Shown one piece after another: positions 1 through 64,000 of a DNA stretch of 64,000 bases. A model generated the notes under the pieces. It was not told the DNA's origin, ran no database searches, and was given only the letters and a program-made list of their open reading frames with translations. Position 1 is the stretch's first letter. Each line of letters begins with the position of its first letter. Both the position numbers and the translations under genes were made by a program. The stretch lies in the NCBI RefSeq assembly GCF_009363655.1, contig NZ_CP045393.1, positions 1,736,001 to 1,800,000 on the forward strand. Direction: 5' to 3'. This DNA is from Roseovarius sp. THAF27. GTDB lineage: Bacteria > Pseudomonadota > Alphaproteobacteria > Rhodobacterales > Rhodobacteraceae.

Positions 1-282
1 ACCAAGGTCGCGGGCGGCGACGGCTGGCCGATCACCGCCGTGCGGGGCAAGCGCGCGGCGGAAGAATTCACCGAGTGCGGCCCAAAGGATTGGGTGGTGT
101 TCAACAACGTGCCGCAGGCCCAATTGCCATGCCGGACGATCCATCCGGATACGCTGAAGGAAACGGGGGCGCTGGCAATCTGGCGCGAGAAAGGCGGGCT
201 CAGGGCCGTCACTGCCCGCGACATGACGGGCGCGCGGCTTTGGAATACGGACCGCCGGCGGCGGTCTGGTACGCTTCAGTAG
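1..282 (+). CDS. comEC: ComEC/Rec2 family DNA-uptake protein, C-terminal end only
   Basis: The frame is open from base 1 and ends at TAG 280-282, so only about the last 93 residues are present. The tail contains a cysteine-bearing segment (around FTECGPKDW) and a basic end. It carries no diagnostic domain by itself. I call it ComEC from its position: in Rhodobacteraceae comEC commonly lies next to lexA, converging on it. ComEC would form the inner-membrane channel for DNA uptake, with a C-terminal metallo-beta-lactamase-like part. The stop overlaps the lexA stop by 7 bases, which fits convergent genes. The family call rests largely on context. Confidence 0.6.
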
Positions 283-986
283 GTGCGGATCAGACCCACA
301 AGGCGGCCCTGCACCTTGACCTGGTCCTCGGGCAGGACGCGGGTCTCGTAGGCGGGGTTCGCAGCCTCCAAGGCTATGGCGTTGCCGCGGCGATAGAATT
401 TCTTCAGCGTCGCTTCCTGATCGTCCACCAGCGCCACGACGATATCGCCGTTATCAGCGGTCGACGTCTCGCGGATCACCACCACGTCGCCGTCATTGAT
501 GCCCGCCTCGATCATCGAGTCGCCCTTGACCTCGAGCGCGTAATGCTGGCCGGGGCCGGCGATCATGTCGCCGGGGACGGCGACGTTGTGGCTGGCATGG
601 GCGATCGCCTCGATCGGGACACCGGCGGCGATGCGGCCCATGACGGGCAGCTCCAGCGCATGCACCGGCGCGACCGGCTGGGCATTGGCGGGTTGCGCGG
701 CCTCGGGGCGGTCGCCGTCTATCACGCGGGGGGTGAAGCCGCCGCTGCCGCCGATCATGTCTCCGCCCATGCTTTCGGGCAGCTTGATGATTTCCAGCGC
801 CCGCGCACGGTGGGCAAGGCGGCGGATGAAGCCGCGTTCCTCCAGGGCCGTGATCAGGCGGTGGATGCCGGATTTCGAGCGCAGGTCCAGCGCATCCTTC
901 ATCTCGTCGAAGCTGGGCGGCACACCGTCGCGCTGCACCCGCTTGTGAATGAATTCCAGCAGATCGAGCTGCTTCTTGGTCAGCAT
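276..986 (-). CDS. lexA: LexA SOS repressor / self-cleaving protease
   Basis: A 236-residue LexA, the SOS-response repressor that cleaves itself when activated by RecA filaments. The N-terminal winged helix (about 1-65) starts [13 protein letters not shown]. The cleavage bond is Ala121-Gly122 in [11 protein letters not shown]. The catalytic serine is Ser157 in KGDSMIEAG and the catalytic lysine is Lys195 in ATLKKFYRR. The linker (about 72-110) is longer than in E. coli, as is usual in alphaproteobacteria. A direct-repeat SOS box lies 36 bases upstream of the start, implying autoregulation. It is divergent from nothing: moeA lies upstream on the same strand. Confidence 0.96.
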
Positions 987-1021
987 TTTCTCACGCCTCC
1001 ACGGTCCATGCGTTTACATTT

Positions 1022-1036
1022 GTTCTACGCATGTTC
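1022..1036 (-). promoter_or_regulatory. Alphaproteobacterial SOS (LexA) box
   Basis: The plus strand reads GTTC at 1022-1025 and GTTC at 1033-1036, separated by exactly 7 bases (TACGCAT). GTTC-N7-GTTC is the LexA-binding direct repeat known in alphaproteobacteria. It sits between moeA and lexA, just upstream of the lexA start. Confidence 0.85.
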
Positions 1037-1070
1037 TTGTTTTGTGTCAACGGGTCTGTGGATATACGGG

Positions 1071-2243
1071 TCAGATCGGCACGTAATCGACCCGGTCGCC
1101 CTGCGCTCGGGGGGCATCGTCTGCGGGCCGGATCAGCAGCGCGTTGGCGCGGGCCAGGACCGAGAGCATGCCGCTGTCCTGGCTGCGTTCGGGCAGGATG
1201 CTGCCATTCTCGACCTGGGCGCGCATGTAATGTTCGCGCGGGCCGCCGGGGGGCATGTCGGCGGCGAGTTTGGCCGAAAGGCGCGGGGCAGGGTGTGCGC
1301 CAAGTCCCTGCATGGCGCGGATCATCGGGGCCATGAAGATGTGCCCGCAGACCATGGCCGAGACCGGGTTGCCGGGCAGGCCCAGCATGGCGGCCTCGCC
1401 CATGCGACCGGCCATGAGGGGTTTGCCGGGGCGCATCCTGACCTTGTAGAACGACCGCTCCATGCCAAGATCGCCCGCCACAGCGCCGACGAGGTCATGG
1501 TCACCCACCGACGCGCCGCCGATGGTGACCACCAGGTCGGCGCCCTTGGCGAGGTCGAAGGCGGTTTCCAGCGCCTCGCGCGTGTCGCCGGCGATGGGCA
1601 GCATGCGGGGCTCGGCGCCCAGAGTGTCGAGCAGGGCGCAGAGGCCGAAGGAATTGGACGCGATGATCTGATCGGGGCCGGGGTCCTCGCCGGGCATGAC
1701 CAGCTCGTCGCCGGTGGCGATGAGGGCCACCTTGGGTTTGCGGGTGACGGTGACCTCGGCCACGTTCATCGACGCCAGCAGCGCCACGTCCTCGGGCGAG
1801 AGCAGGCGGGGCGCCTCGATCCGGTCGCCGGTGCGGAAGTCGTCGCCGCGGGGGCGGATGTTCGGCTTGTCCTCAAGCCTGTCGCCGAGGGTGATGCGGT
1901 CGCCGTCGCGGCTGACATCCTCCTGGATCACGACCTTGTCGGCGCCTTCGGGCACCGGCGCGCCGGTGAAGATGCGCACGGCCTGATGCGCGCCGACGGT
2001 GCCGGCAAAGCCATGCCCGGCGGCGGATTCGCCGATGATTTCGAAGCTGGCGCCGGAAGCGGCCTCGGACGCCTTCAGGGCGTAGCCGTCCATCGAGGAG
2101 GCGTCGAACGGCGGCTGGTCACGCCGCGCCTCGGCATCCTGCGCCAGAACGCGGCCATGCGCCTCGCGCAAGGGAACAGTTTCCGGCTCCAGCGGGGAGA
2201 CGAGCGAAAAGAGGTGCGCAAGGGCCTCGTCGACGGTGATCAT
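1071..2243 (-). CDS. moeA: Molybdopterin molybdenumtransferase MoeA
   Basis: A 390-residue MoeA, which inserts molybdate into adenylylated molybdopterin in the last step of molybdenum cofactor synthesis. Visible family motifs are [12 protein letters not shown] (about 43-54), the [11 protein letters not shown] segment (about 91-101) and the MoCF-fold core with [11 protein letters not shown] (about 240-250), followed by GLPGNPVSA. The length is normal for the family. Its ATG overlaps the moaC stop by 4 bases (ATGA), so translation is probably coupled within the trpGDC-moaC-moeA operon. Confidence 0.95.
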
Positions 2244-2716
2244 TTCGCCTCGTAACGGCCTGATTTTCCGCCGTCTTTCAGCACCACGCGCAGCCCGCCG
2301 ATTTCCATCGCGCGGTCAACGGCCTTGGCCATGTCATAGACCGTCAGGGCGGCGCTGCTGGCCGCCGTCAGCGCCTCCATCTCGACGCCGGTCTGGCCGG
2401 TGGTCTTGACGGTGGCGGTGATGCGGATGCCGGGCAAGTCGGGGTCGGGGGTCAGCTCCACCGCGACCTTGGCGATGGGCAGCGGATGGCAGAGCGGGAT
2501 CAGCTCGGACGTGCGCTTGGCACCCATGATGCCGGCGAGCCGCGCAACGGCAAGGACATCGCCCTTCTTCGCGCGACCTTCGGTAATGATATCAAAGGTT
2601 TCGCGGGCCATCTTGACATGGGCCTCGGCCACGGCGACGCGCGCCGTCACGTCCTTGTCCGAGACGTCGACCATGTGGGCGTCGCCCTTGCCGTCGAAAT
2701 GCGTGAGCCCAGCCAT
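2240..2716 (-). CDS. moaC: Cyclic pyranopterin monophosphate synthase MoaC
   Basis: MoaC acts after MoaA in molybdenum cofactor synthesis and forms cyclic pyranopterin monophosphate. The motif HMVDVSDK is near the N-terminus, with [10 protein letters not shown] and [10 protein letters not shown] in the middle, all strongly conserved. The protein is 158 residues, normal for the family. I chose the ATG at 2716, which overlaps the trpC stop by one base (TGATG); an in-frame TTG at 2719 would add one residue. Its 3' end overlaps moeA by 4 bases. Confidence 0.95.
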
Positions 2717-3528
2717 CAATGCGCCGCCGGCGCGGAGCCGGACAGGATATCGCGGGTTGCGGCGGTGACATCCTCTTGCCGCATCAGGCTTTCGCCGATG
2801 AGGAAGCAGCGCGTGCCGTAGCGTGCCATTTCCGCGAGGTCGTCATTGGTGTAGAACCCGCTTTCCGAGATCAGAAGGTGCTCGATGGGGGCCAGCCGGG
2901 CCAGGCGCTTGGTGGTGTCGAGCGAGGTCTCGAAGGTGTTGAGATCGCGGTTGTTGATGCCCAGAAGGTTGGATTTCAGCAGGTTCGTGCGTTCCAGCTC
3001 TTCCTCGTTGTGCACCTCGATCAGCGAATCCATGCCGTGTGCGATGGCGGCCTCCTCCAGTTCGATGGCCTGCGAGTCGCTGACCGAGGCCATGATGATC
3101 AGGATGCAGTCCGCGCCCCAGGCGCGGGCCTCGACCACCTGGTAGGGATCGTAAAGGAAATCCTTGCGCAGCAACGGCAGATCGCAGGCCTCGCGGGCCT
3201 GCATCAGGTATTCTGGCGCGCCCTGAAAGCTGGGCGTGTCGGTCAGGATCGACAGGCAGGTGGCGCCGCCCTCGGCATAGGCGGCGGCAAGCGCCGCGGG
3301 GTCGAAATCTTCGCGGATGAGGCCCTTGGACGGGCTGGCCTTCTTGATCTCGGCAATCAGGCCGAAGCCGGTCTTGCTGGCCTGCAGGAGTGCATTTCCG
3401 AAAGGCCGCACGGGCGGGGCGTTCGCGGCCTCGGATTCCAGCTTTTCCAAGGGCTTGTCGGCCTTTGCTGCGGCGATTTCCTCCAGCTTGTAGGCCTTGA
3501 TCTTTTCAAGGATGGACGGCGTGCTCAT
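2716..3528 (-). CDS. trpC: Indole-3-glycerol phosphate synthase TrpC
   Basis: A 270-residue TIM-barrel enzyme that closes the indole ring from carboxyphenylamino-deoxyribulose phosphate in tryptophan synthesis. Conserved pieces are [13 protein letters not shown] (about 57-69), [11 protein letters not shown] (about 119-129), [12 protein letters not shown] (about 186-197) and the ESGF phosphate-binding segment. It is a stand-alone TrpC with no TrpF fusion. The start overlaps the trpD stop by 4 bases. Confidence 0.97.
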
Positions 3529-4547
3529 GCGGCCTCCGATGTGATTTTGGCAAGGGTCTCGATCCGGGCGCGGGCGGCGCCGCTGTCGATGCTGTCGCGG
3601 GCCTGCTCGACGCCTTGCTTGAGGTCGTCCGCGTGGCCCGCCACCACAAGGGCTGCGGCGGCGTTCAGCAGCACGGCGTCGCGGTAGGCGCCTTGTGCGC
3701 CGTCCAACAGCGCGCGGAAGGCGCGGCCGTTTTCCTCGGGCGTGCCGCCCAAAATATCCTCGAACGGGTGCACGGGCAGGCCGGCATCCTCGGGGTGAAT
3801 TTCCGCCTCGCGTATGGTGCCGTCCTCTTCCAGCGCCGCCACCTGGCTGGGGGCGGAAATGCTCAGCTCGTCGGTGCCGTCGCCGCCATGGACCAGCCAG
3901 GCGCGTTCGGCCCCGAGCTGACCCAGGGTTTCGGCCATGGGGCGGATGAGCGCCGCGCTGAAGGCGCCTGTCAGCTGGCGCTTGACGCCCGCGGGATTGG
4001 TGAGCGGGCCGAGGATGTTGAAGATCGTGCGCGTTCCCAGCTCGGCACGGACGGGGCCGACATGGGCCATGGCCGGATGATGCATGGGCGCCATCATGAA
4101 GGCGATCCCGGCCTTTTCCAAAGCCTTTTCAACCACATCCGGCCCGATCATCACGTTGACGCCCATCTGAGTGAGCGCATCGGCCGCGCCGGACTTGGAG
4201 CTGAGGTTGCGGTTGCCGTGCTTGGCGACCGGCACGCCCGCGCCGGCCACGACAAAGGCGGTGGCGGTCGAGATGTTGAGCGTGCCCTTGCCGTCGCCCC
4301 CGGTGCCGACGATGTCCATCGCGCCTTTGGGCGCGCGGACCTTGTGGCACTTGGCGCGCATCACGGCGGCGGCGGCGGCGTATTCGTCCACCGTCTCGCC
4401 GCGCGTGCGCAGGGCCATCAGGAAGCCGCCCATCTGCGCGGGTGTCGCCTCGCCTTCGAAGAGCGTAGTAAAGGCCGCCTCGGCCTCGTCCCGGGTCAGG
4501 GGGCGGTCGGCGGCGGCGCCGATCAGGGGCTTCAGGCTGTCGCTCAC
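3525..4547 (-). CDS. trpD: Anthranilate phosphoribosyltransferase TrpD
   Basis: A 340-residue enzyme that joins anthranilate to phosphoribosyl pyrophosphate. The PRPP-binding motif [14 protein letters not shown] (about 82-95), the [15 protein letters not shown] segment (about 108-122) and [14 protein letters not shown] are all present. It is separate from the glutamine amidotransferase TrpG, which lies just upstream and overlaps it by 4 bases. Confidence 0.97.
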
Positions 4548-5125
4548 GCGGGCACCTTCATCACGTCGAGGAAATTCTTCAGCAACGCGTGCCCGTGTTC
4601 CGAGCGGATCGATTCGGGGTGGAACTGCACGCCGTGGATGGGCAGCGACTTGTGTTGCAGGCCCATGATCGTGCCGTCCTCGAGTTCCGCCGTGATATCG
4701 AGCACATCGGGGCAGGTCTCGCGCGCCACGACGAGCGAGTGATAGCGTGTCGCCTCGAACGGCGTGGGCAGTCCGGCGAAGACGCCGGAGGCGGTGTGAT
4801 GCATCGTGCCCATCTTGCCGTGCACGATGTCCGAGTGGCGCGTGACCGTGCCGCCGAAGACCTCGCCGATGGCCTGGTGGCCAAGGCAGACGCCCAAGAG
4901 CGGCGTTTCGGTATCCGCCGACGCCTCGATCAGCGCCTTGCAGATGCCGGCCTGGGACGGCGTGCCGGGGCCGGGGGACAGCAGGATGCCCGCGGGTTTC
5001 ATCGCCATCGCCTCCTGCACGTTCAGGGCGTCGTTGCGGTGCACTTTCACGTCCGCCCCCAGCTCGCCCACGTATTGCACGAGGTTGTAGGTGAAACTGT
5101 CGTAATTATCGATGAGCAGCAACAT
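4544..5125 (-). CDS. trpG: Anthranilate synthase glutamine amidotransferase TrpG
   Basis: A class I glutamine amidotransferase of 193 residues that supplies ammonia to TrpE. The catalytic triad is visible: Cys80 in [11 protein letters not shown], and His169 and Glu171 in VQFHPES. I chose the ATG at 5125, giving [14 protein letters not shown], the usual start of the family; a longer frame to 5155 adds an unlikely MTRRRREIGD extension. It is the first gene of trpG-trpD-trpC-moaC-moeA. The partner trpE is about 3.7 kb away. Confidence 0.95.
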
Positions 5126-5246
5126 GTCGCCAATTTCCCGTCTGCGCCGTGTCATTTCGGGCCTATGACCCGGGCTTTCAATCGCGATATAGATGCTCAG
5201 GGTTGCGCGGCAGGGTCAAGAGGCGCAAAACTGTTAAGAAAGAAAT

Positions 5247-6869
5247 ATGAGGGCAAAAGCAGTGTTACGCGGATATCTTGCCGGATTGGTGACGGGAACG
5301 GCGGTGTCGGGGCTTCTCCTGGGCGGGCTTTCCGTGTTGAGCGACCTGCCGGGCGATGCGCCGCCCGAGGCGACCGAAGTGGAAGTGCCCGCGGGCTCGG
5401 AATTCGACCAGTCGCGGGAGGATGACGCGGTGTCCCTGCCCAAGCTGCAGGACACGCAGACGCCCGACGCGGTGCCGCAGGTGACCGCACCCGATCCCGA
5501 TGATCTCAGTTCGCTGGAAGGGGCCGACACCACCTCGTCGGGCCAGCCCGAAACCGGCGCGCCCGAGACCGGCCTGAACATACCGGACTCGCCCGAGGGC
5601 GAGAGCGGTGTCGATGTCGGCTCGGAACAGCCGGTGCTGCCCAATCCGCAGGCCCAGGCCCCCGAAGCGCCGACGGGGGAGGACGACCTGTCGATTTCCA
5701 CCGAGCCGGCGCAGCCCGCGATGCCGGAACCGGAGACCGAAAGCGCGGCCTTTCCCGAGAGGGAGGACGACGGCGCGGATGACCCGGCGGGCGAAAGCGA
5801 TGCGGCCCCCGCGGAGGACGGCGAGACCGCGCCCGAGGCGCAGGCCGACGCCGCGCCGGAGACCGCCCCGGAGGCACCGGCCAGCGACATGCCCGCACCG
5901 GAGGCGCAGGACGGCGCCGAGCTGTCCGAGCCGCAGGAGGCGGTGGAAGACACCGCGCCAGCGGCCCCGGAGGGCGATGCGCCTGCGGACATGACCGCGC
6001 CCGAGGGCGAGGCAGGTGGCGAAGGCGTGGACACGGCAAGCGAGGAGGGCGCGGCCGGCACCATCGGCGACCTGGCCGATGGCGTGACCACCAACCGCCT
6101 GCCCACGGCCATCGACGACCCCGAGCCCGAGCCGGCGCCCGCCGAAGCGGCGGAGACAGAGGCAGAGACCGCCGAGGGCGCGACGCCGGAGGACCTGCCG
6201 CGACTGGAACGCTACGCGACCGCGTTCGAGAACCCCGAGAACAAGCCGCTGATGTCGATCATCCTGATCGACGACGGCACCAGCCCGATCGGCCCGGCCG
6301 CATTGGCCGATTTCCCCTATCCGCTCAGCTTTGCGGTGGATGCGTCGGATGCCAACGCCGCCGAAACCGCCGCCAAGTATCGCGCTGCGGGGATGGAGGT
6401 GCTTGTCATGGTCGACCTGCCGCAGAATGCCTCCGCCAGCGATGCCGAGACGTCCATGAGCATCTACCTCGAGGCCGTCCCCGAGGCGGTCGCGGTCTTC
6501 GAGGGCACCGGCACCGGCCTGCAATCCAGCCGCGAGGCGGCCGAGCAACTGGCGCCGATCCTGCAAGACAGCGGTCATGGCCTGGTGATGTTCCCCAACG
6601 GGCTGAACACCGTGCAAAAGCTGATCGCGCGCCAGGGCGTGCCCTCGGCCACCGTGTTCCGGGACTTCGATTCCAACGGCCAGAGCGCCAGCGCGGTGCG
6701 CCGGTTCCTGGACCAGGCGGCGTTTCGCGCGGGCCAGGAAGAGGGCGGTGTGATCATGGTGGGCCGCCTGCGCCCCGACACGATCAGCGCGCTGCTTTTG
6801 TGGGGCTTGCAGGACCGAGCGGCCAGCGTGGCGCTGGCGCCGGTCTCGGCGGTGCTGACGGCAGAGTAG
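5247..6869 (+). CDS. Divergent polysaccharide deacetylase (YibQ/DUF610) envelope protein
   Basis: A 540-residue protein. Residues about 7-30 form an N-terminal hydrophobic segment with small residues (signal anchor). Residues about 35-325 are a low-complexity, Glu/Ala/Pro/Asp-rich acidic stretch. The C-terminal ~210 residues begin LMSIILIDDG and contain the YibQ-type divergent polysaccharide deacetylase fold (phrases FPYPLSFAVDA, GMEVLVMVDLPQ, GLNTVQKL). In many bacteria YibQ genes lie near murein-hydrolase regulators, and a cell-envelope role is inferred. The enzyme activity is unproven. It is divergent from trpG. Confidence 0.8.
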   Translation: MRAKAVLRGYLAGLVTGTAVSGLLLGGLSVLSDLPGDAPPEATEVEVPAGSEFDQSREDDAVSLPKLQDTQTPDAVPQVTAPDPDDLSSLEGADTTSSGQPETGAPETGLNIPDSPEGESGVDVGSEQPVLPNPQAQAPEAPTGEDDLSISTEPAQPAMPEPETESAAFPEREDDGADDPAGESDAAPAEDGETAPEAQADAAPETAPEAPASDMPAPEAQDGAELSEPQEAVEDTAPAAPEGDAPADMTAPEGEAGGEGVDTASEEGAAGTIGDLADGVTTNRLPTAIDDPEPEPAPAEAAETEAETAEGATPEDLPRLERYATAFENPENKPLMSIILIDDGTSPIGPAALADFPYPLSFAVDASDANAAETAAKYRAAGMEVLVMVDLPQNASASDAETSMSIYLEAVPEAVAVFEGTGTGLQSSREAAEQLAPILQDSGHGLVMFPNGLNTVQKLIARQGVPSATVFRDFDSNGQSASAVRRFLDQAAFRAGQEEGGVIMVGRLRPDTISALLLWGLQDRAASVALAPVSAVLTAE

Positions 6870-7028
6870 GCCAACCCTGATTGACGCGACGGTGCGCGCA
6901 CCCCCGGTTGCGCCGCGCCCGGGGAATGTCGTAAGAATCTTCACGAAACGGATATTCCACGATACGCGGCGCAGCAGACCCGGCAGCGCCATTTCCCAGT
7001 TGACCACAGTTCAGGACAGGCATTTTCC

Positions 7029-8123
7029 ATGCAAGCCCTTCACCATCCGCTCCAACAGCGCAGACTTGCCGCGCTGCGCGACTTCGAGATCCTCGACACG
7101 GATCCCGAGCAGGAGTTCGACGAGATCGTGAAGCTGGCCGCGGCGACCTGCGGCACGGCGATCTCGGTGGTCAACTTCATCGATGCCGAACGGCAGTGGT
7201 TCAAGGCGGAAACCGGGCTTGGGGTGCGCGAGACGCCGCTGGCGACCTCGATCTGTGCGCATGTGATCCTGCAAGACGAGTTTGCCGAGATCCGGGACAC
7301 GCTGGATGATCCGAGGATGCAGGACAACCCGCTGTGCTGTGGCGAGCCCGGCCTGCGCTTTTATGCCGGGGCGCTGCTGACCACCCAGGACGGGCTGCCG
7401 CTGGGCACGCTTTGCGTTCTGGACTACGAGCCCCGCGAACTGACCGCGTTGCAGCGTGACACCCTGCGCGTTCTGGCGCGGCAGGTCGTGACCCTGCTGG
7501 AAATGCGCAAGGCGCTGCGGTCGGCCGATATCCTGCGCCGCGAGGTGGATCACAGGGTCAAGAATTCGCTGCAATCGCTGTCTTCCTTCACCAATCTTCA
7601 ATCCAGGGCCTTTGCGTCGGACGACGCGAAGCTGGCCCTATCGATGGTCAAGACCCGGATCGACGCGCTCACGCAGTTGCACGAGATGCTGTACCAGTCC
7701 GACGACCACGGCGTGGTAGAACTGGGCGCCTTCCTGACCAGCGTCTGCGCGCAGCTGGAGGGGCTGGCGCCTGAGGGGGTCACGCTCGAGGTGGCGACGA
7801 CGCCGGTCTCGGTCCCGGCGCAGCAGGCCGTGGCGGTGGGGACCTTCGTGAACGAATTCGTCGCGAATTCCTTCAAGCACGGGTTTCGCGACGGGCATAC
7901 TGGCAGCGTGACGGTCGAACTGGGTCTCGAACCGGACGGACAGGTCCGGCTGACCTGTTCGGATACCGGCGTGGGCCTTCCGCCCGACCACGGGATCGAG
8001 TCCGCCGGTCTGGGAATGAAGATCGCCGAGGTGATCTGCCTGGAGCTTGGCACGGACCTGGACTTGCGCAACGGCGCCCATGGGGTCGTGGCGACGCTGA
8101 CCTTCACACCCGCGGCGGCGTAG
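7029..8123 (+). CDS. GAF-domain sensor histidine kinase (HisKA_2 / HWE-like)
   Basis: A 364-residue soluble kinase. Residues about 20-160 form a GAF domain (opening with LRDFEILDTDPEQEFDEIV, then ICAHVIL and GTLCVLD). Residues 168-240 carry a HisKA_2 box with the phosphoacceptor His175 in EVDHRVKNSLQ. The C-terminus is a HATPase with NEFVANSFKHGF and DTGVGLPP. This architecture is found in general-stress and light-response kinases of alphaproteobacteria. No transmembrane segment and no adjacent response regulator are seen, so the signal and partner are unknown. Confidence 0.88.
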   Translation: MQALHHPLQQRRLAALRDFEILDTDPEQEFDEIVKLAAATCGTAISVVNFIDAERQWFKAETGLGVRETPLATSICAHVILQDEFAEIRDTLDDPRMQDNPLCCGEPGLRFYAGALLTTQDGLPLGTLCVLDYEPRELTALQRDTLRVLARQVVTLLEMRKALRSADILRREVDHRVKNSLQSLSSFTNLQSRAFASDDAKLALSMVKTRIDALTQLHEMLYQSDDHGVVELGAFLTSVCAQLEGLAPEGVTLEVATTPVSVPAQQAVAVGTFVNEFVANSFKHGFRDGHTGSVTVELGLEPDGQVRLTCSDTGVGLPPDHGIESAGLGMKIAEVICLELGTDLDLRNGAHGVVATLTFTPAAA

Positions 8124-8196
8124 AGCGGTCCGGACCGGCGCGACTCGGCGGCGGATCGTGGCGTGCCCGGCGACGGTGCGGACAAGACCGCCCGGG

Positions 8197-8736
8197 TCAG
8201 GCCTCGCGCCACGTGCCGGGATCGAGCCCGTCCAGCGTGAAATCGCCCACCCGCCAGCGCACCAGCCGCAGGGTGGGGTGGCCCACGTGGGCCGTCATGC
8301 GGCGGACCTGCCGATTGCGGCCTTCTGATATGGTGATTTCCAGCCAGCAATCGGGCACGGATTTGCGGAATCGGACCGGCGGGTCGCGCGGCCAGAGGTC
8401 GGGCGGGTCGATGCGGCGGGCCTTGGCGGGCCGGGTAGGACCGTCCTTGAGCGTCACGCCTTTCGCCAGCGCGTCGAGCGCGGCGGCATCGGGGTCGCCC
8501 TCGACCTGCACTAGGTAGGTTTTCTCGGTCTTGAATTTCGGGTTCGACAGGCGCGCCTGCAGCTTGCCGTCATCGGTCAGCAGCAAGAGCCCTTCGCTGT
8601 CGCGGTCGAGCCGCCCGGCGGGGTACACACCCGGCATGTCGATATAGGCCGAGAGCGTGGGGCGCGGACTGCCTTGCGTGCCCTTGTCGGTGAATTGCGA
8701 CAGGACGCCCATGGGTTTGTTGAAGAGGATCAGCAT
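8197..8736 (-). CDS. rluE: 23S rRNA pseudouridine synthase, RluE type
   Basis: A 179-residue RsuA/RluB/E/F family enzyme that isomerises uridine in rRNA. It starts [17 protein letters not shown], and the catalytic aspartate lies in the motif [15 protein letters not shown] (about 41-55). The conserved tail [10 protein letters not shown] is also present. It has no N-terminal S4 domain, which matches RluE (YmfC), the enzyme for a single uridine in domain V of 23S rRNA. Site specificity is inferred from the family. Confidence 0.88.
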
Positions 8737-8750
8737 GGGGGGCGGGGGGT

Positions 8751-8791
8751 GGTGGGGTGAAACCCCGTCAAGGTGGGGTGAAACCCCACCC
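8751..8791. terminator. Tandem GGTGGGGTGAAACCCC hairpins between rluE and trpE
   Basis: Two copies of the same unit lie at 8751-8766 and 8772-8787. The second extends to a perfect hairpin, GGTGGGGT-GAA-ACCCCACC (8772-8790). It abuts the trpE stop codon and can fold on both strands, so it probably ends transcription from trpE. No clear T-run follows. The unit also looks like a dispersed intergenic repeat of roseobacters. Confidence 0.55.
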
Positions 8792-10302
8792 TACGTGTTG
8801 CCGTTGCCGGTGAAGCGGGTGGCGTCGGCGGCGGCGCGGCGGATGGCGTTGGACTTGTGGACGGTCTCCATGTACTCGGCCTCGGCGTCGCTGTCATAGA
8901 CCACGCCGCCGCCCGCCTGGATGTAGAGTTTGCCGTCCTTCACCACCGCCGTGCGCAAGGCGATGCAGACATCCATGTCGCCGGTGCAGCTGAAATAGCC
9001 CACGCCGCCGCCATAGACGCCGCGCTTTTCGGGTTCCAGCTCGTCGATGATCTCCATCGCGCGGACCTTGGGGGCGCCGCTGACTGTGCCGGCGGGCAGG
9101 CCGGCCAGCAGTGCGGAAAGCGCGTCGTGCTCGTCGGAAAGCTCGCCCACCACGTTCGACACGATGTGCATGACGTGGCTGTAGCGTTCGATGATGAACT
9201 CTTCCGTGGGGCGCACCGTGCCGATCCTGGCCACGCGGCCGACGTCGTTGCGGCCCAGATCCAGCAGCATCAGGTGCTCGGCCAGCTCTTTCTGGTCGCC
9301 CAGAAGATCGGCCTCGTTGGCTCGGTCTTCGTCCGGGGTTGCACCGCGGGGGCGCGTGCCGGCGATGGGGCGGATCGTGACCTCGCCGTCCATGACGCGC
9401 ACCAGAATTTCGGGGCTGGCGCCCACCACCTGAAAGCCGCCGAAGTTGAAATAGAACATGAAGGGCGACGGGTTGGTGCGCCGCAGGCTGCGATAGAGCG
9501 CGAAGGGCGGCTGCGGAAAGTCCTGCGTCCAGCGCTGGCTGGGCACGACCTGAAAGATGTCGCCGGCGCGGATATATTCCTTGGCCTTCTCAACGGCTGC
9601 CTTGTAGCCCTCGCGGGTGAAATTGCTGACCGGATCGCCCGCCTCTTGCGCGTCGCCCAGGTCGCGGGCCTGCTGGGGCAGGGCGCGTTCCAAATCACGC
9701 ACCGCGTCCATCACCCGCTCGGCGGCCTGGGCATACGCCGCGCGCGGGCTTTGCCCGTCGCTGGCCCAGGCGGGGGCCACGACGATCACCTCGCCCTTCA
9801 CACCGTCCAGAACGGCGACCACCGACGGGCGGATCATCACCGCATCGGGCAGGCCCAGCGGGTCGGGGTTCACGTCCGGCAGGTGTTCGACCAGCCGGAT
9901 CATGTCATAACCCAGATAGCCGAAGAGGCCCGCGCTGGCGGCGGGCAGGCCTTCGGGCAGGTCGATCCGGCTTTCGCAGATCAGCGCGCGCAGCGTGTCG
10001 AGCGGCGAGCCCTCCAGCGGCTCGAACGCGTCCGCGTCGAACCGGGCCTGCCGGTTGATGCGGCTGGTGTCCCCGTGGCACTGCCAGATGAGGTCGGGCT
10101 TCATCCCGATCATCGAATAGCGTCCGCGCACCTCGCCACCGGTCACCGATTCCAGCAGAAACGCATCGCGGGCCGCGCCCGTTAGTTTCAGCATCAGCGA
10201 CACGGGCGTGTCCAGATCAGCGGCCAGCCGGGCGTAGACGACCTGGTTCTGCCCGGCCTCATACCCTGCGGCGAAATCCTCGAATGACGGGGTGAGGTCC
10301 AA
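8791..10302 (-). CDS. trpE: Anthranilate synthase component I TrpE
   Basis: A 503-residue chorismate-utilising enzyme that makes anthranilate with TrpG. The N-terminal motif LLESVTGGEVRGRYS (about 49-63) is the tryptophan-binding LLES feedback site, so the enzyme is probably Trp-inhibited. The chorismate-binding core includes PIAGTRPRGATPDED and LMLLDLGRNDVGRV. The frame's first plausible start is TTG at 10302; no ATG exists upstream before ppiD. It follows ppiD by 11 bases and is separate from the trpGDC operon. Confidence 0.95.
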   Translation of the reverse strand: MDLTPSFEDFAAGYEAGQNQVVYARLAADLDTPVSLMLKLTGAARDAFLLESVTGGEVRGRYSMIGMKPDLIWQCHGDTSRINRQARFDADAFEPLEGSPLDTLRALICESRIDLPEGLPAASAGLFGYLGYDMIRLVEHLPDVNPDPLGLPDAVMIRPSVVAVLDGVKGEVIVVAPAWASDGQSPRAAYAQAAERVMDAVRDLERALPQQARDLGDAQEAGDPVSNFTREGYKAAVEKAKEYIRAGDIFQVVPSQRWTQDFPQPPFALYRSLRRTNPSPFMFYFNFGGFQVVGASPEILVRVMDGEVTIRPIAGTRPRGATPDEDRANEADLLGDQKELAEHLMLLDLGRNDVGRVARIGTVRPTEEFIIERYSHVMHIVSNVVGELSDEHDALSALLAGLPAGTVSGAPKVRAMEIIDELEPEKRGVYGGGVGYFSCTGDMDVCIALRTAVVKDGKLYIQAGGGVVYDSDAEAEYMETVHKSNAIRRAAADATRFTGNGNT

Positions 10303-10313
10303 CGCGTCCGCCT

Positions 10314-12155
10314 TTACTGAAAGTTGTTGTGCACGGCGTTGAGCGCGCCCTGGTCGAAATTGACACCGGCGCGGGTGCGGATGTCGTTGGCCAGCACCTG
10401 GAACAGGTCCTGCGACAGGCTGCCCGCCGTCTCGTTGCGCAGGAAGCGGTCGATCTGTTGCAGGTCGCCATCCTCGGGGTCGGGAGGCTCGATCGTGTTG
10501 AGTTTCAGCACGAAGATGCGGCCGTTGCCGTTGATCACCTCGACCTCGCCCGCCTCCATGCCGAACACGGTCTGGATGAACTCCTGCGGGGCTTCCTCGA
10601 TAAAGCCGCGGCGGGTGACCTCTTCGCTGCCATCGATGCTCAGCTCGACCTCCTCGAAGCTTTCGCCGGTGGCCAGGCGTCCGACCTTGCCGGCGACCTG
10701 CTCGCGCAGAAGCTGGTTGATCCTGGTCTGGGTCCAGGCCTCGGCGACGGCGTCGCGCACCTCGTCGAGCGGTTGCAGGGTGGGGGGCACGGTCTCGTCC
10801 AGGCGCATGGCGAAGATGCCGCCATCCTCCAGCTCGATCACTTCCGGGTAGTCGTCCTCGCCGAGGTTCGCGGCGGCGGCGCGGAAGCCCTCGTAGGCGG
10901 CGATTTCCTCTGACATGCCGGGATGCCAGTCGATGCTGGCCACGCGCATGGCGGTCTCGGCGCCCAGATCCTCGATGGTGGCGCCACCGGCCAAAAGGTC
11001 GTCGACCGCATCGACGCGGCCTTCGACCACGCGGCGGGCGCGGTCGACGGCGATGATGTCGCGCAGTTCCGGCTCGGCCTCTTCAAAGGTGGTTTCCTGG
11101 GCCTGAAGCACCGCGTTCACGCGGAACAGGGCGGGGCCGACGCTGCTGGGCAGGGGACCCACCACTTCCGAGGGCGCGGCGCCGAACACCGCGTCGGCGG
11201 CGTCGCCCAGATCGGCGGCGGTGACGGTGCCCATGTCGGTATCGGCCAGTGCCAGCCCGCGCTCGGCCACCAGATCCTCGAAGCTGGTCTCGCCCTCCTC
11301 AATGCGCGCCATCGCGGCTTCGGCGGCGGCGGTGTCGGAGAACACCAGCCGTTCGACCAGCCGGCGCTCGGGCTGCACGAATTCGTCGCGCCGCGCTTCG
11401 TAGGCGTCGCGCAGGGCCTGCTCGTCCACCTCGACCGTGTCGAGGATCATCTCGGGCGTCAGCCAGGCATAGGTGATGCGCTTGAACTCGGGACGGGTGA
11501 ACCGCGCCTCGTTCTCGGAGTGGAAGGCGGCGAGGTCTTCTTCGCTGGGCTCGGGCACGCCGACCTCGAGGTCCTCGCGGCCCAGCACGGCCCATTCGAT
11601 GCCCCGCCGTTCGCCGAGGTATTGCTTGACGGTGTCGGTATAGGCATCCGGCATGGTGACGCCGGACAGCACCGCGGCCTGCACGAAGCTGCGGGCGATC
11701 TCGCGGCGGATGTCGTCCTCGAACTCGGACTCGTTCATGCCCATGCGGTCCAGCGTAAAGCGGTAGGCCTCGCGGTCGAATTCGCCGCCCGGCCCGGTGA
11801 ACTGGCGCATCGAGGTGATCTGGTCGGCCAGGTTCGTGTCGCCCACCGAGATGTCGTTGACGATGGTTTCATGGTCCAGCGCGCCCTGCACGGTCAGCTG
11901 GCCCATCACCTTTTCGGGGATGTTCAACTCCCGGGCCTGGGCAAAGCTGATGCTTTCGCCGCGGTCGGCCTCTTCGGCGCGGATCTCGTTCTGCAGGCCC
12001 TGGAAATAGTCCTGGACCGAGATCTCGGCCTCGCCCACGGTGCCGACCGTGCGCAGGGTGCCCGACAGGCTGGTGACGCCGAAGCCGCCAAGACCGAGGA
12101 TCAGAAGACCCATCAAGATCCAGACAAGCGGTTTCGTGATGCTTTTGGCTGCCAT
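10314..12155 (-). CDS. ppiD: Periplasmic peptidyl-prolyl isomerase / chaperone, PpiD-like
   Basis: A 613-residue SurA_N-type protein with one N-terminal membrane anchor (about 9-27, LVWILMGLLILGLGGFG) preceded by a basic end, so the bulk is periplasmic. The SurA/PpiD N-terminal chaperone region spans about 35-160. A degenerate parvulin domain lies around 260-360. The family helps fold outer-membrane and secreted proteins near the Sec translocon. It probably shares a transcript with trpE downstream. Isomerase activity is not assured because the parvulin motif is weak. Confidence 0.85.
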   Translation of the reverse strand: MAAKSITKPLVWILMGLLILGLGGFGVTSLSGTLRTVGTVGEAEISVQDYFQGLQNEIRAEEADRGESISFAQARELNIPEKVMGQLTVQGALDHETIVNDISVGDTNLADQITSMRQFTGPGGEFDREAYRFTLDRMGMNESEFEDDIRREIARSFVQAAVLSGVTMPDAYTDTVKQYLGERRGIEWAVLGREDLEVGVPEPSEEDLAAFHSENEARFTRPEFKRITYAWLTPEMILDTVEVDEQALRDAYEARRDEFVQPERRLVERLVFSDTAAAEAAMARIEEGETSFEDLVAERGLALADTDMGTVTAADLGDAADAVFGAAPSEVVGPLPSSVGPALFRVNAVLQAQETTFEEAEPELRDIIAVDRARRVVEGRVDAVDDLLAGGATIEDLGAETAMRVASIDWHPGMSEEIAAYEGFRAAAANLGEDDYPEVIELEDGGIFAMRLDETVPPTLQPLDEVRDAVAEAWTQTRINQLLREQVAGKVGRLATGESFEEVELSIDGSEEVTRRGFIEEAPQEFIQTVFGMEAGEVEVINGNGRIFVLKLNTIEPPDPEDGDLQQIDRFLRNETAGSLSQDLFQVLANDIRTRAGVNFDQGALNAVHNNFQ

Positions 12156-12206
12156 GTGGCCTCCCCCGGGGCTGCTCTTGCGGTTCAGGCCTGTCTAAGG
12201 CCGGTT

Positions 12207-13394
12207 TCAGCGAGGAGCAAGGGGCCAGTCAAGCGCGGCCAGCCGGTCGAAAAGCGTGCCGATCTCGGCGCGGTTGACGTTGGCGAAGGCCACGCGCAAT
12301 TCGCGTTGTCCTTGGGGCGCATCGGCGGGCTGAAACATGGTGCCGGGCAAGAGCAAAATGCCGGCCTCGGACACCAGTTTCTGCGCCAGTTCATCGGACG
12401 GCATGGCGAAGGGGTGGCGGAGATAGGCGAAATAGGCGCCGCAGCCCATCAGTTTCCAGCCTGTGCCGTCGATCCTGGCCATGTTGTCGGAAATGGCCGC
12501 GCGGCGGTCGAGGATCTCGTCGCGTTCGCCGGCCAGCCATTGGGAAAGGTTCTGCATCCCCCACAGGGCGGCGATCTGGCCCAGCTGGTTGGGGCAGATG
12601 GTGACGGTATCGAGGAACTTCTCGGCCTCGGCAAGCCGTGCGCGGCTGGCGACCATCGCGCCCACCCGGTGGCCGGTCAGGCGATAGGCCTTGGAGAAGG
12701 AATAAAGCTGAATGAGCGTGTCGTCCCACGCGGGATCGGTGAAAAGGTCATGCGGCGCGCCGCTACGGGCGTCGAAGTCGCGGTAGGTCTCATCCACGAT
12801 CAGCGCGATGCTGTGGCGGCGCGCCAGATCGAAGAAGGCGCGCACCAGATCGGCGGGGTATTCCACGCCGCCGGGGTTGTTGGGGGTGACCAGCGAAATG
12901 GCCCGCGTGCGGGGGGTGATCAGCCCCTCGGCCCGCTCGGGGTCGGGCAGCAGCGCGTCGTCGGTGGGCAGGGGTACGGAAGTGACGCCCTGCATGTCGA
13001 GCCACATCTTGTGATTGAAGTACCACGGGGTGGGCAGGATGACCTCGTCGCCCTCGGTACACAGCCCGGCGATGGTGGCGGCAAAGGCCTGGTTGCAGCC
13101 CGAGGTGATGGCGACCTGGTCGGCCGCGATGGCCCCGCCATAGGCGCCGCACCACTGGCGGGCCACTTCCTCGCGCAGATCCGGGCGGCCCAGCACGGGG
13201 CCGTAGAGATGCGCTTGCGGCTCATTGAGCGCTGCCTCGGCGATGACCCGGCGCAGTTGCTCAGGCGGCGGCTCCACCGGGGCGGCCTGGCTGACGTTGA
13301 TCAGCGGGCGCTCGGGCGGGAAGGTGACGCCTTCCAGCCAGCGCCGCGCCTCCATCACCGGGGGCGAAAAGGTCGTCTCGGTGCGGCTTGACAT
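12207..13394 (-). CDS. PLP-dependent class I/II aminotransferase
   Basis: A 395-residue fold-type I aminotransferase of the aspartate aminotransferase superfamily. The PLP lysine lies in SFSKAYRLTGHRVG (about 234-247). The NNPGG segment and VDETYRDF (cofactor Asp) are also clear. The substrate cannot be read from sequence; annotated relatives are usually called aspartate or alanine aminotransferase. It lies 9 bases downstream of gpt and may be co-transcribed with it. Confidence 0.88.
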   Translation of the reverse strand: MSSRTETTFSPPVMEARRWLEGVTFPPERPLINVSQAAPVEPPPEQLRRVIAEAALNEPQAHLYGPVLGRPDLREEVARQWCGAYGGAIAADQVAITSGCNQAFAATIAGLCTEGDEVILPTPWYFNHKMWLDMQGVTSVPLPTDDALLPDPERAEGLITPRTRAISLVTPNNPGGVEYPADLVRAFFDLARRHSIALIVDETYRDFDARSGAPHDLFTDPAWDDTLIQLYSFSKAYRLTGHRVGAMVASRARLAEAEKFLDTVTICPNQLGQIAALWGMQNLSQWLAGERDEILDRRAAISDNMARIDGTGWKLMGCGAYFAYLRHPFAMPSDELAQKLVSEAGILLLPGTMFQPADAPQGQRELRVAFANVNRAEIGTLFDRLAALDWPLAPR

Positions 13395-13403
13395 GTTGTC
13401 CCC

Positions 13404-13904
13404 TCAGGCCCCGCGATAGGGTTCGACATATTGCAGGGCCAAGTCCCACGGGAAGAAGATCCAGGTGTCCTGGCTGACCTCGGTCACGAAGGTATGGACC
13501 AGCTCGCGCCCCTGCGGCTTGGCATAGACGGTGGCGACATGCGCCTTCGGCAGGGCGGCGCGGACCACCTCCAGCGTCTTGCCGGTGTCGACCAGGTCAT
13601 CGACGATCAGTACCCCCTCGCCATCGCCCACGAGGTCGGGATCGGGGGATTTCAGGATCTTCGGCTTGCCTTGGGTCTGGTGGTCATATGATTTCACGCT
13701 GATCGTATCGACCGCGCGGATGTCCAGCTCGCGCGCGACGATCATCGCGGGGGCCATGCCGCCGCGGGTGATGGCGACCACGGCCTTCCAGTCGGCATCG
13801 GCCGGCGCCTCGTCCTGCAACCGCCAGGCCAGCGCGCGGGCATCGCGGTGCAGCTGGTCCCAGCTGACGTGAAAGCCTTTTTCGTGGGGCAGGCGGTCGG
13901 TCAT
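13404..13904 (-). CDS. gpt: Xanthine(-guanine) phosphoribosyltransferase
   Basis: A 166-residue type I phosphoribosyltransferase for purine salvage. The PRPP loop is [13 protein letters not shown] (about 98-110), and an ITRGGMAPA segment (about 45-53) contributes to phosphate binding. The N-terminus ([14 protein letters not shown]) matches XGPRT rather than HPRT. It lies between fabI and the aminotransferase on the minus strand. Confidence 0.92.
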
Positions 13905-13928
13905 GCGGTGTCTCCCGTCCGGGGCAGA

Positions 13929-14735
13929 TCAGCTCTTGTCGATATCCGGCGCGTCGACGGCCTTCATACCGACGATGTGATAGCCTGCGTCCACGTGCAG
14001 GTTCTCGCCCGTGGTGCCGCTGCCCAGATCGCTGAGAAGATAGAGCGCGGACTTGCCCACATCCTCGATCGTGATGTTGCGGCGCAGGGGCGAGTTCAGC
14101 TCGTTCCATTTCAGGATATAGCGGAAATCGCCGATGCCGCTGGCGGCCAGCGTGCGGATCGGCCCGGCGGAAATGGCGTTCACGCGGATACCGTCGCGGC
14201 CCAGGTCCTCGGCCAGGTATTTCACCGACGCCTCGAGAGCTGCCTTGGCCACGCCCATGACGTTGTAATGCGGCATCACCTGTTCGGCGCCATAGTAGGT
14301 CAGCGTCAGCATCGAGCCGCCATCGGTCATCAATTTCTCGGCGCGATGGGCCACGGCGGTGAAGGAATAGACCGAGATATCCATCGTCTTGATGAAATTC
14401 TCGCGGCTGGTGTCGACGTAGCGGCCGCGCAGCTCGTTCTTGTCGGAAAAGCCGATGGCATGGACCAGGAAGTCGATCTTGCCCCATTTCTTTTCCAACT
14501 CGTCGAACAGGGCCCCGATCGAGGCCATGTCGGCCACGTCGCAAGGCAGGACGGTGTCGCTGCCCAGTTCCTCGGCCAGTGGTTTGACGCGTTTCAGCAG
14601 CGCCTCGCCCTGGTAGGAAAAGGCCAGTTCGGCACCGGCGTCGGCGCAGGCCTTGGCGATTCCCCATGCAATGGATTTGTCATTGGCCAATCCCATGATC
14701 AGCCCACGCTTGCCCGCCATCAGTTGATTTGACAT
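13929..14735 (-). CDS. fabI: Enoyl-[acyl-carrier-protein] reductase FabI
   Basis: A 268-residue short-chain dehydrogenase-type enoyl-ACP reductase, the last step of each fatty-acid elongation cycle. The N-terminal [13 protein letters not shown] (about 15-27) is the NADH site typical of FabI. The catalytic pair is Tyr157-X6-Lys164 in [14 protein letters not shown]. It is divergent from pdxH across about 180 bases. This is the triclosan-target class of enzyme by family; sensitivity is not tested here. Confidence 0.96.
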
Positions 14736-14915
14736 TCAGTGCCCTCGGCCCACTTCGCTTGTCTGACTGCTTTAGGCGATTGCAAAAGGTGCATCAAGCC
14801 AAAGACCGGATGCGACGGCATGCAGGCGAGAATGCGTGGCGGGCCGATCAGGTTGTACTTGCGCAATCGCGCGCCGCGGTCTAGCGCGGGAAGGGGACAG
14901 GACGGGAAAGATCGA

Positions 14916-15521
14916 ATGACCGACAGAACCGGAAAATTCGCGGGCGACGATCCCTTCGAGATCGCGCGCGTCTGGCTGGCCGAGGCCGAGAAGACCGAGG
15001 CCAACGACCCCAACGCCATGGCGCTGGCGACGGTCGATCCCGAGGGGATGCCCAATGTCCGGATGGTTCTGCTGAAAAGCATCGGCCCGGACAGTTTCGT
15101 GTTCTATACCAATTACGAGAGCGCCAAGGGCGCCGAGATCGCGGCCAGCGGTAAGGTCGCGCTGGTGCTGCACTGGAAATCGCTGCGCCGACAGATCCGG
15201 GTGCGCGGCACCGTCACCCGCGAGGACGGCCCCGAGGCCGACGCCTATTTCGCGTCGCGCTCGCTGAAAAGCCGCCTGGGGGCGTGGGCGTCGAAGCAAT
15301 CGCAACCGCTGGGCTCGCGGACCGAGCTGATGGCCGAGGTGGCACGCGTGACCGCCGCCAAGGGGCCGAATCCACCGCGTCCCGAGTTTTGGGGTGGGTT
15401 TCGTATCGCTCCGGTTGAAATCGAATTCTGGGCCGACGGCGCCTTCCGTTTGCACGATCGGTTTGTCTGGCGGCGCGATACGCAGGGAAGTGCTTGGGAA
15501 ATCAAACGGTTGAGCCCATAG
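14916..15521 (+). CDS. pdxH: Pyridoxamine/pyridoxine 5'-phosphate oxidase PdxH
   Basis: A 201-residue FMN enzyme that oxidises pyridoxine/pyridoxamine phosphate to PLP. The motifs [21 protein letters not shown] and [14 protein letters not shown] are characteristic, and the C-terminal [10 protein letters not shown] closes the active site. I chose the ATG at 14916; the frame is open further upstream to 14739, but that part is a non-conserved basic stretch. Confidence 0.95.
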
Positions 15522-15634
15522 CGGACGCGCGGTTCAGGGATGCACGGCGTTGAATACCATGGGAGTCTCTTGAAACCGTGGTTCACTTCGGCGCAATATT
15601 CCGAAACGGCCTGTGAACACGGCCCAACCGGACA

Positions 15635-16180
15635 GTGAGCGTGGAAGACTCGGCAAACGGCACCAGGCAATTGCATGGCCATGTAAAGTGGTTCGATCCC
15701 GTCAAGGGGTTCGGATTCGTCGTGGCTGACGAGGGCGGTCCGGACATCCTGCTGCACGCCAACGTTCTGCGCAATTTCGGTCAGAGCTCCGTCGCCGACC
15801 GTGCCGGCATCCTGCTGACGGTCCAGCAGACCGAACGCGGCGTCCAGGCGGTGGAGGTGCTGGAGATCAAGCCACCGGAGGATGCCGAGGCGACCGGGCT
15901 GGCGGATCTGGAAGGCATCGACCCCGAGGTGATCCGCGCCGCGCCGCTGGAACCGGCGCGGGTCAAGTGGTTCGACAAGGGCAAGGGGTTCGGTTTCGCC
16001 AACACGTTCGGACGGGACGAGGACGTGTTCGTTCACATAGAAGTGTTGCGCCGGTCGGGTCTTGCGGACTTGCAGCCGGGCGAGGCGCTTGCCATTCGTG
16101 TCATAGAAGGTAAACGCGGCCGCATGGCCACGGAGGTGTGTGGATGGGAAATGGCGGTCAAGGAATCCAAAGGCTCCTGA
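15635..16180 (+). CDS. Two-domain cold-shock (CspA-like) protein
   Basis: A 181-residue protein with two cold-shock domains: about 14-75 (GHVKWFDPVKGFGFVV, with RNP1-like signature) and about 107-172 (ARVKWFDKGKGFGFAN plus DVFVHIEV). Each domain has the RNA-binding aromatic motifs. The start is GTG at 15635. The arrangement is common in Rhodobacteraceae and probably gives a single-stranded RNA/DNA-binding chaperone. The 3' end overlaps the DUF192 gene. Confidence 0.9.
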   Translation: MSVEDSANGTRQLHGHVKWFDPVKGFGFVVADEGGPDILLHANVLRNFGQSSVADRAGILLTVQQTERGVQAVEVLEIKPPEDAEATGLADLEGIDPEVIRAAPLEPARVKWFDKGKGFGFANTFGRDEDVFVHIEVLRRSGLADLQPGEALAIRVIEGKRGRMATEVCGWEMAVKESKGS

Positions 16181-16638
16181 CGGGTGCTGCGGCGCTGGTT
16201 CTGATGGCGGGGGCCGCGATGGGCGCCTGCCGCGAGGACAAGGTCGATCTGCGCGGCGACTGGGGCTCGGCCAGCTTTACCGTGGAACTGGCCGACGACA
16301 ACGCTGAACGGTCCCAGGGCCTGATGAACCGCGAGAGCATGGCGCGTTCGGCGGGCATGCTGTTCGCCTATCCGGCCCCGCGTCCGGTGCGGTTCTGGAT
16401 GCGCAACACGCTTATCCCGCTCGACATGATCTTTCTCGACGACACCGGCACGGTGCAGAAGGTGCATCACGAGGCGCAGCCCCTCGACGAGTCGCTGATC
16501 TACGGCGGCGACGCGATCCAGTACGTGCTGGAGATCAATGGCGGCATGGCACGGCAACTGGGCATTTCCGAAGGCACCGAGCTGCGCCATCCGGCGATCG
16601 GGGCCGGCGCCGCCGCCTGGCCCTGCGACACCGAATAG
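16144..16638 (+). CDS. Secreted DUF192 family protein
   Basis: About 164 residues. The N-terminus has a signal peptide (LLTGAAALVLMAGAAMGA, cleavage likely near AMGA-C). The mature part carries the DUF192 signatures ERSQGLMNRESM, GMLFAYP and RFWMRNTLIPLDMIFLD. The function of DUF192 is not established. I start at ATG 16144; GTG 16138 adds two residues. It overlaps the cold-shock gene by 37 bases, so the two are probably co-transcribed. Confidence 0.88.
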   Translation: MGNGGQGIQRLLTGAAALVLMAGAAMGACREDKVDLRGDWGSASFTVELADDNAERSQGLMNRESMARSAGMLFAYPAPRPVRFWMRNTLIPLDMIFLDDTGTVQKVHHEAQPLDESLIYGGDAIQYVLEINGGMARQLGISEGTELRHPAIGAGAAAWPCDTE

Positions 16639-16652
16639 GCCTGCGTGCGCCC

Positions 16653-16707
16653 GTCCCGGGCCTGACCCGGGACCTCGTGCCGGGAGATCCCGGATCAAGT
16701 CCGGGAT
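16653..16707. repeat. Pair of palindromic intergenic repeats
   Basis: Two related hairpins: GTCCCGGG (16653-16660) with CCCGGGAC (16666-16673), and TCCCGGA (16688-16694) with TCCGGGA (16700-16706). The second unit, ATCCCGGATCAAGTCCGGGAT, is a form I recognise as a widespread intergenic repeat in alphaproteobacteria. It may act as a terminator or RNA stabiliser after the DUF192 gene. Confidence 0.6.
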
Positions 16708-16786
16708 GACATGTCGTGCGGATTTCGCGCGCGTCGCAAAGGGGCTTTCCATTCGTGGCAAAGCTGTCTACATCGGCGCCACGGTC

Positions 16787-16863
16787 CGGGGCGTGGCGCA
16801 GTCTGGTAGCGCACCTGTTTTGGGTACAGGGGGTCGTAGGTTCGAATCCTGCCGCCCCGACCA
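16787..16863 (+). tRNA. tRNA-Pro (anticodon TGG)
   Basis: A full cloverleaf of 77 bases with an encoded CCA. The acceptor arm CGGGGCG pairs with CGCCCCG. The anticodon loop TTTGGGT sits in the stem CCTGT/ACAGG. The T-arm contains GGTTCGAATCC. It is followed by the nrdJ promoter region, and no integrated element is seen at its 3' end. Confidence 0.95.
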
Positions 16864-17446
16864 CTTCTTTCCGACATGACGACGCCGACACGCGGGCACC
16901 ACCGCCTGCGGTCGATTCTGTGGATAACACCGCCAAGAGCGTTGTCGAGGCATGCGCCCGCACTATCTGGGGTGTTTTGCGTGTTTGGGATACCACATGT
17001 GGTGGATTCCTGGGCGATTGCGTGTGGGTGTGCCGAACTCGTTCGTTCAGAACCGGCTAAGCCACACGGATAAAAGCGCTTTTCCGGCCCCCGCTGAAGC
17101 GGTCAGTCGCACGGGGCCGGGAAAGGAATCACCAGCGGGCCAAACCCGGTGCTGTGGATAACCCGGCGCGCGGAAATTTTTCGGGAATCAAGGTAAAAAA
17201 TTCGTTGACCAGTGAGGGCCGGATACGTCAGGTTGTGCGGGCGGATCAGCAAGCCACAAGATATAGTGGCGCGGATCTGGAGAGGGACGAACACCACAGA
17301 CTTCCACCGGCACGGCCGGGACGGCTAGGTGCGACCGGATGCGGCGCATCGGCGGGGATGGGTTTTGCCTCCTGATCCACTGAGACGCGAGGGTCGCGGC
17401 CAAGGGTCGTGCAGGTCATAAAACGCTGGATCATGGGGCAGCCACA
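16864..17446 (+). promoter_or_regulatory. 583-bp nrdJ upstream region with DnaA-box and NrdR-like sites
   Basis: No gene is supported here. The plus strand carries TGTGGATAA (the reverse complement of the consensus DnaA box TTATCCACA) at 16919-16927 and again at 17153-17161. A perfect 12-bp palindrome, ACCACATGTGGT, spans 16992-17003. A near-palindrome, CCACAAGATATAGTGG, lies at 17254-17269 and resembles the 16-bp NrdR box of ribonucleotide-reductase genes. A TTGACC hexamer at 17205-17210 may be a -35. The region near 17170-17205 is AT-rich relative to its surroundings. I saw no cobalamin riboswitch. Confidence 0.55.
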
Positions 17447-20400
17447 ATGAAGATCGAAAGAAAGTTTACCAAGGCAGGTCAGGACGCTTACGCGGAGCTG
17501 GATTTCGTCACCACGAGTTCGGAAATCCGCAACCCTGACGGCACCACCGTCTTCAAGCTGGATGACGTCGAAGTCCCCGCGAAATGGAGCCAGGTCGCCA
17601 GCGACGTGATCGCCCAGAAATACTTTCGCAAGGCCGGCGTGCCCACCGAGCTGAAGAAGGTCAAGGAAAAGGACGTGCCCGAGTTCCTGTGGCGCTCGGT
17701 TCCCGCCAGCGACGACACGCCGAAAACCGGCGAAACCAGCGCCAAGCAGGTCTTCGACCGGCTGGCCGGCGCCTGGGCCTATTGGGGCTGGAAGGGGGGC
17801 TATTTCACCACCGAGGAAGACGCCCGTGCCTATTTCGACGAGATGCGCTTCATGCTGGCGCGGCAGATGGCGGCGCCCAACAGCCCGCAATGGTTCAACA
17901 CCGGCCTGCACTGGGCTTACGGCATCGACGGCCCCGGCCAGGGCCACTACTACGTGGATTTCAAGACGGGCGAACTGACCAAATCGAGCAGCGCCTATGA
18001 GCACCCGCAGCCCCATGCGTGTTTCATCCAGTCGGTCAAGGACGACCTTGTCGGCGACGGCGGCATCATGGATCTGTGGGTGCGCGAGGCCCGCCTGTTC
18101 AAGTACGGCTCGGGCACCGGCACCAACTTCTCCTCGCTGCGTGCGGCAAACGAGCCGCTGTCGGGTGGCGGCAAATCCAGCGGCCTGATGGGGTTCCTGA
18201 AGATCGGCGACCGTGCGGCGGGTGCGATCAAGTCGGGCGGCACCACGCGCCGCGCCGCCAAGATGGTGATCTGCGACGTCGATCACCCCGATATCGAGGA
18301 TTTCATCAACTGGAAGGTCATCGAGGAACAGAAGGTGGCGTCGATCGTCGCCGGCTCCAAGATGCACGAGGCGAAGCTGAACGACATCTTCGGCGCGATC
18401 CGCGCCTGGGACGGCAGCACCGAGGATGCGGTCGACCCCAGCAAGAACGCACAACTCAAGGACGCCATTCGCGGCGCGAAAAAGTCGGCCATCCCGGAAA
18501 CCTACGTCAAGCGCGTGCTGGACTACGCTCGCCAGGGCTACGAGAGCATCGAGTTTCCGACCTATGACACCGACTGGGACAGTGAAGCATACGCCTCCGT
18601 ATCGGGGCAGAACTCCAACAACTCGATCCGCGTGACCGATGCCTTCCTGAAGGCGGTCAAGGACGACGCGATGTGGCCGCTGACCAACCGCACTGACGGC
18701 AAGGTGGTCAAGGAAATCCCCGCCCGCGAACTGTGGGAGAAGGTGGGCCATGCCGCATGGGCCTGCGCCGATCCGGGCATCCAGTACCACGACACCGTCA
18801 ACGCCTGGCACACCTGCCCGGAAGATGGGGAGATCCGCGGCTCGAACCCGTGCTCGGAATACATGTTCCTTGACGACACGGCCTGCAACCTGGCGTCGAT
18901 GAACCTGCTGCAGTTCTTCGACGGCACCACGTTCGATGCGGAAGCGTATGTTCACGCCACGCGTCTGTGGACAGTGACGCTGGAAATCTCGGTCACGATG
19001 GCGCAGTTCCCCAGCCAGGAAATCGCGCAGCTCAGCTATGAATTCCGCACGCTGGGGCTGGGCTACGCCAATATCGGCGGCCTGCTGATGAACATGGGCT
19101 TTGGCTATGACAGTGACGAGGGCCGGGCGCTTTGCGGCGCGCTGACAGCGATCATGACCGGCGTGGCCTATGCCACCTCGGCCGAGATGGCCAAGGAACT
19201 GGGACCGTTCGCCGGCTACAAGCGCAACAAGGCGCACATGCTGCGGGTCATGCGCAACCACCGCAACGCGGCCTATGGCGCGACCGAGGGCTATGAGGGG
19301 CTGGCGGTGAAACCCGTGCCGCTGGACCTGGCCAACGTGCCCGACAGCCGCCTGGCCGATCTGGCGATGGCCAGCTGGGACGAGGCGCTGAAACTGGGCG
19401 AAAAGCACGGCTACCGCAACGCGCAGTCGACCGTGATCGCACCCACCGGCACCATCGGTCTGGTGATGGATTGCGACACCACCGGCATCGAGCCCGACTT
19501 CGCGCTGGTCAAATTCAAGAAGCTGGCCGGGGGCGGCTATTTCAAGATCATCAACCAGTCGGTGCCCGCCGCGCTTGAAAAGCTGGGCTATGGCAGTGCG
19601 CAGATCGAGGAAATCGTGGCCTATGCCGTGGGTCACGGCACCATCGGCAACGCGCCGGGCGTCAACCACACCACGCTGGCGGGCCACGGCTTTGGCGCCA
19701 ACGAGCTGGCCAAGATCGACGCGGCGCTTGGCAGCGCCTTCGACATCCGCTTTGTCTTCAACCAGTGGACCCTCGGCGAGGAGTTCTGCCGCAACGTGCT
19801 GGGCATCCCGGCGGAAAAGCTGAACGACCCGACCTTCGACCTGCTGGCCTCGCTGGGCTATTCCAAGCAGGATATCGAGGCGGCCAACGACCACGTTTGC
19901 GGGACGATGACGCTGGAAGGCGCACCGCACCTCAAGGAAGAGCACTACGTGGTCTTCGACTGCGCCAACCCCTGCGGCAAGAAGGGCAAGCGCTTCCTGT
20001 CGGTGAACTCCCACATCGACATGATGGCGGCGGCGCAGTCGTTTATTTCGGGCGCGATCTCCAAGACGATCAACATGCCCAACGACGCCACCATCGAGGA
20101 TTGCCAGGAAGCGTACGAGCGCAGCTGGCAGATGGGGGTCAAGGCCAACGCGCTTTACCGCGACGGCTCGAAACTCAGCCAGCCGCTGGCCGCGGCCCTG
20201 GTCGAGGATGACGACGAAGCCGCCGAGGTGCTGGAGACCGGCTCGGCCCAGGAAAAGGCCGCCGTGCTGGCCGAGAAGATCGTCGAGAAGGTGATCGTCA
20301 AGGAAATGGTCCGCTCGCACCGCGAGAAGATGCCGGAGCGCCGCAAGGGCTACACCCAGAAGGCCGTCGTCGGCGGGCACAAGGTGTACCTGCGCACGGG

Positions 20401-21115
20401 CGAATATGGTGACGGCTCGCTTGGCGAGATCTTCATCGACATGCACAAGGAAGGTGCGGGGTTCCGGGCGATGATGAACAACTTCGCCATCGCGGTCAGC
20501 GTCGGCTTGCAATACGGCGTGCCGCTGGAGGAGTTCGTGGATGCCTTCACCTTCACCAAGTTCGAACCGGCAGGCATGGTGCAGGGCAACGACAGCATCA
20601 AGAACGCGACGTCGATCCTGGACTATATCTTCCGCGAACTGGCGGTCAGCTACCTCGACCGCACGGACCTCGCGCATGTCAAACCCGAAGGCGCGTCGTT
20701 CGACGATTTGGGCCGCGGCGAAGAGGAAGGCGTGAGCAATATCAAGGAGATGTCGGGCGAAGCTGCGTCCAAGTCCCTCGAAGTGCTCAAGCAGATCAGC
20801 TCCACGGGCTACCTGCGCAAGCGTCTGCCCCAGGAACTGGTGGTGCTGAACGGCGGGGCGGCGCTGGCCACGGCGCTGGACAGCGGCGATCCTGAAACCG
20901 CGCTGCAAACGCTGGTGCCGGAAACCAAGGCATCGGTCGCTGCGACCACCACCACGGCGGTCTCGTCAGGCACGGTTGGCATGACGGCGGCGACCAAGGC
21001 CAAGATGCAGGGCTACGAAGGCGAGGCCTGCGGCGAATGCGGCAACTACACGCTGGTGCGCAACGGCACCTGCATGAAGTGCAACACCTGCGGCGCAACG
21101 AGCGGGTGTAGCTGA
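17447..21115 (+). CDS. nrdJ: Adenosylcobalamin-dependent (class II) ribonucleoside-diphosphate reductase
   Basis: A 1222-residue class II ribonucleotide reductase that makes deoxynucleotides with a B12-derived radical and works with or without oxygen. The N-terminal catalytic region includes Cys192 (HACFIQS) and the NPCSEY motif (about 467-472). A substrate loop [14 protein letters not shown] (about 221-234) and [19 protein letters not shown] (about 668-686) match the family. The C-terminus ends in a CxxC-rich tail ([16 protein letters not shown]) that may bind zinc or relay electrons. It is full length for the alphaproteobacterial long form. The upstream region has NrdR-like and DnaA sites. 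Confidence 0.97.
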
Positions 21116-21355
21116 GAGACACACATCCCTGGGGGATGTGCAGGGGCGGTCCCGGTTTGGCGTTAGGCCGGCCGCCCCGACGAGACAGGCCAGAGGCGCG
21201 AGACATCGCGGACGGTCTGAAGACTAGGGTGGGGGCAGACTATCGCTCTGACCCATCCTGATCCGGGGCGGGTGCGCTCGCCCCTGACGCAGCTCAGGCC
21301 GCAGGCAGAAACCGGGCGGTACATAAAGAGTGAGCCTGAGCGGCGAAACTTGCAC
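21116..21355 (+). ncRNA. Structured nrdJ 3' region, candidate small RNA
   Basis: No protein is supported. The segment folds into a chain of plus-strand hairpins: CACATCCC/GGGATGTG (21122-21140), GGGGCGG/CCGCCCC (21143-21178), GGGTGGG/CCCATCC (21227-21258), GGGGCG/CGCCCC (21265-21284) and GCTCAGGC/GCCTGAGC (21292-21341), and ends at an intrinsic terminator. This could be a long structured 3' UTR or an independent small RNA. It does not match motifs I know for tmRNA, RNase P or SRP RNA. Confidence 0.4.
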
Positions 21356-21381
21356 CGGGGGGCCTTGTGCCCCCCGTTTTT
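21356..21381 (+). terminator. Intrinsic terminator after nrdJ
   Basis: CGGGGGG (21356-21362) pairs with CCCCCCG (21370-21376) around a 7-base loop, followed by five T residues (21377-21381). This is a strong rho-independent terminator for nrdJ and the structured region in front of it. The remaining bases to 21513 hold nothing recognisable. Confidence 0.88.
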
Positions 21382-21513
21382 CTTGTGTCCTCAGGGACGT
21401 AGCGACCGTTCTTCCCGGACGCAGAAGCCAAGGTCACGCGGTTTCACCCGGGACCGAGGCGGCATCAACTTCAGGTCCATTGTCCGAGCCGAGCGCGTAT
21501 GAGTGACGGCGCC

Positions 21514-22566
21514 TTACGGCGTGGCGCGTTGCACCATGCCGAAAAGGTCGCGCGGGTCGTCCGGGTCGGCCAGCAGGTCGAGGTCGAGAAAGCAATCCGT
21601 GCCGGGAATATGGTCGCGGATGTAGCGCAGGGCGCTGAAATCCTCGATGGCGAAGCCCACGCTGTCGAAGAGCGTGATTTGCCGGTCGCTGGTCCGGCCC
21701 GGTGCGGCCCCGGTCAGGACCTGCCAGAACTCGGTCACCGGATGGTCCGGCTCCATCTGCTGGATCTCGCCCTCGATCCGGGTCTGTTCGGGGTATTCCA
21801 CGAAAATGTCCGACCGGGTCAAAATCGCCGGGGCAAGTTCCGTCTTGCCGGGGCAGTCGCCGCCGATGGCATTGATATGCACGCCTTCGCCGATCATGTT
21901 GTCGGTCAGGATCGTGGCATATTGCTTGTCCGCCGTGCAGGTGGTGATGATCTGCGCGCCTTCCATGCTTTCTTCGGCGCTGTCGCATTCCACCACGTTC
22001 AGGCCCAAACCCTTGAGGTTGCGCGCCGCCTTGCGCGTTGCCGCCTTGTCGATGTCCCACAGGCGCACGGTTTTCAGGCCCAGAACCGCCTTCATCGCAA
22101 GGCTCTGGAATTCCGACTGCGCGCCGTTGCCGATCATCGCCATGGTGTCCGCGCCCTTGGGCGCCAGGTGTTTCGCCACCAGCGCCGAGGTGGCCGCGGT
22201 GCGCAGGGCGGTCAGCACCGTCATCTCGGTCAGCAGCACCGGATAGCCGGTGTCCACATCCGCCAGGAGGCCGAAGGCGGTCACGGTCTGCAGCCCGTCC
22301 TTGGTGTTCTTGGGGTGGCCGTTGACGTATTTGAACCCATAGGCTTCGCCGTCCGAGGTGGGCATCAGCTCGATCACGCCCACGTCCGAGTGGCTGGCGA
22401 CGCGCGGCGTCTTGTCGAACAGCTCCCACCGGGCGAAATCGGCGGCGATATACTCGGCCAGCCCGGTCATCATCTTCTCGATGCCGATCCGGTGCACGAG
22501 GCGCATCATGTTCTCGACGGAGACGAACGGCACGAGCGCCTTGTCGGAGGGGGCGAGGATGGGCAT
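21514..22566 (-). CDS. ocd: Ornithine cyclodeaminase
   Basis: A 350-residue member of the ornithine cyclodeaminase/mu-crystallin family, which converts ornithine to proline and ammonia with bound NAD. Conserved parts are GFKYVNGHPKNT (about 77-88), MTVLTALRTAATSA (about 109-122), the Rossmann motif IGNGAQSEFQ and the NAIGGDCPGKTEL segment with the catalytic aspartate. I start at ATG 22566. It follows arginase by 17 bases, so the pair routes arginine to proline. Confidence 0.93.
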   Translation of the reverse strand: MPILAPSDKALVPFVSVENMMRLVHRIGIEKMMTGLAEYIAADFARWELFDKTPRVASHSDVGVIELMPTSDGEAYGFKYVNGHPKNTKDGLQTVTAFGLLADVDTGYPVLLTEMTVLTALRTAATSALVAKHLAPKGADTMAMIGNGAQSEFQSLAMKAVLGLKTVRLWDIDKAATRKAARNLKGLGLNVVECDSAEESMEGAQIITTCTADKQYATILTDNMIGEGVHINAIGGDCPGKTELAPAILTRSDIFVEYPEQTRIEGEIQQMEPDHPVTEFWQVLTGAAPGRTSDRQITLFDSVGFAIEDFSALRYIRDHIPGTDCFLDLDLLADPDDPRDLFGMVQRATP

Positions 22567-22583
22567 GTCAGGCTCCTTTGAAA

Positions 22584-23513
22584 TCAGGCGAAGGCGCGGG
22601 TGGGGCGGTCGAAGATGCGGCGGCCAAGCGCCGAGGCGGTCAGTTCCACCATCACCTGCGCCGTGCGGCCGCGCTCGTCGAGGAAGGGGTTGAGTTCGAC
22701 AAGGTCGAGCGAGGTCATCAGGCCGCTGTCGCAGATCATCTCCATCACCAGATGCGCCTCGCGGATCGTGGCGCCGCCCGGCACGGTGGTGCCAACGGCG
22801 GGCGCGATGCCGGGGTCGAGGAAATCGACATCGAACGAGACGTGCAGCATCCCGTTCGCCGCCGCGACCGTGTCGAGGAAGGCGGCGAGGGGCCGCGCGA
22901 TGCCCTGCTCGTCGATGCTGCGCATGTCGTGGCGATGGGCGGGGGTGGATTGCAGGAATTCCCGTTCGTCCGGGTCGACCGACCGCAGGCCGAGGAAACA
23001 GATGTTTTCGTAGGGGACCGGGTGGGCGACCTCGGGAAATCCGTCGAAGCCGTCGCGCCCCGTGGCATAGCCCAGCGGCGTGCCGTGCAGGTTGCCGGAT
23101 TCCGTGCTTTGCGGAGTGTGGAAATCGGTATGCGCGTCGAGCCACAGCACGAATTGCGGGCGGCCCACGCGGGCGGCATGGTTGGCCACGCCGATCACGC
23201 TGCCCAAAGACAGCGCATGGTCGCCGCCGAGGAAAATAGGCAGGCCGCTGTCCATTGCCTTTTCAGCGGCGTCCGCAATGCTCTGGGTCCAGCCGATGGT
23301 TTCCGCCGGCTGCACCAGGTGGCCGGGCAGCGAGGCGGGCGCGGTGGCCGGGGCAGGGGTCAGGTTGCCCCAGTCCTCTACCGTGTGGCCCAGTGAGGCC
23401 AGCGATGTCTCGATCCCCGCCACGCGCAGCGCGTCCGAGCCCATCAGGCAGCCGCGCCTTGCCTTGCCGCTGTCCACGGGGGCACCGATCAGAATACAGT
23501 TGGTCTGGGTCAT
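22584..23513 (-). CDS. rocF: Arginase
   Basis: A 309-residue ureohydrolase that splits arginine to ornithine and urea. Manganese ligands are visible in GGDHALSLG, WLDAHTDFHT and SFDVDFLDP. The N-terminal APVDSGKARRGC and the substrate-binding HGTPLG (about 143) point to arginase rather than agmatinase. It is upstream of ocd in one transcript and divergent from an Lrp-type regulator, which very likely controls it. Confidence 0.93.
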   Translation of the reverse strand: MTQTNCILIGAPVDSGKARRGCLMGSDALRVAGIETSLASLGHTVEDWGNLTPAPATAPASLPGHLVQPAETIGWTQSIADAAEKAMDSGLPIFLGGDHALSLGSVIGVANHAARVGRPQFVLWLDAHTDFHTPQSTESGNLHGTPLGYATGRDGFDGFPEVAHPVPYENICFLGLRSVDPDEREFLQSTPAHRHDMRSIDEQGIARPLAAFLDTVAAANGMLHVSFDVDFLDPGIAPAVGTTVPGGATIREAHLVMEMICDSGLMTSLDLVELNPFLDERGRTAQVMVELTASALGRRIFDRPTRAFA

Positions 23514-23572
23514 CGCACGGCTCCTTTTGGTGTTGGCCAGAATGTTGTTGCTAAAATGGTCGGAATGAAGCA

Positions 23573-23589
23573 GGTATTTTGTTCATACC
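23573..23589. promoter_or_regulatory. Candidate Lrp-type operator between rocF and the regulator
   Basis: GGTAT (23573-23577) and ATACC (23585-23589) form an inverted repeat with a 7-base spacer in the 103-base divergent promoter region. The size and AT-rich centre suit an Lrp/AsnC-family site. Assignment to the adjacent regulator is inferred. Confidence 0.4.
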
Positions 23590-23616
23590 GAAACCAATAT
23601 CGGCAAAACGGAGGCT

Positions 23617-24057
23617 ATGGTCTGCAAAATGGATGCGGTGGATCAGAAACTGCTGTCGGCCCTCCGGCACGACGCCCGCGCGTCGCTGTCGGAACTGGCG
23701 ATGACGCTTGGCGTGTCGCGCACCACGGTGCGCTCGCGGATCGACCGGCTGAAGGCCTCGGGCAAGATCGTCGGCTTCACGGTCGTGCTGAAAGAGGACA
23801 CGATCCGCGATCCGGTGCGCGGACTGATGATGCTGGGCATCGAGGGGCGCGGCACCGAGCGGGTCGAGCGCCGCCTGCGCGGCCTTTCGGCGGTGCGCGC
23901 CCTGCACAGCACCAATGGCCGCTGGGACCTGATCGTCGAGATCGGGGCCGAAACGCTGGAGGAGCTCGATGCGGTGCTGGCCGAGATAAGGCGCTTCGAG
24001 GGTGTCGCGACGTCCGAGACGAGCCTGCTCTTGAGCACCAAGAAACAGGCAGGTTAA
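23617..24057 (+). CDS. Lrp/AsnC family transcriptional regulator
   Basis: A 146-residue regulator: an N-terminal helix-turn-helix (about 5-55, DQKLLSALRHDARASLSELA then SRTTVRSRIDRLKASG) and a C-terminal ligand-sensing RAM/AsnC domain (VRALHSTNGRWDLIVEI). It is divergent from rocF-ocd, so it probably activates arginine or ornithine catabolism in response to an amino acid. ATG 23617 has a GGAGG-like site; ATG 23629 is an alternative. It converges on dsbB with a 4-base overlap of stops. Confidence 0.9.
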   Translation: MVCKMDAVDQKLLSALRHDARASLSELAMTLGVSRTTVRSRIDRLKASGKIVGFTVVLKEDTIRDPVRGLMMLGIEGRGTERVERRLRGLSAVRALHSTNGRWDLIVEIGAETLEELDAVLAEIRRFEGVATSETSLLLSTKKQAG

Positions 24058-24530
24058 GCGGCCCGGCGCAGCGCCATCAGCCAGAACACCGCCAAGAGAA
24101 GCGAGGCCAGCATGTTCCAGCTGGCCATCGACAGGCCCAGCATCTGCCACGCCACCTCGTTGCAGCGCACCAGCGGCGCTGACATGATCTGTTCCATCAG
24201 CTCGTCCGTGCTCATGCCCGCCGTGCTGCCCGACGAACAGGACGAGGGGCCTTCCCACCAGCCGCGTTCGACGCCCGTGTGATAAAAGCCGATCGCGGCC
24301 GTGGTCAGCGCCGCCAGCAATCCGGCTCCCAGCAAGAGCCGCACCGCCCCGACGCCCAGAGGCACCAGCAGCACCAGCGCCCCGAAAACGACCGCCGCGC
24401 CATGGGGCCAGCGCTGCCAGATGCACATCTTGCACGGCGCAAGCCCGCCCAGGTGCTGAAAGGCCAAAGCGCCCAGAAGCAGGGCCAGGGAGCCGACGGC
24501 GGCGAGGAGTACAAGGGAGTTACGGGTCAC
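24054..24530 (-). CDS. dsbB: Disulfide bond formation protein B
   Basis: A 158-residue inner-membrane protein with four predicted helices. The first periplasmic CxxC pair is in PCKMCIWQRW (about 32-41), and a second pair is formed by the cysteines in SSCSSG and VRCNE. DsbB passes electrons from DsbA to quinone to drive disulfide formation in the periplasm. No dsbA is in the window. Confidence 0.9.
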   Translation of the reverse strand: MTRNSLVLLAAVGSLALLLGALAFQHLGGLAPCKMCIWQRWPHGAAVVFGALVLLVPLGVGAVRLLLGAGLLAALTTAAIGFYHTGVERGWWEGPSSCSSGSTAGMSTDELMEQIMSAPLVRCNEVAWQMLGLSMASWNMLASLLLAVFWLMALRRAA

Positions 24531-24604
24531 GTTTGCCTCGAACGGTAAGGGGTGGTCGCATTAGACCGGGTATGCGGTGCTTCGCAAGGGAGGATCTTGC
24601 CGGG

Positions 24605-25219
24605 TCACAGGCCCAGCCATCCCCGGATCAGGCTGACCAGCGTTGCCCCGGCGAAGAGCAGCGTGGCGATCCACGCGGTGCCCAGCACGGCGCCGATCAG
24701 AACCAGGATACCGTCGCGTTGCAGCAGGCCCATCGCCACCACCACCACGGCAAAGCCCGGCACGGTGTTGGTGGCGGGCAGGGGCACCAAAATCGACGCG
24801 CTGAACAGCACCAGCGCGGCGCCGACGAAGTGATCCATCGGCCTGCGGGTCAGAACCCCGAGGCGCGGCCTGCTCACCGCCTCGATCCGGCGCAGCCATG
24901 GGCCGGCGCGTTCGGCCAGCCGGCGCAGGCTGGCCGTGGCGACGCGGCGCGCGGCCAGCTTTCCCGGCAGCCAGGGTACCCGCCGACCGAACATGATCTG
25001 GACCGAGACGAACATCAGCGGCAGGGCCACGATCTGCGGCACGCCATAGAGGAACGGGATGCAGCAGGGCAGGGCCAGGATCAGCAGGAAGAGCCCGAAG
25101 GCGCGTTCGTGCAACTGCTCCAGGATCCAGGCCAGCGAGACCTCGGTGCCCTCGGCGCGGGCGGTCAACTGGTCCAGCCGGTCCGAGATCGCAAGATCTT
25201 CCGGGGCGGTCTCGGTCAT
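24605..25219 (-). CDS. ExoD-family membrane protein
   Basis: About 204 residues with several hydrophobic helices in the C-terminal two thirds. Recognisable segments are LHERAFGLFLLILALPCCIP and GVPQIVALPLMFVSVQ, matching the exopolysaccharide synthesis ExoD family first described in rhizobia. Its biochemical role is unknown. I start at ATG 25219 (MTETAPED); the frame is open to 25282 but the extra part is not conserved-looking. Confidence 0.85.
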   Translation of the reverse strand: MTETAPEDLAISDRLDQLTARAEGTEVSLAWILEQLHERAFGLFLLILALPCCIPFLYGVPQIVALPLMFVSVQIMFGRRVPWLPGKLAARRVATASLRRLAERAGPWLRRIEAVSRPRLGVLTRRPMDHFVGAALVLFSASILVPLPATNTVPGFAVVVVAMGLLQRDGILVLIGAVLGTAWIATLLFAGATLVSLIRGWLGL

Positions 25220-25348
25220 GCTCTGGGGTCCTTGGACAGAGAGGGGCGAAGGGGTCGTCGGCTCTGCGGTAGCAAATCGCATGGCCCGACGCCAGCGTCA
25301 GTTCTGCTATTGTCCTCGGGCGACGAGTTGGGTAGAGGTTGGGTCCGT

Positions 25349-25434
25349 GCCCAAGTGGCGGAATGGTAGACGCAGGGGATTCAAAATCCCCCGGTAGTGA
25401 TACCGTGCCGGTTCGAGTCCGGCCTTGGGTACCA
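25349..25434 (+). tRNA. tRNA-Leu (anticodon CAA), island insertion target
   Basis: An 86-base class II tRNA with long variable arm and encoded CCA. The acceptor GCCCAAG pairs with CTTGGGT. The anticodon stem-loop is GGGATTCAAAATCCC (anticodon CAA). The T-arm is CCGGTTCGAGTCCGG. Its 3' 56 bases are repeated at 39706-39761, which marks it as the attachment site of the genomic island. Confidence 0.95.
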
Positions 25435-25435
25435 A
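25379..25435 (+). repeat. Left attachment repeat (attL) inside tRNA-Leu
   Basis: The 57 bases from the anticodon loop to just after the CCA of tRNA-Leu recur at 39706-39761, with one missing A in the second copy and no other difference. This is the direct repeat expected from tyrosine-recombinase integration at a tRNA 3' end. Confidence 0.92.
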
Positions 25436-25490
25436 TGATTTCAATGGGTTGCACGCTGAGCAATGAGGTGCTGGTCTTCAGGCGTTGTGT

Positions 25491-25514
25491 GACTCCCACA
25501 CGCGACTCCCACAT
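25491..25514 (+). promoter_or_regulatory. Two GACTCCCACA motifs at the left island end
   Basis: GACTCCCACA at 25491-25500 and GACTCCCACAT at 25504-25514 are tandem copies with a 3-base gap, between the tRNA and the integrase stop. The same motif appears twice near the right end. They look like arm-type binding sites for integrase or excisionase. Confidence 0.5.
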
Positions 25515-26359
25515 CATTCTTTGAAGCGCCGCTTCTGTGCGGTTCGCGACATTGCTTTGCGGTTCGCCTGTTTCCGGTAGTATGCTACTGTTTCAGCGCT
25601 CTGGCCTGTTACAGCTTGGATTTCCGCGTCGGAGCAGTTGGCTTCCGCGAGTTCAACGCATGCGCGTTTGCGGAGACCATGTAGAGTGTAACGATTTGCG
25701 TCGTCGTCGTGCTCCTTGGCAAGGTCGAGAAGTGTCGCGCGCCATGCTCGGAATGACTTCTCCACAGAGTCATAGGAGCGCGGCGCGTTCTCCGACTTAG
25801 CAAGCACATGCATTGGGCCTTCCTCAAGGTTCTCGATCAGCGTTCGCAAACGGACAGGGCAACAGATCTCGAATGTCTCATCGCCCTTTTCATCCGTGAC
25901 TGCAATCCAATCGCCATTCAAGGCGTTTCTGGGCGTCTTGATCGCCGCAGCAGGCCTCTGTCCGGTCCCATGGATCAGTTCACCTGCAATCCGCACATCT
26001 TCGGGCGCGGTGGCAAGCGCCTCGAGCATCCAATCTGGCCACGCCAAGAATTCACGTTGCGAGCCAAACTTGTCGACGCCTTGGGCCGGATTCTCTCGAA
26101 GCGGCCAGTCCATCTTGTTTTTCGCATAATTCCAAAGAATGGAAACTGTCTGCAACATCCAGTCGGCTGCTCTCGGCGTCGCTGACATTCCGTTGTGCTT
26201 TTTTCGGATAGCTGACTTGGTGGTCGAAGACATTGGCTTATCAGCGTTCTTTTCGAGAATCTTCTCAAACTCACGGTTGTACGACTTCTTGGTGCCGTCC
26301 GAGAGTTTCATCTGGATCCGCGCATCACTACGCCACTCGCGAATGCATTCAGCCCAAGT
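25514..26359 (-). pseudogene. Tyrosine recombinase (integrase), N-terminus lost to IS insertion
   Basis: The coding frame runs from the stop at 25514 to the IS border at 26359. The first ATG inside is at 26311 (265 residues), but coding-like sequence continues upstream of it (TWAECIREWRSDARIQ), so the gene began further away and was cut by the IS. The catalytic part is intact: GTGQRPAAAI (first Arg), TLHGLRKRA (His-x-x-Arg) and a tyrosine in ETVAYYRKQ. The missing part would hold the arm-binding domain. It is the integrase expected for the tRNA-Leu island. Confidence 0.82.
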
Positions 26360-26388
26360 TGGACTTGCCCGGTTTTGGTGGAGAGCGT

Positions 26389-27255
26389 TTAGCTCCCTTC
26401 GCGGGCCTTTCGCTCGAATGCTATCGGGCTTTGGAAGCCGAGCGATGAATGGCGTCTGACGGGATTGTAGAACCCGTCGATGTATCTGGCGATGGCGTTT
26501 TCGGCCTGTTGGCGGGATTTCCAGGCGACCGGCCAGATCAGCTCCGACTTGATGGTTTTGAAGAACGTTTCCACCATTGAGTTGTCATAGCAGTTCCCGC
26601 GCCCGCTCATCGAGATCAAGATGCCACGTTTGCGGAGCCGCGCCTGATAGTCCACCGAGCAGTATTGCGATCCGCGGTCGGAATGGTGAACCAGTCCTGG
26701 CTCAGGGTTGCGAGCGGCCAGAGCATGGCGCAGGGCTGCGATGGCGAGGTCACGCTTCAGACGATCACTCGTGGCCCAACCGACGACGCGGCGCGAGAAG
26801 AGGTCCAAGACAATGGCAAGGTAAAGCCAGCCCTCTGCCGTCCAGATGTAGGAGATGTCCGCACCCCACTTCCTGTCCGGACAGTCCGCCGCGAAATCTT
26901 GTGCCACGAGGTTGGGCGCCACAGGCCAGGCATGTTCACTGTCCGTCGTCCGTTTAAAGCGCCGCTTTTGCCGCGCGATCAACTGGTTCTCGCGCATCAG
27001 TCGTGCCGTGCGGTGCCGCCCTATCTTGAGCCCCTCATTGACGAGGTCGCGGTGCATGCGGGGACTGCCGTAGGTCCCGTTCGACAGCTCAAAGGCCGTT
27101 CGAATGTGGGCAAGATGGATCATGTCCTGCTGCTGGCGATGACAGGCAGGGCGGTCCCGCCAAGCGAAGAACCCGCTCTGGCTGACACCGAGAACATGAC
27201 ACATTCGCCGGATCGGGAAGCTGGCCTTCTCCGCCTCTATGAAAGCGAAGCTCAT
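26389..27255 (-). CDS. IS3-family transposase OrfB (DDE integrase domain)
   Basis: A 288-residue catalytic part. The N-terminal HTH_21 region (IRRMCHVLGVSQSGFFAW) is followed by the rve core with the DDE residues in KWGADISYIW, LVHHSDRGSQY and NCYDNSMVETFFKTIK. Starting alone it would use ATG 27255; more likely it is made as an OrfAB fusion by -1 slippage on AAAAAAG (complement of 27288-27294), since the OrfB frame is open back through that site. Confidence 0.93.
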   Translation of the reverse strand: MSFAFIEAEKASFPIRRMCHVLGVSQSGFFAWRDRPACHRQQQDMIHLAHIRTAFELSNGTYGSPRMHRDLVNEGLKIGRHRTARLMRENQLIARQKRRFKRTTDSEHAWPVAPNLVAQDFAADCPDRKWGADISYIWTAEGWLYLAIVLDLFSRRVVGWATSDRLKRDLAIAALRHALAARNPEPGLVHHSDRGSQYCSVDYQARLRKRGILISMSGRGNCYDNSMVETFFKTIKSELIWPVAWKSRQQAENAIARYIDGFYNPVRRHSSLGFQSPIAFERKAREGS

Positions 27256-27536
27256 CGACTTGCGTCTTTCGCGAAGAAGGTTGCGGCCTTTTTTAAGATG
27301 TCGCGCTCCTGCTTCAGAACCGCGTTCTCGCGTCGCAACCGCTTCAGCTCCGCGTGCAGATCGACCGATGCCTCGACCGGCCCACCAGCGTCCCGCTCGC
27401 GACTGAGCCATCGCGTCAGTGTCGAAAGCCCGATCCCCAGATCCTCCGCGATCTCCCGTCGCGTCCGGCCGCTGGTCAGCGCCAGCCGCACCGCTTCACG
27501 CCGGAACTCCGGCGTCGGTCTGTTTCCGTTTCCCAT
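27252..27536 (-). CDS. IS3-family transposase OrfA (HTH_Tnp_1)
   Basis: A 94-residue DNA-binding subunit with a helix-turn-helix (TRREIAEDLGIGLSTLTRWL, about 25-44) and a leucine-zipper-like coiled coil (ELKRLRRENAVLKQERDILK, about 63-82). It overlaps orfB by 4 bases. The slippery run of six A plus G within its last codons is the usual IS3 frameshift signal. Confidence 0.93.
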   Translation of the reverse strand: MGNGNRPTPEFRREAVRLALTSGRTRREIAEDLGIGLSTLTRWLSRERDAGGPVEASVDLHAELKRLRRENAVLKQERDILKKAATFFAKDASR

Positions 27537-27590
27537 AGAACACCTCCTGGTTCCTCAGTTGGTGCTCTCCACTTTTCCAGGGCAAGTCCA

Positions 27591-27872
27591 GATGAGATCT
27601 ATGCGTTGGAGGAGGACATGGTGGGGCCCAACACGCTCGCACCAAGGGGACTCAACATGATCCCGGGCGGTCGAAGCGGTATCTCCGTTCTCGCAGGGAT
27701 GGGACTCACAGCGACCATGGAGACCCGGGATCGCGCCTTGGGCAAAGCGATCCGCCGAAGGGCGGCAGGGCTTCCGTTCTTCCGCCGCCCCCACATAAGG
27801 GAATACAAGCCGGGGCGGTATACCAATGTTTCGGGGTGCTGGGTGCGTCCTGGTGGTGCCACTGGGGACTGA
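27591..27872 (+). pseudogene. C-terminal gene fragment, possibly GIY-YIG-type nuclease
   Basis: An open frame of 93 codons starts right at the IS border and ends at TGA 27870-27872. It has no start of its own; the frame continues into the IS. The phrase EDMVGPNTLAPRGLNMIPGG resembles the C-terminal N-x-x-x-GG signature of some GIY-YIG endonucleases, and the tail is basic with aromatic residues. I regard the family call as tentative. It shows that the IS, or a deletion beside it, removed the 5' part. Confidence 0.4.
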
Positions 27873-27962
27873 TGGGCTCCAACTACCAATGTGAGATTGT
27901 CGTTGCCTGGTGGAAACACGCTGGCAACGAATTCTCCCTCCATAAGGCGAAACCCAGCGGGC

Positions 27963-28151
27963 CTATTTCGCTCGGACCGGCGCATTGATTTCAGGAATAA
28001 TGCGGATTGACTTGCAAGCCTGACCCACTCGCCTGAGTGCTTCTTCCTGGCTCCAGCCGCGGTCATAGCCTTCGTAATAGGAAGATTGTTCCACGGCCGT
28101 GATTGCGCAATCAAGACGCTCTGCGAATGCCTGGTGTTCCTGCCGCCGCAT
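27963..28151 (-). CDS. Small hypothetical protein
   Basis: A 62-codon frame from ATG 28151 (MRRQEHQAFAERLD) to the stop at 27963; a TTG at 28172 is an alternative start. The composition is protein-like: charged and with aromatic residues (SSYYEGYDRGWSQEEALRR). I recognise no family. It lies in the 509-base stretch between the gene fragment and the TAXI operon, where nothing else is supported apart from the operator dyads. Confidence 0.35.
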   Translation of the reverse strand: MRRQEHQAFAERLDCAITAVEQSSYYEGYDRGWSQEEALRRVGQACKSIRIIPEINAPVRAK

Positions 28152-28306
28152 GTTCCGCACATCCTGCCCCAAGTGAAGGCCCGCGGCAGGAGTGCCCCAG
28201 GCCTTGGTGCCAGGTCCTTCGGCCAGCCCGGCCGACTGTCGCCGCAGGGCAACCCGCGCTGGTTTGCGCGTTCTCGGATGGAATCGTGTTTACAACAACG
28301 TCGTGT

Positions 28307-28340
28307 TTCAATAAGATGAACAACATTCAGATATGCTGAA
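28307..28340. promoter_or_regulatory. Tandem dyads upstream of the island operon, candidate IclR operator
   Basis: TTCA-ATAAGA-TGAA (28307-28320) and TTCAG-ATATG-CTGAA (28326-28340) are two inverted repeats 5 bases apart, 42 bases before the ATG of the first operon gene. Both share the TTCA/TGAA arms. They suit a dimeric regulator such as the IclR protein encoded third in the operon. Confidence 0.45.
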
Positions 28341-28381
28341 CGATAGGAGGTCGATCAGCATTGAAAACAAGGGAGGTCCTG

Positions 28382-29383
28382 ATGAGAAAAACAATTTGTA
28401 CCCTGATGATGGCAGGGGTGATGATGACCGGTGCGGCGAAGGCCGAAGACTATGTCATGCAGACCGCGTCAACGGGTGGCACGTTCCACCCTGTGGGGGT
28501 CGCCATCTCGACGCTGAGCAAGGTCAAGCTGCTGCCTTCGGAGGGCTTCTCGCTGACGGCGGTGAACTCGGCGGGCTCGGGCGCGAACCTACAGGCCATG
28601 GCGTCCGGAACGGCCGACTTTTCGATCCTGCAGGGGTTGTTCGGCTATTACGCGGCGCGCGGCACCGGGCCTTTGAGCACTCCGATGGAAGATATCCGTT
28701 CGGTTTCCATGCTGTGGCAGAATGTCGAGCACTTCATCCTGCGCAACGACCTGGTCGATACCGGCACGGCCGCCGATATCGTCGCCGCCAAGGGCGCCGG
28801 CGCTGGCATGGGCGCGCGCAATTCGGGCAGCCTTGGCTCCGGGACACTCTTGATGGAAGGTCTGGGGCTGACTGCCGAAGAAGACTTTCAGATGATCTAT
28901 TCCGGTTATGGCCCGACACTTGATGCCATGGCCAATGGACAAATCGATTTCGCATCGATCCCGGCCGGCGTGCCTGCGGGCGCGATCACCCAGATTCTTG
29001 CCACCAACGGCGATGACGTGACGATCCTGAACGTAACGCCGGAAGAGGCGGAAGCGATGGACGGCGGGCGTGAACTCTGGACTGCCTATACCATCCCGCC
29101 CAACAGCTATCCCGGTCAGGACGAGGCGATCCAGACCATCGCCCAGCCGAACTTTCTTGCGGTGAACGACGACGTGTCCGAAGACCACGTCTACAAGCTG
29201 ACCAAGGCGCTTTACGAAAACCTGCCGTTCTTGCAGTCGATCCACCCGGCAACAAAGGCGATGTCGCTGGAGTCGGCGATTGCCGGCCTGCCGACGCCGC
29301 TGCATCCGGGGGCCGTGCGCTATTACCGGGAGGTTGGCCTGGATATTCCCGAGCGGCTGATCCCGCCGGAAATGCAGGACTGA
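28382..29383 (+). CDS. TAXI-family TRAP transporter solute-binding protein
   Basis: A 333-residue periplasmic binding protein. The signal peptide (about 1-23) ends GAAKAED. The mature part opens with QTASTGGTFHPVGVAIST, the hallmark of TAXI proteins (TRAP-associated extracytoplasmic immunogenic), then NSAGSGANLQAMASG. I start at ATG 28382 because GGGAGG lies 6-11 bases upstream; a TTG at 28361 is less likely. It delivers an unknown organic anion to the fused TRAP permease downstream and is the first gene of the island operon. Confidence 0.93.
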   Translation: MRKTICTLMMAGVMMTGAAKAEDYVMQTASTGGTFHPVGVAISTLSKVKLLPSEGFSLTAVNSAGSGANLQAMASGTADFSILQGLFGYYAARGTGPLSTPMEDIRSVSMLWQNVEHFILRNDLVDTGTAADIVAAKGAGAGMGARNSGSLGSGTLLMEGLGLTAEEDFQMIYSGYGPTLDAMANGQIDFASIPAGVPAGAITQILATNGDDVTILNVTPEEAEAMDGGRELWTAYTIPPNSYPGQDEAIQTIAQPNFLAVNDDVSEDHVYKLTKALYENLPFLQSIHPATKAMSLESAIAGLPTPLHPGAVRYYREVGLDIPERLIPPEMQD

Positions 29384-29494
29384 TCGCAGGACGCGACCGG
29401 GGGCGGTTTGCCGCCTCCGGCACATTGCGAAAGCAGACCGGGATGATTGCCGGTCGCCTTGTCTCCGCGCCACCGCAAAACAGGAGCGAAGCCC

Positions 29495-31708
29495 ATGCCC
29501 GCCCCGAAAGACTCGATCGAAGCCGCCTCCGACGCCCCGGTATCAGCGACCGCTATGACCGGGGTATCCTCGGATGCCGACCAGGTGTCTGAAAAACGCC
29601 GGCGCTGGCTTGACCCGGAAAGCCTGGGGCAGGGGGCTTGGACCGCGCATGTCATACGTTGGGCAGTGATCGCCTTTGCGCTCTGGCACATCGCCACGAA
29701 CCTTTTCATCAACGAAGCCGGGATATGGCAGAATGCGTTGCACTTCGGCGGTTTCGGGCTGATCGCGGCCTTGTCAACAGCCCCCATGCAGCGGTTACGC
29801 GACAGTCGTTGGGCGCTGGCCCTCGACGTGATCTACGGGTTTGCCATTTTCGGGGCGGCCATCTGGGTCGCATATGCCGAGGATGGCGTATACGTGAACT
29901 CCATGGCCCAGCGCGGGTCCGGCTGGATCTTCAGTCCGATGGACTGGATCGCCGGCGGGCTGGTGATCTTTGCCGCCGTGGACCTGACCCGGCGGCTTAC
30001 GGGCTGGATCATCCCGACGCTGATCGTGATATCCTTGGCCTATATCCTTTTCCTCGGAGCCTGGTTGCCGGGCGTTTTCCGGTCCGCGTCCCTGCCGCTG
30101 TCGGACGTGCTGTTCCGGTCGCTCTATAACGACGAAGGCATGTTCGGCGGCATCACCACGATCTCGTCGGCCAACATCACCTTGTTCATGATCTTCGGCG
30201 GTTTCCTGATCTACTCCGGCGCGTCGGATTTCGTCATCGAGTTGAGCCGGATCGTCGCCGCGCGCCTGCGCGGAGGTGGCGCCTATGTCGCCGTGATCTC
30301 TTCGGCACTGACCGGCACGATCAGCGGCTCCGCGGTCGCCAATACGGCCTCCACCGGGGTCATCACGATCCCGACGATGACGTCCAACGGTTTCAAGCCG
30401 ACCTTTGCCGCCGGGGTCGAGGCAGCCTCGTCGACCGGCGGCCAGCTGGTGCCGCCAATCATGGGGGCCGGTGCCTTCGTAATGGCGAGTTACACCGGAT
30501 TGCCCTACAGCACGATCGTCGCGGTATCGGTACTGCCGGCCATCCTTTATTTCCTGTCGGTCGCCTGTTTCGTGCGGATCGAGGTCCTGCGGTCGGGTAT
30601 CCCTGCTGCGGAGCCGCGCCCCGTAGACCGCAAGAAACTGGCGGCCGGTGCGTTGAACTTCGTGCTGCCACTCGGGGTCATGATCTGGCTGTTGATGACC
30701 GGACGTACACCGAACTATGCGGCCTCGGTCGCCATCGCGGTGCTGGTGGTCGTCAGTTGGGCAACACCCACCAAGATGACCCCGAAGCGTATCGCGCAGG
30801 CGCTGATCTTCGGGATGCGGACCGCGGTGATGACGGCCGTGCTGCTGACTGCCATTGGCCTGGTAAACAACGCGATCACGACCTCCGGCGTCGGCGGGGC
30901 CTTCAGCCTTATGATCATCCAGTGGTCACAAGGATCGCTGATCATCGCGATCGCGTTGGTGGCGCTTGCCTCGCTGATCCTTGGCATGGGGCTGCCGGTG
31001 ACGGCCGCCTACGTGATCCTCGCGATCCTGCTCGCGCCGGCGCTGTCGGGGCTGCTGGCCGACCGGATCGTCATCGACGCGCTGGCGGCGGGCGTCAATG
31101 ATGCGGCCGTCAGTGGGACGCTCGCGCTCTTCGATCCATCTCTACAGGCGGATCTGCCCAACGGGCTCGGCGCAGAGCGCGCGGCCGAAGTCGTAAGCAG
31201 CCTGCCCATGGAAGTGTCCGCGGTGTTGCGCTCGTCGCTTGTGGACCAAGGCCAGTTGTCGACCTTCCTTCTTGTCGCGCATCTTATCATCTTCTGGCTG
31301 AGCCAGGACAGCAACGTGACGCCGCCGGTCTGCCTTGCGGCCTATACCGCGGCCGGCATCGCGGGATCGAAGCCGATGGCAACCGGGCTGACCTCCTGGA
31401 AGATCGCCAAGGGGCTTTACATCATGCCTTTGCTTTTTGCCTACACACCACTGATATCGGGGGACGGGGCAGAGGCCTTGCGGGTCGCGGTCTTTGCCAG
31501 TTTCGGGATCTACGCGGTTACCGCCCTGCTGCAACGCCATGCCGAAGGGCCGCTGACCTGGTGGGCCTACGCCGGGCTGTTGGTTGGTGCCATGGGGGCC
31601 TTCTTGCCATACCATATCTGGGCGAACCTTGGCGGGGCTGTCCTGATCCTTGTTACCGCCTGGGGGACGCGTCCGCGACACCCGATCGGCCAGAGGATCG
31701 AAACATGA
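29495..31708 (+). CDS. TRAP transporter fused permease (4TM-12TM)
   Basis: A 737-residue inner-membrane permease in which the small (DctQ-like) and large (DctM-like) subunits are fused, typical of TAXI-TRAP systems. About 16 hydrophobic segments are visible. The large-subunit core includes ALTGTISGSAVANTASTGVI and TGGQLVPPIMGAGAFVMASY. ATG 29495 is preceded by AGGAGCG. It is driven by a cation gradient and takes substrate from the TAXI protein. Its stop overlaps the IclR start (ATGA). Confidence 0.94.
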   Translation: MPAPKDSIEAASDAPVSATAMTGVSSDADQVSEKRRRWLDPESLGQGAWTAHVIRWAVIAFALWHIATNLFINEAGIWQNALHFGGFGLIAALSTAPMQRLRDSRWALALDVIYGFAIFGAAIWVAYAEDGVYVNSMAQRGSGWIFSPMDWIAGGLVIFAAVDLTRRLTGWIIPTLIVISLAYILFLGAWLPGVFRSASLPLSDVLFRSLYNDEGMFGGITTISSANITLFMIFGGFLIYSGASDFVIELSRIVAARLRGGGAYVAVISSALTGTISGSAVANTASTGVITIPTMTSNGFKPTFAAGVEAASSTGGQLVPPIMGAGAFVMASYTGLPYSTIVAVSVLPAILYFLSVACFVRIEVLRSGIPAAEPRPVDRKKLAAGALNFVLPLGVMIWLLMTGRTPNYAASVAIAVLVVVSWATPTKMTPKRIAQALIFGMRTAVMTAVLLTAIGLVNNAITTSGVGGAFSLMIIQWSQGSLIIAIALVALASLILGMGLPVTAAYVILAILLAPALSGLLADRIVIDALAAGVNDAAVSGTLALFDPSLQADLPNGLGAERAAEVVSSLPMEVSAVLRSSLVDQGQLSTFLLVAHLIIFWLSQDSNVTPPVCLAAYTAAGIAGSKPMATGLTSWKIAKGLYIMPLLFAYTPLISGDGAEALRVAVFASFGIYAVTALLQRHAEGPLTWWAYAGLLVGAMGAFLPYHIWANLGGAVLILVTAWGTRPRHPIGQRIET

Positions 31709-32514
31709 CCGAAGAAAAGACTTCATCGAAACAGACCACGACCAGCGATGCGACGCCGCGACGTGATTCCACGCTGCGCAACGGGCTACGCATTGTCGAA
31801 GCGCTCTCGATGAGGGGCGCAATGAGCCTTGGCGATCTGTCCCGCGTGACCGGGATTGGCAAGGCCACGGCCCACCGGCTGCTGCAAACATTGTCGGAAG
31901 AAGGTTACGTCGATCAGGACGCGGAAACATCGCGCTATGCCGCGACAATGCGGATCTGGGAGGTGGCAATGATGCGGTCCGAGCAACCGGACCGCGTCTC
32001 GCCCTGTCTGCCGGCGATGCAGCGGCTGCGCGATCTCAGCCGGGAAACCGTCATCCTCGGTCTGATCGACGGGGACGAGATCTTGTACCTGCACCGGCTC
32101 GACAGCCCGGAAGCGGTGCGGACCTTCACGCGCGTGGGGGATAGGGCGCCGGCACATTGCGTGGCCACCGGCAAGGCCGTCCTTGCCTTTGACCCCGCTG
32201 GTGAAGAGCGCTGGAGAACGATGACACTGGATGCGTTCGGGTCGGAAACGATCACCGATCACAAGGCTTTTGCCGCCGACATGAAGGCCACCCGCGACAG
32301 GGGTCATTCGATCAACCGGGGTGAGTGGCGCGGTGGCGTACGTGCCATCGGTGCGCCGATCCGCGGCTGGAACGGACGTGTGCGCATGGCGCTGTCCATT
32401 GCCGGCCCGGCTGAACGCATGCCCGACGACAGGATCGCGGAGCTTGCTCCGCTGGTGATGGCAGCAGCCGAGGAAGCTTCGGTTGCGTTGCAAGGACGAA
32501 AGGACAATTCATGA
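31705..32514 (+). CDS. IclR family transcriptional regulator
   Basis: A 269-residue regulator with an N-terminal winged helix (about 20-80: GLRIVEALSMRGAMSLGDLS, then GKATAHRLLQTLSEEGYV) and a C-terminal effector domain (about 95-262: ILYLHRLDSPEAVR, HCVATGKAVLAF, RGGVRAIGAPI). IclR proteins often control catabolic operons in response to an aromatic or organic acid. Lying inside the operon, it probably controls it, perhaps through the TTCA/TGAA dyads at 28307-28340. It overlaps both neighbours by 4 bases. Confidence 0.93.
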   Translation: MTEEKTSSKQTTTSDATPRRDSTLRNGLRIVEALSMRGAMSLGDLSRVTGIGKATAHRLLQTLSEEGYVDQDAETSRYAATMRIWEVAMMRSEQPDRVSPCLPAMQRLRDLSRETVILGLIDGDEILYLHRLDSPEAVRTFTRVGDRAPAHCVATGKAVLAFDPAGEERWRTMTLDAFGSETITDHKAFAADMKATRDRGHSINRGEWRGGVRAIGAPIRGWNGRVRMALSIAGPAERMPDDRIAELAPLVMAAAEEASVALQGRKDNS

Positions 32515-33668
32515 CAAGTACACTTCCGTTGGCCGGCGTTCGCGTCGTCGAGATCTGCCAGATCGCGGCCGGGCCCTTCTGCGGGATGCTTCTGGCCGAT
32601 ATGGGCGCGGAGGTCATCAAGATCGAACCCCCCACCGGCGATGCCATGCGGGCATGGCCGCCGATCACCGACGGCTACTCGGAGAACTTCGCGTCGTTGA
32701 ATCGCAACAAGAAATCGATCGCGCTCGATCTGAAGGATCAGGGTGACTACGACACCGCCCGCGCGCTGATCGCGCGCGCCGACGTGGTGATCGAGAATTC
32801 GCGGCCCGGTGTCATGGAACGCCTCAAACTGGATTACGAAACCGCGAAAGTCTGGAATCCGGCGCTGGTCTATTGCTCGATCTCCGCCTTCGGTCAGACC
32901 GGACCCAAGGCGACGCAGGGCGCGTTCGACGTGACCATGCAGGCGATTTCGGGGATCATGAGCGTGACCGGCCACGAGGGTGTTCCGCCGGTCAAGTGCG
33001 GTGTGCCTATCGCCGATTTCGCGACCGGTCTCTACGGCGCGTTCAACGTGGCGTCCGCTTTGATGGCCGCGCGGCAAAGCGGGCAGGGGGCGCATATCGA
33101 CGCCTCGATGCTGGGCTGTTCGCTGGGCATCGCCGCGCTGCAGACTTCCGAGTATTTCGGCACCGGGAACGTGCCGCGAAAGCTGGGGGCGGCGCATCCG
33201 CGCAACTCTCCCTACGAGGCTTACGCGGCGCGGGACACGCATTTCGTCATCGCGGCCGGCAATGATCGTCTCTGGGAAAAGGTGTGCGCCGTTACCGGGC
33301 TGGAGGCCCTGAAAGATGACCCGCGATTCCTGACCACCTCGGACCGGGCGACCAACCAGGCGGAGCTGAAGCCGTTGCTGGAAGAGCGTTTCGTCAAGGA
33401 AGATGCAGAGGAATGGCTGGCCCGGTTCAGCGCGGCCGGTGTGCCCTGTGCGCCGATCAATACCTACCCCGAAGCACTGGCCGACCCGCAGGTCGAAGCG
33501 CAGGGCTGGGTCCAGCGCACGGAACTTCCCTCCGGAGCGGAGATCTCGACCTTCGGCCCGCCGGTTTTGATGTCCGGCCGCGCGTTCACGATCCGCAGCG
33601 GCCCGCCGGGGCTGGACGGGGATCGCGACGCGATCCTGGCCGAACTGGACGCGGAGAAAGTGGCATGA
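32511..33668 (+). CDS. CaiB/BaiF family III CoA-transferase
   Basis: A 385-residue family III CoA-transferase. Conserved features are LAGVRVVEICQIAAGPFCG at the start, LNRNKKSIALDLK (about 63-75), IENSRPGVMERL and the catalytic aspartate Asp169 in VPIADFATG. Such enzymes move CoA between an acyl-CoA donor and a carboxylic acid. It would activate the imported acid or an intermediate. Substrate unknown. Confidence 0.93.
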   Translation: MTSTLPLAGVRVVEICQIAAGPFCGMLLADMGAEVIKIEPPTGDAMRAWPPITDGYSENFASLNRNKKSIALDLKDQGDYDTARALIARADVVIENSRPGVMERLKLDYETAKVWNPALVYCSISAFGQTGPKATQGAFDVTMQAISGIMSVTGHEGVPPVKCGVPIADFATGLYGAFNVASALMAARQSGQGAHIDASMLGCSLGIAALQTSEYFGTGNVPRKLGAAHPRNSPYEAYAARDTHFVIAAGNDRLWEKVCAVTGLEALKDDPRFLTTSDRATNQAELKPLLEERFVKEDAEEWLARFSAAGVPCAPINTYPEALADPQVEAQGWVQRTELPSGAEISTFGPPVLMSGRAFTIRSGPPGLDGDRDAILAELDAEKVA

Positions 33669-34441
33669 CGGACGCCGTACTGTTGCACACCGACGGCCCC
33701 GTCTGGCGCCTGACCCTGAACGCGCCGGACACGCGCAATGCCTTGTCGCTCGACATGGTCGAGGCCCTGCATGCGGCCTTCGACCGGGTCGAGGCCGAAA
33801 CGCCGCGCGGCCTGGTGATCACCGGTGCGGGGCCAGTCTTCTGTGCCGGGCTCGACCTTGCGGGGATCGAGAGCCGGTCGGACGCGGACATGCTGTGGCT
33901 GCTGACTCGTATCGAGCTGATGCTGCAGCGGCTGTGGTCCTTGCCGTGCCGGACACTTGGCCTGGCGCAGAAAGCCGCGATTGGTGCGGGGGCCGACATC
34001 CTGGTCTGTTGTCAGCACCGTGTGCTGTCCGACGGGGGACGCATGGCGTTCCCCGGGCTTGGCTTCGGCATCTTCCTCGGCACCCATCGCCTCTCGCTGC
34101 GGATCGGTGAAAACGCCGCGGAAAGGGTGCTCGCTGCCGGCGGACCCGTCGCGGCGGAGGATGCGCTGAGGCTTGGCCTCGTGCATGCCACGCCGGCCGC
34201 GCCGGAAGAGGCGCTGGAGGAGTGGAGTGCAGGGGTGATGAAGCTTGACCCGCACGTGGCGGCGCACCTGTCGACCACAGTTTCCAAGGCCGATCCGCAA
34301 GCGGATATGGCCGCGTTCGTCGCGTCTGCCGCGCGGCCCGGTCTGCGTGATCGGATCGCCGCCTACGTCGCGGCCCAGAAAGCGGCACGGCAAGACGCAA
34401 AAGCCGCAACTGACACTTCGAAACGAAAGGTTCCCTCATGA
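33665..34441 (+). CDS. Crotonase-superfamily (enoyl-CoA hydratase/isomerase-like) protein
   Basis: A 258-residue crotonase fold. The first oxyanion-hole segment TGAGPVFCAGLDLAGI (about 53-68) is present and the second, IGAGADILVCCQHRV (about 106-120), is diverged. The stretch FPGLGFGIFLGTHRL (129-143) replaces the usual PE...PG-GGT-RL, so the canonical catalytic glutamates are missing. It may therefore be an isomerase, hydrolase or ring-opening enzyme rather than a hydratase. It overlaps the CaiB gene and the CoA-transferase A gene by 4 bases each. Confidence 0.88.
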   Translation: MTDAVLLHTDGPVWRLTLNAPDTRNALSLDMVEALHAAFDRVEAETPRGLVITGAGPVFCAGLDLAGIESRSDADMLWLLTRIELMLQRLWSLPCRTLGLAQKAAIGAGADILVCCQHRVLSDGGRMAFPGLGFGIFLGTHRLSLRIGENAAERVLAAGGPVAAEDALRLGLVHATPAAPEEALEEWSAGVMKLDPHVAAHLSTTVSKADPQADMAAFVASAARPGLRDRIAAYVAAQKAARQDAKAATDTSKRKVPS

Positions 34442-35265
34442 CCCGTTCGGAAAAACTCACCACCCTGGAAGAGATGGTCGCCACGATCCCGGATGGCGCG
34501 TCCATCGGGCTGGGCGGCAGTTTCCTGCATCGCGGCCCCTTTGCCTTTGTCCGGGAGTTGATCCGGCAGGGCAAGCGCGACCTGGAAATCATCAAGGCCT
34601 CCCCCGGTTACGACATCGACATCCTGTGCAGGGCCGGGTGCGTGTCGCGCGTGCGGGCCGGGATCGTCGCCATGGAAGGCAATTTCGGTCTCGCCGGCGG
34701 GTATCGCAAGGCGATCGAAAGCGGGACGGTCAAGCTGGAGGAACACGCCTGCATGACGCTGACCGCCGGGCTGCGCGCGGCCGGAGCCGGCGTGCCGTTC
34801 ATGCCGGTCGGCGGCGTGCACGGCAGCCAGATCGCCGAGGTGTCCGGCTGGAAGAAAATGACGGACCCCTACGGCGGCGAAGAAGAGGTCTGGCTTATCC
34901 CTGCCATCCGCCCGGATTTCGCCGTCATTCATGCCCATGCGGTGGACCGCGATGGCAATGCCCGCGTCGAGGGGTCGCCGCATTGGGACCGGGCGCTGAC
35001 ACGCGCGGCCCGCAAGGTTCTGGTGACCGCCGAAACCCTTGCCCCGTCCGAGAGCTTTTCAGAGCGGCCGGAACTGACCCTGGTGCCCGGCTTCATGACC
35101 GCCGCCGCCGTTCATGCGCCGCAAGGCGCCTGGCCGGGATCGCTCGCCCCGATTTATGACGTCAACTACGATGCAGTCGCCCGGTACGTTGAAGAAAGTG
35201 CCGGTGGTTCCATCGCAGGGCACATGGCGGCAGCCCCCGAAGCCAGGCAGGAGGAGCCAGCATGA
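34438..35265 (+). CDS. CoA-transferase family I, subunit A (GctA/IpdA-like)
   Basis: A 275-residue alpha subunit of the glutaconate-CoA-transferase type. It has GLGGSFLHRGPFAFVRELI (about 22-40), KASPGYDIDILCRAG (about 53-67) and EGNFGLAGGYRKAIESG. Relatives include GctA and the IpdA subunit of the steroid ring-opening hydrolase. Subunit B follows with a 4-base overlap. Whether the pair transfers CoA or hydrolyses a ring cannot be decided by eye. Confidence 0.88.
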   Translation: MTRSEKLTTLEEMVATIPDGASIGLGGSFLHRGPFAFVRELIRQGKRDLEIIKASPGYDIDILCRAGCVSRVRAGIVAMEGNFGLAGGYRKAIESGTVKLEEHACMTLTAGLRAAGAGVPFMPVGGVHGSQIAEVSGWKKMTDPYGGEEEVWLIPAIRPDFAVIHAHAVDRDGNARVEGSPHWDRALTRAARKVLVTAETLAPSESFSERPELTLVPGFMTAAAVHAPQGAWPGSLAPIYDVNYDAVARYVEESAGGSIAGHMAAAPEARQEEPA

Positions 35266-36008
35266 CCAGCTATACCCCGTTTTCCTACATCGTCATCAAT
35301 CTGGCCCGCCTGATCCGCCCGTCAGAGGTGACTTTCTCCGGTGTGAACTCGACCCTTCCGATGCTGGCCTGCCTGGTCGCGAAACGGGCCTACGACTTCG
35401 ACTTCACATGGCTGAACGTCGCCGGCGGGGTCGATGCGGAGCTGGCGGGGCCGGTGCCGCTGTCGTCGGGGGACGCGGCCCTTACCGCGGGCTCGCGCTC
35501 GATCTTCGCCAACGAGGATTTCTACGACCTTTGCACGCGCGGCGGCATGGACCTGTGTTTCCTGGGCGCGAGTCAGATCGACGGCACCGGGGCGACCAAC
35601 AACTCGGTCATCGGTGACTGGGACAGCCCCAAGGTGCGCCTGCCGGGCGGCGGTGGATCGGCCGTCATGATGCCGACGCTGAAGCGGGCCGCCACGTGGC
35701 GGACGGAACATTCGACGCGCACGCTGGTCAACACGCTGTTTTTCCAGACCGCAAAGGGCAATCTGCAATCCGTCGTCACGCCGATGTGCGTCTTCGACAA
35801 GAGGGACGGGCGGCTTGCGGTGGCCTCGCATCACCCGGATGTTACGCTGGACGACATACGGGCCGCGACCGGTTTCGAAACCGACATGTCGCAGGCCGGT
35901 CCAACCCCCGAACCCACCGCGGCGGAATTTGCGGCGCTTCGGGCGCTGGATCCCGATGGGACATTCGAAGCGGATGCGGCGGTTCGAATGCCGGAGTTGG
36001 CCGCATGA
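35262..36008 (+). CDS. CoA-transferase family I, subunit B (GctB/IpdB-like)
   Basis: A 248-residue beta subunit. The LPGGGGSAVMMPTLKRA segment (about 127-143) and the HHPDVTLDDIRAATGFE tail (about 189-205) match the GctB/IpdB class. I do not see the E-x-G motif with the catalytic glutamate of true transferases in the expected N-terminal part, where the sequence reads AGPVPLSSGDAAL. This favours an IpdB-like role. It pairs with the preceding A subunit. Confidence 0.86.
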   Translation: MTSYTPFSYIVINLARLIRPSEVTFSGVNSTLPMLACLVAKRAYDFDFTWLNVAGGVDAELAGPVPLSSGDAALTAGSRSIFANEDFYDLCTRGGMDLCFLGASQIDGTGATNNSVIGDWDSPKVRLPGGGGSAVMMPTLKRAATWRTEHSTRTLVNTLFFQTAKGNLQSVVTPMCVFDKRDGRLAVASHHPDVTLDDIRAATGFETDMSQAGPTPEPTAAEFAALRALDPDGTFEADAAVRMPELAA

Positions 36009-37489
36009 GTGATTTCGTCACCGCATTCGAGCAACAGGCGCGACTACGCGGAGACGCGCCGGCATTGTCCGCGGACGGGCAGACGGTAGGCTATGCCACG
36101 CTGCACGCCAGGGTCGTGGCCCGTGCCGGGGCAATGCTGGCCTCGGGCCTTGTTCCCGGCGACCGGGTCGCCTTGTTGCAGGATCGCAGCGTGGATCTTT
36201 GCACGGACCTTCTGGCCTGTCTGCACGCCAGGCTGCCACTGACCGTTCTGAGCCGGAGCGAGGCGCAAGGCTCGGTCGTGGCCAAGCTGGTCGATGGTGG
36301 TTTTACAGGTTTGATCTGTGACGACACCAACCGGGAGGCGGCGCAGGCGCTGGCCGACGCGGCCGGATTGCGCGTCGTGACACCGCCTGTGCCGGAAGAT
36401 GCCACCGGCCGCTACACGGTCCCGGTTCCAAGCGCCGAAGAGGAAGCTTTGCTGATCTTTACGTCCGGTTCCAGCGGACGTCCTAAGGCCGTGCGGCTGA
36501 GCCACGGAAACATCGCGGCGAATACGCGGGGATTGTCGGACATCACGCCGGTGGGTGCTGATGATCATTACCTGCACATGATGCCCCTGAGCCATACCAA
36601 CGGCATTCTGAACCAACTGCTTTATCCATTGATGCGCGGCGCGCAGATTACCTTGCTGCCGCGCTTCACGCCGGAAGCCGCGCTGGACGCGATGGCGGAC
36701 CTCAAGCCCACCGTTGTCACCGGTGTGCCGACGATGTTCCAAAGGTTGCTGGATCATCCGATCCCGCAAGGGTCGACGGACCGGCTGCGCATGCTTCGCT
36801 GCGGCTCGGCGCCGCTGGCGGTCGAAACACAGGACCGGATCGAAGCGCATCTGGGCTGCCAGGTTCTGGTGAGCTATGGGCAAACGGAGTTTACCTGCAC
36901 ATCGACCGCCAATCCGCCGGGCGCGGCCCGGCGCGGCTCTGTCGGGCGCGCCATTCCTGGTGCCGAGGTGGCAATTCTTGAACCTGCCGGGGACACGCCC
37001 TTGCCGATCGAAAGCCGCGGCGAAGTGGCGTTCCGCGGTCCGTTGTCCGCTCTTGGCTATGTCGGCCATCCCCCGTTCGACCCGGAGGGCTGGGTCAGAT
37101 CAGGGGATCTGGGATATCTCGACGCAGATGGCTATCTTTTCCTGACCGGCCGCCTGAAGGAGATCATCATACGCGGTGGTGAAAACCTGGCTCCCGCAAG
37201 CATAGAGGATGTGCTGCTTGCAAGCCCGGGTATCCGGGCGGCTTGCGTGGTGCCCGCGCCACATGCCGATCTCGGAGAAGTGCCGTTCGCTTTCGTGGAA
37301 GGCACGAGCCAGATCGAGGCTCTTGACGACTTGAACCGAAAGATCCGGGACGCACTTGGCCGCGCCCATTGTCTGGCCGGGATCGAACGCGTGGACCGCC
37401 TGCCGGAAAACCATGTCGGCAAGATTGACCGCAAGCGACTGACGGCAAAGCTGTCGCAACGGATGTCCCCGGCACTGACCGGCGGCTGA
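36005..37489 (+). CDS. AMP-dependent acyl-CoA synthetase/ligase
   Basis: A 494-residue ANL-family enzyme that adenylates a carboxylic acid and joins it to CoA. Motifs in order: LIFTSGSSGRPKAVRLSH (about 149-166, P-loop), VSYGQTEFT (about 291-299), RSGDLGYLDADGYLFLTGR (about 363-381) and GGENLAPASIED, with the C-terminal lysine in HVGKIDRKRL. It ends the island operon (4-base overlap with subunit B) and probably activates the imported substrate. Confidence 0.93.
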   Translation: MSDFVTAFEQQARLRGDAPALSADGQTVGYATLHARVVARAGAMLASGLVPGDRVALLQDRSVDLCTDLLACLHARLPLTVLSRSEAQGSVVAKLVDGGFTGLICDDTNREAAQALADAAGLRVVTPPVPEDATGRYTVPVPSAEEEALLIFTSGSSGRPKAVRLSHGNIAANTRGLSDITPVGADDHYLHMMPLSHTNGILNQLLYPLMRGAQITLLPRFTPEAALDAMADLKPTVVTGVPTMFQRLLDHPIPQGSTDRLRMLRCGSAPLAVETQDRIEAHLGCQVLVSYGQTEFTCTSTANPPGAARRGSVGRAIPGAEVAILEPAGDTPLPIESRGEVAFRGPLSALGYVGHPPFDPEGWVRSGDLGYLDADGYLFLTGRLKEIIIRGGENLAPASIEDVLLASPGIRAACVVPAPHADLGEVPFAFVEGTSQIEALDDLNRKIRDALGRAHCLAGIERVDRLPENHVGKIDRKRLTAKLSQRMSPALTGG

Positions 37490-37527
37490 GGCCGGTCGGT
37501 GCGGCCATCGCACGGGGCGGTTTCGGC

Positions 37528-38415
37528 TCAGCCCGCGTCGATCAGCGCCATAAGCGCTTCGACTGCCCGGGTGCGATGCCGTTCCGGATGCGACAGCACG
37601 GTAAACGGACGCTCCGGTCGCGGTGCCCAGGTCACGCGGCGCTGGTGGACTGCACCGTCTTCCGCCAGCGCGTCGACGACGCGTCGTGACACCATGGACA
37701 CGCAGTCGCTGCCCGCCACTGCCGACAACACCGCTTCGTTCGACGGGATCTCCAGCAGGACCGCAAGGTCATCCCGGCACAGCCCCAACTGGGCAAGGTG
37801 AACTTCGACCTCGGCGCGTGTTCCCGAGCCTTCTTCCCGCATCACCCAGTCGAGCTTGCGATAGGTTTGGGCTGACATCGCGCCGCGGGCTGCGGGATGT
37901 CCGCGCCGCATCACCAGAACCAGTTCATCGCGTGCCACTACCCGTGTACGCAGGTCGCCATGCACGACCTCGCCTTCGACGAAACCCAGGTCGGCAGCAC
38001 CGTCCGCCACGGCCCTGGCAACGCTTGACGTATTGCCCACGCTCAGCCGCACGGCGAGGTCGGGATGTGCCTGCCTGAGCCGTACCAGAACCGGGGGGAG
38101 GAAATAGGTCGCGACCGTCTGGCTGGCCTCGATCCGAAGTCGCCCCCTTGGCCGCGCCGAGAGATCATCAAGGATCAGTTCCGCGGTCTCTGCTTGGTTC
38201 AGAACGCTTTCGGCGGCGGGCACGAACTTGCGGCCTGCTTCGGTGAGGGTGATGCCGCGGCCGACACGGTCGAAAAGCTGCACCCCATGAGTGCTCTCCA
38301 GCGCGCGCAGGGCGGCCGAGACGGCGGATTGTGTCATCTTCAGCGCCTCCGCCGCGCGGGTGACATGGGCGCGTTCGGCGACTTCAAGAAATATGCGGAG
38401 CTGGTCCAGAGTCAA
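37528..38415 (-). CDS. LysR family transcriptional regulator (YeiE/CysB-like)
   Basis: A 295-residue LysR regulator: HTH at about 1-60 (TQSAVSAALRALESTHGVQL) and a substrate-binding domain from about 90. The start is TTG 38415; an in-frame stop lies directly upstream. It is divergent from a yeiH-like gene across a 96-base AT-rich region, the same pairing as yeiE-yeiH in enterobacteria, so it probably controls that gene. It converges on the island operon. Confidence 0.9.
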   Translation of the reverse strand: MTLDQLRIFLEVAERAHVTRAAEALKMTQSAVSAALRALESTHGVQLFDRVGRGITLTEAGRKFVPAAESVLNQAETAELILDDLSARPRGRLRIEASQTVATYFLPPVLVRLRQAHPDLAVRLSVGNTSSVARAVADGAADLGFVEGEVVHGDLRTRVVARDELVLVMRRGHPAARGAMSAQTYRKLDWVMREEGSGTRAEVEVHLAQLGLCRDDLAVLLEIPSNEAVLSAVAGSDCVSMVSRRVVDALAEDGAVHQRRVTWAPRPERPFTVLSHPERHRTRAVEALMALIDAG

Positions 38416-38511
38416 TCATCAATCCAATCGATTAATACGTTCGATATTAGTTAATTTAATGAACAATGCAATTAAGGCAGTTTGCAGGCGCAGACACCGA
38501 GGAGGTACGCC

Positions 38512-39543
38512 ATGCAAACCCTGAGCCAACGCGCACACCCCGGTGCGCTCCAAGACCTCTACGCGCACTTGCCCGGATTGGCACTGGTCATGGCGATCAC
38601 CGCCATCGCCACGCTTGTGCAGAGGGCGACCGGGCTGGCGGCGCTCAGCCCGCTGGTCGTTGCCCTGCTGCTCGGAATCGGCTGGCGTGTCGCCGTGGGC
38701 AGCCCGCCCTTGCTGCAGCCCGGTATCCGGTTTGCCCTCAAGCCAGTCCTGCGCGTTGCGATCGTATTGCTGGGGCTTCAGGTCACGGTCGGAGAGGTGT
38801 CTACCCTGGGCTTGCGCGGTGTTGTTGCGGTCACGACGACCCTGGCCGCGACATTTGCATTCACATGCCTGCTTGGCCGTCTGCTGGGCGTGGAAAACCG
38901 GCTGGCACAGTTGATCGCTGCGGGGACGTCGGTGTGCGGTGCGTCTGCGGTTCTGGCGTGCAACGCGGTGACACGAGGATCGGACGAAGACGTTGCCTAT
39001 GCCATCGCCTGCGTCACGCTGTTCGGGACGAGCGCGATGCTGCTTGGGCCGATGGCGGCTCACATGCTGGAGCTCACACCGGAAACCTACGGTTTTTGGG
39101 CGGGCGCGACAGTGCACGAAGTGGCCCAGGTCGTGGGCGCTGCCTTCGCAATGGGCGAAGACGCCGGGCACGTCGGTACCGTGACCAAGCTGACCCGGGT
39201 CCTGCTGCTTGCGCCTCTGATCCTGACGCTGGGCGTCTTGCAGTTCCGCCGAGGCGGTCAGCGGGCTTCCGGCTCCAAGATTACGATCGTGCCGTGGTTC
39301 GTGCTTGGGTTCGTGATTCTGATGGGGGTCAATTCGCTGGTGAGCTTGCCGGGCCGGCTGCACGATGCCACGGTGACGCTGACGGCGTTGATGCTGACGG
39401 CGGCGCTGGCAGCGATGGGGCTGGAGACAGACTTGCGCCGGCTGCGCCAAAAGGGCCTGCGCCCGTTGGTGCTGGGTGGGTCGGCTTGGATCTTCATCGC
39501 GACCCTGGGATTGGGCTTGTCGCTTTGGGCAATGGCGGGATAA
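38512..39543 (+). CDS. yeiH: YeiH/UPF0324 putative sulfate exporter family membrane protein
   Basis: About 343 residues with roughly ten hydrophobic helices. Family signatures are LRVAIVLLGLQVTV (about 79-92) and GTSVCGASAVLACNAV (about 138-153). ATG 38512 is preceded by GAGGAGGT; the frame is open 30 bases further upstream. The family is annotated as putative sulfate exporters, and some members neighbour sulfur or sulfonate genes. The substrate is unproven. It is the last intact gene of the island. Confidence 0.88.
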   Translation: MQTLSQRAHPGALQDLYAHLPGLALVMAITAIATLVQRATGLAALSPLVVALLLGIGWRVAVGSPPLLQPGIRFALKPVLRVAIVLLGLQVTVGEVSTLGLRGVVAVTTTLAATFAFTCLLGRLLGVENRLAQLIAAGTSVCGASAVLACNAVTRGSDEDVAYAIACVTLFGTSAMLLGPMAAHMLELTPETYGFWAGATVHEVAQVVGAAFAMGEDAGHVGTVTKLTRVLLLAPLILTLGVLQFRRGGQRASGSKITIVPWFVLGFVILMGVNSLVSLPGRLHDATVTLTALMLTAALAAMGLETDLRRLRQKGLRPLVLGGSAWIFIATLGLGLSLWAMAG

Positions 39544-39622
39544 GCGATACAAGATATTGAGGCCATTCTTGCATGCTCTCTCAGAGTGTAGCCGAAATGG
39601 ATGGTCTATTGTCCAAGTCCTC

Positions 39623-39665
39623 TGACTCCCACATGAGGCCACGTAAGCGCGATGCATGTGGGAGT
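39623..39665. promoter_or_regulatory. Inverted ACTCCCACAT motifs at the right island end
   Basis: GACTCCCACAT (39623-39633) and its inverse ATGTGGGAGTT (39655-39665) flank 21 bases. They are the same motif as the tandem copies at 25491-25514, now inverted. They probably form the right-arm sites for recombination. Confidence 0.5.
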
Positions 39666-39705
39666 TGAAAAATGTAACAATTTGTTTTTCCAGAATTTTG
39701 TGAGA

Positions 39706-39761
39706 ATTCAAAATCCCCCGGTGTGATACCGTGCCGGTTCGAGTCCGGCCTTGGGTACCAA
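39706..39761 (+). repeat. Right attachment repeat (attR), partial tRNA-Leu copy
   Basis: A 56-base copy of the tRNA-Leu 3' half, from ATTCAAAATCCCCCGG to the CCA and one A more. It matches 25379-25435 except for one missing A in the variable arm. It lacks the tRNA 5' half, so it is not a functional tRNA. Confidence 0.92.
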
Positions 39762-39831
39762 CCCCTTCGAGGGCTTGCGCCCCGGGTGTTCAATCGCCTG
39801 CCTTATGGCGGTGTACGTTCCCCCCTCACAG

Positions 39832-39868
39832 GACTTCCAGATCATTCCTTGAAAAACCGCGTTTGCGC
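39832..39868 (-). pseudogene. Relic of a second integrase 3' end
   Basis: These 37 bases match the integrase end at 25504-25540 at 28 positions, including the DNA just past the stop. Read on the minus strand they give AQTRFFKE-stop, against AQKRRFKE-stop in the island integrase. No integrase coding follows upstream. It suggests that an older, related element used the same tRNA site. Confidence 0.4.
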
Positions 39869-40027
39869 GGGGGGCGACGAACAATTGCAGGCGGGCAGGG
39901 ACGCGGTGCCGCCTTGGCTGAAGGTGGAGCGATGCCGAGGAATGGTTCGTTGCGTGGCGCAAGAAACACCTGAACAAATCCAACTCGCTCACGGGACTTT
40001 CATCCCGACCCGGACCGCGGCGGCGCG

Positions 40028-41509
40028 CTATTCTATCAGCGCGCCGGGATTCATGATGTTGTTGGGGTCGATGGCCTGCTTGATCTGGCGCAGCACGGCC
40101 ATCTTGCTGGGACTTGCATGTTTCTGCAGGTCTTGGCGTTTCAGGCGGCCGATCCCGTGTTCGGCGCTGATCGACCCGCCCAGCGCCAGCGTCGCCTCGT
40201 TGATCGCGCCCCGCACGCGGTTGGCGATGCCGGGGTGGGCCTGCAGGAAATCGGCCTTCGAGATGCCTGTCGGCGGAAACACGTTGTGGTGAATGTTCCC
40301 GTCGCCGATGTGACCATAGCTGTTCGTCCGCAAGCCCTCGTGAACGCCGGTAATCGCCGCGTGCGTTCCCGACACGAACGCGTCGATCTGGCCGATCGGG
40401 ACCGCGGTGTCGCTGCTGCAGAACGCGCCGGTCTTGCGGTTGGCGTCGGGCGTATGCTCGCGCAGCGACCAGAGCGCGCTGCGCTGCGCCTCGGATTCGG
40501 CCATCACGACGTCGACGACGAAACCCTGCTCGATACACTCCGCCAGCACCGCCTCGGTCTCATCCCGCACGCCCGGGTTCCCCGCGGCATCGATCAGCAG
40601 GTACCAGGGGTGGTCGTCGGCAAAGGGGTTTCTCAGCGTCGGGAAATGTTCGCAAACAAGGCCCACGCCGAAGCCGCTCATCAATTCCATCCCGTTCATG
40701 CGGTTGCCGATGGCCGTGCGCAGGGCCCGCAGCACCCGCAAGGCATCCGCCGGCGACGTGATGGCGCAAAAGGCCGTCACGGCCTCGGGGTCCAGCGGCT
40801 TCAACGTCAGGCTGGCGGCGGTGATGATGCCAAGGGTGCCTTCGCTGCCGATCAGCAGGTGCCGCAGGTCATAGCCGGTGTTGTTCTTGCGCAGGGGGCT
40901 CAACTCTTCCAGCACGTCGCCCGACGGCATCACCGCCTCGATCCCCACGCAGAGGTCGCGGGCATTGCCGTGGCGCAGCACCTGGATGCCGCCCGCGTTC
41001 GTGGCCAGGTTTCCGCCGATGGTGCAACTGCCCTTCGAGGCCATGCTGAGCGGGAACATCAGGTCGTGCCGCTCGGCCTCGGCGTGGATGTTCTCCAGCA
41101 CGCAGCCGGCCTCGGCCACCATCACGAAATCGTCCGGCGACACGCTGCGCACCCGGTTCATCCGCTCCAGCGACAGGATGATGGCCGCGTCGCTGTCCAG
41201 CGAAAGCTGCCCCGCGACCACGCCGGTGCCCCCGCCATAGGGGATGATCGCGATGCCGGCGCTATTGCACAGCCGCACGACCTGCGACACCTGTTGGGTG
41301 GTTTCGGGCAGGACAACGATACAGTCCTTGCCGGTGAAGCTGCCGCGCGGGTCTTCATAGTATCGCGCGGCATCCGGGCCCGACTTGCAGGCGGTCTCCC
41401 CGACAATCGCCCTGATATCATTCAAAGTTCTGTCTTCCGCGGTCTTGAAAGCCACCAACTGCCCGATGCTCCTGTCGTCCGATCCTCGTTCGGGCTCATT
41501 CTGTGGCAA
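40028..41509 (-). CDS. FAD-linked D-2-hydroxyacid dehydrogenase (GlcD / VAO family)
   Basis: A 493-residue FAD-binding oxidoreductase. The PCMH-type FAD domain includes IIPYGGGTGVVAGQ (about 90-103) and GGNLATNAGGIQVLRHGN (about 165-182); the C-terminal FAD_oxidase_C domain ends SAEHGIGRLKRQDL. Relatives oxidise D-lactate, glycolate, D-2-hydroxyglutarate or sulfolactate. Start is uncertain: TTG 41509 is used here, with TTG/GTG near 41455 possible. With the ComDE/TTT/TarD genes across the LysR gene, a 2-hydroxy dicarboxylate or sulfolactate is a plausible substrate. Confidence 0.88.
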   Translation of the reverse strand: MPQNEPERGSDDRSIGQLVAFKTAEDRTLNDIRAIVGETACKSGPDAARYYEDPRGSFTGKDCIVVLPETTQQVSQVVRLCNSAGIAIIPYGGGTGVVAGQLSLDSDAAIILSLERMNRVRSVSPDDFVMVAEAGCVLENIHAEAERHDLMFPLSMASKGSCTIGGNLATNAGGIQVLRHGNARDLCVGIEAVMPSGDVLEELSPLRKNNTGYDLRHLLIGSEGTLGIITAASLTLKPLDPEAVTAFCAITSPADALRVLRALRTAIGNRMNGMELMSGFGVGLVCEHFPTLRNPFADDHPWYLLIDAAGNPGVRDETEAVLAECIEQGFVVDVVMAESEAQRSALWSLREHTPDANRKTGAFCSSDTAVPIGQIDAFVSGTHAAITGVHEGLRTNSYGHIGDGNIHHNVFPPTGISKADFLQAHPGIANRVRGAINEATLALGGSISAEHGIGRLKRQDLQKHASPSKMAVLRQIKQAIDPNNIMNPGALIE

Positions 41510-41546
41510 ACATGATCTTTAGCAAGGCAAGATAATTTACGATTAT

Positions 41547-42452
41547 CTAAGCTATCTCTTTAGAAACGGTGTGCCCGCCATGCGCCGCGACCGTCCGGGT
41601 CAACTCGTCCAGAAACCGCTCGACCAGCCGGTATTTCGAACAATCCGCCCGGCTGAGGACGCCCAGCGTACGCGACGGCGCCGTGGGCCCCAGCGACAGC
41701 TTGCGCAGGCTGCCGAAGATCGGGTCGGGCACGCAGAAATCCGGCCCGATCGACACGCCCAGGTCATGCGCCACCATGCTCGCGATCGTGTCGAGCGAGC
41801 TCATCTCCATCATGTCGCGCACCTTCAGCCTGCTTCGCGCCAGCCAGTCCTCGGCCATCACCCCGATGGCCGACAGCGCGCTGTGCCGGATGAAGGGCCT
41901 GGCCGACAGGATGCGCTCGGGGTCGGTTTCGGTCACCTCCACCGAGGTGAGCAGCACCAGCTTTTCCACCGCGAAGGGCGTCCAGGTCATCGTGGCCGGC
42001 GTCCGGCTTGGCGCGCTGACCAGCGCGGCATCGACGGTGCCCGTCTCGACCATCTCCTGCAAGGTCGGGCTGAGGCCCGGCACAACCCGGATGCGCAAGT
42101 CGGGATACTGTCCGATCAGCCCCTTCATCGCCTTGGGCACAAGCCCGCGCAGCGTCGATGGCACCGCCCCCAACACGATATCCCCGATCAGGCGCGGATC
42201 GCCGGTCAGATCGTCGAGGATCGTCTCGTAGGCGGCGACAACCTCCTTGGCCTTGGGCACCATCGCGCGGCCCAGCTGATTGAGGCGCGGGGATTTCTGC
42301 GAGCGGTCGAACAGCGCCACGCCCAGCGTTTCCTCCAGCCGCTTCATCTGCTGGCCGACCGCCGCATGGGTGACGCAGACGCGGTCCGCGGCGGCGTTGA
42401 AACTGCCTTCCTCGGCGACGGCGATAAGGGTCTTGAACAGCGTGATCGACAT
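41547..42452 (-). CDS. LysR family transcriptional regulator
   Basis: A 301-residue LysR protein, HTH at about 1-62 (CVTHAAVGQQMKRLEETLGV) and effector domain after about 90. It lies between the dehydrogenase gene (same strand, 37 bases downstream) and the divergent ComD gene, separated by 142 bases. This central position makes it the likely regulator of the whole cluster, induced by the substrate or an intermediate. Confidence 0.92.
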   Translation of the reverse strand: MSITLFKTLIAVAEEGSFNAAADRVCVTHAAVGQQMKRLEETLGVALFDRSQKSPRLNQLGRAMVPKAKEVVAAYETILDDLTGDPRLIGDIVLGAVPSTLRGLVPKAMKGLIGQYPDLRIRVVPGLSPTLQEMVETGTVDAALVSAPSRTPATMTWTPFAVEKLVLLTSVEVTETDPERILSARPFIRHSALSAIGVMAEDWLARSRLKVRDMMEMSSLDTIASMVAHDLGVSIGPDFCVPDPIFGSLRKLSLGPTAPSRTLGVLSRADCSKYRLVERFLDELTRTVAAHGGHTVSKEIA

Positions 42453-42594
42453 GGCAGGGCGCTTTCACAACAGGATCAAAGGCACGATTTACTAAAGCAG
42501 ACATTTACAAATGGGAAAAGATTGTTGGTTTGTTAAAGCTTCTCTTATCGCGCAAGATCATCAAACATGAACGTATCGAGGGGGAGGCCTGCGC

Positions 42595-43092
42595 GTGAGC
42601 ATCGACGCAAAGATCGTCGCGGATCTGGTCAAGCACGAGGTCGGACTGGTCACGACCGTCCCCTGCAAACAGCTTGCCGGAGTCATTGCGGAAATCGACC
42701 GATGCGAGGACATCCACCACATCCCCGCGAACAAGGAGGACGAAGGCATCGGCATCTGCGCCGGCGCCTTCATGGGCGGCAAGCGGTCCGCGATCATCAT
42801 GCAGAACACCGCGCTTGGCGTGACGGTCAACACGCTGGTGACGCTGACACAGTTCTACCGGATGCCGCTGCCGATGCTGATCTCCTATCGCGGAGAACTG
42901 GGCGAGCCGGTGGCCTGCCAGGTGGAAATGGCCGTGCACACCAAGGCGCTGCTGAATCAGCTTCACATCCCGACCTATCACTTCCATCATGAGTCCGACG
43001 CCGAAGAACTGGACCGGATCCTGCAATACACCTTCATGTGCATGAAACCGGTCGCGATCCTGACGGATGCCACCTTCTGGAAAGGATACTGA
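42595..43092 (+). CDS. comD: Sulfopyruvate decarboxylase-like subunit alpha (ComD), TPP PYR domain
   Basis: A 165-residue protein equal to the N-terminal (PYR) half of a TPP-dependent decarboxylase. The conserved glutamate that activates TPP lies in PANKEDEGIGICAG (about 44-57), followed by MQNTALGVTVNTL. The start is GTG 42595 behind a GGGGAGG site. In methanogens and some sulfonate degraders ComDE converts sulfopyruvate to sulfoacetaldehyde. Here oxaloacetate, made by the TarD-like enzyme, is an alternative substrate of the same shape. Confidence 0.85.
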   Translation: MSIDAKIVADLVKHEVGLVTTVPCKQLAGVIAEIDRCEDIHHIPANKEDEGIGICAGAFMGGKRSAIIMQNTALGVTVNTLVTLTQFYRMPLPMLISYRGELGEPVACQVEMAVHTKALLNQLHIPTYHFHHESDAEELDRILQYTFMCMKPVAILTDATFWKGY

Positions 43093-43093
43093 C

Positions 43094-43657
43094 ATGATCC
43101 GATCCGACGTCCTGCGCTCGCTGCTCCCGCTGATCTCGGACCATTTCGTCGTCTGCAACATCGGTCTGCCCAGCCAGGAACTGCACATGCTGGATGACCA
43201 GCCGACCAATTTCTACATGCTGGGCACGATGGGCCTTGCCTCGTCCATCGGGCTGGGCGTGGCGCTGGCGCAGTCGAAAAAGGTCATCTCGATCGACGGC
43301 GACGGCTCGGTGCTGACCAATTTCGGCACTTTGCCCACCATCGCCAACAACGTGGCCGACAATTTCATCCTGCTGATCATCGACAACGGCAGCTATGGCT
43401 CCACCGGCGACCAGCCGACCTATGCCGGCATGAAGACCTCGCTGGCAAAGGTGGCCGAGGCCTGCGGATGCGAAAACGTCATCGAGTGCCAGGCCGAAGA
43501 CTGCGCAGCCGTCATGAAAGACGCGCTGGACAGTGACAGGATGACCGTGATCGTGTGCAAATGCGAAAGCGGCAACATCCCCGTGTCGGTCATCAAGACT
43601 GATCCGGTGGTGATCCGCGACCGGTTCATGACCGCGTTGAAGGAGGCCAACGCATAA
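43094..43657 (+). CDS. comE: Sulfopyruvate decarboxylase-like subunit beta (ComE), TPP-binding domain
   Basis: A 187-residue C-terminal (PP) half of the enzyme. The TPP/metal motif runs from SIDGDGSVLTNFG (about 74-86) to the asparagine in LLIIDNGSYGSTG (about 98-110), the GDG-x-N pattern. ATG 43094 starts MIRSDVLRSL, one base after the ComD stop. The length equals known ComE proteins. It must pair with ComD to be active. Confidence 0.87.
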   Translation: MIRSDVLRSLLPLISDHFVVCNIGLPSQELHMLDDQPTNFYMLGTMGLASSIGLGVALAQSKKVISIDGDGSVLTNFGTLPTIANNVADNFILLIIDNGSYGSTGDQPTYAGMKTSLAKVAEACGCENVIECQAEDCAAVMKDALDSDRMTVIVCKCESGNIPVSVIKTDPVVIRDRFMTALKEANA

Positions 43658-43703
43658 TCAAGACGGCGAAAACGCCGATAGTCAGCAACTCTGGGAGGAA
43701 AAC

Positions 43704-44660
43704 ATGCTGAAAAGAACATTTCTGAAGATGGGCGCGGCGCTGGCCGTGACCGCATCGCTGGCAACGGGCGCCGCTGCCGCCGAACTCAACGGGCCGGTCA
43801 ACTATATCATCCCGTTCGGCCCCGGGGGAGAATCCGACATTTCCGCACGTTTCCAGCAACCGTTCTTCAAGGACAAGTTCGGCCAGGACATGGTGATCTC
43901 GTACCAGCCCGGCGGCGGCGGTGCGGTGGCATGGGCCACGCTCAACGGCCTCAGCGATGACGGCCAGACGATCATGGGCGTCAACCTGCCCCATATCATC
44001 ATCAAGCCGGCGCAAAAGGACGTGGGATTCACCACCGAGGACCTGAACGTCTTCCACATGTTCCACTTCACGCCGGATGCGATCATCGTGCGCGCCGACA
44101 GCCCCTACCAGACGCTCGAAGACCTGGTCGAGGACGCCAGGGCGAACCCGGCGCAGGTCACCATGTCGGGCTCGGGCAAGGCCACGGCCAACCACCTTGC
44201 GCATATCAAGTTCGACAAGATGGCCGATATCCAGACCACCTATGTGCCCTTCAAAGGCACCGGAGCGGCCGTGACCGCGCTTCTGGGCAACCAGGTCAAG
44301 GCCGAATGGGGCTATTCCACCGTCGCCGCGACCCAGGGCGAAGAGGTGCGGATGCTCGCCGTCGCGATGGAGGAACGCCACCCGCTTTTCCCGGACGTGC
44401 CGACCTTCAAGGAGCTGGGCTATGACATGGTGGGCGGCGCCTATCGCGGGATCGCCCTGCCGAATTCCGCCACCGACGAGGTCACGCAGATGTGGTCCGA
44501 CATGATCGCCGAGATCAACAACGACCCCGAGTTCCGCCAGCAGATGCTGGATAACGGCTTTGCGATGCTCGATGTCGAAGCGGACGGCATGGACGATTTC
44601 ATGGCCGCGCGCAGCGAGGAATATCTCAGCGACGCGCGCGAAGCGGGCCTGATCGACTAA
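43704..44660 (+). CDS. Tripartite tricarboxylate transporter substrate-binding protein (TctC/Bug)
   Basis: A 318-residue periplasmic binding protein. A signal peptide (about 1-28, ending AAAAEL) precedes the family motif NYIIPFGPGGESDISAR. GGAGGAAAAC lies just before ATG 43704. Bug proteins bind carboxylates such as citrate, malate, tartrate-like acids or sulfolactate. It is the first of three transporter genes and probably supplies the cluster with its substrate. Confidence 0.92.
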   Translation: MLKRTFLKMGAALAVTASLATGAAAAELNGPVNYIIPFGPGGESDISARFQQPFFKDKFGQDMVISYQPGGGGAVAWATLNGLSDDGQTIMGVNLPHIIIKPAQKDVGFTTEDLNVFHMFHFTPDAIIVRADSPYQTLEDLVEDARANPAQVTMSGSGKATANHLAHIKFDKMADIQTTYVPFKGTGAAVTALLGNQVKAEWGYSTVAATQGEEVRMLAVAMEERHPLFPDVPTFKELGYDMVGGAYRGIALPNSATDEVTQMWSDMIAEINNDPEFRQQMLDNGFAMLDVEADGMDDFMAARSEEYLSDAREAGLID

Positions 44661-44684
44661 GCTGACCGCGCAAAGGCCCGACAC

Positions 44685-46187
44685 ATGGAATTCGGTCACT
44701 TCCTGTCCGCCCTCACACCGTTCAACCTCGTTCTGGCGTTGTTCGGTGTCGTGGCGGGCACTGTCGTCGGCTCGATTCCGGGCCTTACCGCAACGATGGC
44801 GCTGGCCGTGCTTGTGCCGATCACGTTCAGCATGGATCCCGCCTCGGCGCTGATCCTCCTGGGCGCGATCTATACCGGGGCGATCTACGGCGGGGCTTAC
44901 GCGGCGATCCTGCTGAACACGCCCGGCACGCCCTCGGCCATCGCCACCACGTTTGACGGCTACCCGATGGCGAAACGCGGCGACGGCGACCTTGCCGTTG
45001 CACTCGCCTGTTTCGCCTCGGTCGTCGGCGGGCTGGTGGGGGCATTCTCGCTTTTGCTGCTGGCGCCGCCCCTGTCGAAGGTGGCGCTGGCCTTCGGGCC
45101 GATCGAATATTTCTGGCTGTCGATCTTCGGCCTGTCGCTCATCGCGTCGCTGTCCACCGGCAACCTCATGAAGGGGCTGGCGGGGGGTGCCTTCGGGATG
45201 CTGCTGTCCACCGTCGGCGTGGCCGAGGTCTCGGCCGATATCCGGCTGACCTTCGGCAGCCAGATGCTGGTCGGCGGTTTCGGCGTCATCGGCGCGCTGA
45301 TCGGCCTTTACTGTATCCCGGTGCTGATCGACCTCGTCGCGACGCCCGACCGCCACCTCAAGATGGAAGAGGACGTGCGCTCGGTCCGCATCGGCGAGGC
45401 GTTCCGCATCGCCGCGCGCTCCAAGATCAACCTGATCCGGTCCTCGGTCATCGGTACCCTGATCGGTATCCTGCCCGGCGCGGGCGGCTCTGTGGCCGGC
45501 CTCGTCGCCTATTCCGAGGCCAAGCGCACCGGCAAGCCGCACCAGAAATTCGGCGAGGGCGAGCCAGACGGCATCCTCGCCACGGAATCCGCTAACAACG
45601 CCACCGTGGGCGGCGGCTTCATCCCGACGCTGGTGCTGGGTATTCCCGGCACGCCGCCCGACGCCATCGTGCTGGGCGCTCTGTTGGTGCAGGGCGTGCG
45701 CACCGGCCCCACGATGTTCAGCCAAAGCGGCTCAATCGTCTTTACCTTCATCTACGGCCTCCTGATCGCCACGGTGCTGATGCTGCCCGCGGGCCTGCTG
45801 ATCGGGCGCTACGCCTACAAGTCGATCGTGAACATCCCCAAGGCCGTTCTCGTGCCCACCGTGGGCTTCATGACCATCATCGGCACGTTCTCGATCCGCA
45901 ACAGCGTGACGGATGTCATCCTGATGCTGGGCCTCGGCGTCTTCGGCTGGGTCGTGGGGCGCTTCGGCTTCGCCGCCTCGCCCATCGTGCTGGGCCTGAT
46001 CCTCGGCCCCATCGCCGAACAGGGCTTCGTGCAGGGCTGGACCATCGGCTCGGCCACGGGCAACCTTTTCGGGATGTTCTTCGGGCGGCCCATCTCGCAG
46101 GGGATCATCGCGTTCACGCTGATCACCCTCATCCTGCCGCTCTACACGGCACGCCGGCGCCGCAGGAAAGAACGGGAGCAGACCTGA
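44685..46187 (+). CDS. Tripartite tricarboxylate transporter large permease TctA
   Basis: A 500-residue membrane protein with about 12 helices. TctA signatures are VGSIPGLTATMALAVLVP (about 27-44), YGGAYAAILLNTPGTPSAIA (about 67-86) and IGILPGAGGSVAG (about 261-273), followed by LVLGIPGTPPDAIVLGA. It forms the channel of the TTT importer. Its stop overlaps the next start by one base (TGATG). Confidence 0.94.
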   Translation: MEFGHFLSALTPFNLVLALFGVVAGTVVGSIPGLTATMALAVLVPITFSMDPASALILLGAIYTGAIYGGAYAAILLNTPGTPSAIATTFDGYPMAKRGDGDLAVALACFASVVGGLVGAFSLLLLAPPLSKVALAFGPIEYFWLSIFGLSLIASLSTGNLMKGLAGGAFGMLLSTVGVAEVSADIRLTFGSQMLVGGFGVIGALIGLYCIPVLIDLVATPDRHLKMEEDVRSVRIGEAFRIAARSKINLIRSSVIGTLIGILPGAGGSVAGLVAYSEAKRTGKPHQKFGEGEPDGILATESANNATVGGGFIPTLVLGIPGTPPDAIVLGALLVQGVRTGPTMFSQSGSIVFTFIYGLLIATVLMLPAGLLIGRYAYKSIVNIPKAVLVPTVGFMTIIGTFSIRNSVTDVILMLGLGVFGWVVGRFGFAASPIVLGLILGPIAEQGFVQGWTIGSATGNLFGMFFGRPISQGIIAFTLITLILPLYTARRRRRKEREQT

Positions 46188-46642
46188 TGCCAGACCATCA
46201 ACGCCACCCGGACGGCCATATCGGATCGCTGGTGATTTCCGCGCTTTTCGTGCTCATGGGGATCATCGCCCTTTACGACACCACCGGCTATTCCGACCGC
46301 GACAGCCAGGTGTTTCCCCGCACCGTCGCGATCATGATGATCCTGACGGCCGGCCTATCGCTGATCACGCGCTTCCTGCATCCCAGCGACAGCGGCGGCT
46401 TCGGCACAGGCACGTGGTGGCGCCGGGTCCTGCTGGTCGTGGCCATGTTCGCGGGCTGCCTTGCCATCCCGCATATCGGCTTTCTGGCCAGCGGCGCCAT
46501 CGCCTTCGCGGGCGGGCTCATTGCGGCGATGCATGACAGGTGGACGCCGATCACCGCGCTGCTCTACGCAGGCTGCGGCGCAGCGGTGATGATCGCGTTC
46601 CTCGCTCTGTTCCGCTACGTCCTGCACGTCCCGCTTCCGTGA
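46187..46642 (+). CDS. Tripartite tricarboxylate transporter small permease TctB
   Basis: A 151-residue protein with four hydrophobic helices (about 11-30, 42-60, 79-97 and 119-145), the size and layout of TctB. The N-terminus has a short charged lead (MPDHQRHPDGHIGS). It completes the TctC-TctA-TctB set. Confidence 0.9.
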   Translation: MPDHQRHPDGHIGSLVISALFVLMGIIALYDTTGYSDRDSQVFPRTVAIMMILTAGLSLITRFLHPSDSGGFGTGTWWRRVLLVVAMFAGCLAIPHIGFLASGAIAFAGGLIAAMHDRWTPITALLYAGCGAAVMIAFLALFRYVLHVPLP

Positions 46643-46697
46643 CATCGGGCACCTGACAGAAACTGGCGCGACACCAGCCCGAACAAGGAACACGCCC

Positions 46698-47861
46698 ATG
46701 AAAATCGTCGACATCCGGGAAGTGACCAAGCCGATCGCGTCGCCCATCCGCAACGCCTATATCGACTTCAGCAAGATGACGGCAAGCCTGGTGGCCGTCG
46801 TGACGGACGTGATCCGGGACGGACGCCGCGTGGTCGGCTACGGCTTCAACTCCAATGGCCGCTACGGGCAGGGCGGTCTCATCCGCGAACGCTTCCGCGA
46901 CCGCATCCTAAACGCCGACCCCGCATCGCTGCTGAACGACGAGGGCAGCAACCTGGACGCACACAAGATCTGGGCGGCCATGATGCAGAACGAAAAACCC
47001 GGCGGCCACGGCGAACGTTCGGTCGCGGTCGGCACCATCGACATGGCCGTCTGGGACGCCATCGCCAAGATCGAGGAAAAGCCCCTCTTCCGCCTGCTGG
47101 CCGACCGCATGGGACGCAAGGCGGACCCGCGCGTCTTCGTCTATGCCGCCGGGGGCTATTATTATCCGGGCAAGGACGATACCGCGCTGTGCAATGAGAT
47201 GCGCGGCTACCTCGACCGCGGCTATACCGTGGTGAAGATGAAGATCGGGGGCGCGTCCATCGACGAAGACAAGCGCCGGATCGAGGCGGTGCTGACCGAA
47301 ATCGGAACCCAGGCGCAGCTGGCCGTCGATGCAAACGGACGCTTCGACCTCGAGACCGCGATCGCCTATGCCAAGATGCTGCGGCAATACCCGCTCTTCT
47401 GGTTCGAGGAAATCGGTGATCCGCTGGACTATCAGCTACAGGCCGCGATGGCCGAATTCTACCCCGCTCCCATGGCGACCGGCGAAAACCTGTTCTCGCA
47501 TCAGGACGCGCGCAACCTGATCCGCCATGGCGGAATGCGGCCCGACCGGGACTGGCTGCAATTCGACTGCGCGCTGTCCTACGGGCTTGTGGAATACCTG
47601 CGCACGCTCGATGTCCTCGATGAACTCGGCTGGTCCCCGTCGCGCTGCATCCCGCATGGCGGCCACCAGATGTCCCTGAACATCGCGGCCGGGCTCGGTC
47701 TCGGCGGCAACGAAAGCTATCCCGATCTCTTCCAGCCCTACGGTGGCTTCCCGGACGGCGTGCAGGTCGAGGAGGGGCACATCCTCATGCCCGACCTGCC
47801 GGGTATCGGTTTCGAAGGCAAATCAGATCTGATCGACGTGATGCGCGCGCTGGCAGAGTGA
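46698..47861 (+). CDS. tarD: D(-)-tartrate dehydratase-like enolase superfamily enzyme (TarD)
   Basis: A 387-residue enolase-superfamily dehydratase. Its catalytic residues line up with Bradyrhizobium TarD at a constant offset of two: Lys182 (KMKIG), Asp211 (VDANGRF), Glu237 (WFEEIGDP), Glu263 (MATGENLF) and His320 (IPHGGHQM). Long stretches such as GYGFNSNGRYGQGGLIRER also match my memory of TarD. The reaction is D-tartrate to oxaloacetate plus water. It follows tctB by 55 bases and ends the cluster. Confidence 0.9.
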   Translation: MKIVDIREVTKPIASPIRNAYIDFSKMTASLVAVVTDVIRDGRRVVGYGFNSNGRYGQGGLIRERFRDRILNADPASLLNDEGSNLDAHKIWAAMMQNEKPGGHGERSVAVGTIDMAVWDAIAKIEEKPLFRLLADRMGRKADPRVFVYAAGGYYYPGKDDTALCNEMRGYLDRGYTVVKMKIGGASIDEDKRRIEAVLTEIGTQAQLAVDANGRFDLETAIAYAKMLRQYPLFWFEEIGDPLDYQLQAAMAEFYPAPMATGENLFSHQDARNLIRHGGMRPDRDWLQFDCALSYGLVEYLRTLDVLDELGWSPSRCIPHGGHQMSLNIAAGLGLGGNESYPDLFQPYGGFPDGVQVEEGHILMPDLPGIGFEGKSDLIDVMRALAE

Positions 47862-47912
47862 ACAGCGTTGGCGGTGCAGGCGAAGACGGGCTTGCCCGCA
47901 GTCTTATGGATG

Positions 47913-49952
47913 CTAGCGCCGCTTCGGTCCCGGTTTTTCCGTCGACGCTCTTTTTAGCGCCGCGCGCGCCCGGTTCTTCTTGCTGCTGGGCTTGCCTTTG
48001 GGCGGCGGCGGACCCTTGCCAGCGTGCTTGGAGCCAGGTTTGCCACCGGCCTTGGCCTTCCCGGCTTTGCCTGCGTCTTCCGGCGTGTCCTTGGCGACCC
48101 GCGCCCCGTGTCGGGGTTTGCCCAAGGGGCCATGCACCGCCGGATCGGACGTCTTCGCCTCGCGCTTTTGCGCCGGGGATTTCGTGTCCTTGCGGTCCTC
48201 GGGCTTGGGTTTGCGGCGGCGCGGTTCGGGCGTGTCGTTCCAATCGACGGGCCTTGTGTCCCCCTTGAGAGGCCCCGGCTCGCCCTTGGACCGGCGCTCC
48301 GGCTTGCCGGGCCGGAAGGGCGGCAGGTCCGGTGCCGCGTCGAGGCGACGAAGCTGTTTGTGTCCCTCTATCGTCATCCCCGGGCCGATCGCCTCCAGGA
48401 AATCGGGCACGCTGGCCTCGCGGATCTCGACATAGGACAGGTCATCGGCGACGCGGATCGCCCCGATATCGTCCTTGCTCAACCCGCCCGCTTTGCAGAT
48501 CATCGGCAGCAGGTGCCGGGGCGAGGCCGCCTGGTTGCGCCCTTCGGACAGCGAGAACCAGACGCTGGGGCCGAACGCGGCACGCGGTTTCGGCTTGTCA
48601 GGCTTGCCGGTACTGACCGGGCTCAGGTCCTCGGGGGCGGAATGGCGCAGCTTGTACTGGCGCAGGTAGGCGGCGGCGATCTGCTCGGGCGTGAAGCGTT
48701 CAAGCAGTTGATCCACCGACGCGCGCTCGCCCTCGGTGATCTCCGCCTGCCAGTCATCGGCCTCCAGCATGCGCACCTGATCCTGCGCGTCCACATCCGC
48801 CGCCGACGGCGCGGCGGTCCATTCCGCGGTCAGCTTGGCGAATTTCAGGATGCGCTCCGCCTTCTTGCGGGCCGAGGGCACGACAATGAGCGCACTGACC
48901 CCCTTGCGCCCCGCGCGGCCGGTGCGGCCCGAGCGGTGCAGAAGAGTCTCATGGCTGCTGGGCAATTCGGCATGGACCACCAGGTCCAGCTTTGGCAGGT
49001 CGATGCCCCGCGCGGCGACGTCCGTGGCCACGCAGACCCGCGCGCGCCCGTCGCGCATGGCTTGCAGCGCGTTCGACCGTTCGCTCTGTGTCAACTCCCC
49101 CGACAGGGCCACGACCGGGAACCCCCGGTTCGACAGCCGCGTCGTCATCCGCGCGACCATCGCCCGTGTGTTGCAAAAGACGATGGCATTGGGGGCCTCG
49201 TAATAGCGCAGCACGTTGATGACCGCGTTCTCGTTGTCATGCGCCGCCACCGACATCGCACGGTAGGCGATATCCGAATGCTGCGCCTGCGCGCCGACGG
49301 TCGAGATCCGCTCGGCATCACGCTGGTAGCTTTGCGCCAGCTTGGCGATGGCGGTAGGAACCGTGGCCGAGAACAGCAGCGTCTGTCGCGCCTCCGGCGT
49401 CTGCTCCAAGATGAACTCCAGGTCCTCGCGAAAGCCGAGGTCCAGCATCTCGTCCGCTTCGTCCAGCACCGCCGCCCGCACCGCCGACAGGTCGATCGAC
49501 CCGCGCATGATGTGATCCCGCAGCCGCCCCGGCGTGGCCACGACGATATGGGCGCCGCGCGCCAGCGCCCGCCGCTCGTCCCGCATGTCCATGCCGCCCA
49601 CGCAGGAGGCCAGCACCGCGCCCGCATCGGCGTAAAGCCAGGCAAGCTCTCGCTTGACCTGCATGGCAAGCTCGCGGGTGGGCGCCACGATCAGCGCCAG
49701 CGGGGCATCGGCCTGACCGAATGTGTCCGCGTCGTCCAGCAGGGTGGAGGCTATCGCCAGCCCGAATCCGATCGTCTTGCCGGATCCGGTCTGTGCCGAG
49801 ACCAGCAGGTCGCGGCCCTGCAACTCCGGTTGGGTCACGGCCTGCTGGACAGGGGTCAAAACGTCATAGCCCTTACGGGCCAGCGCATTCGCAAGGGTGT
49901 GTTTCAAGAGGTCTATGCTTTTCTTGGGAAAGAGGTGGGGGCCGAGCGGCAT
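47913..49952 (-). CDS. DEAD-box ATP-dependent RNA helicase with DbpA-type RNA-binding domain
   Basis: A 679-residue helicase. Motifs: Q-motif region near 30-40, Walker A AQTGSGKT (53-60), PTRELAMQ, VATPGR, DEAD in VLDEADEMLDLGF, SAT in LFSATVPT, and HRSGRTGRAGRKG. A DbpA-like RNA-binding domain lies at about 490-570 (WFSLSEGRNQAASPRHLLP). The last ~110 residues are a basic Lys/Pro-rich tail. It probably remodels rRNA or mRNA. It converges on the TarD gene. Confidence 0.95.
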   Translation of the reverse strand: MPLGPHLFPKKSIDLLKHTLANALARKGYDVLTPVQQAVTQPELQGRDLLVSAQTGSGKTIGFGLAIASTLLDDADTFGQADAPLALIVAPTRELAMQVKRELAWLYADAGAVLASCVGGMDMRDERRALARGAHIVVATPGRLRDHIMRGSIDLSAVRAAVLDEADEMLDLGFREDLEFILEQTPEARQTLLFSATVPTAIAKLAQSYQRDAERISTVGAQAQHSDIAYRAMSVAAHDNENAVINVLRYYEAPNAIVFCNTRAMVARMTTRLSNRGFPVVALSGELTQSERSNALQAMRDGRARVCVATDVAARGIDLPKLDLVVHAELPSSHETLLHRSGRTGRAGRKGVSALIVVPSARKKAERILKFAKLTAEWTAAPSAADVDAQDQVRMLEADDWQAEITEGERASVDQLLERFTPEQIAAAYLRQYKLRHSAPEDLSPVSTGKPDKPKPRAAFGPSVWFSLSEGRNQAASPRHLLPMICKAGGLSKDDIGAIRVADDLSYVEIREASVPDFLEAIGPGMTIEGHKQLRRLDAAPDLPPFRPGKPERRSKGEPGPLKGDTRPVDWNDTPEPRRRKPKPEDRKDTKSPAQKREAKTSDPAVHGPLGKPRHGARVAKDTPEDAGKAGKAKAGGKPGSKHAGKGPPPPKGKPSSKKNRARAALKRASTEKPGPKRR

Positions 49953-50226
49953 TCAGGCCGTCGGCAAGTGCCGGGCATTATTCGCTCGGGCCACCTTTGT
50001 ACAGGCACTAATCAGCTTTTCTGAATAACTTTGTTCAGTGAAGTACCGATAGACGTCAGGAACGCAGTTTGGCACACACGCCGACCGACGCACGAACTTG
50101 TCGCGGGCGACCGGCCTCGTATGCCGATGATATCACTGATGGATGTGTGGTCTGCGGTTTCGGCCCGTAGAAAGGCCGAAGTTTTGACGGCCCCAATCCA
50201 AGGGCCGCCAATATGACGCGGGTCGC

Positions 50227-50607
50227 TTATTTCGACTCGTCTTCGTCGCGGAACATGCCGGCCATGTCCATCTCGGGGTTGCTTGCGCATTCTTCCCTCA
50301 GCACGACCATCAATTCCTCGTCCGAGCCGGTTGCGGCGGCGCGGGCAGCGGCGCGGCCGCCATTGTCAGCATCAGGGTCGCCTAGTTCCGCGGTGGCGCT
50401 CGACGAATCCGTGTCGGCGCCTTCGTCGGCACCGACTGCTTCTTCGCGGATGTTCTCGCGGCCACCCATGGTTTCGAGTGCTTCCATCTGACCGGCCTCA
50501 TCCATCTCGTTGAACTCTGCGCACCGCATCGCGTAGGCCGGCTGCGAAAGAGCAACGACAAGGCCGAGGACCGAGCTGGTTTTCAAAAACGTACTGTTAA
50601 GGGTCAT
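50227..50607 (-). CDS. Small secreted acidic protein, weakly HdeA/HdeB-like
   Basis: A 126-residue protein. A signal peptide (about 1-26) ends QPAYAM. The mature part has two cysteines, in MRCAEFNEMDEAGQ and VLREECASNPEM, with an acidic Ala/Asp-rich stretch between them. The paired-cysteine layout and C-x-F-x-x-M-D phrase resemble HdeA/HdeB acid-stress chaperones, but the match is weak. The neighbours give no further clue. Confidence 0.6.
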   Translation of the reverse strand: MTLNSTFLKTSSVLGLVVALSQPAYAMRCAEFNEMDEAGQMEALETMGGRENIREEAVGADEGADTDSSSATAELGDPDADNGGRAAARAAATGSDEELMVVLREECASNPEMDMAGMFRDEDESK

Positions 50608-50966
50608 GTAAAACTCCCGCTTTTAGGTCTAACCGCCCCATGCACCATGCACTCAAAACGTAAACCTTCATCACCTGAACGCGCCGTGGCGTGAATATGT
50701 TCCGGCGACAGGCCGAAAACCCGAAATGCGCGATGTGGCTCGTGCAGTCTCTCCAACGATCCGACCGCCTCATTTTGGTGAAAGTTCGCTACGAGTCGTC
50801 GAAGGTGTGTTTCCAGCTTCGGCGCGCCGCCGGCAACAGCCGTCTGGTGCCGTCGCTTTTTGCGGGCCGAAGGACGGCCCGCGCTGGCATCTCGGTTCCC
50901 GAGCTTGTAGGTCTTGACTGTTGCTTGCATCTACGCGGAAAGGCCGGGGCAGTGGAAGCCGAGTGC
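50608..50966. other. Intergenic stretch before the polysaccharide block
   Basis: No gene, hairpin or repeat is convincing in these 359 bases. A plus-strand frame that joins the GT25 gene is open through much of it (from about 50691), but its sequence is not protein-like and it has no conserved start. Promoters of the secreted-protein gene and of the GT25 gene probably lie here. Confidence 0.4.
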
Positions 50967-51689
50967 ATGATCATCCACCTTGCGCGCGCCGAGGCGCGTT
51001 TGCCGCAGGTCGAAGCCATGATGCAGGCCGTCCCGCTTGCGTGCCACGTCGTCAGCGCCGTCGACGGGCAGCAGATGAGCGAGGCCCACGCCGACGCCTA
51101 TCGCCGCAAACTGATGCGTCCGACCTATCCCTTCACGATGCGCCCCTCAGAGATCGCCGCCTTTCACAGCCACCGCGCGTGCTGGCAGAGGATCCTCGAT
51201 GACGATCTGGAGGCCGCGCTTGTCCTCGAAGACGACCTGCACCTTCAGGAGGATGTTTTTCCCAGGGCTTTGAACCTCGCCCTGGCCAACATCCAACCGG
51301 GGGATTTCATCCGGTTCCCCATAAAGCTGCGCGAGGAGCGGACAAAGGAAATCGCCACGTCGGACGAGATCGGGCTGCACGTCCACGACCGGATCGCGCT
51401 TGGCATGGTCGCGCAACTGGTCACGCGCGATGCCGCCCGTGCGCTGCTCGCCGCGTCCGAGCGCTTCGACAGGCCGGTGGACAATTTCCTGCAGATGCAA
51501 TGGGTGCACAATGTCCGCGTGGCGACGGTATGGCCGTCCGGCGTGCGCGAGATTTCTGCCGAGCTTGGCGGCAGCATGATCGGCCGCAAAGAGGGCCTGT
51601 TGCAAAAACTGCGCCGTGAAATCCTGCGGCCGCTTTACCGGCACAGGATCCGTGCCTTGGCAAGACGGCACTCGCATGCCTCGAAATGA
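50967..51689 (+). CDS. Glycosyltransferase family 25 (LPS biosynthesis) protein
   Basis: A 240-residue GT25-type enzyme. It starts MIIHLARAEARLPQVEAM, the position of the usual N-terminal strand, and has PSEIAAFHSHRACWQRIL (about 53-70) and the acidic motif ALVLEDDLHLQED (about 76-88). The family adds galactose-like sugars to lipooligosaccharide or glycoproteins. I start at ATG 50967; GTG 50952 is an alternative. It overlaps the GT2 gene by 14 bases. Confidence 0.82.
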   Translation: MIIHLARAEARLPQVEAMMQAVPLACHVVSAVDGQQMSEAHADAYRRKLMRPTYPFTMRPSEIAAFHSHRACWQRILDDDLEAALVLEDDLHLQEDVFPRALNLALANIQPGDFIRFPIKLREERTKEIATSDEIGLHVHDRIALGMVAQLVTRDAARALLAASERFDRPVDNFLQMQWVHNVRVATVWPSGVREISAELGGSMIGRKEGLLQKLRREILRPLYRHRIRALARRHSHASK

Positions 51690-52542
51690 TGCCGAAGCGC
51701 GCGTGACGATTGTCACGGTCGCCTATAACAGCACCGAGATCCTGCCCGACATGCTGGCCTCCGTGCCGCCCGCGACGCCCGTCGTGATCGTGGACAACGC
51801 GTCGGAGGACCGCGCGGAGTTACACCGCCTCGTGGCAACGCGGCGCGGGCCGACACGGCTTGTCGAGAACACGCGCAACCTGGGCTTTGGCAGCGCGTGC
51901 AACCGGGGCGCCGACGGCGTCGACACCGAATTCCTTCTGTTTCTCAACCCCGACACGACGCTGTGTTCCGACACGCTGCAACAGCTGGTCGATGCGGCAG
52001 AGCGGCACCCCGACGCGGCGGGATTCAACCCCCGGATCCTGGACCACGAGGGCAGGGCGGTCGTCAAACGCCGCAGCGACCTTGTGGATCGCGCCCAATG
52101 GCTGCCCAAGCGTGAGCTGACCGGGGACACGGTCGTCCCGGTTCTGTCGGGCGCCGCGCTTTTCGTGCGCCGGGCCGCGTTCGAGGCGGTTGGCGGGTTC
52201 GACCCCGCGATCTTCCTGTTTTTCGAAGACGACGATCTCAGCCTGCGCCTGTCCCGATCCCAGGGCCGCCTGGTCTATGTGGCTGACGCCGCGGTGCACC
52301 ACGCCGGGGGCGCTTCCTCGGGCGGGTCGGTGAAAGCCGAGCGCATCAAGAACTGGCACTGGGGGTATTCCCAGATCTACACCGCGCGCAAACACGGGCT
52401 GCGCGCCAACTGCGCCGCGGCGGTGCTGAAGACGGCGTTGCGCACCCTGTCACCGGCAACCATCGTCTCGGCACGGCGAAGGCGGAAATATTCCGCGCGC
52501 TTTGCCGGGATGATCGCGGCGCTGCGCCAAACCGGCGGCTAA
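51676..52542 (+). CDS. Glycosyltransferase family 2
   Basis: A 288-residue GT-A enzyme of the rhamnosyltransferase-like type. The nucleotide-sugar site is TIVTVAYNSTEILPDML (about 11-27) with VDNASED, followed by NLGFGSACNRGA, the metal-binding FLNPDTTL and FFEDDDLSLRL (about 192-202). ATG 51676 overlaps the preceding gene. It probably extends an O-antigen or capsule chain. Confidence 0.9.
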   Translation: MPRNDAEARVTIVTVAYNSTEILPDMLASVPPATPVVIVDNASEDRAELHRLVATRRGPTRLVENTRNLGFGSACNRGADGVDTEFLLFLNPDTTLCSDTLQQLVDAAERHPDAAGFNPRILDHEGRAVVKRRSDLVDRAQWLPKRELTGDTVVPVLSGAALFVRRAAFEAVGGFDPAIFLFFEDDDLSLRLSRSQGRLVYVADAAVHHAGGASSGGSVKAERIKNWHWGYSQIYTARKHGLRANCAAAVLKTALRTLSPATIVSARRRRKYSARFAGMIAALRQTGG

Positions 52543-52552
52543 GCCGGCCGGC

Positions 52553-53647
52553 TCAGGCGAGGTCCACGACCTGCCGGATGACATACTCGGTCTGCGCGTC
52601 GGTCTGGCCGGGGCACATGGGCAGGCTGATGACCTCGCTCGCCAGCCGCTCTGCCACGGGGAATGCGCCCCGGGCATGGCCCAGGTCGGCATAGGCCTTT
52701 TGCCGGTGGGGCGGGATGGGATAGTGGATCACGGTCCCGATGCCGGCCTCGGCAAGTCGCGCCTGAAACCGATCCCTGTCGGGGTGGCGCAGCACGTAAA
52801 GGTGCCAGACCGGCTCGGCCCAGTTGGGCACGTAGGGCACGTGCAGCCCGGCGCGGGAAAAGGCATCGGAATAGTCGCGCGCGATGGCGCGGCGACGTTC
52901 TGTCCAGTCGTCCAGAACCCGCAGCTTGACCGCCAGCACGGCGGCTTGCAGGGGATCGAGACGGCTGTTGAATCCACGGATGTCGTTTTCGTACTTCCGT
53001 TCCGAGCCGTAATTCCGCAGCAATCTGACACTCTGCGCCACGTCGTCATTCGATGTGGTCAGCGCCCCGGCATCGCCCAGCGCGCCCAGGTTCTTGGCGG
53101 GATAAAAGCTCCACGCCGCGGTGCCGTCGCTGCCCACACGGCGCGACTTGTAGCGCGCGCCATGCGCTTGGGCGGCGTCCTCCAGCACCTTCAGCCCATG
53201 GGTTTCGGCCACCGCGTTCAGCGCGTCCATGTCGGCCGGCTGACCGTAGAGATGCACCGGCAGGATGGCCCTGGTCCGCCCGGTGACCGCAGCGGCGACG
53301 GCGTCGGGGTCGATGTTGTGCGTGTCCTCGACGGGGTCCACCGGCACCGGCGCCGCGCCGCATTGACTGACGGCAAGCCAGGTCGCGATATAGGTGTTCG
53401 ACGGCACGATCACCTCGTCGCCCGGGCCGATGCCCAGCGCGCGAAGCCCCAGGTGCAGCGCATCCAGCCCGTTGGCCGTCCCGATACAGACGCCGGCGCC
53501 GACATAGGCCGCGAAGGCGTCTTCGAAACGCTCCAGTTCGGGGCCCATGACATAGCTGCCGGACTGCGCGACCCGCAGCAATTCGCGGTCGAGCTCCGCC
53601 TGGATGCCCGCGCGGGCCGCCGCCAGATCGAGGAAGGGGACCTTCAC
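52553..53647 (-). CDS. fdtB: DegT/DnrJ/EryC1 sugar aminotransferase, FdtB-like
   Basis: A 364-residue PLP sugar aminotransferase. The PLP lysine is in [15 protein letters not shown] (about 181-195), and the start [16 protein letters not shown] is typical. The gene overlaps an FdtA/QdtA-type ketoisomerase by 4 bases, which points to a 3-amino-3,6-dideoxyhexose (Fuc3N or Qui3N) pathway. Which epimer is made cannot be told. Confidence 0.87.
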
Positions 53648-54054
53648 GCCGCCCCCACCGCTCTGAGAAATTCGTCGCGGTCGCGGATGTAATCGTCCTC
53701 GTCATAGGGACCCGACGCCAGAACCATGCAGACCGACCCGGACGAGAAATTGTCCAGGTAGCGCCACATCATCGGGCAGACATAGATGCCGTAGTAGGGA
53801 CGGTTCAGCTGGAACCGTTTCTGTTCGAACCCGTCATCCAGAAGCAGATCGAAACTGCCCGACATCGAGATCACGAACTGGTGCAGGTCCTTGTGCGCGT
53901 GCTCGCCCCGGTCGGCGCCGCCGGGCACGTCGTAAAGATAGTAGACCCGCTTGATGTCGAACGGGATGTGATTGTGTCCTTCGACGAAGGTCAGGTTGCC
54001 CCGCGCGTCCGAAACCTTGGGTAAATCTATTAGGCGACAGTCACTTAGCGGCAA
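53644..54054 (-). CDS. fdtA: dTDP-4-oxo-6-deoxyhexose 3,4-ketoisomerase, FdtA/QdtA-like cupin
   Basis: A 136-residue cupin (WxcM-like domain). Key segments are [18 protein letters not shown] (about 15-32), [11 protein letters not shown] and the active-site histidines in [11 protein letters not shown] (about 50-60). The enzyme shifts the keto group of dTDP-4-oxo-6-deoxyglucose before amination by the FdtB-like enzyme. The start is TTG 54054; no better in-frame start precedes it. No rmlA/rmlB genes are in the window. Confidence 0.87.
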
Positions 54055-54169
54055 GGGATTACGACTCGCTTCTGCATTGGTCCATGTTTATAAACCGCGC
54101 AACGACGATTTGAAATAGCCGGGCACCGAAGAGAGACGGCCCGGACCACCGGGCACAGAAAGGTTTGGA

Positions 54170-54844
54170 ATGTCAAAAGATATCCTGATCGTGGGAGCCG
54201 GCGAGTTCGCGGATATCGCCTATGAGTATTTCACCGTCGACAGCGACTACACGGTTACCGGGTTCGCGGTGGAACGCGAGTACCTTGATGAAACCGTCAA
54301 GTTCGACCTTCCCGTGGTCCCGCTCGAAGAGGCCCCGTCGCATTTCGATCCGGCCAGGACCGACGCCCATGTGGCGGTGACCTCGACCAAGCTCAACCGG
54401 ATCCGCGCCCGCCTGATCGAGGCGACCAAGGCGCACGGATACCACCTTGCCAATTTCATCAGCCCGCGCGCGATGGTCTGGCGCACCGCCGAACTGGGCG
54501 AGAACGTCTTTATCTTCGAGAACAACGTGGTGCAGCATGGCGTGACGATCGAGGATGGTTGCGTGCTATGGTCGGGCAACCATATCGGGCACCAGACACG
54601 CATCCGGGAAAACTGCTTCCTGTCCTCGCATGTCGTGGTTTCTGGCTATTGCGACATTGGCGCGCGCAGCTTTCTGGGCGTGAACGCCGCCCTGGCCGAC
54701 AATGTGCAGTTGGCCGAGGATTGCCTTGTCGGCATGGCCGCCGCCGTCACCAAGAGCTTCGACACACCGGGCCTGATTCTGAACGGCAATCCGGCCGAGG
54801 CCGCCAAGGTGTCCTCCTACCGCTACTACCGGATCAAGCCCTGA
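54170..54844 (+). CDS. NeuD/PglD-type sugar acyltransferase with left-handed beta-helix
   Basis: A 224-residue protein. The N-terminal PglD_N Rossmann part starts ILIVGAGEFADIAYEYF, and the C-terminal hexapeptide-repeat beta-helix (about 95-205) includes NVFIFENNVVQHGVTIEDGC and HIGHQTRI. It probably acylates the amino group of the sugar made by the FdtA/FdtB-like enzymes; the gene is divergent from them over 115 bases. Donor and exact position are unknown. Confidence 0.85.
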   Translation: MSKDILIVGAGEFADIAYEYFTVDSDYTVTGFAVEREYLDETVKFDLPVVPLEEAPSHFDPARTDAHVAVTSTKLNRIRARLIEATKAHGYHLANFISPRAMVWRTAELGENVFIFENNVVQHGVTIEDGCVLWSGNHIGHQTRIRENCFLSSHVVVSGYCDIGARSFLGVNAALADNVQLAEDCLVGMAAAVTKSFDTPGLILNGNPAEAAKVSSYRYYRIKP

Positions 54845-54845
54845 T

Positions 54846-55775
54846 ATGGCCTGGGTGAAACAGGGACATGTCTTCAGCCCCGACGGAAGCCTCGACTGGG
54901 CGCAGCATTCCTTCATGACGCCATGCCCGTGGCTGCGCGACGAGCAGACGATACGGATCTTCGGAGGGATGCGCGACGCACACGGCATCAGCCGCATCGG
55001 CTGGGTCGATGTCGCCGCCGACGATCCCACCCGGGTCAAGGCCAGTTCCTCGGCCCCCGTGCTGGACCTCGGCGCACCGGGCATGTTCGACGACAACGGC
55101 CTTATCCTGGGCGACGTGATCGAGGTCGCGCCGGACGAATTGCGGCTGTATTACGTGGGCTTCCAGCTGGTGGAAAAGGCGAAATTCCTTGCCTTCACCG
55201 GCCTCGCCATCAGCCGGGACCGTGGCGACAGCTTTGAACGGGTCAGCGCGACGCCCGTACTTGATCGCTGCCCGGACGGGCCTTTCATAGGCGCGCTGCA
55301 CTCGATCGCTCGACTGCCGGATGGCAGCTTTCGCGCATGGATTTCCCGTGGCGACGGGTGGGAGGAGATCGGCGGGCGGCTCTATCCCCGTTACGATTGC
55401 TGGACGCTGACCAGCCCTGACGGCGTGAGCTTCGACAACGCGGCCGCCCAGCGCATCATCACGCCCTCGGGCGACGAGTACCGCATCGGCCGCCCCCGTG
55501 CGACCCGGCTGGAGGACGGCACATGGGAACTGCGCGCGACCTCCGACACCCGCGCCAAGCAATATGCGGCCTTCCGCTTTACCTCGCCGGACGGCGTTGC
55601 ATTCACCCGCACGGACGATGTCGAGCTGCCCTTGGGATCGCCCGGAAGCTGGGACAGCGACATGACCTGCTATCCCGCGCATATCAGGGCGCCGGACGGG
55701 GCACGGTACCTGTTCTACAACGGCAACGACATGGGGCGCACCGGTGTCGGCCTGGCGAAGTGGCAGGCGGCATGA
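54846..55775 (+). CDS. Five-bladed beta-propeller glycosidase-like protein
   Basis: A 309-residue protein with repeated Trp/Asp-rich blades of the GH43/GH130-like type: WAQHSFMTPCPWLRDEQTIR near the start, then FDDNGLILGDVIE, DSDMTCYPAHIRAPDGARY and LFYNGNDMGRTGVG near the end. It lacks a signal peptide. In surface-polysaccharide clusters such proteins are of unknown role. It sits one base after the acyltransferase stop and overlaps the next gene by 4 bases. Confidence 0.7.
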   Translation: MAWVKQGHVFSPDGSLDWAQHSFMTPCPWLRDEQTIRIFGGMRDAHGISRIGWVDVAADDPTRVKASSSAPVLDLGAPGMFDDNGLILGDVIEVAPDELRLYYVGFQLVEKAKFLAFTGLAISRDRGDSFERVSATPVLDRCPDGPFIGALHSIARLPDGSFRAWISRGDGWEEIGGRLYPRYDCWTLTSPDGVSFDNAAAQRIITPSGDEYRIGRPRATRLEDGTWELRATSDTRAKQYAAFRFTSPDGVAFTRTDDVELPLGSPGSWDSDMTCYPAHIRAPDGARYLFYNGNDMGRTGVGLAKWQAA

Positions 55776-56719
55776 GCGACGACATCGAAATCAGGCGCTA
55801 CACGCCGGATCTTTCCGTTGCGTGGAACGACTTCGTTGCCGCCGCGACCAACGGCACGTTCCTGCATGACCGCCGCTTCATGGACTACCATTCCGACCGT
55901 TTCGACGATCATTCCCTGATCTTCGAAAGCGACGGCAAGATCATCGCCTGCCTGCCCGCGAACCGGGTGGACGACACGCTGCAATCCCATGGCGGCCTGA
56001 CCTTCGGTGGTCTGCTGGTCAAGCCCGCGACCTCGGCCGCACAGGTGGTTCAGATTTTCGCCAGCCTGCGCGACGACCTTCTCAGGCAGGGGATCGGGGC
56101 GCTGCACTACAAGCCGGTGCCGCATATATTCCACGCACAACCCGCCGAGGCGGATATCTACGCGCTCTGCAACGCCGGCGCCCGGCAGGTCCGCACCGAC
56201 CTGAGCGCGGCCATTCCCCTGCGCCGCAAGCTGTCATTCAGCAGCGGCCGCAAATACGGGGCCAAGAAGGCCGCCAAGGCGGGGCTGACAACCTCTGAGA
56301 CCACCGATTTTGCCGCCTTCTGGGATATCCTGGGCGAGGTTCTTGATCAGCGCCACGACGCACGGCCAACCCATTCGCTGGACGAGATCACGCGCCTCAA
56401 TGCCGCCTTTCCCAAGCGGATACGTCTATTTGCGGCCTTCGAGGACGCGCGCATGCTGGCCGGTGTCGTCCTCTTCGATTTCGGGCGCACCGTGCATTGC
56501 CAGTACATGGCCTCGTCCGGGGATGGGCGCGACCTCGGCGCGCTGGATCTGGTGGTGCAGACCCTTGTCAACGACACTTTCGCGGACCGCGACTGGTTCA
56601 GCTTCGGCATCTCGACCACGGCCGAAGGCCGCGAATTGAATGTCGGGCTGTCCCGCCAGAAGGAAATGTTCGGCGCGCGCAGCCTCGCTATTCCTCAATA
56701 TCGGTGGGACCTCGGCTGA
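55772..56719 (+). CDS. GNAT-like (FemAB/BioF2-type) acyltransferase
   Basis: A 315-residue protein with two GNAT-like halves: an N-terminal half with GTFLHDRRFMDYHSDRFDDH (about 28-47) and LTFGGLLVKPAT, and a C-terminal half with RLFAAFEDARMLAGVVLFDF and HCQYMASSGDGR. This resembles FemAB-type peptidyl or sugar acyltransferases in capsule clusters. It overlaps the beta-propeller gene, so the two likely act together on the same glycan. Confidence 0.72.
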   Translation: MSDDIEIRRYTPDLSVAWNDFVAAATNGTFLHDRRFMDYHSDRFDDHSLIFESDGKIIACLPANRVDDTLQSHGGLTFGGLLVKPATSAAQVVQIFASLRDDLLRQGIGALHYKPVPHIFHAQPAEADIYALCNAGARQVRTDLSAAIPLRRKLSFSSGRKYGAKKAAKAGLTTSETTDFAAFWDILGEVLDQRHDARPTHSLDEITRLNAAFPKRIRLFAAFEDARMLAGVVLFDFGRTVHCQYMASSGDGRDLGALDLVVQTLVNDTFADRDWFSFGISTTAEGRELNVGLSRQKEMFGARSLAIPQYRWDLG

Positions 56720-56735
56720 GGCGCGGGATCAGGCG

Positions 56736-57683
56736 TCAGGCCGCGGCCATGCGCTTCTTGCGCCGCCGGGTCTCGGACACGCCGCGCGAGATGGCCTGCA
56801 GCGGGTGACGGCCGAAATACGGTGCCAGGCCCGCCCAGCCTTTCTCGACAAAGGCGGCGCGCACCTCTCCATCGGCCACGCGGTCGGCCAGAAGTTTGGA
56901 AATTTCGTGATCGGGGCCAAGCCCGAAGGTCTTTGCGTCGGCCGCGCGTTGGCGATAGACGCAAGTGTTGCTTTCGATCTCGCGCAGGCGCTGCGTCCGG
57001 TAGCTTTCTGCGGTGAACCGCTGAGGTTTCGTGTTGGTCAGCCCCGATCCCGTCCGGTATGTCAGCAACGCCTCGTCGATAAAATGCGCCCGGCCTTCCA
57101 GAGCGGCCCGAAACCCGAGGATCAGGTCCTCGAAGGTATTGTCGAACATCATCGGCCCGTACTTGCGATACAGTGACCGATGCCAGGCGCAGGTTGCCCC
57201 AAGGTAGAGCGACAGGGATTTCGCGGCGGCCAACGGGTCGGTGGTCGAATAGAACGTCGCCTTGCGATACAGCGCCGGGGCAGGGGCCCCGTCCAGCGTG
57301 GTCACATCCGCGTGTGAGAACACCAATAGCGGGTCGTGCGCCGCGAATGCCTCGAGGATCCGCCGGTTGCGGTGCGGGTAATAGAGGTCGTCGCCGGCGG
57401 CGGCGATGATGATGTCCTCCCGGCACATCTCGAGGCATTTCCTGAGATGCTCGTTGACGCCCAGGTTGGTCTCGTTGCGGTTCAGAACGACCTCGTGCGG
57501 CCCGTCATACCTGTCGACCACCTCTTTCATGCGCAGGAACGTATCGTCGCGCGAGGCGTCGTCCGACAGAACGATCTGCATCGGCGCGCAGTCCTGCTGC
57601 AGCGCGGATTGCACCGTTTCGGCGACATGGTCCTGCTGTTGGTAGGTCAAGAGAAGGCATGTGGCCTTCGGCGGCGTTGGCAT
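56736..57683 (-). CDS. Glycosyltransferase family 2
   Basis: A 315-residue GT-A enzyme. The N-terminal CLLLTYQQQDHVAETVQSAL, SDDASRDDTF and the metal-site region AAAGDDLYYPHRNR (about 92-105) define the family. ATG 57683 gives MPTPPKATC; a TTG at 57701 would add six residues. The C-terminus is basic (RRRKKRMAAA). It converges on the acyltransferase and probably transfers a sugar within the same glycan pathway. Confidence 0.88.
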   Translation of the reverse strand: MPTPPKATCLLLTYQQQDHVAETVQSALQQDCAPMQIVLSDDASRDDTFLRMKEVVDRYDGPHEVVLNRNETNLGVNEHLRKCLEMCREDIIIAAAGDDLYYPHRNRRILEAFAAHDPLLVFSHADVTTLDGAPAPALYRKATFYSTTDPLAAAKSLSLYLGATCAWHRSLYRKYGPMMFDNTFEDLILGFRAALEGRAHFIDEALLTYRTGSGLTNTKPQRFTAESYRTQRLREIESNTCVYRQRAADAKTFGLGPDHEISKLLADRVADGEVRAAFVEKGWAGLAPYFGRHPLQAISRGVSETRRRKKRMAAA

Positions 57684-57828
57684 CGGTCGGCCCGGGCTCA
57701 AGTTGGGAAAGTCACCTCGAACCGCGTAGCAGATGACATCCCTCCCATCAACGCCCTGCGCCCCGGTTCGTGCAATTGCCGTCGCGCGACCCGGCGCACG
57801 GACCCGTCCGCCCGCCGCCGTGCCCGGC

Positions 57829-58488
57829 TCAGATCAGCGCGTCGATCATCGCGCGGGTCGAGGCAAGACACTCTGCCGGGGTCATGCGCGTGGGTTGCAG
57901 GTGCAGGTTCTGCCAGAACCCGTCGGTCAGCGTGTCGATCCACTGCGCCACCCGGTGCACCTCTTCCTCGGGCGCGTCGGTCATCAGCGCGGCGCAGGCT
58001 TCGCGTATCGCCGCCACGCGGTCACGGTCGAACTCGCGGCAAACTTCGGCATATTGCGGCACGAATGTCTGCTCTCCCCAGAATGCGAACCAGAGCGAGA
58101 GCGATTCCGCCGAGCACACATCTTCCGAGAAATCCGCCGTGATCAGCGCCATCAGGCGGTCCATGGGGTCTGGCCCCGCCTGTGACAGCGCGGCGCGCCA
58201 CGTGTCGTCGTAGAACTCGTAATGCGCCCGCAGGGTCTCGACCAGCAGGCCGTTCTTGGACTTGAAGTAGAACACCGCGACCCCCTGCGACAGCCCGGCC
58301 TCCGCCGCGACAGTGGCCAGCGTCGTCCTGGCCAGCCCGTGCTCGATGATCGAGCGCCGCGTCGCCTCCAGCAATTGCCGCCGGCGCTTGTCCGCGTTCG
58401 CCTTGCGCTCCTTGCGTGGCTTTTCGGTGCTTTTCGTGGTTTCTTGCGTCAATCCCGTTCCTCCGCAGGGTGGTGCCGTTTTTTCCAT
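57829..58488 (-). CDS. TetR family transcriptional regulator (BetI-like)
   Basis: A 219-residue repressor. The HTH lies at about 36-80 (QLLEATRRSIIEHGLARTT, then AEAGLSQGVAVFYFKSKNGL), and the C-terminal half matches BetI_C-type domains (FWGEQTFVPQYAEVCREFD). It is divergent from the class III aminotransferase. A perfect TTTGAGCGCTCAAA palindrome stands 34 bases before its start, and a second copy precedes the PotF-like gene, so it probably represses both and itself. Confidence 0.9.
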   Translation of the reverse strand: MEKTAPPCGGTGLTQETTKSTEKPRKERKANADKRRRQLLEATRRSIIEHGLARTTLATVAAEAGLSQGVAVFYFKSKNGLLVETLRAHYEFYDDTWRAALSQAGPDPMDRLMALITADFSEDVCSAESLSLWFAFWGEQTFVPQYAEVCREFDRDRVAAIREACAALMTDAPEEEVHRVAQWIDTLTDGFWQNLHLQPTRMTPAECLASTRAMIDALI

Positions 58489-58521
58489 ACCGGCACGGCA
58501 ATGTCATTCTAATTGTTTTTG

Positions 58522-58535
58522 TTTGAGCGCTCAAA
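58522..58535. promoter_or_regulatory. TetR-type operator, copy 1
   Basis: TTTGAGCGCTCAAA is a perfect 14-bp palindrome in the region between the TetR gene and the class III aminotransferase. The same core occurs at 60125-60144. Repetition next to the regulator marks it as the regulator's likely site. Confidence 0.75.
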
Positions 58536-58705
58536 AAAACTTTACGCCAAATCGGCCCTTCGCTATGACTGTTGCCAAGGCTCAGGAAAACGGCGCATGA
58601 CCGGGAACACACGTGACGCGATCCTCGCCCGGGGCGGGCCAAGGCGGCCCGACCGCGCCCGCGCGACACCGCCCGGGGCGTTCTGACGACTTTGGAGAGC
58701 ACGAC

Positions 58706-60097
58706 ATGACAACGCTTCCCCGCACCATGACCAACGGCACCTCGCCGGACCTTCTGAACGAATGGGACCGCAACCACCAGATTCACCCCTGGGCGGCCAT
58801 GGATGCCTGGCAGGAGAGCGACTATCACCCGATCGAAAGCGCCGAGGGCATCTACCTGTGGGATGCCGACGGCAAGCGCTATATCGACGGACCGGGCGGC
58901 ATGTGGTGCGTCAATATCGGCTACGGCCGCAAGGACATGGCGGCGGCCATCGCCGAACAGGTTATGCGGCTGCCCTATACCTCGCCCTGGACCACGACGA
59001 CCGATCCCTCGACGATCCTCGCCAAGAAGATCGCCGATCTGGCGCCCGGTGACCTGAACAACGTGTTCTTCACCACCGGCGGCTCCACCGCCGTGGACAC
59101 CGCCCTGCGCACGATGCATTTCATGAACAATGCCCTGGGCCGGCCCGACAAGAAGATCGTTATTGCCCGCGAAAAGGGCTATCACGGCTCGACCTACCTG
59201 GCCTCGACCGTGACCGGCAAGGAACGCGACAAGAGCCGTTTCGACGTCGAGAAACGCCTGGTCCGCTTTCTCCCCGACGTGAACCCCTACACCCGCCCCG
59301 ACGGCATGAGCGTCGAGGACTGGTGCGCCGCCAAGGTCGCGGATCTGGAAGACATGATTGCCGAGCTCGGCGCCGACAGGATCGGTGCCTTCATCGCCGA
59401 GCCGATCCTGTGTTCCGGCGGTGTCATCATCCCGCCCGAGGGCTATCACAAGCGCACGCTCGAAATCTGCCGCAAGCACGACATCCTCTACATTTCCGAC
59501 GAGGTCGTCACCGCCTTCGGCCGGCTGGGCCACTGGTTCGCGTCCGAGGACGTGTTCGGGATCGTGCCCGACATCATCACCTGCGCCAAGGGGCTGACAT
59601 CGGGTTACCTGCCGCTCGGGGCCTGCATCATCTCGGACAGCGTGATGGAGCGGATGACCGGGCCGGACGAGAACGTGCTGTTTTCCAACGGTTACACCTA
59701 TTCGGCGCATCCGGTCTGCTGTGTCGCGGCGCTGAAGAATATCGAGATCATGGAAGAAGAACGCATTCTGGACCACGCCCGCGCGATCACGCCGAAGTTC
59801 CAGGCCCGCCTGCGGGCGCTGGAGAGGTTTCCCATCGTCGGCGACCTGCGCGGCATGGGCCTTCTGGGCTGTATCGAGGGGCGGCCCGACACGCCTGGCA
59901 CGTCGCTCGCGGCCGAGCGCAAGCTGGGCGCGCTGCTGGACGAGGCCTGCGAAAAGCGCGGCCTCCTGGTGAGACCCCTCATCAACATGGCGGTCTTCTC
60001 GCCGCCGCTGATCATCACCGAGGCGCAGGTGGACGAAATGTTCGACCTGCTCGAGGACGCTCTGGAAGACGTGACCGCGCAGATGGCCTCGGACTGA
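58706..60097 (+). CDS. Class III PLP aminotransferase (polyamine/omega-amino acid type)
   Basis: A 463-residue class III aminotransferase. The start [13 protein letters not shown] is preceded by GGAG. Motifs: [16 protein letters not shown] (about 59-74), [13 protein letters not shown] (about 116-128), the cofactor aspartate in [13 protein letters not shown] (about 265-277) and the PLP lysine in [13 protein letters not shown] (about 293-305). Relatives act on putrescine, taurine or beta-alanine with pyruvate. The neighbouring PotF-like binding protein favours a polyamine or related amine. Confidence 0.93.
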
Positions 60098-60124
60098 CGC
60101 GCCGCCCGGTGCCTGGCACGCGTA

Positions 60125-60144
60125 TTATTTGAGCGCTCAAATAA
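60125..60144. promoter_or_regulatory. TetR-type operator, copy 2
   Basis: TTATTTGAGCGCTCAAATAA is a perfect 20-bp palindrome 98 bases before the PotF-like gene. Its core is identical to copy 1 at 58522-58535, linking both promoters to the same TetR regulator. Confidence 0.78.
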
Positions 60145-60242
60145 ACGTTGTGTCAACCGGCTTTCCCCCGTAGCCTTTGCAGCCAGAGGCCTGCCGCATC
60201 CGTGCCGGACGGGCCGGTGCAATAGGAAACAGGGAGAAATGG

Positions 60243-61307
60243 ATGATCACGTCACGATTGAAGATTGCCGCGCTCGCCGGAGCTGCCGCGCTGATGACAT
60301 CGACGGCCATGGCGCAGGATCCCGAGTTGACGGTGTTCGACTGGGCCGGCTACGAGGACCCCGAATTCTACACCGCCTATACCGAGGCGCACGGCGCGCC
60401 GCCCACCTTCGCCTTCTTCGGCGACGAAGAAGAGGCGTTCCAGAAACTGCGCTCGGGCTTCAAGGCGGATGCCGCGCACCCCTGTTCGCAGTCGGTGCCG
60501 AAATGGATGGAGGCGGGCCTGCTGGAGCCGCTCGACACCTCGCGCATCGACCGCTGGGACGACCTCAACGAGGAATTCCGCGAGATCGAAGCCTACAAGA
60601 AGGACGGCGAATATTACTTCGTCCCGATGGACTGGGGCAACACGGCGCTGACCTACAACACCGACAAGCTGACGGAAGAGCAGGTAAGTTCTTTGCAGAT
60701 CTTCGCCGACCCGTCGATGATGGGAAAGGTGTCGATAGGCGACAGCGTGGATGACGCCTATGCGCTCGGCTTTTTGGCCACGGGCGTGCAGGACTGGACC
60801 ACCGCCACGGACGAGGATTTCCAGAAAGCCTCCGACTTCCTGCGCAAGGTGCATCAGAACGTGCTGTCCTACTGGGACAGTTCGTCGTCACTGGCGCAGC
60901 TGATGCAATCGGGCCAGGTCGAGCTGGCCTGGGCCTGGAACGAAACCTCGGCCACCATGAGCGGCGAGGGCCATCCAATCGCGATGAAACGCGACACCGA
61001 GGAAGGCGCGTCAAGCTGGGTCTGCGGCTACGTCAAGCTGAAGGATGGTGAAGGGTCCGACGACAAGTTCTACGATTTCATCAACGCATGGCTGGAGCCG
61101 AAGACGGCCGATTACATCGTCAACGCCTGGGGCTACGGCCACTCCAACGCTGCGCAGATGGCGGAAATGGACCAGGAGATGCTGAAATCAGTCGGGCTGG
61201 ACAGCAACGAGTCGTTGCGTGAAAACACCCTTTGGCAGGCGCCTCCGGGATCGGAAATGCGCGAGAAGATGATCGCGGAATTCGAGAACATCAAGGCCGG
61301 GTTCTGA
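60243..61307 (+). CDS. PotF/PotD-like periplasmic polyamine-binding protein
   Basis: A 354-residue binding protein. A signal peptide (about 1-24) ends STAMAQDP. The mature part begins ELTVFDWAGYEDPEFYTAY, and VPMDWGNTALTYNTDKL and the tryptophan-rich VELAWAWNETSA match the spermidine/putrescine class. The start is ATG 60243. No permease lies beside it; a PotA-like ATPase is on the opposite strand 2 kb away and may belong to the same system. Confidence 0.9.
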   Translation: MITSRLKIAALAGAAALMTSTAMAQDPELTVFDWAGYEDPEFYTAYTEAHGAPPTFAFFGDEEEAFQKLRSGFKADAAHPCSQSVPKWMEAGLLEPLDTSRIDRWDDLNEEFREIEAYKKDGEYYFVPMDWGNTALTYNTDKLTEEQVSSLQIFADPSMMGKVSIGDSVDDAYALGFLATGVQDWTTATDEDFQKASDFLRKVHQNVLSYWDSSSSLAQLMQSGQVELAWAWNETSATMSGEGHPIAMKRDTEEGASSWVCGYVKLKDGEGSDDKFYDFINAWLEPKTADYIVNAWGYGHSNAAQMAEMDQEMLKSVGLDSNESLRENTLWQAPPGSEMREKMIAEFENIKAGF

Positions 61308-61330
61308 CCCCGAGCCATATCCGAAACAAG

Positions 61331-61361
61331 ACCGCCGCAGCCATCCGGGTGCGGCGGTTTT
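61331..61361 (+). terminator. Intrinsic terminator after the PotF-like gene
   Basis: CCGCCGCA (61332-61339) pairs with TGCGGCGG (61350-61357), followed by TTTT. It ends transcription of the binding-protein gene before the convergent methyltransferase. Confidence 0.85.
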
Positions 61362-61386
61362 CGTTTCTTGGGGCAGGTGGTCCCGG

Positions 61387-62163
61387 TCAGCCGGGCTTCT
61401 GCGCCAGCAGGTGATGCGGGCAATGCTCGCCGGTTTCCAGGACCTTGATCATCGCGCCCCATGTCTCGATGGACGACGCGATCAGGTCCGCGCCATGCGC
61501 CTTTTCCCATTCGGGCCGCTTCGGGCCGGAAAAACCGGCCAGTTCCTCCCGCGCCAGCGAAAGATACCACCGATTGCGGTTGGTCAGCGCGATGTGCCGG
61601 AACCCCGCATCGGCCAGCGCCTTTTCGTATCGCGCCGGGGAGGCCATGGCGAAATCCAGATCCTCCATCGCGATATAGGCCGCCATCTCGGGCGAGGGGG
61701 CGTCGTCATGCGACATCAGCCAGTCGGAGGCGGCGAACCAGCCGCCGGGCTTGAGGATGCGAAAGACATCGGCGGCCAGCGCCTCCTTGTCCGGAATGTG
61801 AATGATCGAATCCTTGGAAAACACCACGTCGAACGTCGCGTCGTCAAAGGGCAGGGGGCCGGGGGCGACCAGCTCTATCGCGATCCGGTCGCTCAGCCCC
61901 GCGGCCTCGACCCGACGCCGCGCCGCCGCGCAGACGGGTGCTTCGACGTCGATGCCGGTGACATGCGCCGCGCCATGATCACGCACCAGCGAGATGGCGA
62001 TAGCGCCGGAGCCGCTGCCGATATCCAACATCCGGGCGCCCGCGACCGGCGCGTGCTCGACCACGCGCGCCACTTCCTCCGGCCCTCCGGAGGACAGATA
62101 TCCCTCGCCCCACAGCGCCTCGAGCAAGGCGATGTGGCGGTCATCGTAGTTCAGGTCGCTCAT
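61387..62163 (-). CDS. SAM-dependent methyltransferase (phosphoethanolamine/amine N-methyltransferase-like)
   Basis: A 258-residue class I methyltransferase. The SAM site is MLDIGSGSGAIAISL (about 45-59), and VFSKDSIIHIPDKEAL plus ILKPGGWFAASDWLM resemble phosphoethanolamine N-methyltransferases of the PEAMT type. The exact acceptor is unknown. It overlaps the Rieske oxygenase stop/start by 4 bases, so the two are made together and probably act on one N-methylated compound. Confidence 0.8.
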   Translation of the reverse strand: MSDLNYDDRHIALLEALWGEGYLSSGGPEEVARVVEHAPVAGARMLDIGSGSGAIAISLVRDHGAAHVTGIDVEAPVCAAARRRVEAAGLSDRIAIELVAPGPLPFDDATFDVVFSKDSIIHIPDKEALAADVFRILKPGGWFAASDWLMSHDDAPSPEMAAYIAMEDLDFAMASPARYEKALADAGFRHIALTNRNRWYLSLAREELAGFSGPKRPEWEKAHGADLIASSIETWGAMIKVLETGEHCPHHLLAQKPG

Positions 62164-63365
62164 GTCCGGGCCTCGTGTTGCCGCAGGGTGGTCTGATAGG
62201 CGTCGATGAAGCGCGCGAGATAGCCCTCCATCGGCACCAGCGGGCCGGGCACGTAGTGCCGCGATGCCACGCCGCGCGCGTTGTCCTCGACGATGCGCTT
62301 GTCAGCCTTCGTGGTCACATCCCACAGCCATGTCAGGCGACCCAGGTCATAGTCGCGGCCCGCCCGCGCGTCGGCATGGACCATCCAGATGATCTCCTGC
62401 GCGCAGGTGTCCGTGTCGATGGGCAGAAACCGATACAGCACCGCGTGATCGCAATAGAGCAGCATCGGGTTGAGAAACCCCACATACACATCCGACGCGC
62501 CGCCGTCATGGCCGCCGATCTGCCCCAGCAAGGGCGCCAGCGGCGTGCCGTCCTCGCTTCCGGTCAGGAACCCGTCGTAAAGGGCATAGCGGTTATAGGC
62601 ATAATCCGCCCCGGGCGCAGGCGCGTGCTTTCCGACCCGATCGATGAAATCGGTGGGAACGTTGCAGGCGGCCGATCGGGCCGCCATCGCCTCGTTTAAC
62701 GGTGTGACGCGCTCGTCCGACATGTGGGTGGCATGGCTGCGCGAGAATTCCGGATGCGCCGGAGTGCAATGGTAACACTCGTTGTAATTCTCCAGCAGCA
62801 GCTTCCAGTTGGCGGCAACCGGATAGATCTCGCGGTGTGCGACCTTGGTGTTTGCCAGGTCGAATGGTGCCAGGCAGGGCGTCAGGTGCGTTCGCATCGG
62901 TGCGAAATCCGGCGGATCGTCGGCCAGCGAGACATAGATCAGCCCTTCCATGATCTCGACCGCAACAGGAAATAGCCCCAGCGCGCTCTTGTCGTGATGC
63001 TCTTCCAGCATCCGCGCGCTGAACAGGCTGCCATCCAGGTTGAACACCCACGCGTGATAGGGGCAGGTCAGACGCCGCACGTTCCCCCGTGCCTCGATGC
63101 ACAGGCGAGAGCCCCGGTGCCTGCAGACATTGGCAAAGGCACGCACGTCGCCATCGTTGTCGCGGCAGACGATCACGCTGTCCTTGAGGATATCGAACAC
63201 GAGGTAGTCGCCGCAGTCCGGTATCTCCGACACGTGTCCGGCCAGCATCCACTCGCGCCCAAAGACCGCGCGGCGGTCCGCCTCGAACACCGCAGGCGAG
63301 GTATAGAACGCCTGCGCCATCGCGTGGCCGTCCTGCTGGGCGTCGATCAGGTCGGTGACATGCAT
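62160..63365 (-). CDS. Rieske non-heme iron oxygenase, alpha subunit (glycine betaine/amine type)
   Basis: A 401-residue ring-hydroxylating-type oxygenase. The Rieske cluster ligands are Cys81, His83, Cys101 and His104 (CRHRGSRLC and CPYHAW). The iron site includes His199 and His204 in NYNECYHCTPAH. This class includes the betaine demethylase GbcA, stachydrine demethylase and carnitine oxygenase. ATG 63365 lies 4 bases from the PotA-like stop, so it is co-transcribed with an importer. No reductase is visible. Confidence 0.88.
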   Translation of the reverse strand: MHVTDLIDAQQDGHAMAQAFYTSPAVFEADRRAVFGREWMLAGHVSEIPDCGDYLVFDILKDSVIVCRDNDGDVRAFANVCRHRGSRLCIEARGNVRRLTCPYHAWVFNLDGSLFSARMLEEHHDKSALGLFPVAVEIMEGLIYVSLADDPPDFAPMRTHLTPCLAPFDLANTKVAHREIYPVAANWKLLLENYNECYHCTPAHPEFSRSHATHMSDERVTPLNEAMAARSAACNVPTDFIDRVGKHAPAPGADYAYNRYALYDGFLTGSEDGTPLAPLLGQIGGHDGGASDVYVGFLNPMLLYCDHAVLYRFLPIDTDTCAQEIIWMVHADARAGRDYDLGRLTWLWDVTTKADKRIVEDNARGVASRHYVPGPLVPMEGYLARFIDAYQTTLRQHEART

Positions 63366-63369
63366 CGGA

Positions 63370-64000
63370 TCAATCCCCGAATACGACGATCGATTCCGCC
63401 CCCCAGCCAACCGTGACCGGGCTGCCGGGCGGAACTACCGACCGGCCCGCCGTGTTGCGCATCGAGATGCTCAGCGGCGCGTCCCGGCCGGGCAGGCGCA
63501 CCTTGTAATAGGTCATGTCGCCGTAATACTCGGTATCGACCACCTCGCCCTCGACCTTGTTTTGCGACCAGTCGTTCTGGTCGAAGAGCACCGTCAGCAT
63601 CTCGGGCCGCACGCCGACGGTGCCGATGCTGTCGGGGGTAATGTCGTCGCCCAGACCGTCGCGCGGCAGCTCGACCTTGCCAAGGGCGTCGATATCCAGC
63701 GTCAGGTGCGTGCCGGTCTGATCAGTCACCTTGGCCGACAGGAAATTCATCACCCCGATAAAGGACGCCACCCGCTTGTTGACCGGGCGCCGGTACAGGC
63801 CCTCGGGCGTGTCCAGCTGCTCGATCTGCCCCTCAAACATCACCGCGATCCGGTCGGACATGATCAGCGCTTCCTCCTGGTCGTGGGTGACCAGGATGAA
63901 GGTGATCCCGATAGAGCGTTGCAGGCTGCGCAGCTCCACCTGCATCTGGTCGCGCAGCTTCTTGTCCAGCGCCGACAGCGGCTCGTCCAGCAGGATCACC
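63370..64000 (-). CDS. potA: PotA-like ABC transporter ATP-binding protein, C-terminal part
   Basis: The gene enters from the right edge, so only its C-terminal ~210 residues are seen. The Walker B region [17 protein letters not shown], the H-loop [17 protein letters not shown] and the C-terminal TOBE domain ([23 protein letters not shown]) are clear. This is the ATPase of a polyamine or similar amine importer. It is the upstream part of an operon with the Rieske oxygenase and methyltransferase. Confidence 0.9.

Follow-up and report, generated by a model that had tools for sequence, protein, structure and literature searches.

A Roseovarius gene block that may be a portable sulfolactate operon with a D-tartrate side branch

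Overview of the block

The cluster of eight genes described here, from the marine bacterium Roseovarius sp. THAF27, most likely serves sulfolactate breakdown by a largely known route, in the manner of Roseovarius nubinhibens. We regard it as fairly probable that the block is a portable sulfolactate operon in which D-tartrate would form a side branch via the dehydratase TarD. This assessment is based on sequence, namely on the ComDE family, the clade of the importer, the presence of xsc, cuyA and hpsN in the genome, the catalytic set of TarD and the unity of the block. All coordinates are positions in the window, a stretch of 64,000 nt of contig NZ_CP045393.1 (1,736,001 to 1,800,000). The eight genes had been listed in a preliminary description of this DNA; an ORF check of the window found open frames for all eight, and their family assignments agree with that list:

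40014..47895, no strand: whole block, homologous to four other Roseovarius contigs, flanks not homologous
40028-41509, minus strand: FAD-dependent D-2-hydroxyacid dehydrogenase (FAD_binding_4/FAD-oxidase_C; structure matches 3pm9 and 6lpn)
41547-42452, minus strand: LysR-type regulator, divergent from comD (family match)
42453..42594, no strand: lysR-comD intergenic region, 142 bp (geometry only)
42595-43092, plus strand: comD, predicted sulfopyruvate decarboxylase alpha subunit (TIGR03845, just above cut-off)
43067-43657, plus strand: comE, predicted sulfopyruvate decarboxylase beta subunit (TIGR03846 above cut-off; PF02775)
43704-44660, plus strand: TctC-type binding protein, SlcH type (family match, tree placement)
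44685-46187, plus strand: TctA-type large permease (family match, tree)
46187-46642, plus strand: TctB-type small permease (family match; C-A-B order)
46698-47861, plus strand: tarD-type D-tartrate dehydratase, MR_MLE enolase superfamily (match to Bll6730, catalytic residues)

In the proposed route, the SlcHFG-type TTT importer would take up 3-sulfolactate, and the FAD dehydrogenase would oxidise it, probably as the D-configured (S) enantiomer, to sulfopyruvate, which ComDE would convert to sulfoacetaldehyde. Xsc and a phosphotransacetylase-family product, both encoded elsewhere, would lead via acetyl phosphate to acetyl-CoA, with release of sulfite; CuyA, encoded outside the block, would provide a second branch. 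D-tartrate, a look-alike of sulfolactate, would enter by the same importer and be turned into oxaloacetate by TarD. The sulfolactate route of R. nubinhibens ISM, reportedly described by Denger et al. in 2009, consists of SlcHFG, SlcD, ComDE, Xsc, Pta and CuyA. The block resembles it in having a TTT importer of C-A-B order and ComDE, with xsc and cuyA in the genome; compared by description, it differs by the FAD D-2-hydroxyacid dehydrogenase and by TarD in the operon.

Extent and recurrence

The gaps from comD to tarD measure -26, 46, 24, -1 and 55 bp, all on the same strand; therefore, comD through tarD are likely to form one operon. Judged by its geometry, the lysR-comD gap is likely a shared control region, and the LysR regulator may co-regulate the block.

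The eight-gene unit is present in five Roseovarius genomes, including that of the window, and its flanks differ. Compared with the four other contigs (L015-L018), the agreement is about 90-95% at the nucleotide level; among these four, the left homology edge lies at 40014-40024 (varying by at most 10 bp) and the right edge at 47862-47895 (at most 33 bp). Because nucleotide homology begins and ends at the block edges, the grouping is more than chance, and the sequence data suggest that the block is portable. A YeiH exporter gene and a second LysR gene (37528-39543) were rejected as parts of the block: the homology to L015-L018 ends before both. No tRNA that could mark an insertion site was found within 36000-50000. 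A search of 39700-48300 for terminal repeats yielded only short imperfect pairs; of the 39 direct families, 20 were listed, and neither these nor the 24 listed inverted pairs included a repeat joining both edges.

The decarboxylase and its genomic context

ComDE is by family a sulfopyruvate decarboxylase, which makes this its predicted activity: ComD reached 149.8 bits with TIGR03845, barely over the curated cut-off of 147.95, and ComE 227.8 bits with TIGR03846 (cut-off 221.5). The host genome has a single ComE, the window's own. For comparison, 40 other ComDE loci of 11.8-18 kb each were fetched, chosen to cover the top matches plus a range of weaker ones; they come from 39 of the 84 genomes of the ComE set, the window's genome not being among them. 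Of the 141 genomes that gave a ComE match at all, this set keeps the 84 at or above about 64% identity, and it includes the fragments G160 and G334. The DHPS gene hpsN occurred in 21 of the 40 loci and an FMN-type alpha-hydroxyacid oxidase in 17, and LysR relatives adjoined ComDE in five (L127, L128, L131, L132, L156; 47-62% identity). At the threshold used, TarD was found at none of the 40; weak enolase matches (27-30%) in three of them lie below it. The FAD dehydrogenase was likewise absent from all 40.

The absence of both genes from these loci would fit TarD and the FAD gene riding along, functionally unconnected to the other genes of the block. We consider this unlikely, as five genomes keep the eight genes together despite differing flanks; in the four others, TarD is 93-96% and the FAD dehydrogenase 92-96% identical to that of the window.

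Relatives of ComDE also lie within the DHPS loci of four annotated plasmids; in the DHPS-locus comparison, ComE identity was 64-80% in 13 plasmid records. The roseobacter DHPS loci L166-L169 have the order TRAP importer-hpsN-O-P-usp-comDE-alpha-hydroxyacid oxidase. They share the ComDE family with the block; their TRAP importer, hpsNOP and alpha-hydroxyacid oxidase contrast with the block's TTT importer, FAD enzyme and TarD. The annotated ComD of L166 scored 146.8 bits, to be compared with the TIGR03845 cut-off of 147.95.

Elsewhere in the host genome, xsc gave a single match above cut-off (915 bits versus 676), on the same contig and outside the window, consistent with the earlier remark that the window contains no xsc. 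CuyA was detected with NF052482 (554 bits, cut-off 450), and hpsN as an 87% match. The frame following xsc belongs to the phosphate acetyl/butyryltransferase family and scored 260 bits, below the cut-off of 282; both the phosphotransacetylase and the acetate-kinase frame beside xsc are below their curated cut-offs. The preliminary description had proposed searching the genome for xsc, pta and a malonate-semialdehyde dehydrogenase gene: the first was recovered clearly, the second as this sub-threshold frame, and the third as a TIGR01722 match more than 500 kb from the cluster. SuyB had no match in the host genome, whereas 65 of 394 family genomes were matched with this query; the sources of its close relatives call some of them (2R)-sulfolactate sulfo-lyase subunit beta and others only UxaA family hydrolase. 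The sulfolactate reading of the preliminary description is borne out by the ComD and ComE scores, by xsc, cuyA and hpsN in the genome and by the importer clade.

Importer and FAD dehydrogenase

According to a passage in PMC5812351, the published order of slcHFG is C-A-B, and the order tctC-tctA-tctB found here agrees with it. In the TctC tree, a clade of 15 rows (100/99) includes the five Roseovarius proteins and six suyAB-linked ones; it also takes in L176 (beside hpsN), L177, L182 and L056 (beside slcC). Proteins from tartrate loci fall outside this clade; the suyAB-linked L171 and L175 are outside as well and join next (90/89). The TctA tree points the same way, although its joining branch is weaker (82/98). 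In 8 of 22 non-Roseovarius importer loci (L171, L174, L175, L180, L181, L185, L186, L187), suyAB lies alongside the importer relatives. This placement of the binding protein among its counterparts from sulfolactate loci indicates an SlcHFG-type importer, the substrate being a prediction. Its position on the sulfolactate side leaves D-tartrate uptake as a presumption, which counts against our reading; with this qualification, the earlier suggestion that the cluster serves both substrates gives the likeliest role for TarD. (In the co-occurrence count, the importer set left out G179, at 47% identity, and mixed tartrate-type and sulfolactate-type loci.)

The FAD enzyme is kin to GlcD and D-2-hydroxyglutarate dehydrogenase, and we propose from its sequence that it is a sulfolactate dehydrogenase, with substrate and stereochemistry presumed. 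A search of the 393 other family genomes found relatives of at least 58% identity in 3; a wider protein database lists at least 120 relatives with 92% to 59% identity. Rarity thus holds for the 394 genomes searched and not for the wider database. In L178 and L179, the neighbours of such relatives are genes not known for sulfonates. The FAD-type dehydrogenase is an unusual part of a sulfolactate block, and it speaks against the sulfolactate reading that the enzyme stands outside the alpha-hydroxyacid oxidase family seen at 17 of the 40 other ComDE loci. As a member of FAD_binding_4, it is not of the SlcD type, SlcD having been assigned to the alpha-hydroxyacid oxidases by synteny of SPO0598 with L166-L169 and not by its own sequence. 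The best match of the L166 oxidase in the host genome was 41%.

One locus, L173, joins a relative of the FAD dehydrogenase with TarD, a tartrate dehydrogenase and a TTT importer, and contains neither ComDE nor suyAB. It would be the natural parallel if the block were chiefly a tartrate or malate locus, with the FAD enzyme and TarD acting on D-tartrate or D-malate and ComDE being incidental. This appears rather unlikely: comDE comes first in the operon, LysR relatives adjoin ComDE in five loci, the importer groups with sulfolactate loci and not with L173, and none of the eight genes encodes a tartrate dehydrogenase.

The tarD-type dehydratase

The enolase matches Bradyrhizobium Bll6730 over its whole length (PDB 2dw7, 1tzz, 2dw6; 741-744 bits). 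Residues K180, K182, D211, E237, E263 and H320, which we take to be the catalytic residues of TarD (K, K, D, E, E, H), are invariant in all 90 aligned relatives. The earlier judgement that the enolase fits TarD is upheld by this placement inside the family, and we propose that it is a working D-tartrate dehydratase. It differs from the Bradyrhizobium enzyme, whose presumed catalytic set it keeps, in its setting within a sulfolactate operon; TarD at the operon end is an unusual part of the block. In a quick tree, TarDs from sulfolactate loci sit on separate branches, with many forks open. Repeated independent entry of TarD into such loci is not established, because the AU test leaves a single clade unrejected (p = 0.144).

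As we read the stereochemistry, C2 is configured alike in D-tartrate (2S,3S) and (R)-sulfolactate. TarD might act on sulfolactate or a derivative, for example as a racemase or as a lyase that removes the C2 proton and then eliminates sulfite; both this and a direct role in sulfolactate breakdown, paired with an FAD enzyme opening the (S) enantiomer to ComDE-Xsc, seem quite improbable to us. If true, direct action would explain why TarD stands in sulfolactate loci of several make-ups: with suyAB-slcC-comC (L171, L174, L175), with slcC (L056) and with ComDE (window, L015-L018). The names SlcC and ComC in these comparison loci derive from family and gene order, with scores below curated cut-offs. 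The importers of L171, L174 and L175 are kin of the block's. As in the block, TarD closes the gene row of L171 and of L175, where it follows an exporter gene in the same orientation after 30 bp and about 20 bp, respectively; in L174 it is nearby. Among 394 genomes, SuyB is over-represented in the 16 that carry TarD (every genome at E <= 1e-120; 58-100% identity): 11 have it, against 2.6 expected (p = 2.5e-6). This count is uncorrected for kinship and habitat, which weakens it; moreover, the two genes are side by side in only 2 of the 11 genomes (G091, G262). Five positions differ in frequency, with a state found in 8-9 of 10 sulfolactate-linked TarDs and in 6-29% of 80 others, the ten including L173, later found to be tartrate-type. 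None of the five is a presumed catalytic residue, and 177 alignment columns in total show no variation across the 90 TarDs, regardless of the locus type. The suyAB loci already possess desulfonation genes, and L171, L174 and L175, which, unlike the SuyB-less host, desulfonate by SuyAB, also have slcC and comC for racemisation. Finally, L172, L211, L035, L019 and L173 place TarD relatives close to tartrate dehydrogenase genes, which favours a tartrate role; against such a role, a listed tartrate dehydrogenase occurs in only 2 of 7 annotated plasmid loci with TarD.

Oxaloacetate and sulfopyruvate are isosteric, and a passage in PMC5695019 gives the oxaloacetate reduction by methanogen ComC as 31% of its sulfopyruvate activity; look-alike use therefore occurs in a sulfopyruvate dehydrogenase. 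The decarboxylation of TarD-derived oxaloacetate by ComDE to malonate semialdehyde, raised in the preliminary description, is nevertheless very improbable: ComE is no commoner than expected in genomes with TarD (3 of 16 versus 3.4 expected, p = 1; 394 genomes, uncorrected for kinship), TarD is missing at the threshold used from the 40 other ComDE loci examined, ComDE occurs in only 4 of 83 TarD loci (some short), all Roseovarius, the host has xsc, hpsN and only one ComE, and the block lacks a malonate-semialdehyde dehydrogenase. The TIGR01722 dehydrogenase of the genome (646 bits), whose family includes malonate-semialdehyde dehydrogenases according to PMC12632250, is neutral on this route because of its distance from the cluster.

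Significance

PMC11382572 describes sulfolactate and DHPS as metabolic currencies in the cycling of sulfur. What sets the block apart is that TarD and an unusual FAD dehydrogenase are built into what is most likely a largely known sulfolactate route. That TarD occurs alongside sulfolactate genes raises the question whether the enolase or the importer treats sulfolactate and tartrate as alternatives. A sulfolactate operon combined with a D-tartrate dehydratase and an FAD dehydrogenase of the other stereochemistry would explain how one strain could use both enantiomers and their carboxylate look-alike.

The block and its homologues in Roseovarius

The eight genes were found as open frames where the preliminary description had placed them, and matches to profiles and structure databases bore out its family names. 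With 149.8 bits, ComD narrowly exceeded the curated alpha-subunit cut-off for sulfopyruvate decarboxylase (147.95 bits), ComE scored 227.8 bits (cut-off 221.5), and the enolase matched Bradyrhizobium TarD structures along its whole length (741-744 bits). Its residues K180, K182, D211, E237, E263 and H320, which presumably have the roles assigned to them in TarD, are invariant in all 90 aligned sequences, which have 177 invariant columns in all. ComD, ComE, the importer genes and TarD share a strand, the successive gaps being -26, 46, 24, -1 and 55 bp; the LysR and FAD dehydrogenase genes, separated by 37 bp, lie on the opposite strand, and both sides start from a divergent region of 142 bp.

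The window was compared with contigs of R. atlanticus, R. confluentis, sp. MMSF_3281 and sp. A-2 (L015-L018; all Roseovarius). Nucleotide homology of ~90-95% begins at 40014-40024 and ends at 47862-47895. Two short matches lay outside the block: a 59-bp piece of an L016 flank, which matches the block itself, and a 290-bp stretch (69%) shared by L018 and window 30272-30555. Among themselves, the four contigs have the same block in common, with extensions of at most ~140 bp; the TctB-TarD spacer deviates in L017 (~100 bp unaligned) and L018 (~275 bp unaligned). Because the homology is block-wide and largely stops at the block's edges, TarD and the FAD gene are part of the unit. The G+C contents of block (63.9%) and window (64.8%) are alike. 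Neither a tRNA (window 36000-50000) nor, among the matches listed, an edge repeat (window 39700-48300) was found that would explain a transfer of the block.

In R. confluentis (L016, 14768-17467), the right flank contains short stretches (38-405 bp) that match, in inverted orientation and at 64-87%, importer genes of the other three contigs, which perhaps points to a second TTT gene set nearby. In the window, a gene for a YeiH-type putative sulfate exporter and a divergent LysR gene (37528-39543) adjoin the block beyond its homology limits; related exporters occur within the suyAB loci L171, L174, L175 and L186.

ComDE and the sulfonate genes of the host

Some match to ComE was found in 141 of the 394 genomes of the family, 84 of them at ~64% identity or more; 40 loci from 39 of these 84 genomes were fetched. 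HpsN was present in 21 of the 40 loci and an alpha-hydroxyacid oxidase in 17; the window's LysR type occurred in five, four of them with the oxidase. At the thresholds used, TarD, the FAD enzyme and the window-type importer were each absent from all 40, and 14 loci contained no sought gene above its threshold. Four annotated plasmid loci have the order TRAP-hisD(HpsN)-SDR-ADH-usp-comDE-alpha-hydroxyacid oxidase. This content fits the route from DHPS via sulfolactate and sulfopyruvate to sulfoacetaldehyde, as published in the excerpts of PMC11382572 and PMC11131964. SuyB and ComE occur together in 2 genomes versus 13.9 expected (394 family genomes; p = 1.9e-5, kinship ignored); they shun each other as if they belonged to alternative routes.

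A genome search for xsc, proposed in the preliminary description, retrieved the gene (915 bits, cut-off 676), followed by a phosphate acetyl/butyryltransferase-family frame and an acetate-kinase-like frame, both under curated cut-offs. CuyA (554 bits, cut-off 450) and hpsN (87%) are also present; CuyA belongs to a pair that possibly represents another sulfonate route:

L226 (host genome, G000 C1:498001-518000), 7506-9825, same strand: CuyA gene and adjoining second HpsN-like hisD gene (61% to HpsN)

The host genome search gave no match for suyB, a single ComE, and a top match of 41% for the alpha-hydroxyacid oxidase of the DHPS locus L166. Judged from gene content, no candidate for the sulfopyruvate step other than the window ComDE was found, and within the block the likeliest candidate for the dehydrogenase is the FAD enzyme.

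FAD dehydrogenase

The FAD enzyme is related to D-2-hydroxyglutarate and D-lactate dehydrogenases. As its kin are D-type enzymes and D-configured sulfolactate is (S) according to the CIP rules, its predicted substrate is (S)-sulfolactate. SlcD and ComC are labelled (R)-sulfolactate dehydrogenases in the excerpt of PMC11131964. SPO0597 is usp and SPO0598 is slcD (PMC4334477), and synteny with the annotated DHPS loci L166-L169 suggests that the published SlcD is an FMN-type oxidase.

Among the 394 family genomes, relatives of the FAD enzyme (58-64%) were found in three others, one in a tartrate-type locus (L173) and the other two in surroundings with no known link to sulfonates (L178, L179). In L178 the neighbourhood includes two genes of GAPDH type and a transketolase; in L179 the relative adjoins a fucose-isomerase-like gene and a DeoC/LacD aldolase. 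In L173 (G183, 5944-13377), the gene for the FAD dehydrogenase is grouped with those for TarD, a TTT, tartrate dehydrogenase and a member of the Asp/Glu racemase family; the locus appears to serve more than one stereoisomer of tartrate. A wider protein database contains at least 120 relatives (59-92% among the matches listed).

Importer

In eight loci (L171, L174, L175, L180, L181, L185, L186, L187), suyA and suyB lie beside TctA relatives (63-90% identity), with slcC in all except L187 and comC in all except L181; L176 combines an importer relative with hpsN and an hpsO-like gene. The suyA-suyB-slcC-comC row of L174, L180, L185 and L186 is the one reported for Paracoccus wurundjeri in the excerpt of PMC12421959; unlike there, the importer comes after this row, both in L180 and L185 and in the other loci. 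No NCBIfam model exceeded its cut-off for the suy, slcC and comC genes of the importer loci, and close relatives of the L171 SuyB are named (2R)-sulfolactate sulfo-lyase subunit beta, UxaA family hydrolase and D-galactarate dehydratase (two) by their respective sources. Tartrate dehydrogenase lies beside other importer relatives (L019, L173, L188). In the TctC tree, six suyAB-linked proteins join the window's group in a single clade (100/99), with the suyAB-linked pair L171/L175 just outside and the tartrate-locus proteins placed away from it; the TctA tree shows the same split less firmly (82/98). The excerpt of PMC5812351 describes the R. nubinhibens and C. salexigens slcHFG genes as TTT systems for sulfolactate in which tctB is downstream of tctA; the window has the same arrangement. 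At L177 (4667-7586), an importer relative (TctA 85%) adjoins arylmalonate-decarboxylase-family, M24 peptidase-family and diaminopropionate ammonia-lyase-like genes and may serve a different substrate.

TarD and the function of the block

TarD is present in all five Roseovarius blocks. It accompanies suyAB-slcC-comC in L171 (a Paracoccus aestuarii plasmid), L174 and L175, and slcC on the short contig L056; tartrate dehydrogenase genes are near TarD in L172, L211, L035, L019 and L173, but of the seven annotated plasmid loci viewed only two have one. In the Paracoccus TTT and tartrate dehydrogenase locus L019 (11240-12628), a phage-type integrase gene comes straight after TarD. For co-occurrence among the 394 genomes, the sets comprised TarD (16), SuyB (65), the window-type importer (15) and ComE (84). 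With kinship and habitat ignored, TarD met SuyB in 11 genomes (2.6 expected, p = 2.5e-6), the importer in 8 (0.6 expected, p = 5e-9) and ComE in 3 (3.4 expected, p = 1). The TarD and SuyB genes lie side by side in two of the 11 shared genomes (G091, G262).

According to the excerpt of PMC12421959, P. wurundjeri growing on sulfofucose (via sulfolactate) raised nine proteins of a "fumarate and tartrate metabolism" cluster with a TauE homologue, for which its authors suggest a Krebs-cycle link; the tartrate enzymes of that cluster may be unrelated to TarD. The literature searched, partly in excerpts and with most subscription journals outside it, yielded no account of a TarD gene within a sulfolactate locus and no paper joining sulfopyruvate decarboxylase with tartrate.

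TarD could conceivably have a direct role in the chemistry of sulfolactate, but this is improbable. The earlier proposal that ComDE converts TarD's oxaloacetate to malonate semialdehyde found no positive support, given the chance-level pairing of TarD with ComE and the lack of TarD in the 40 ComDE loci. The sulfolactate half of the block is of a known kind and is well supported as a prediction from sequence; what is new compared with known sulfolactate systems is the FAD enzyme together with TarD. The best reading is that the block serves a dual use, for sulfolactate and D-tartrate.
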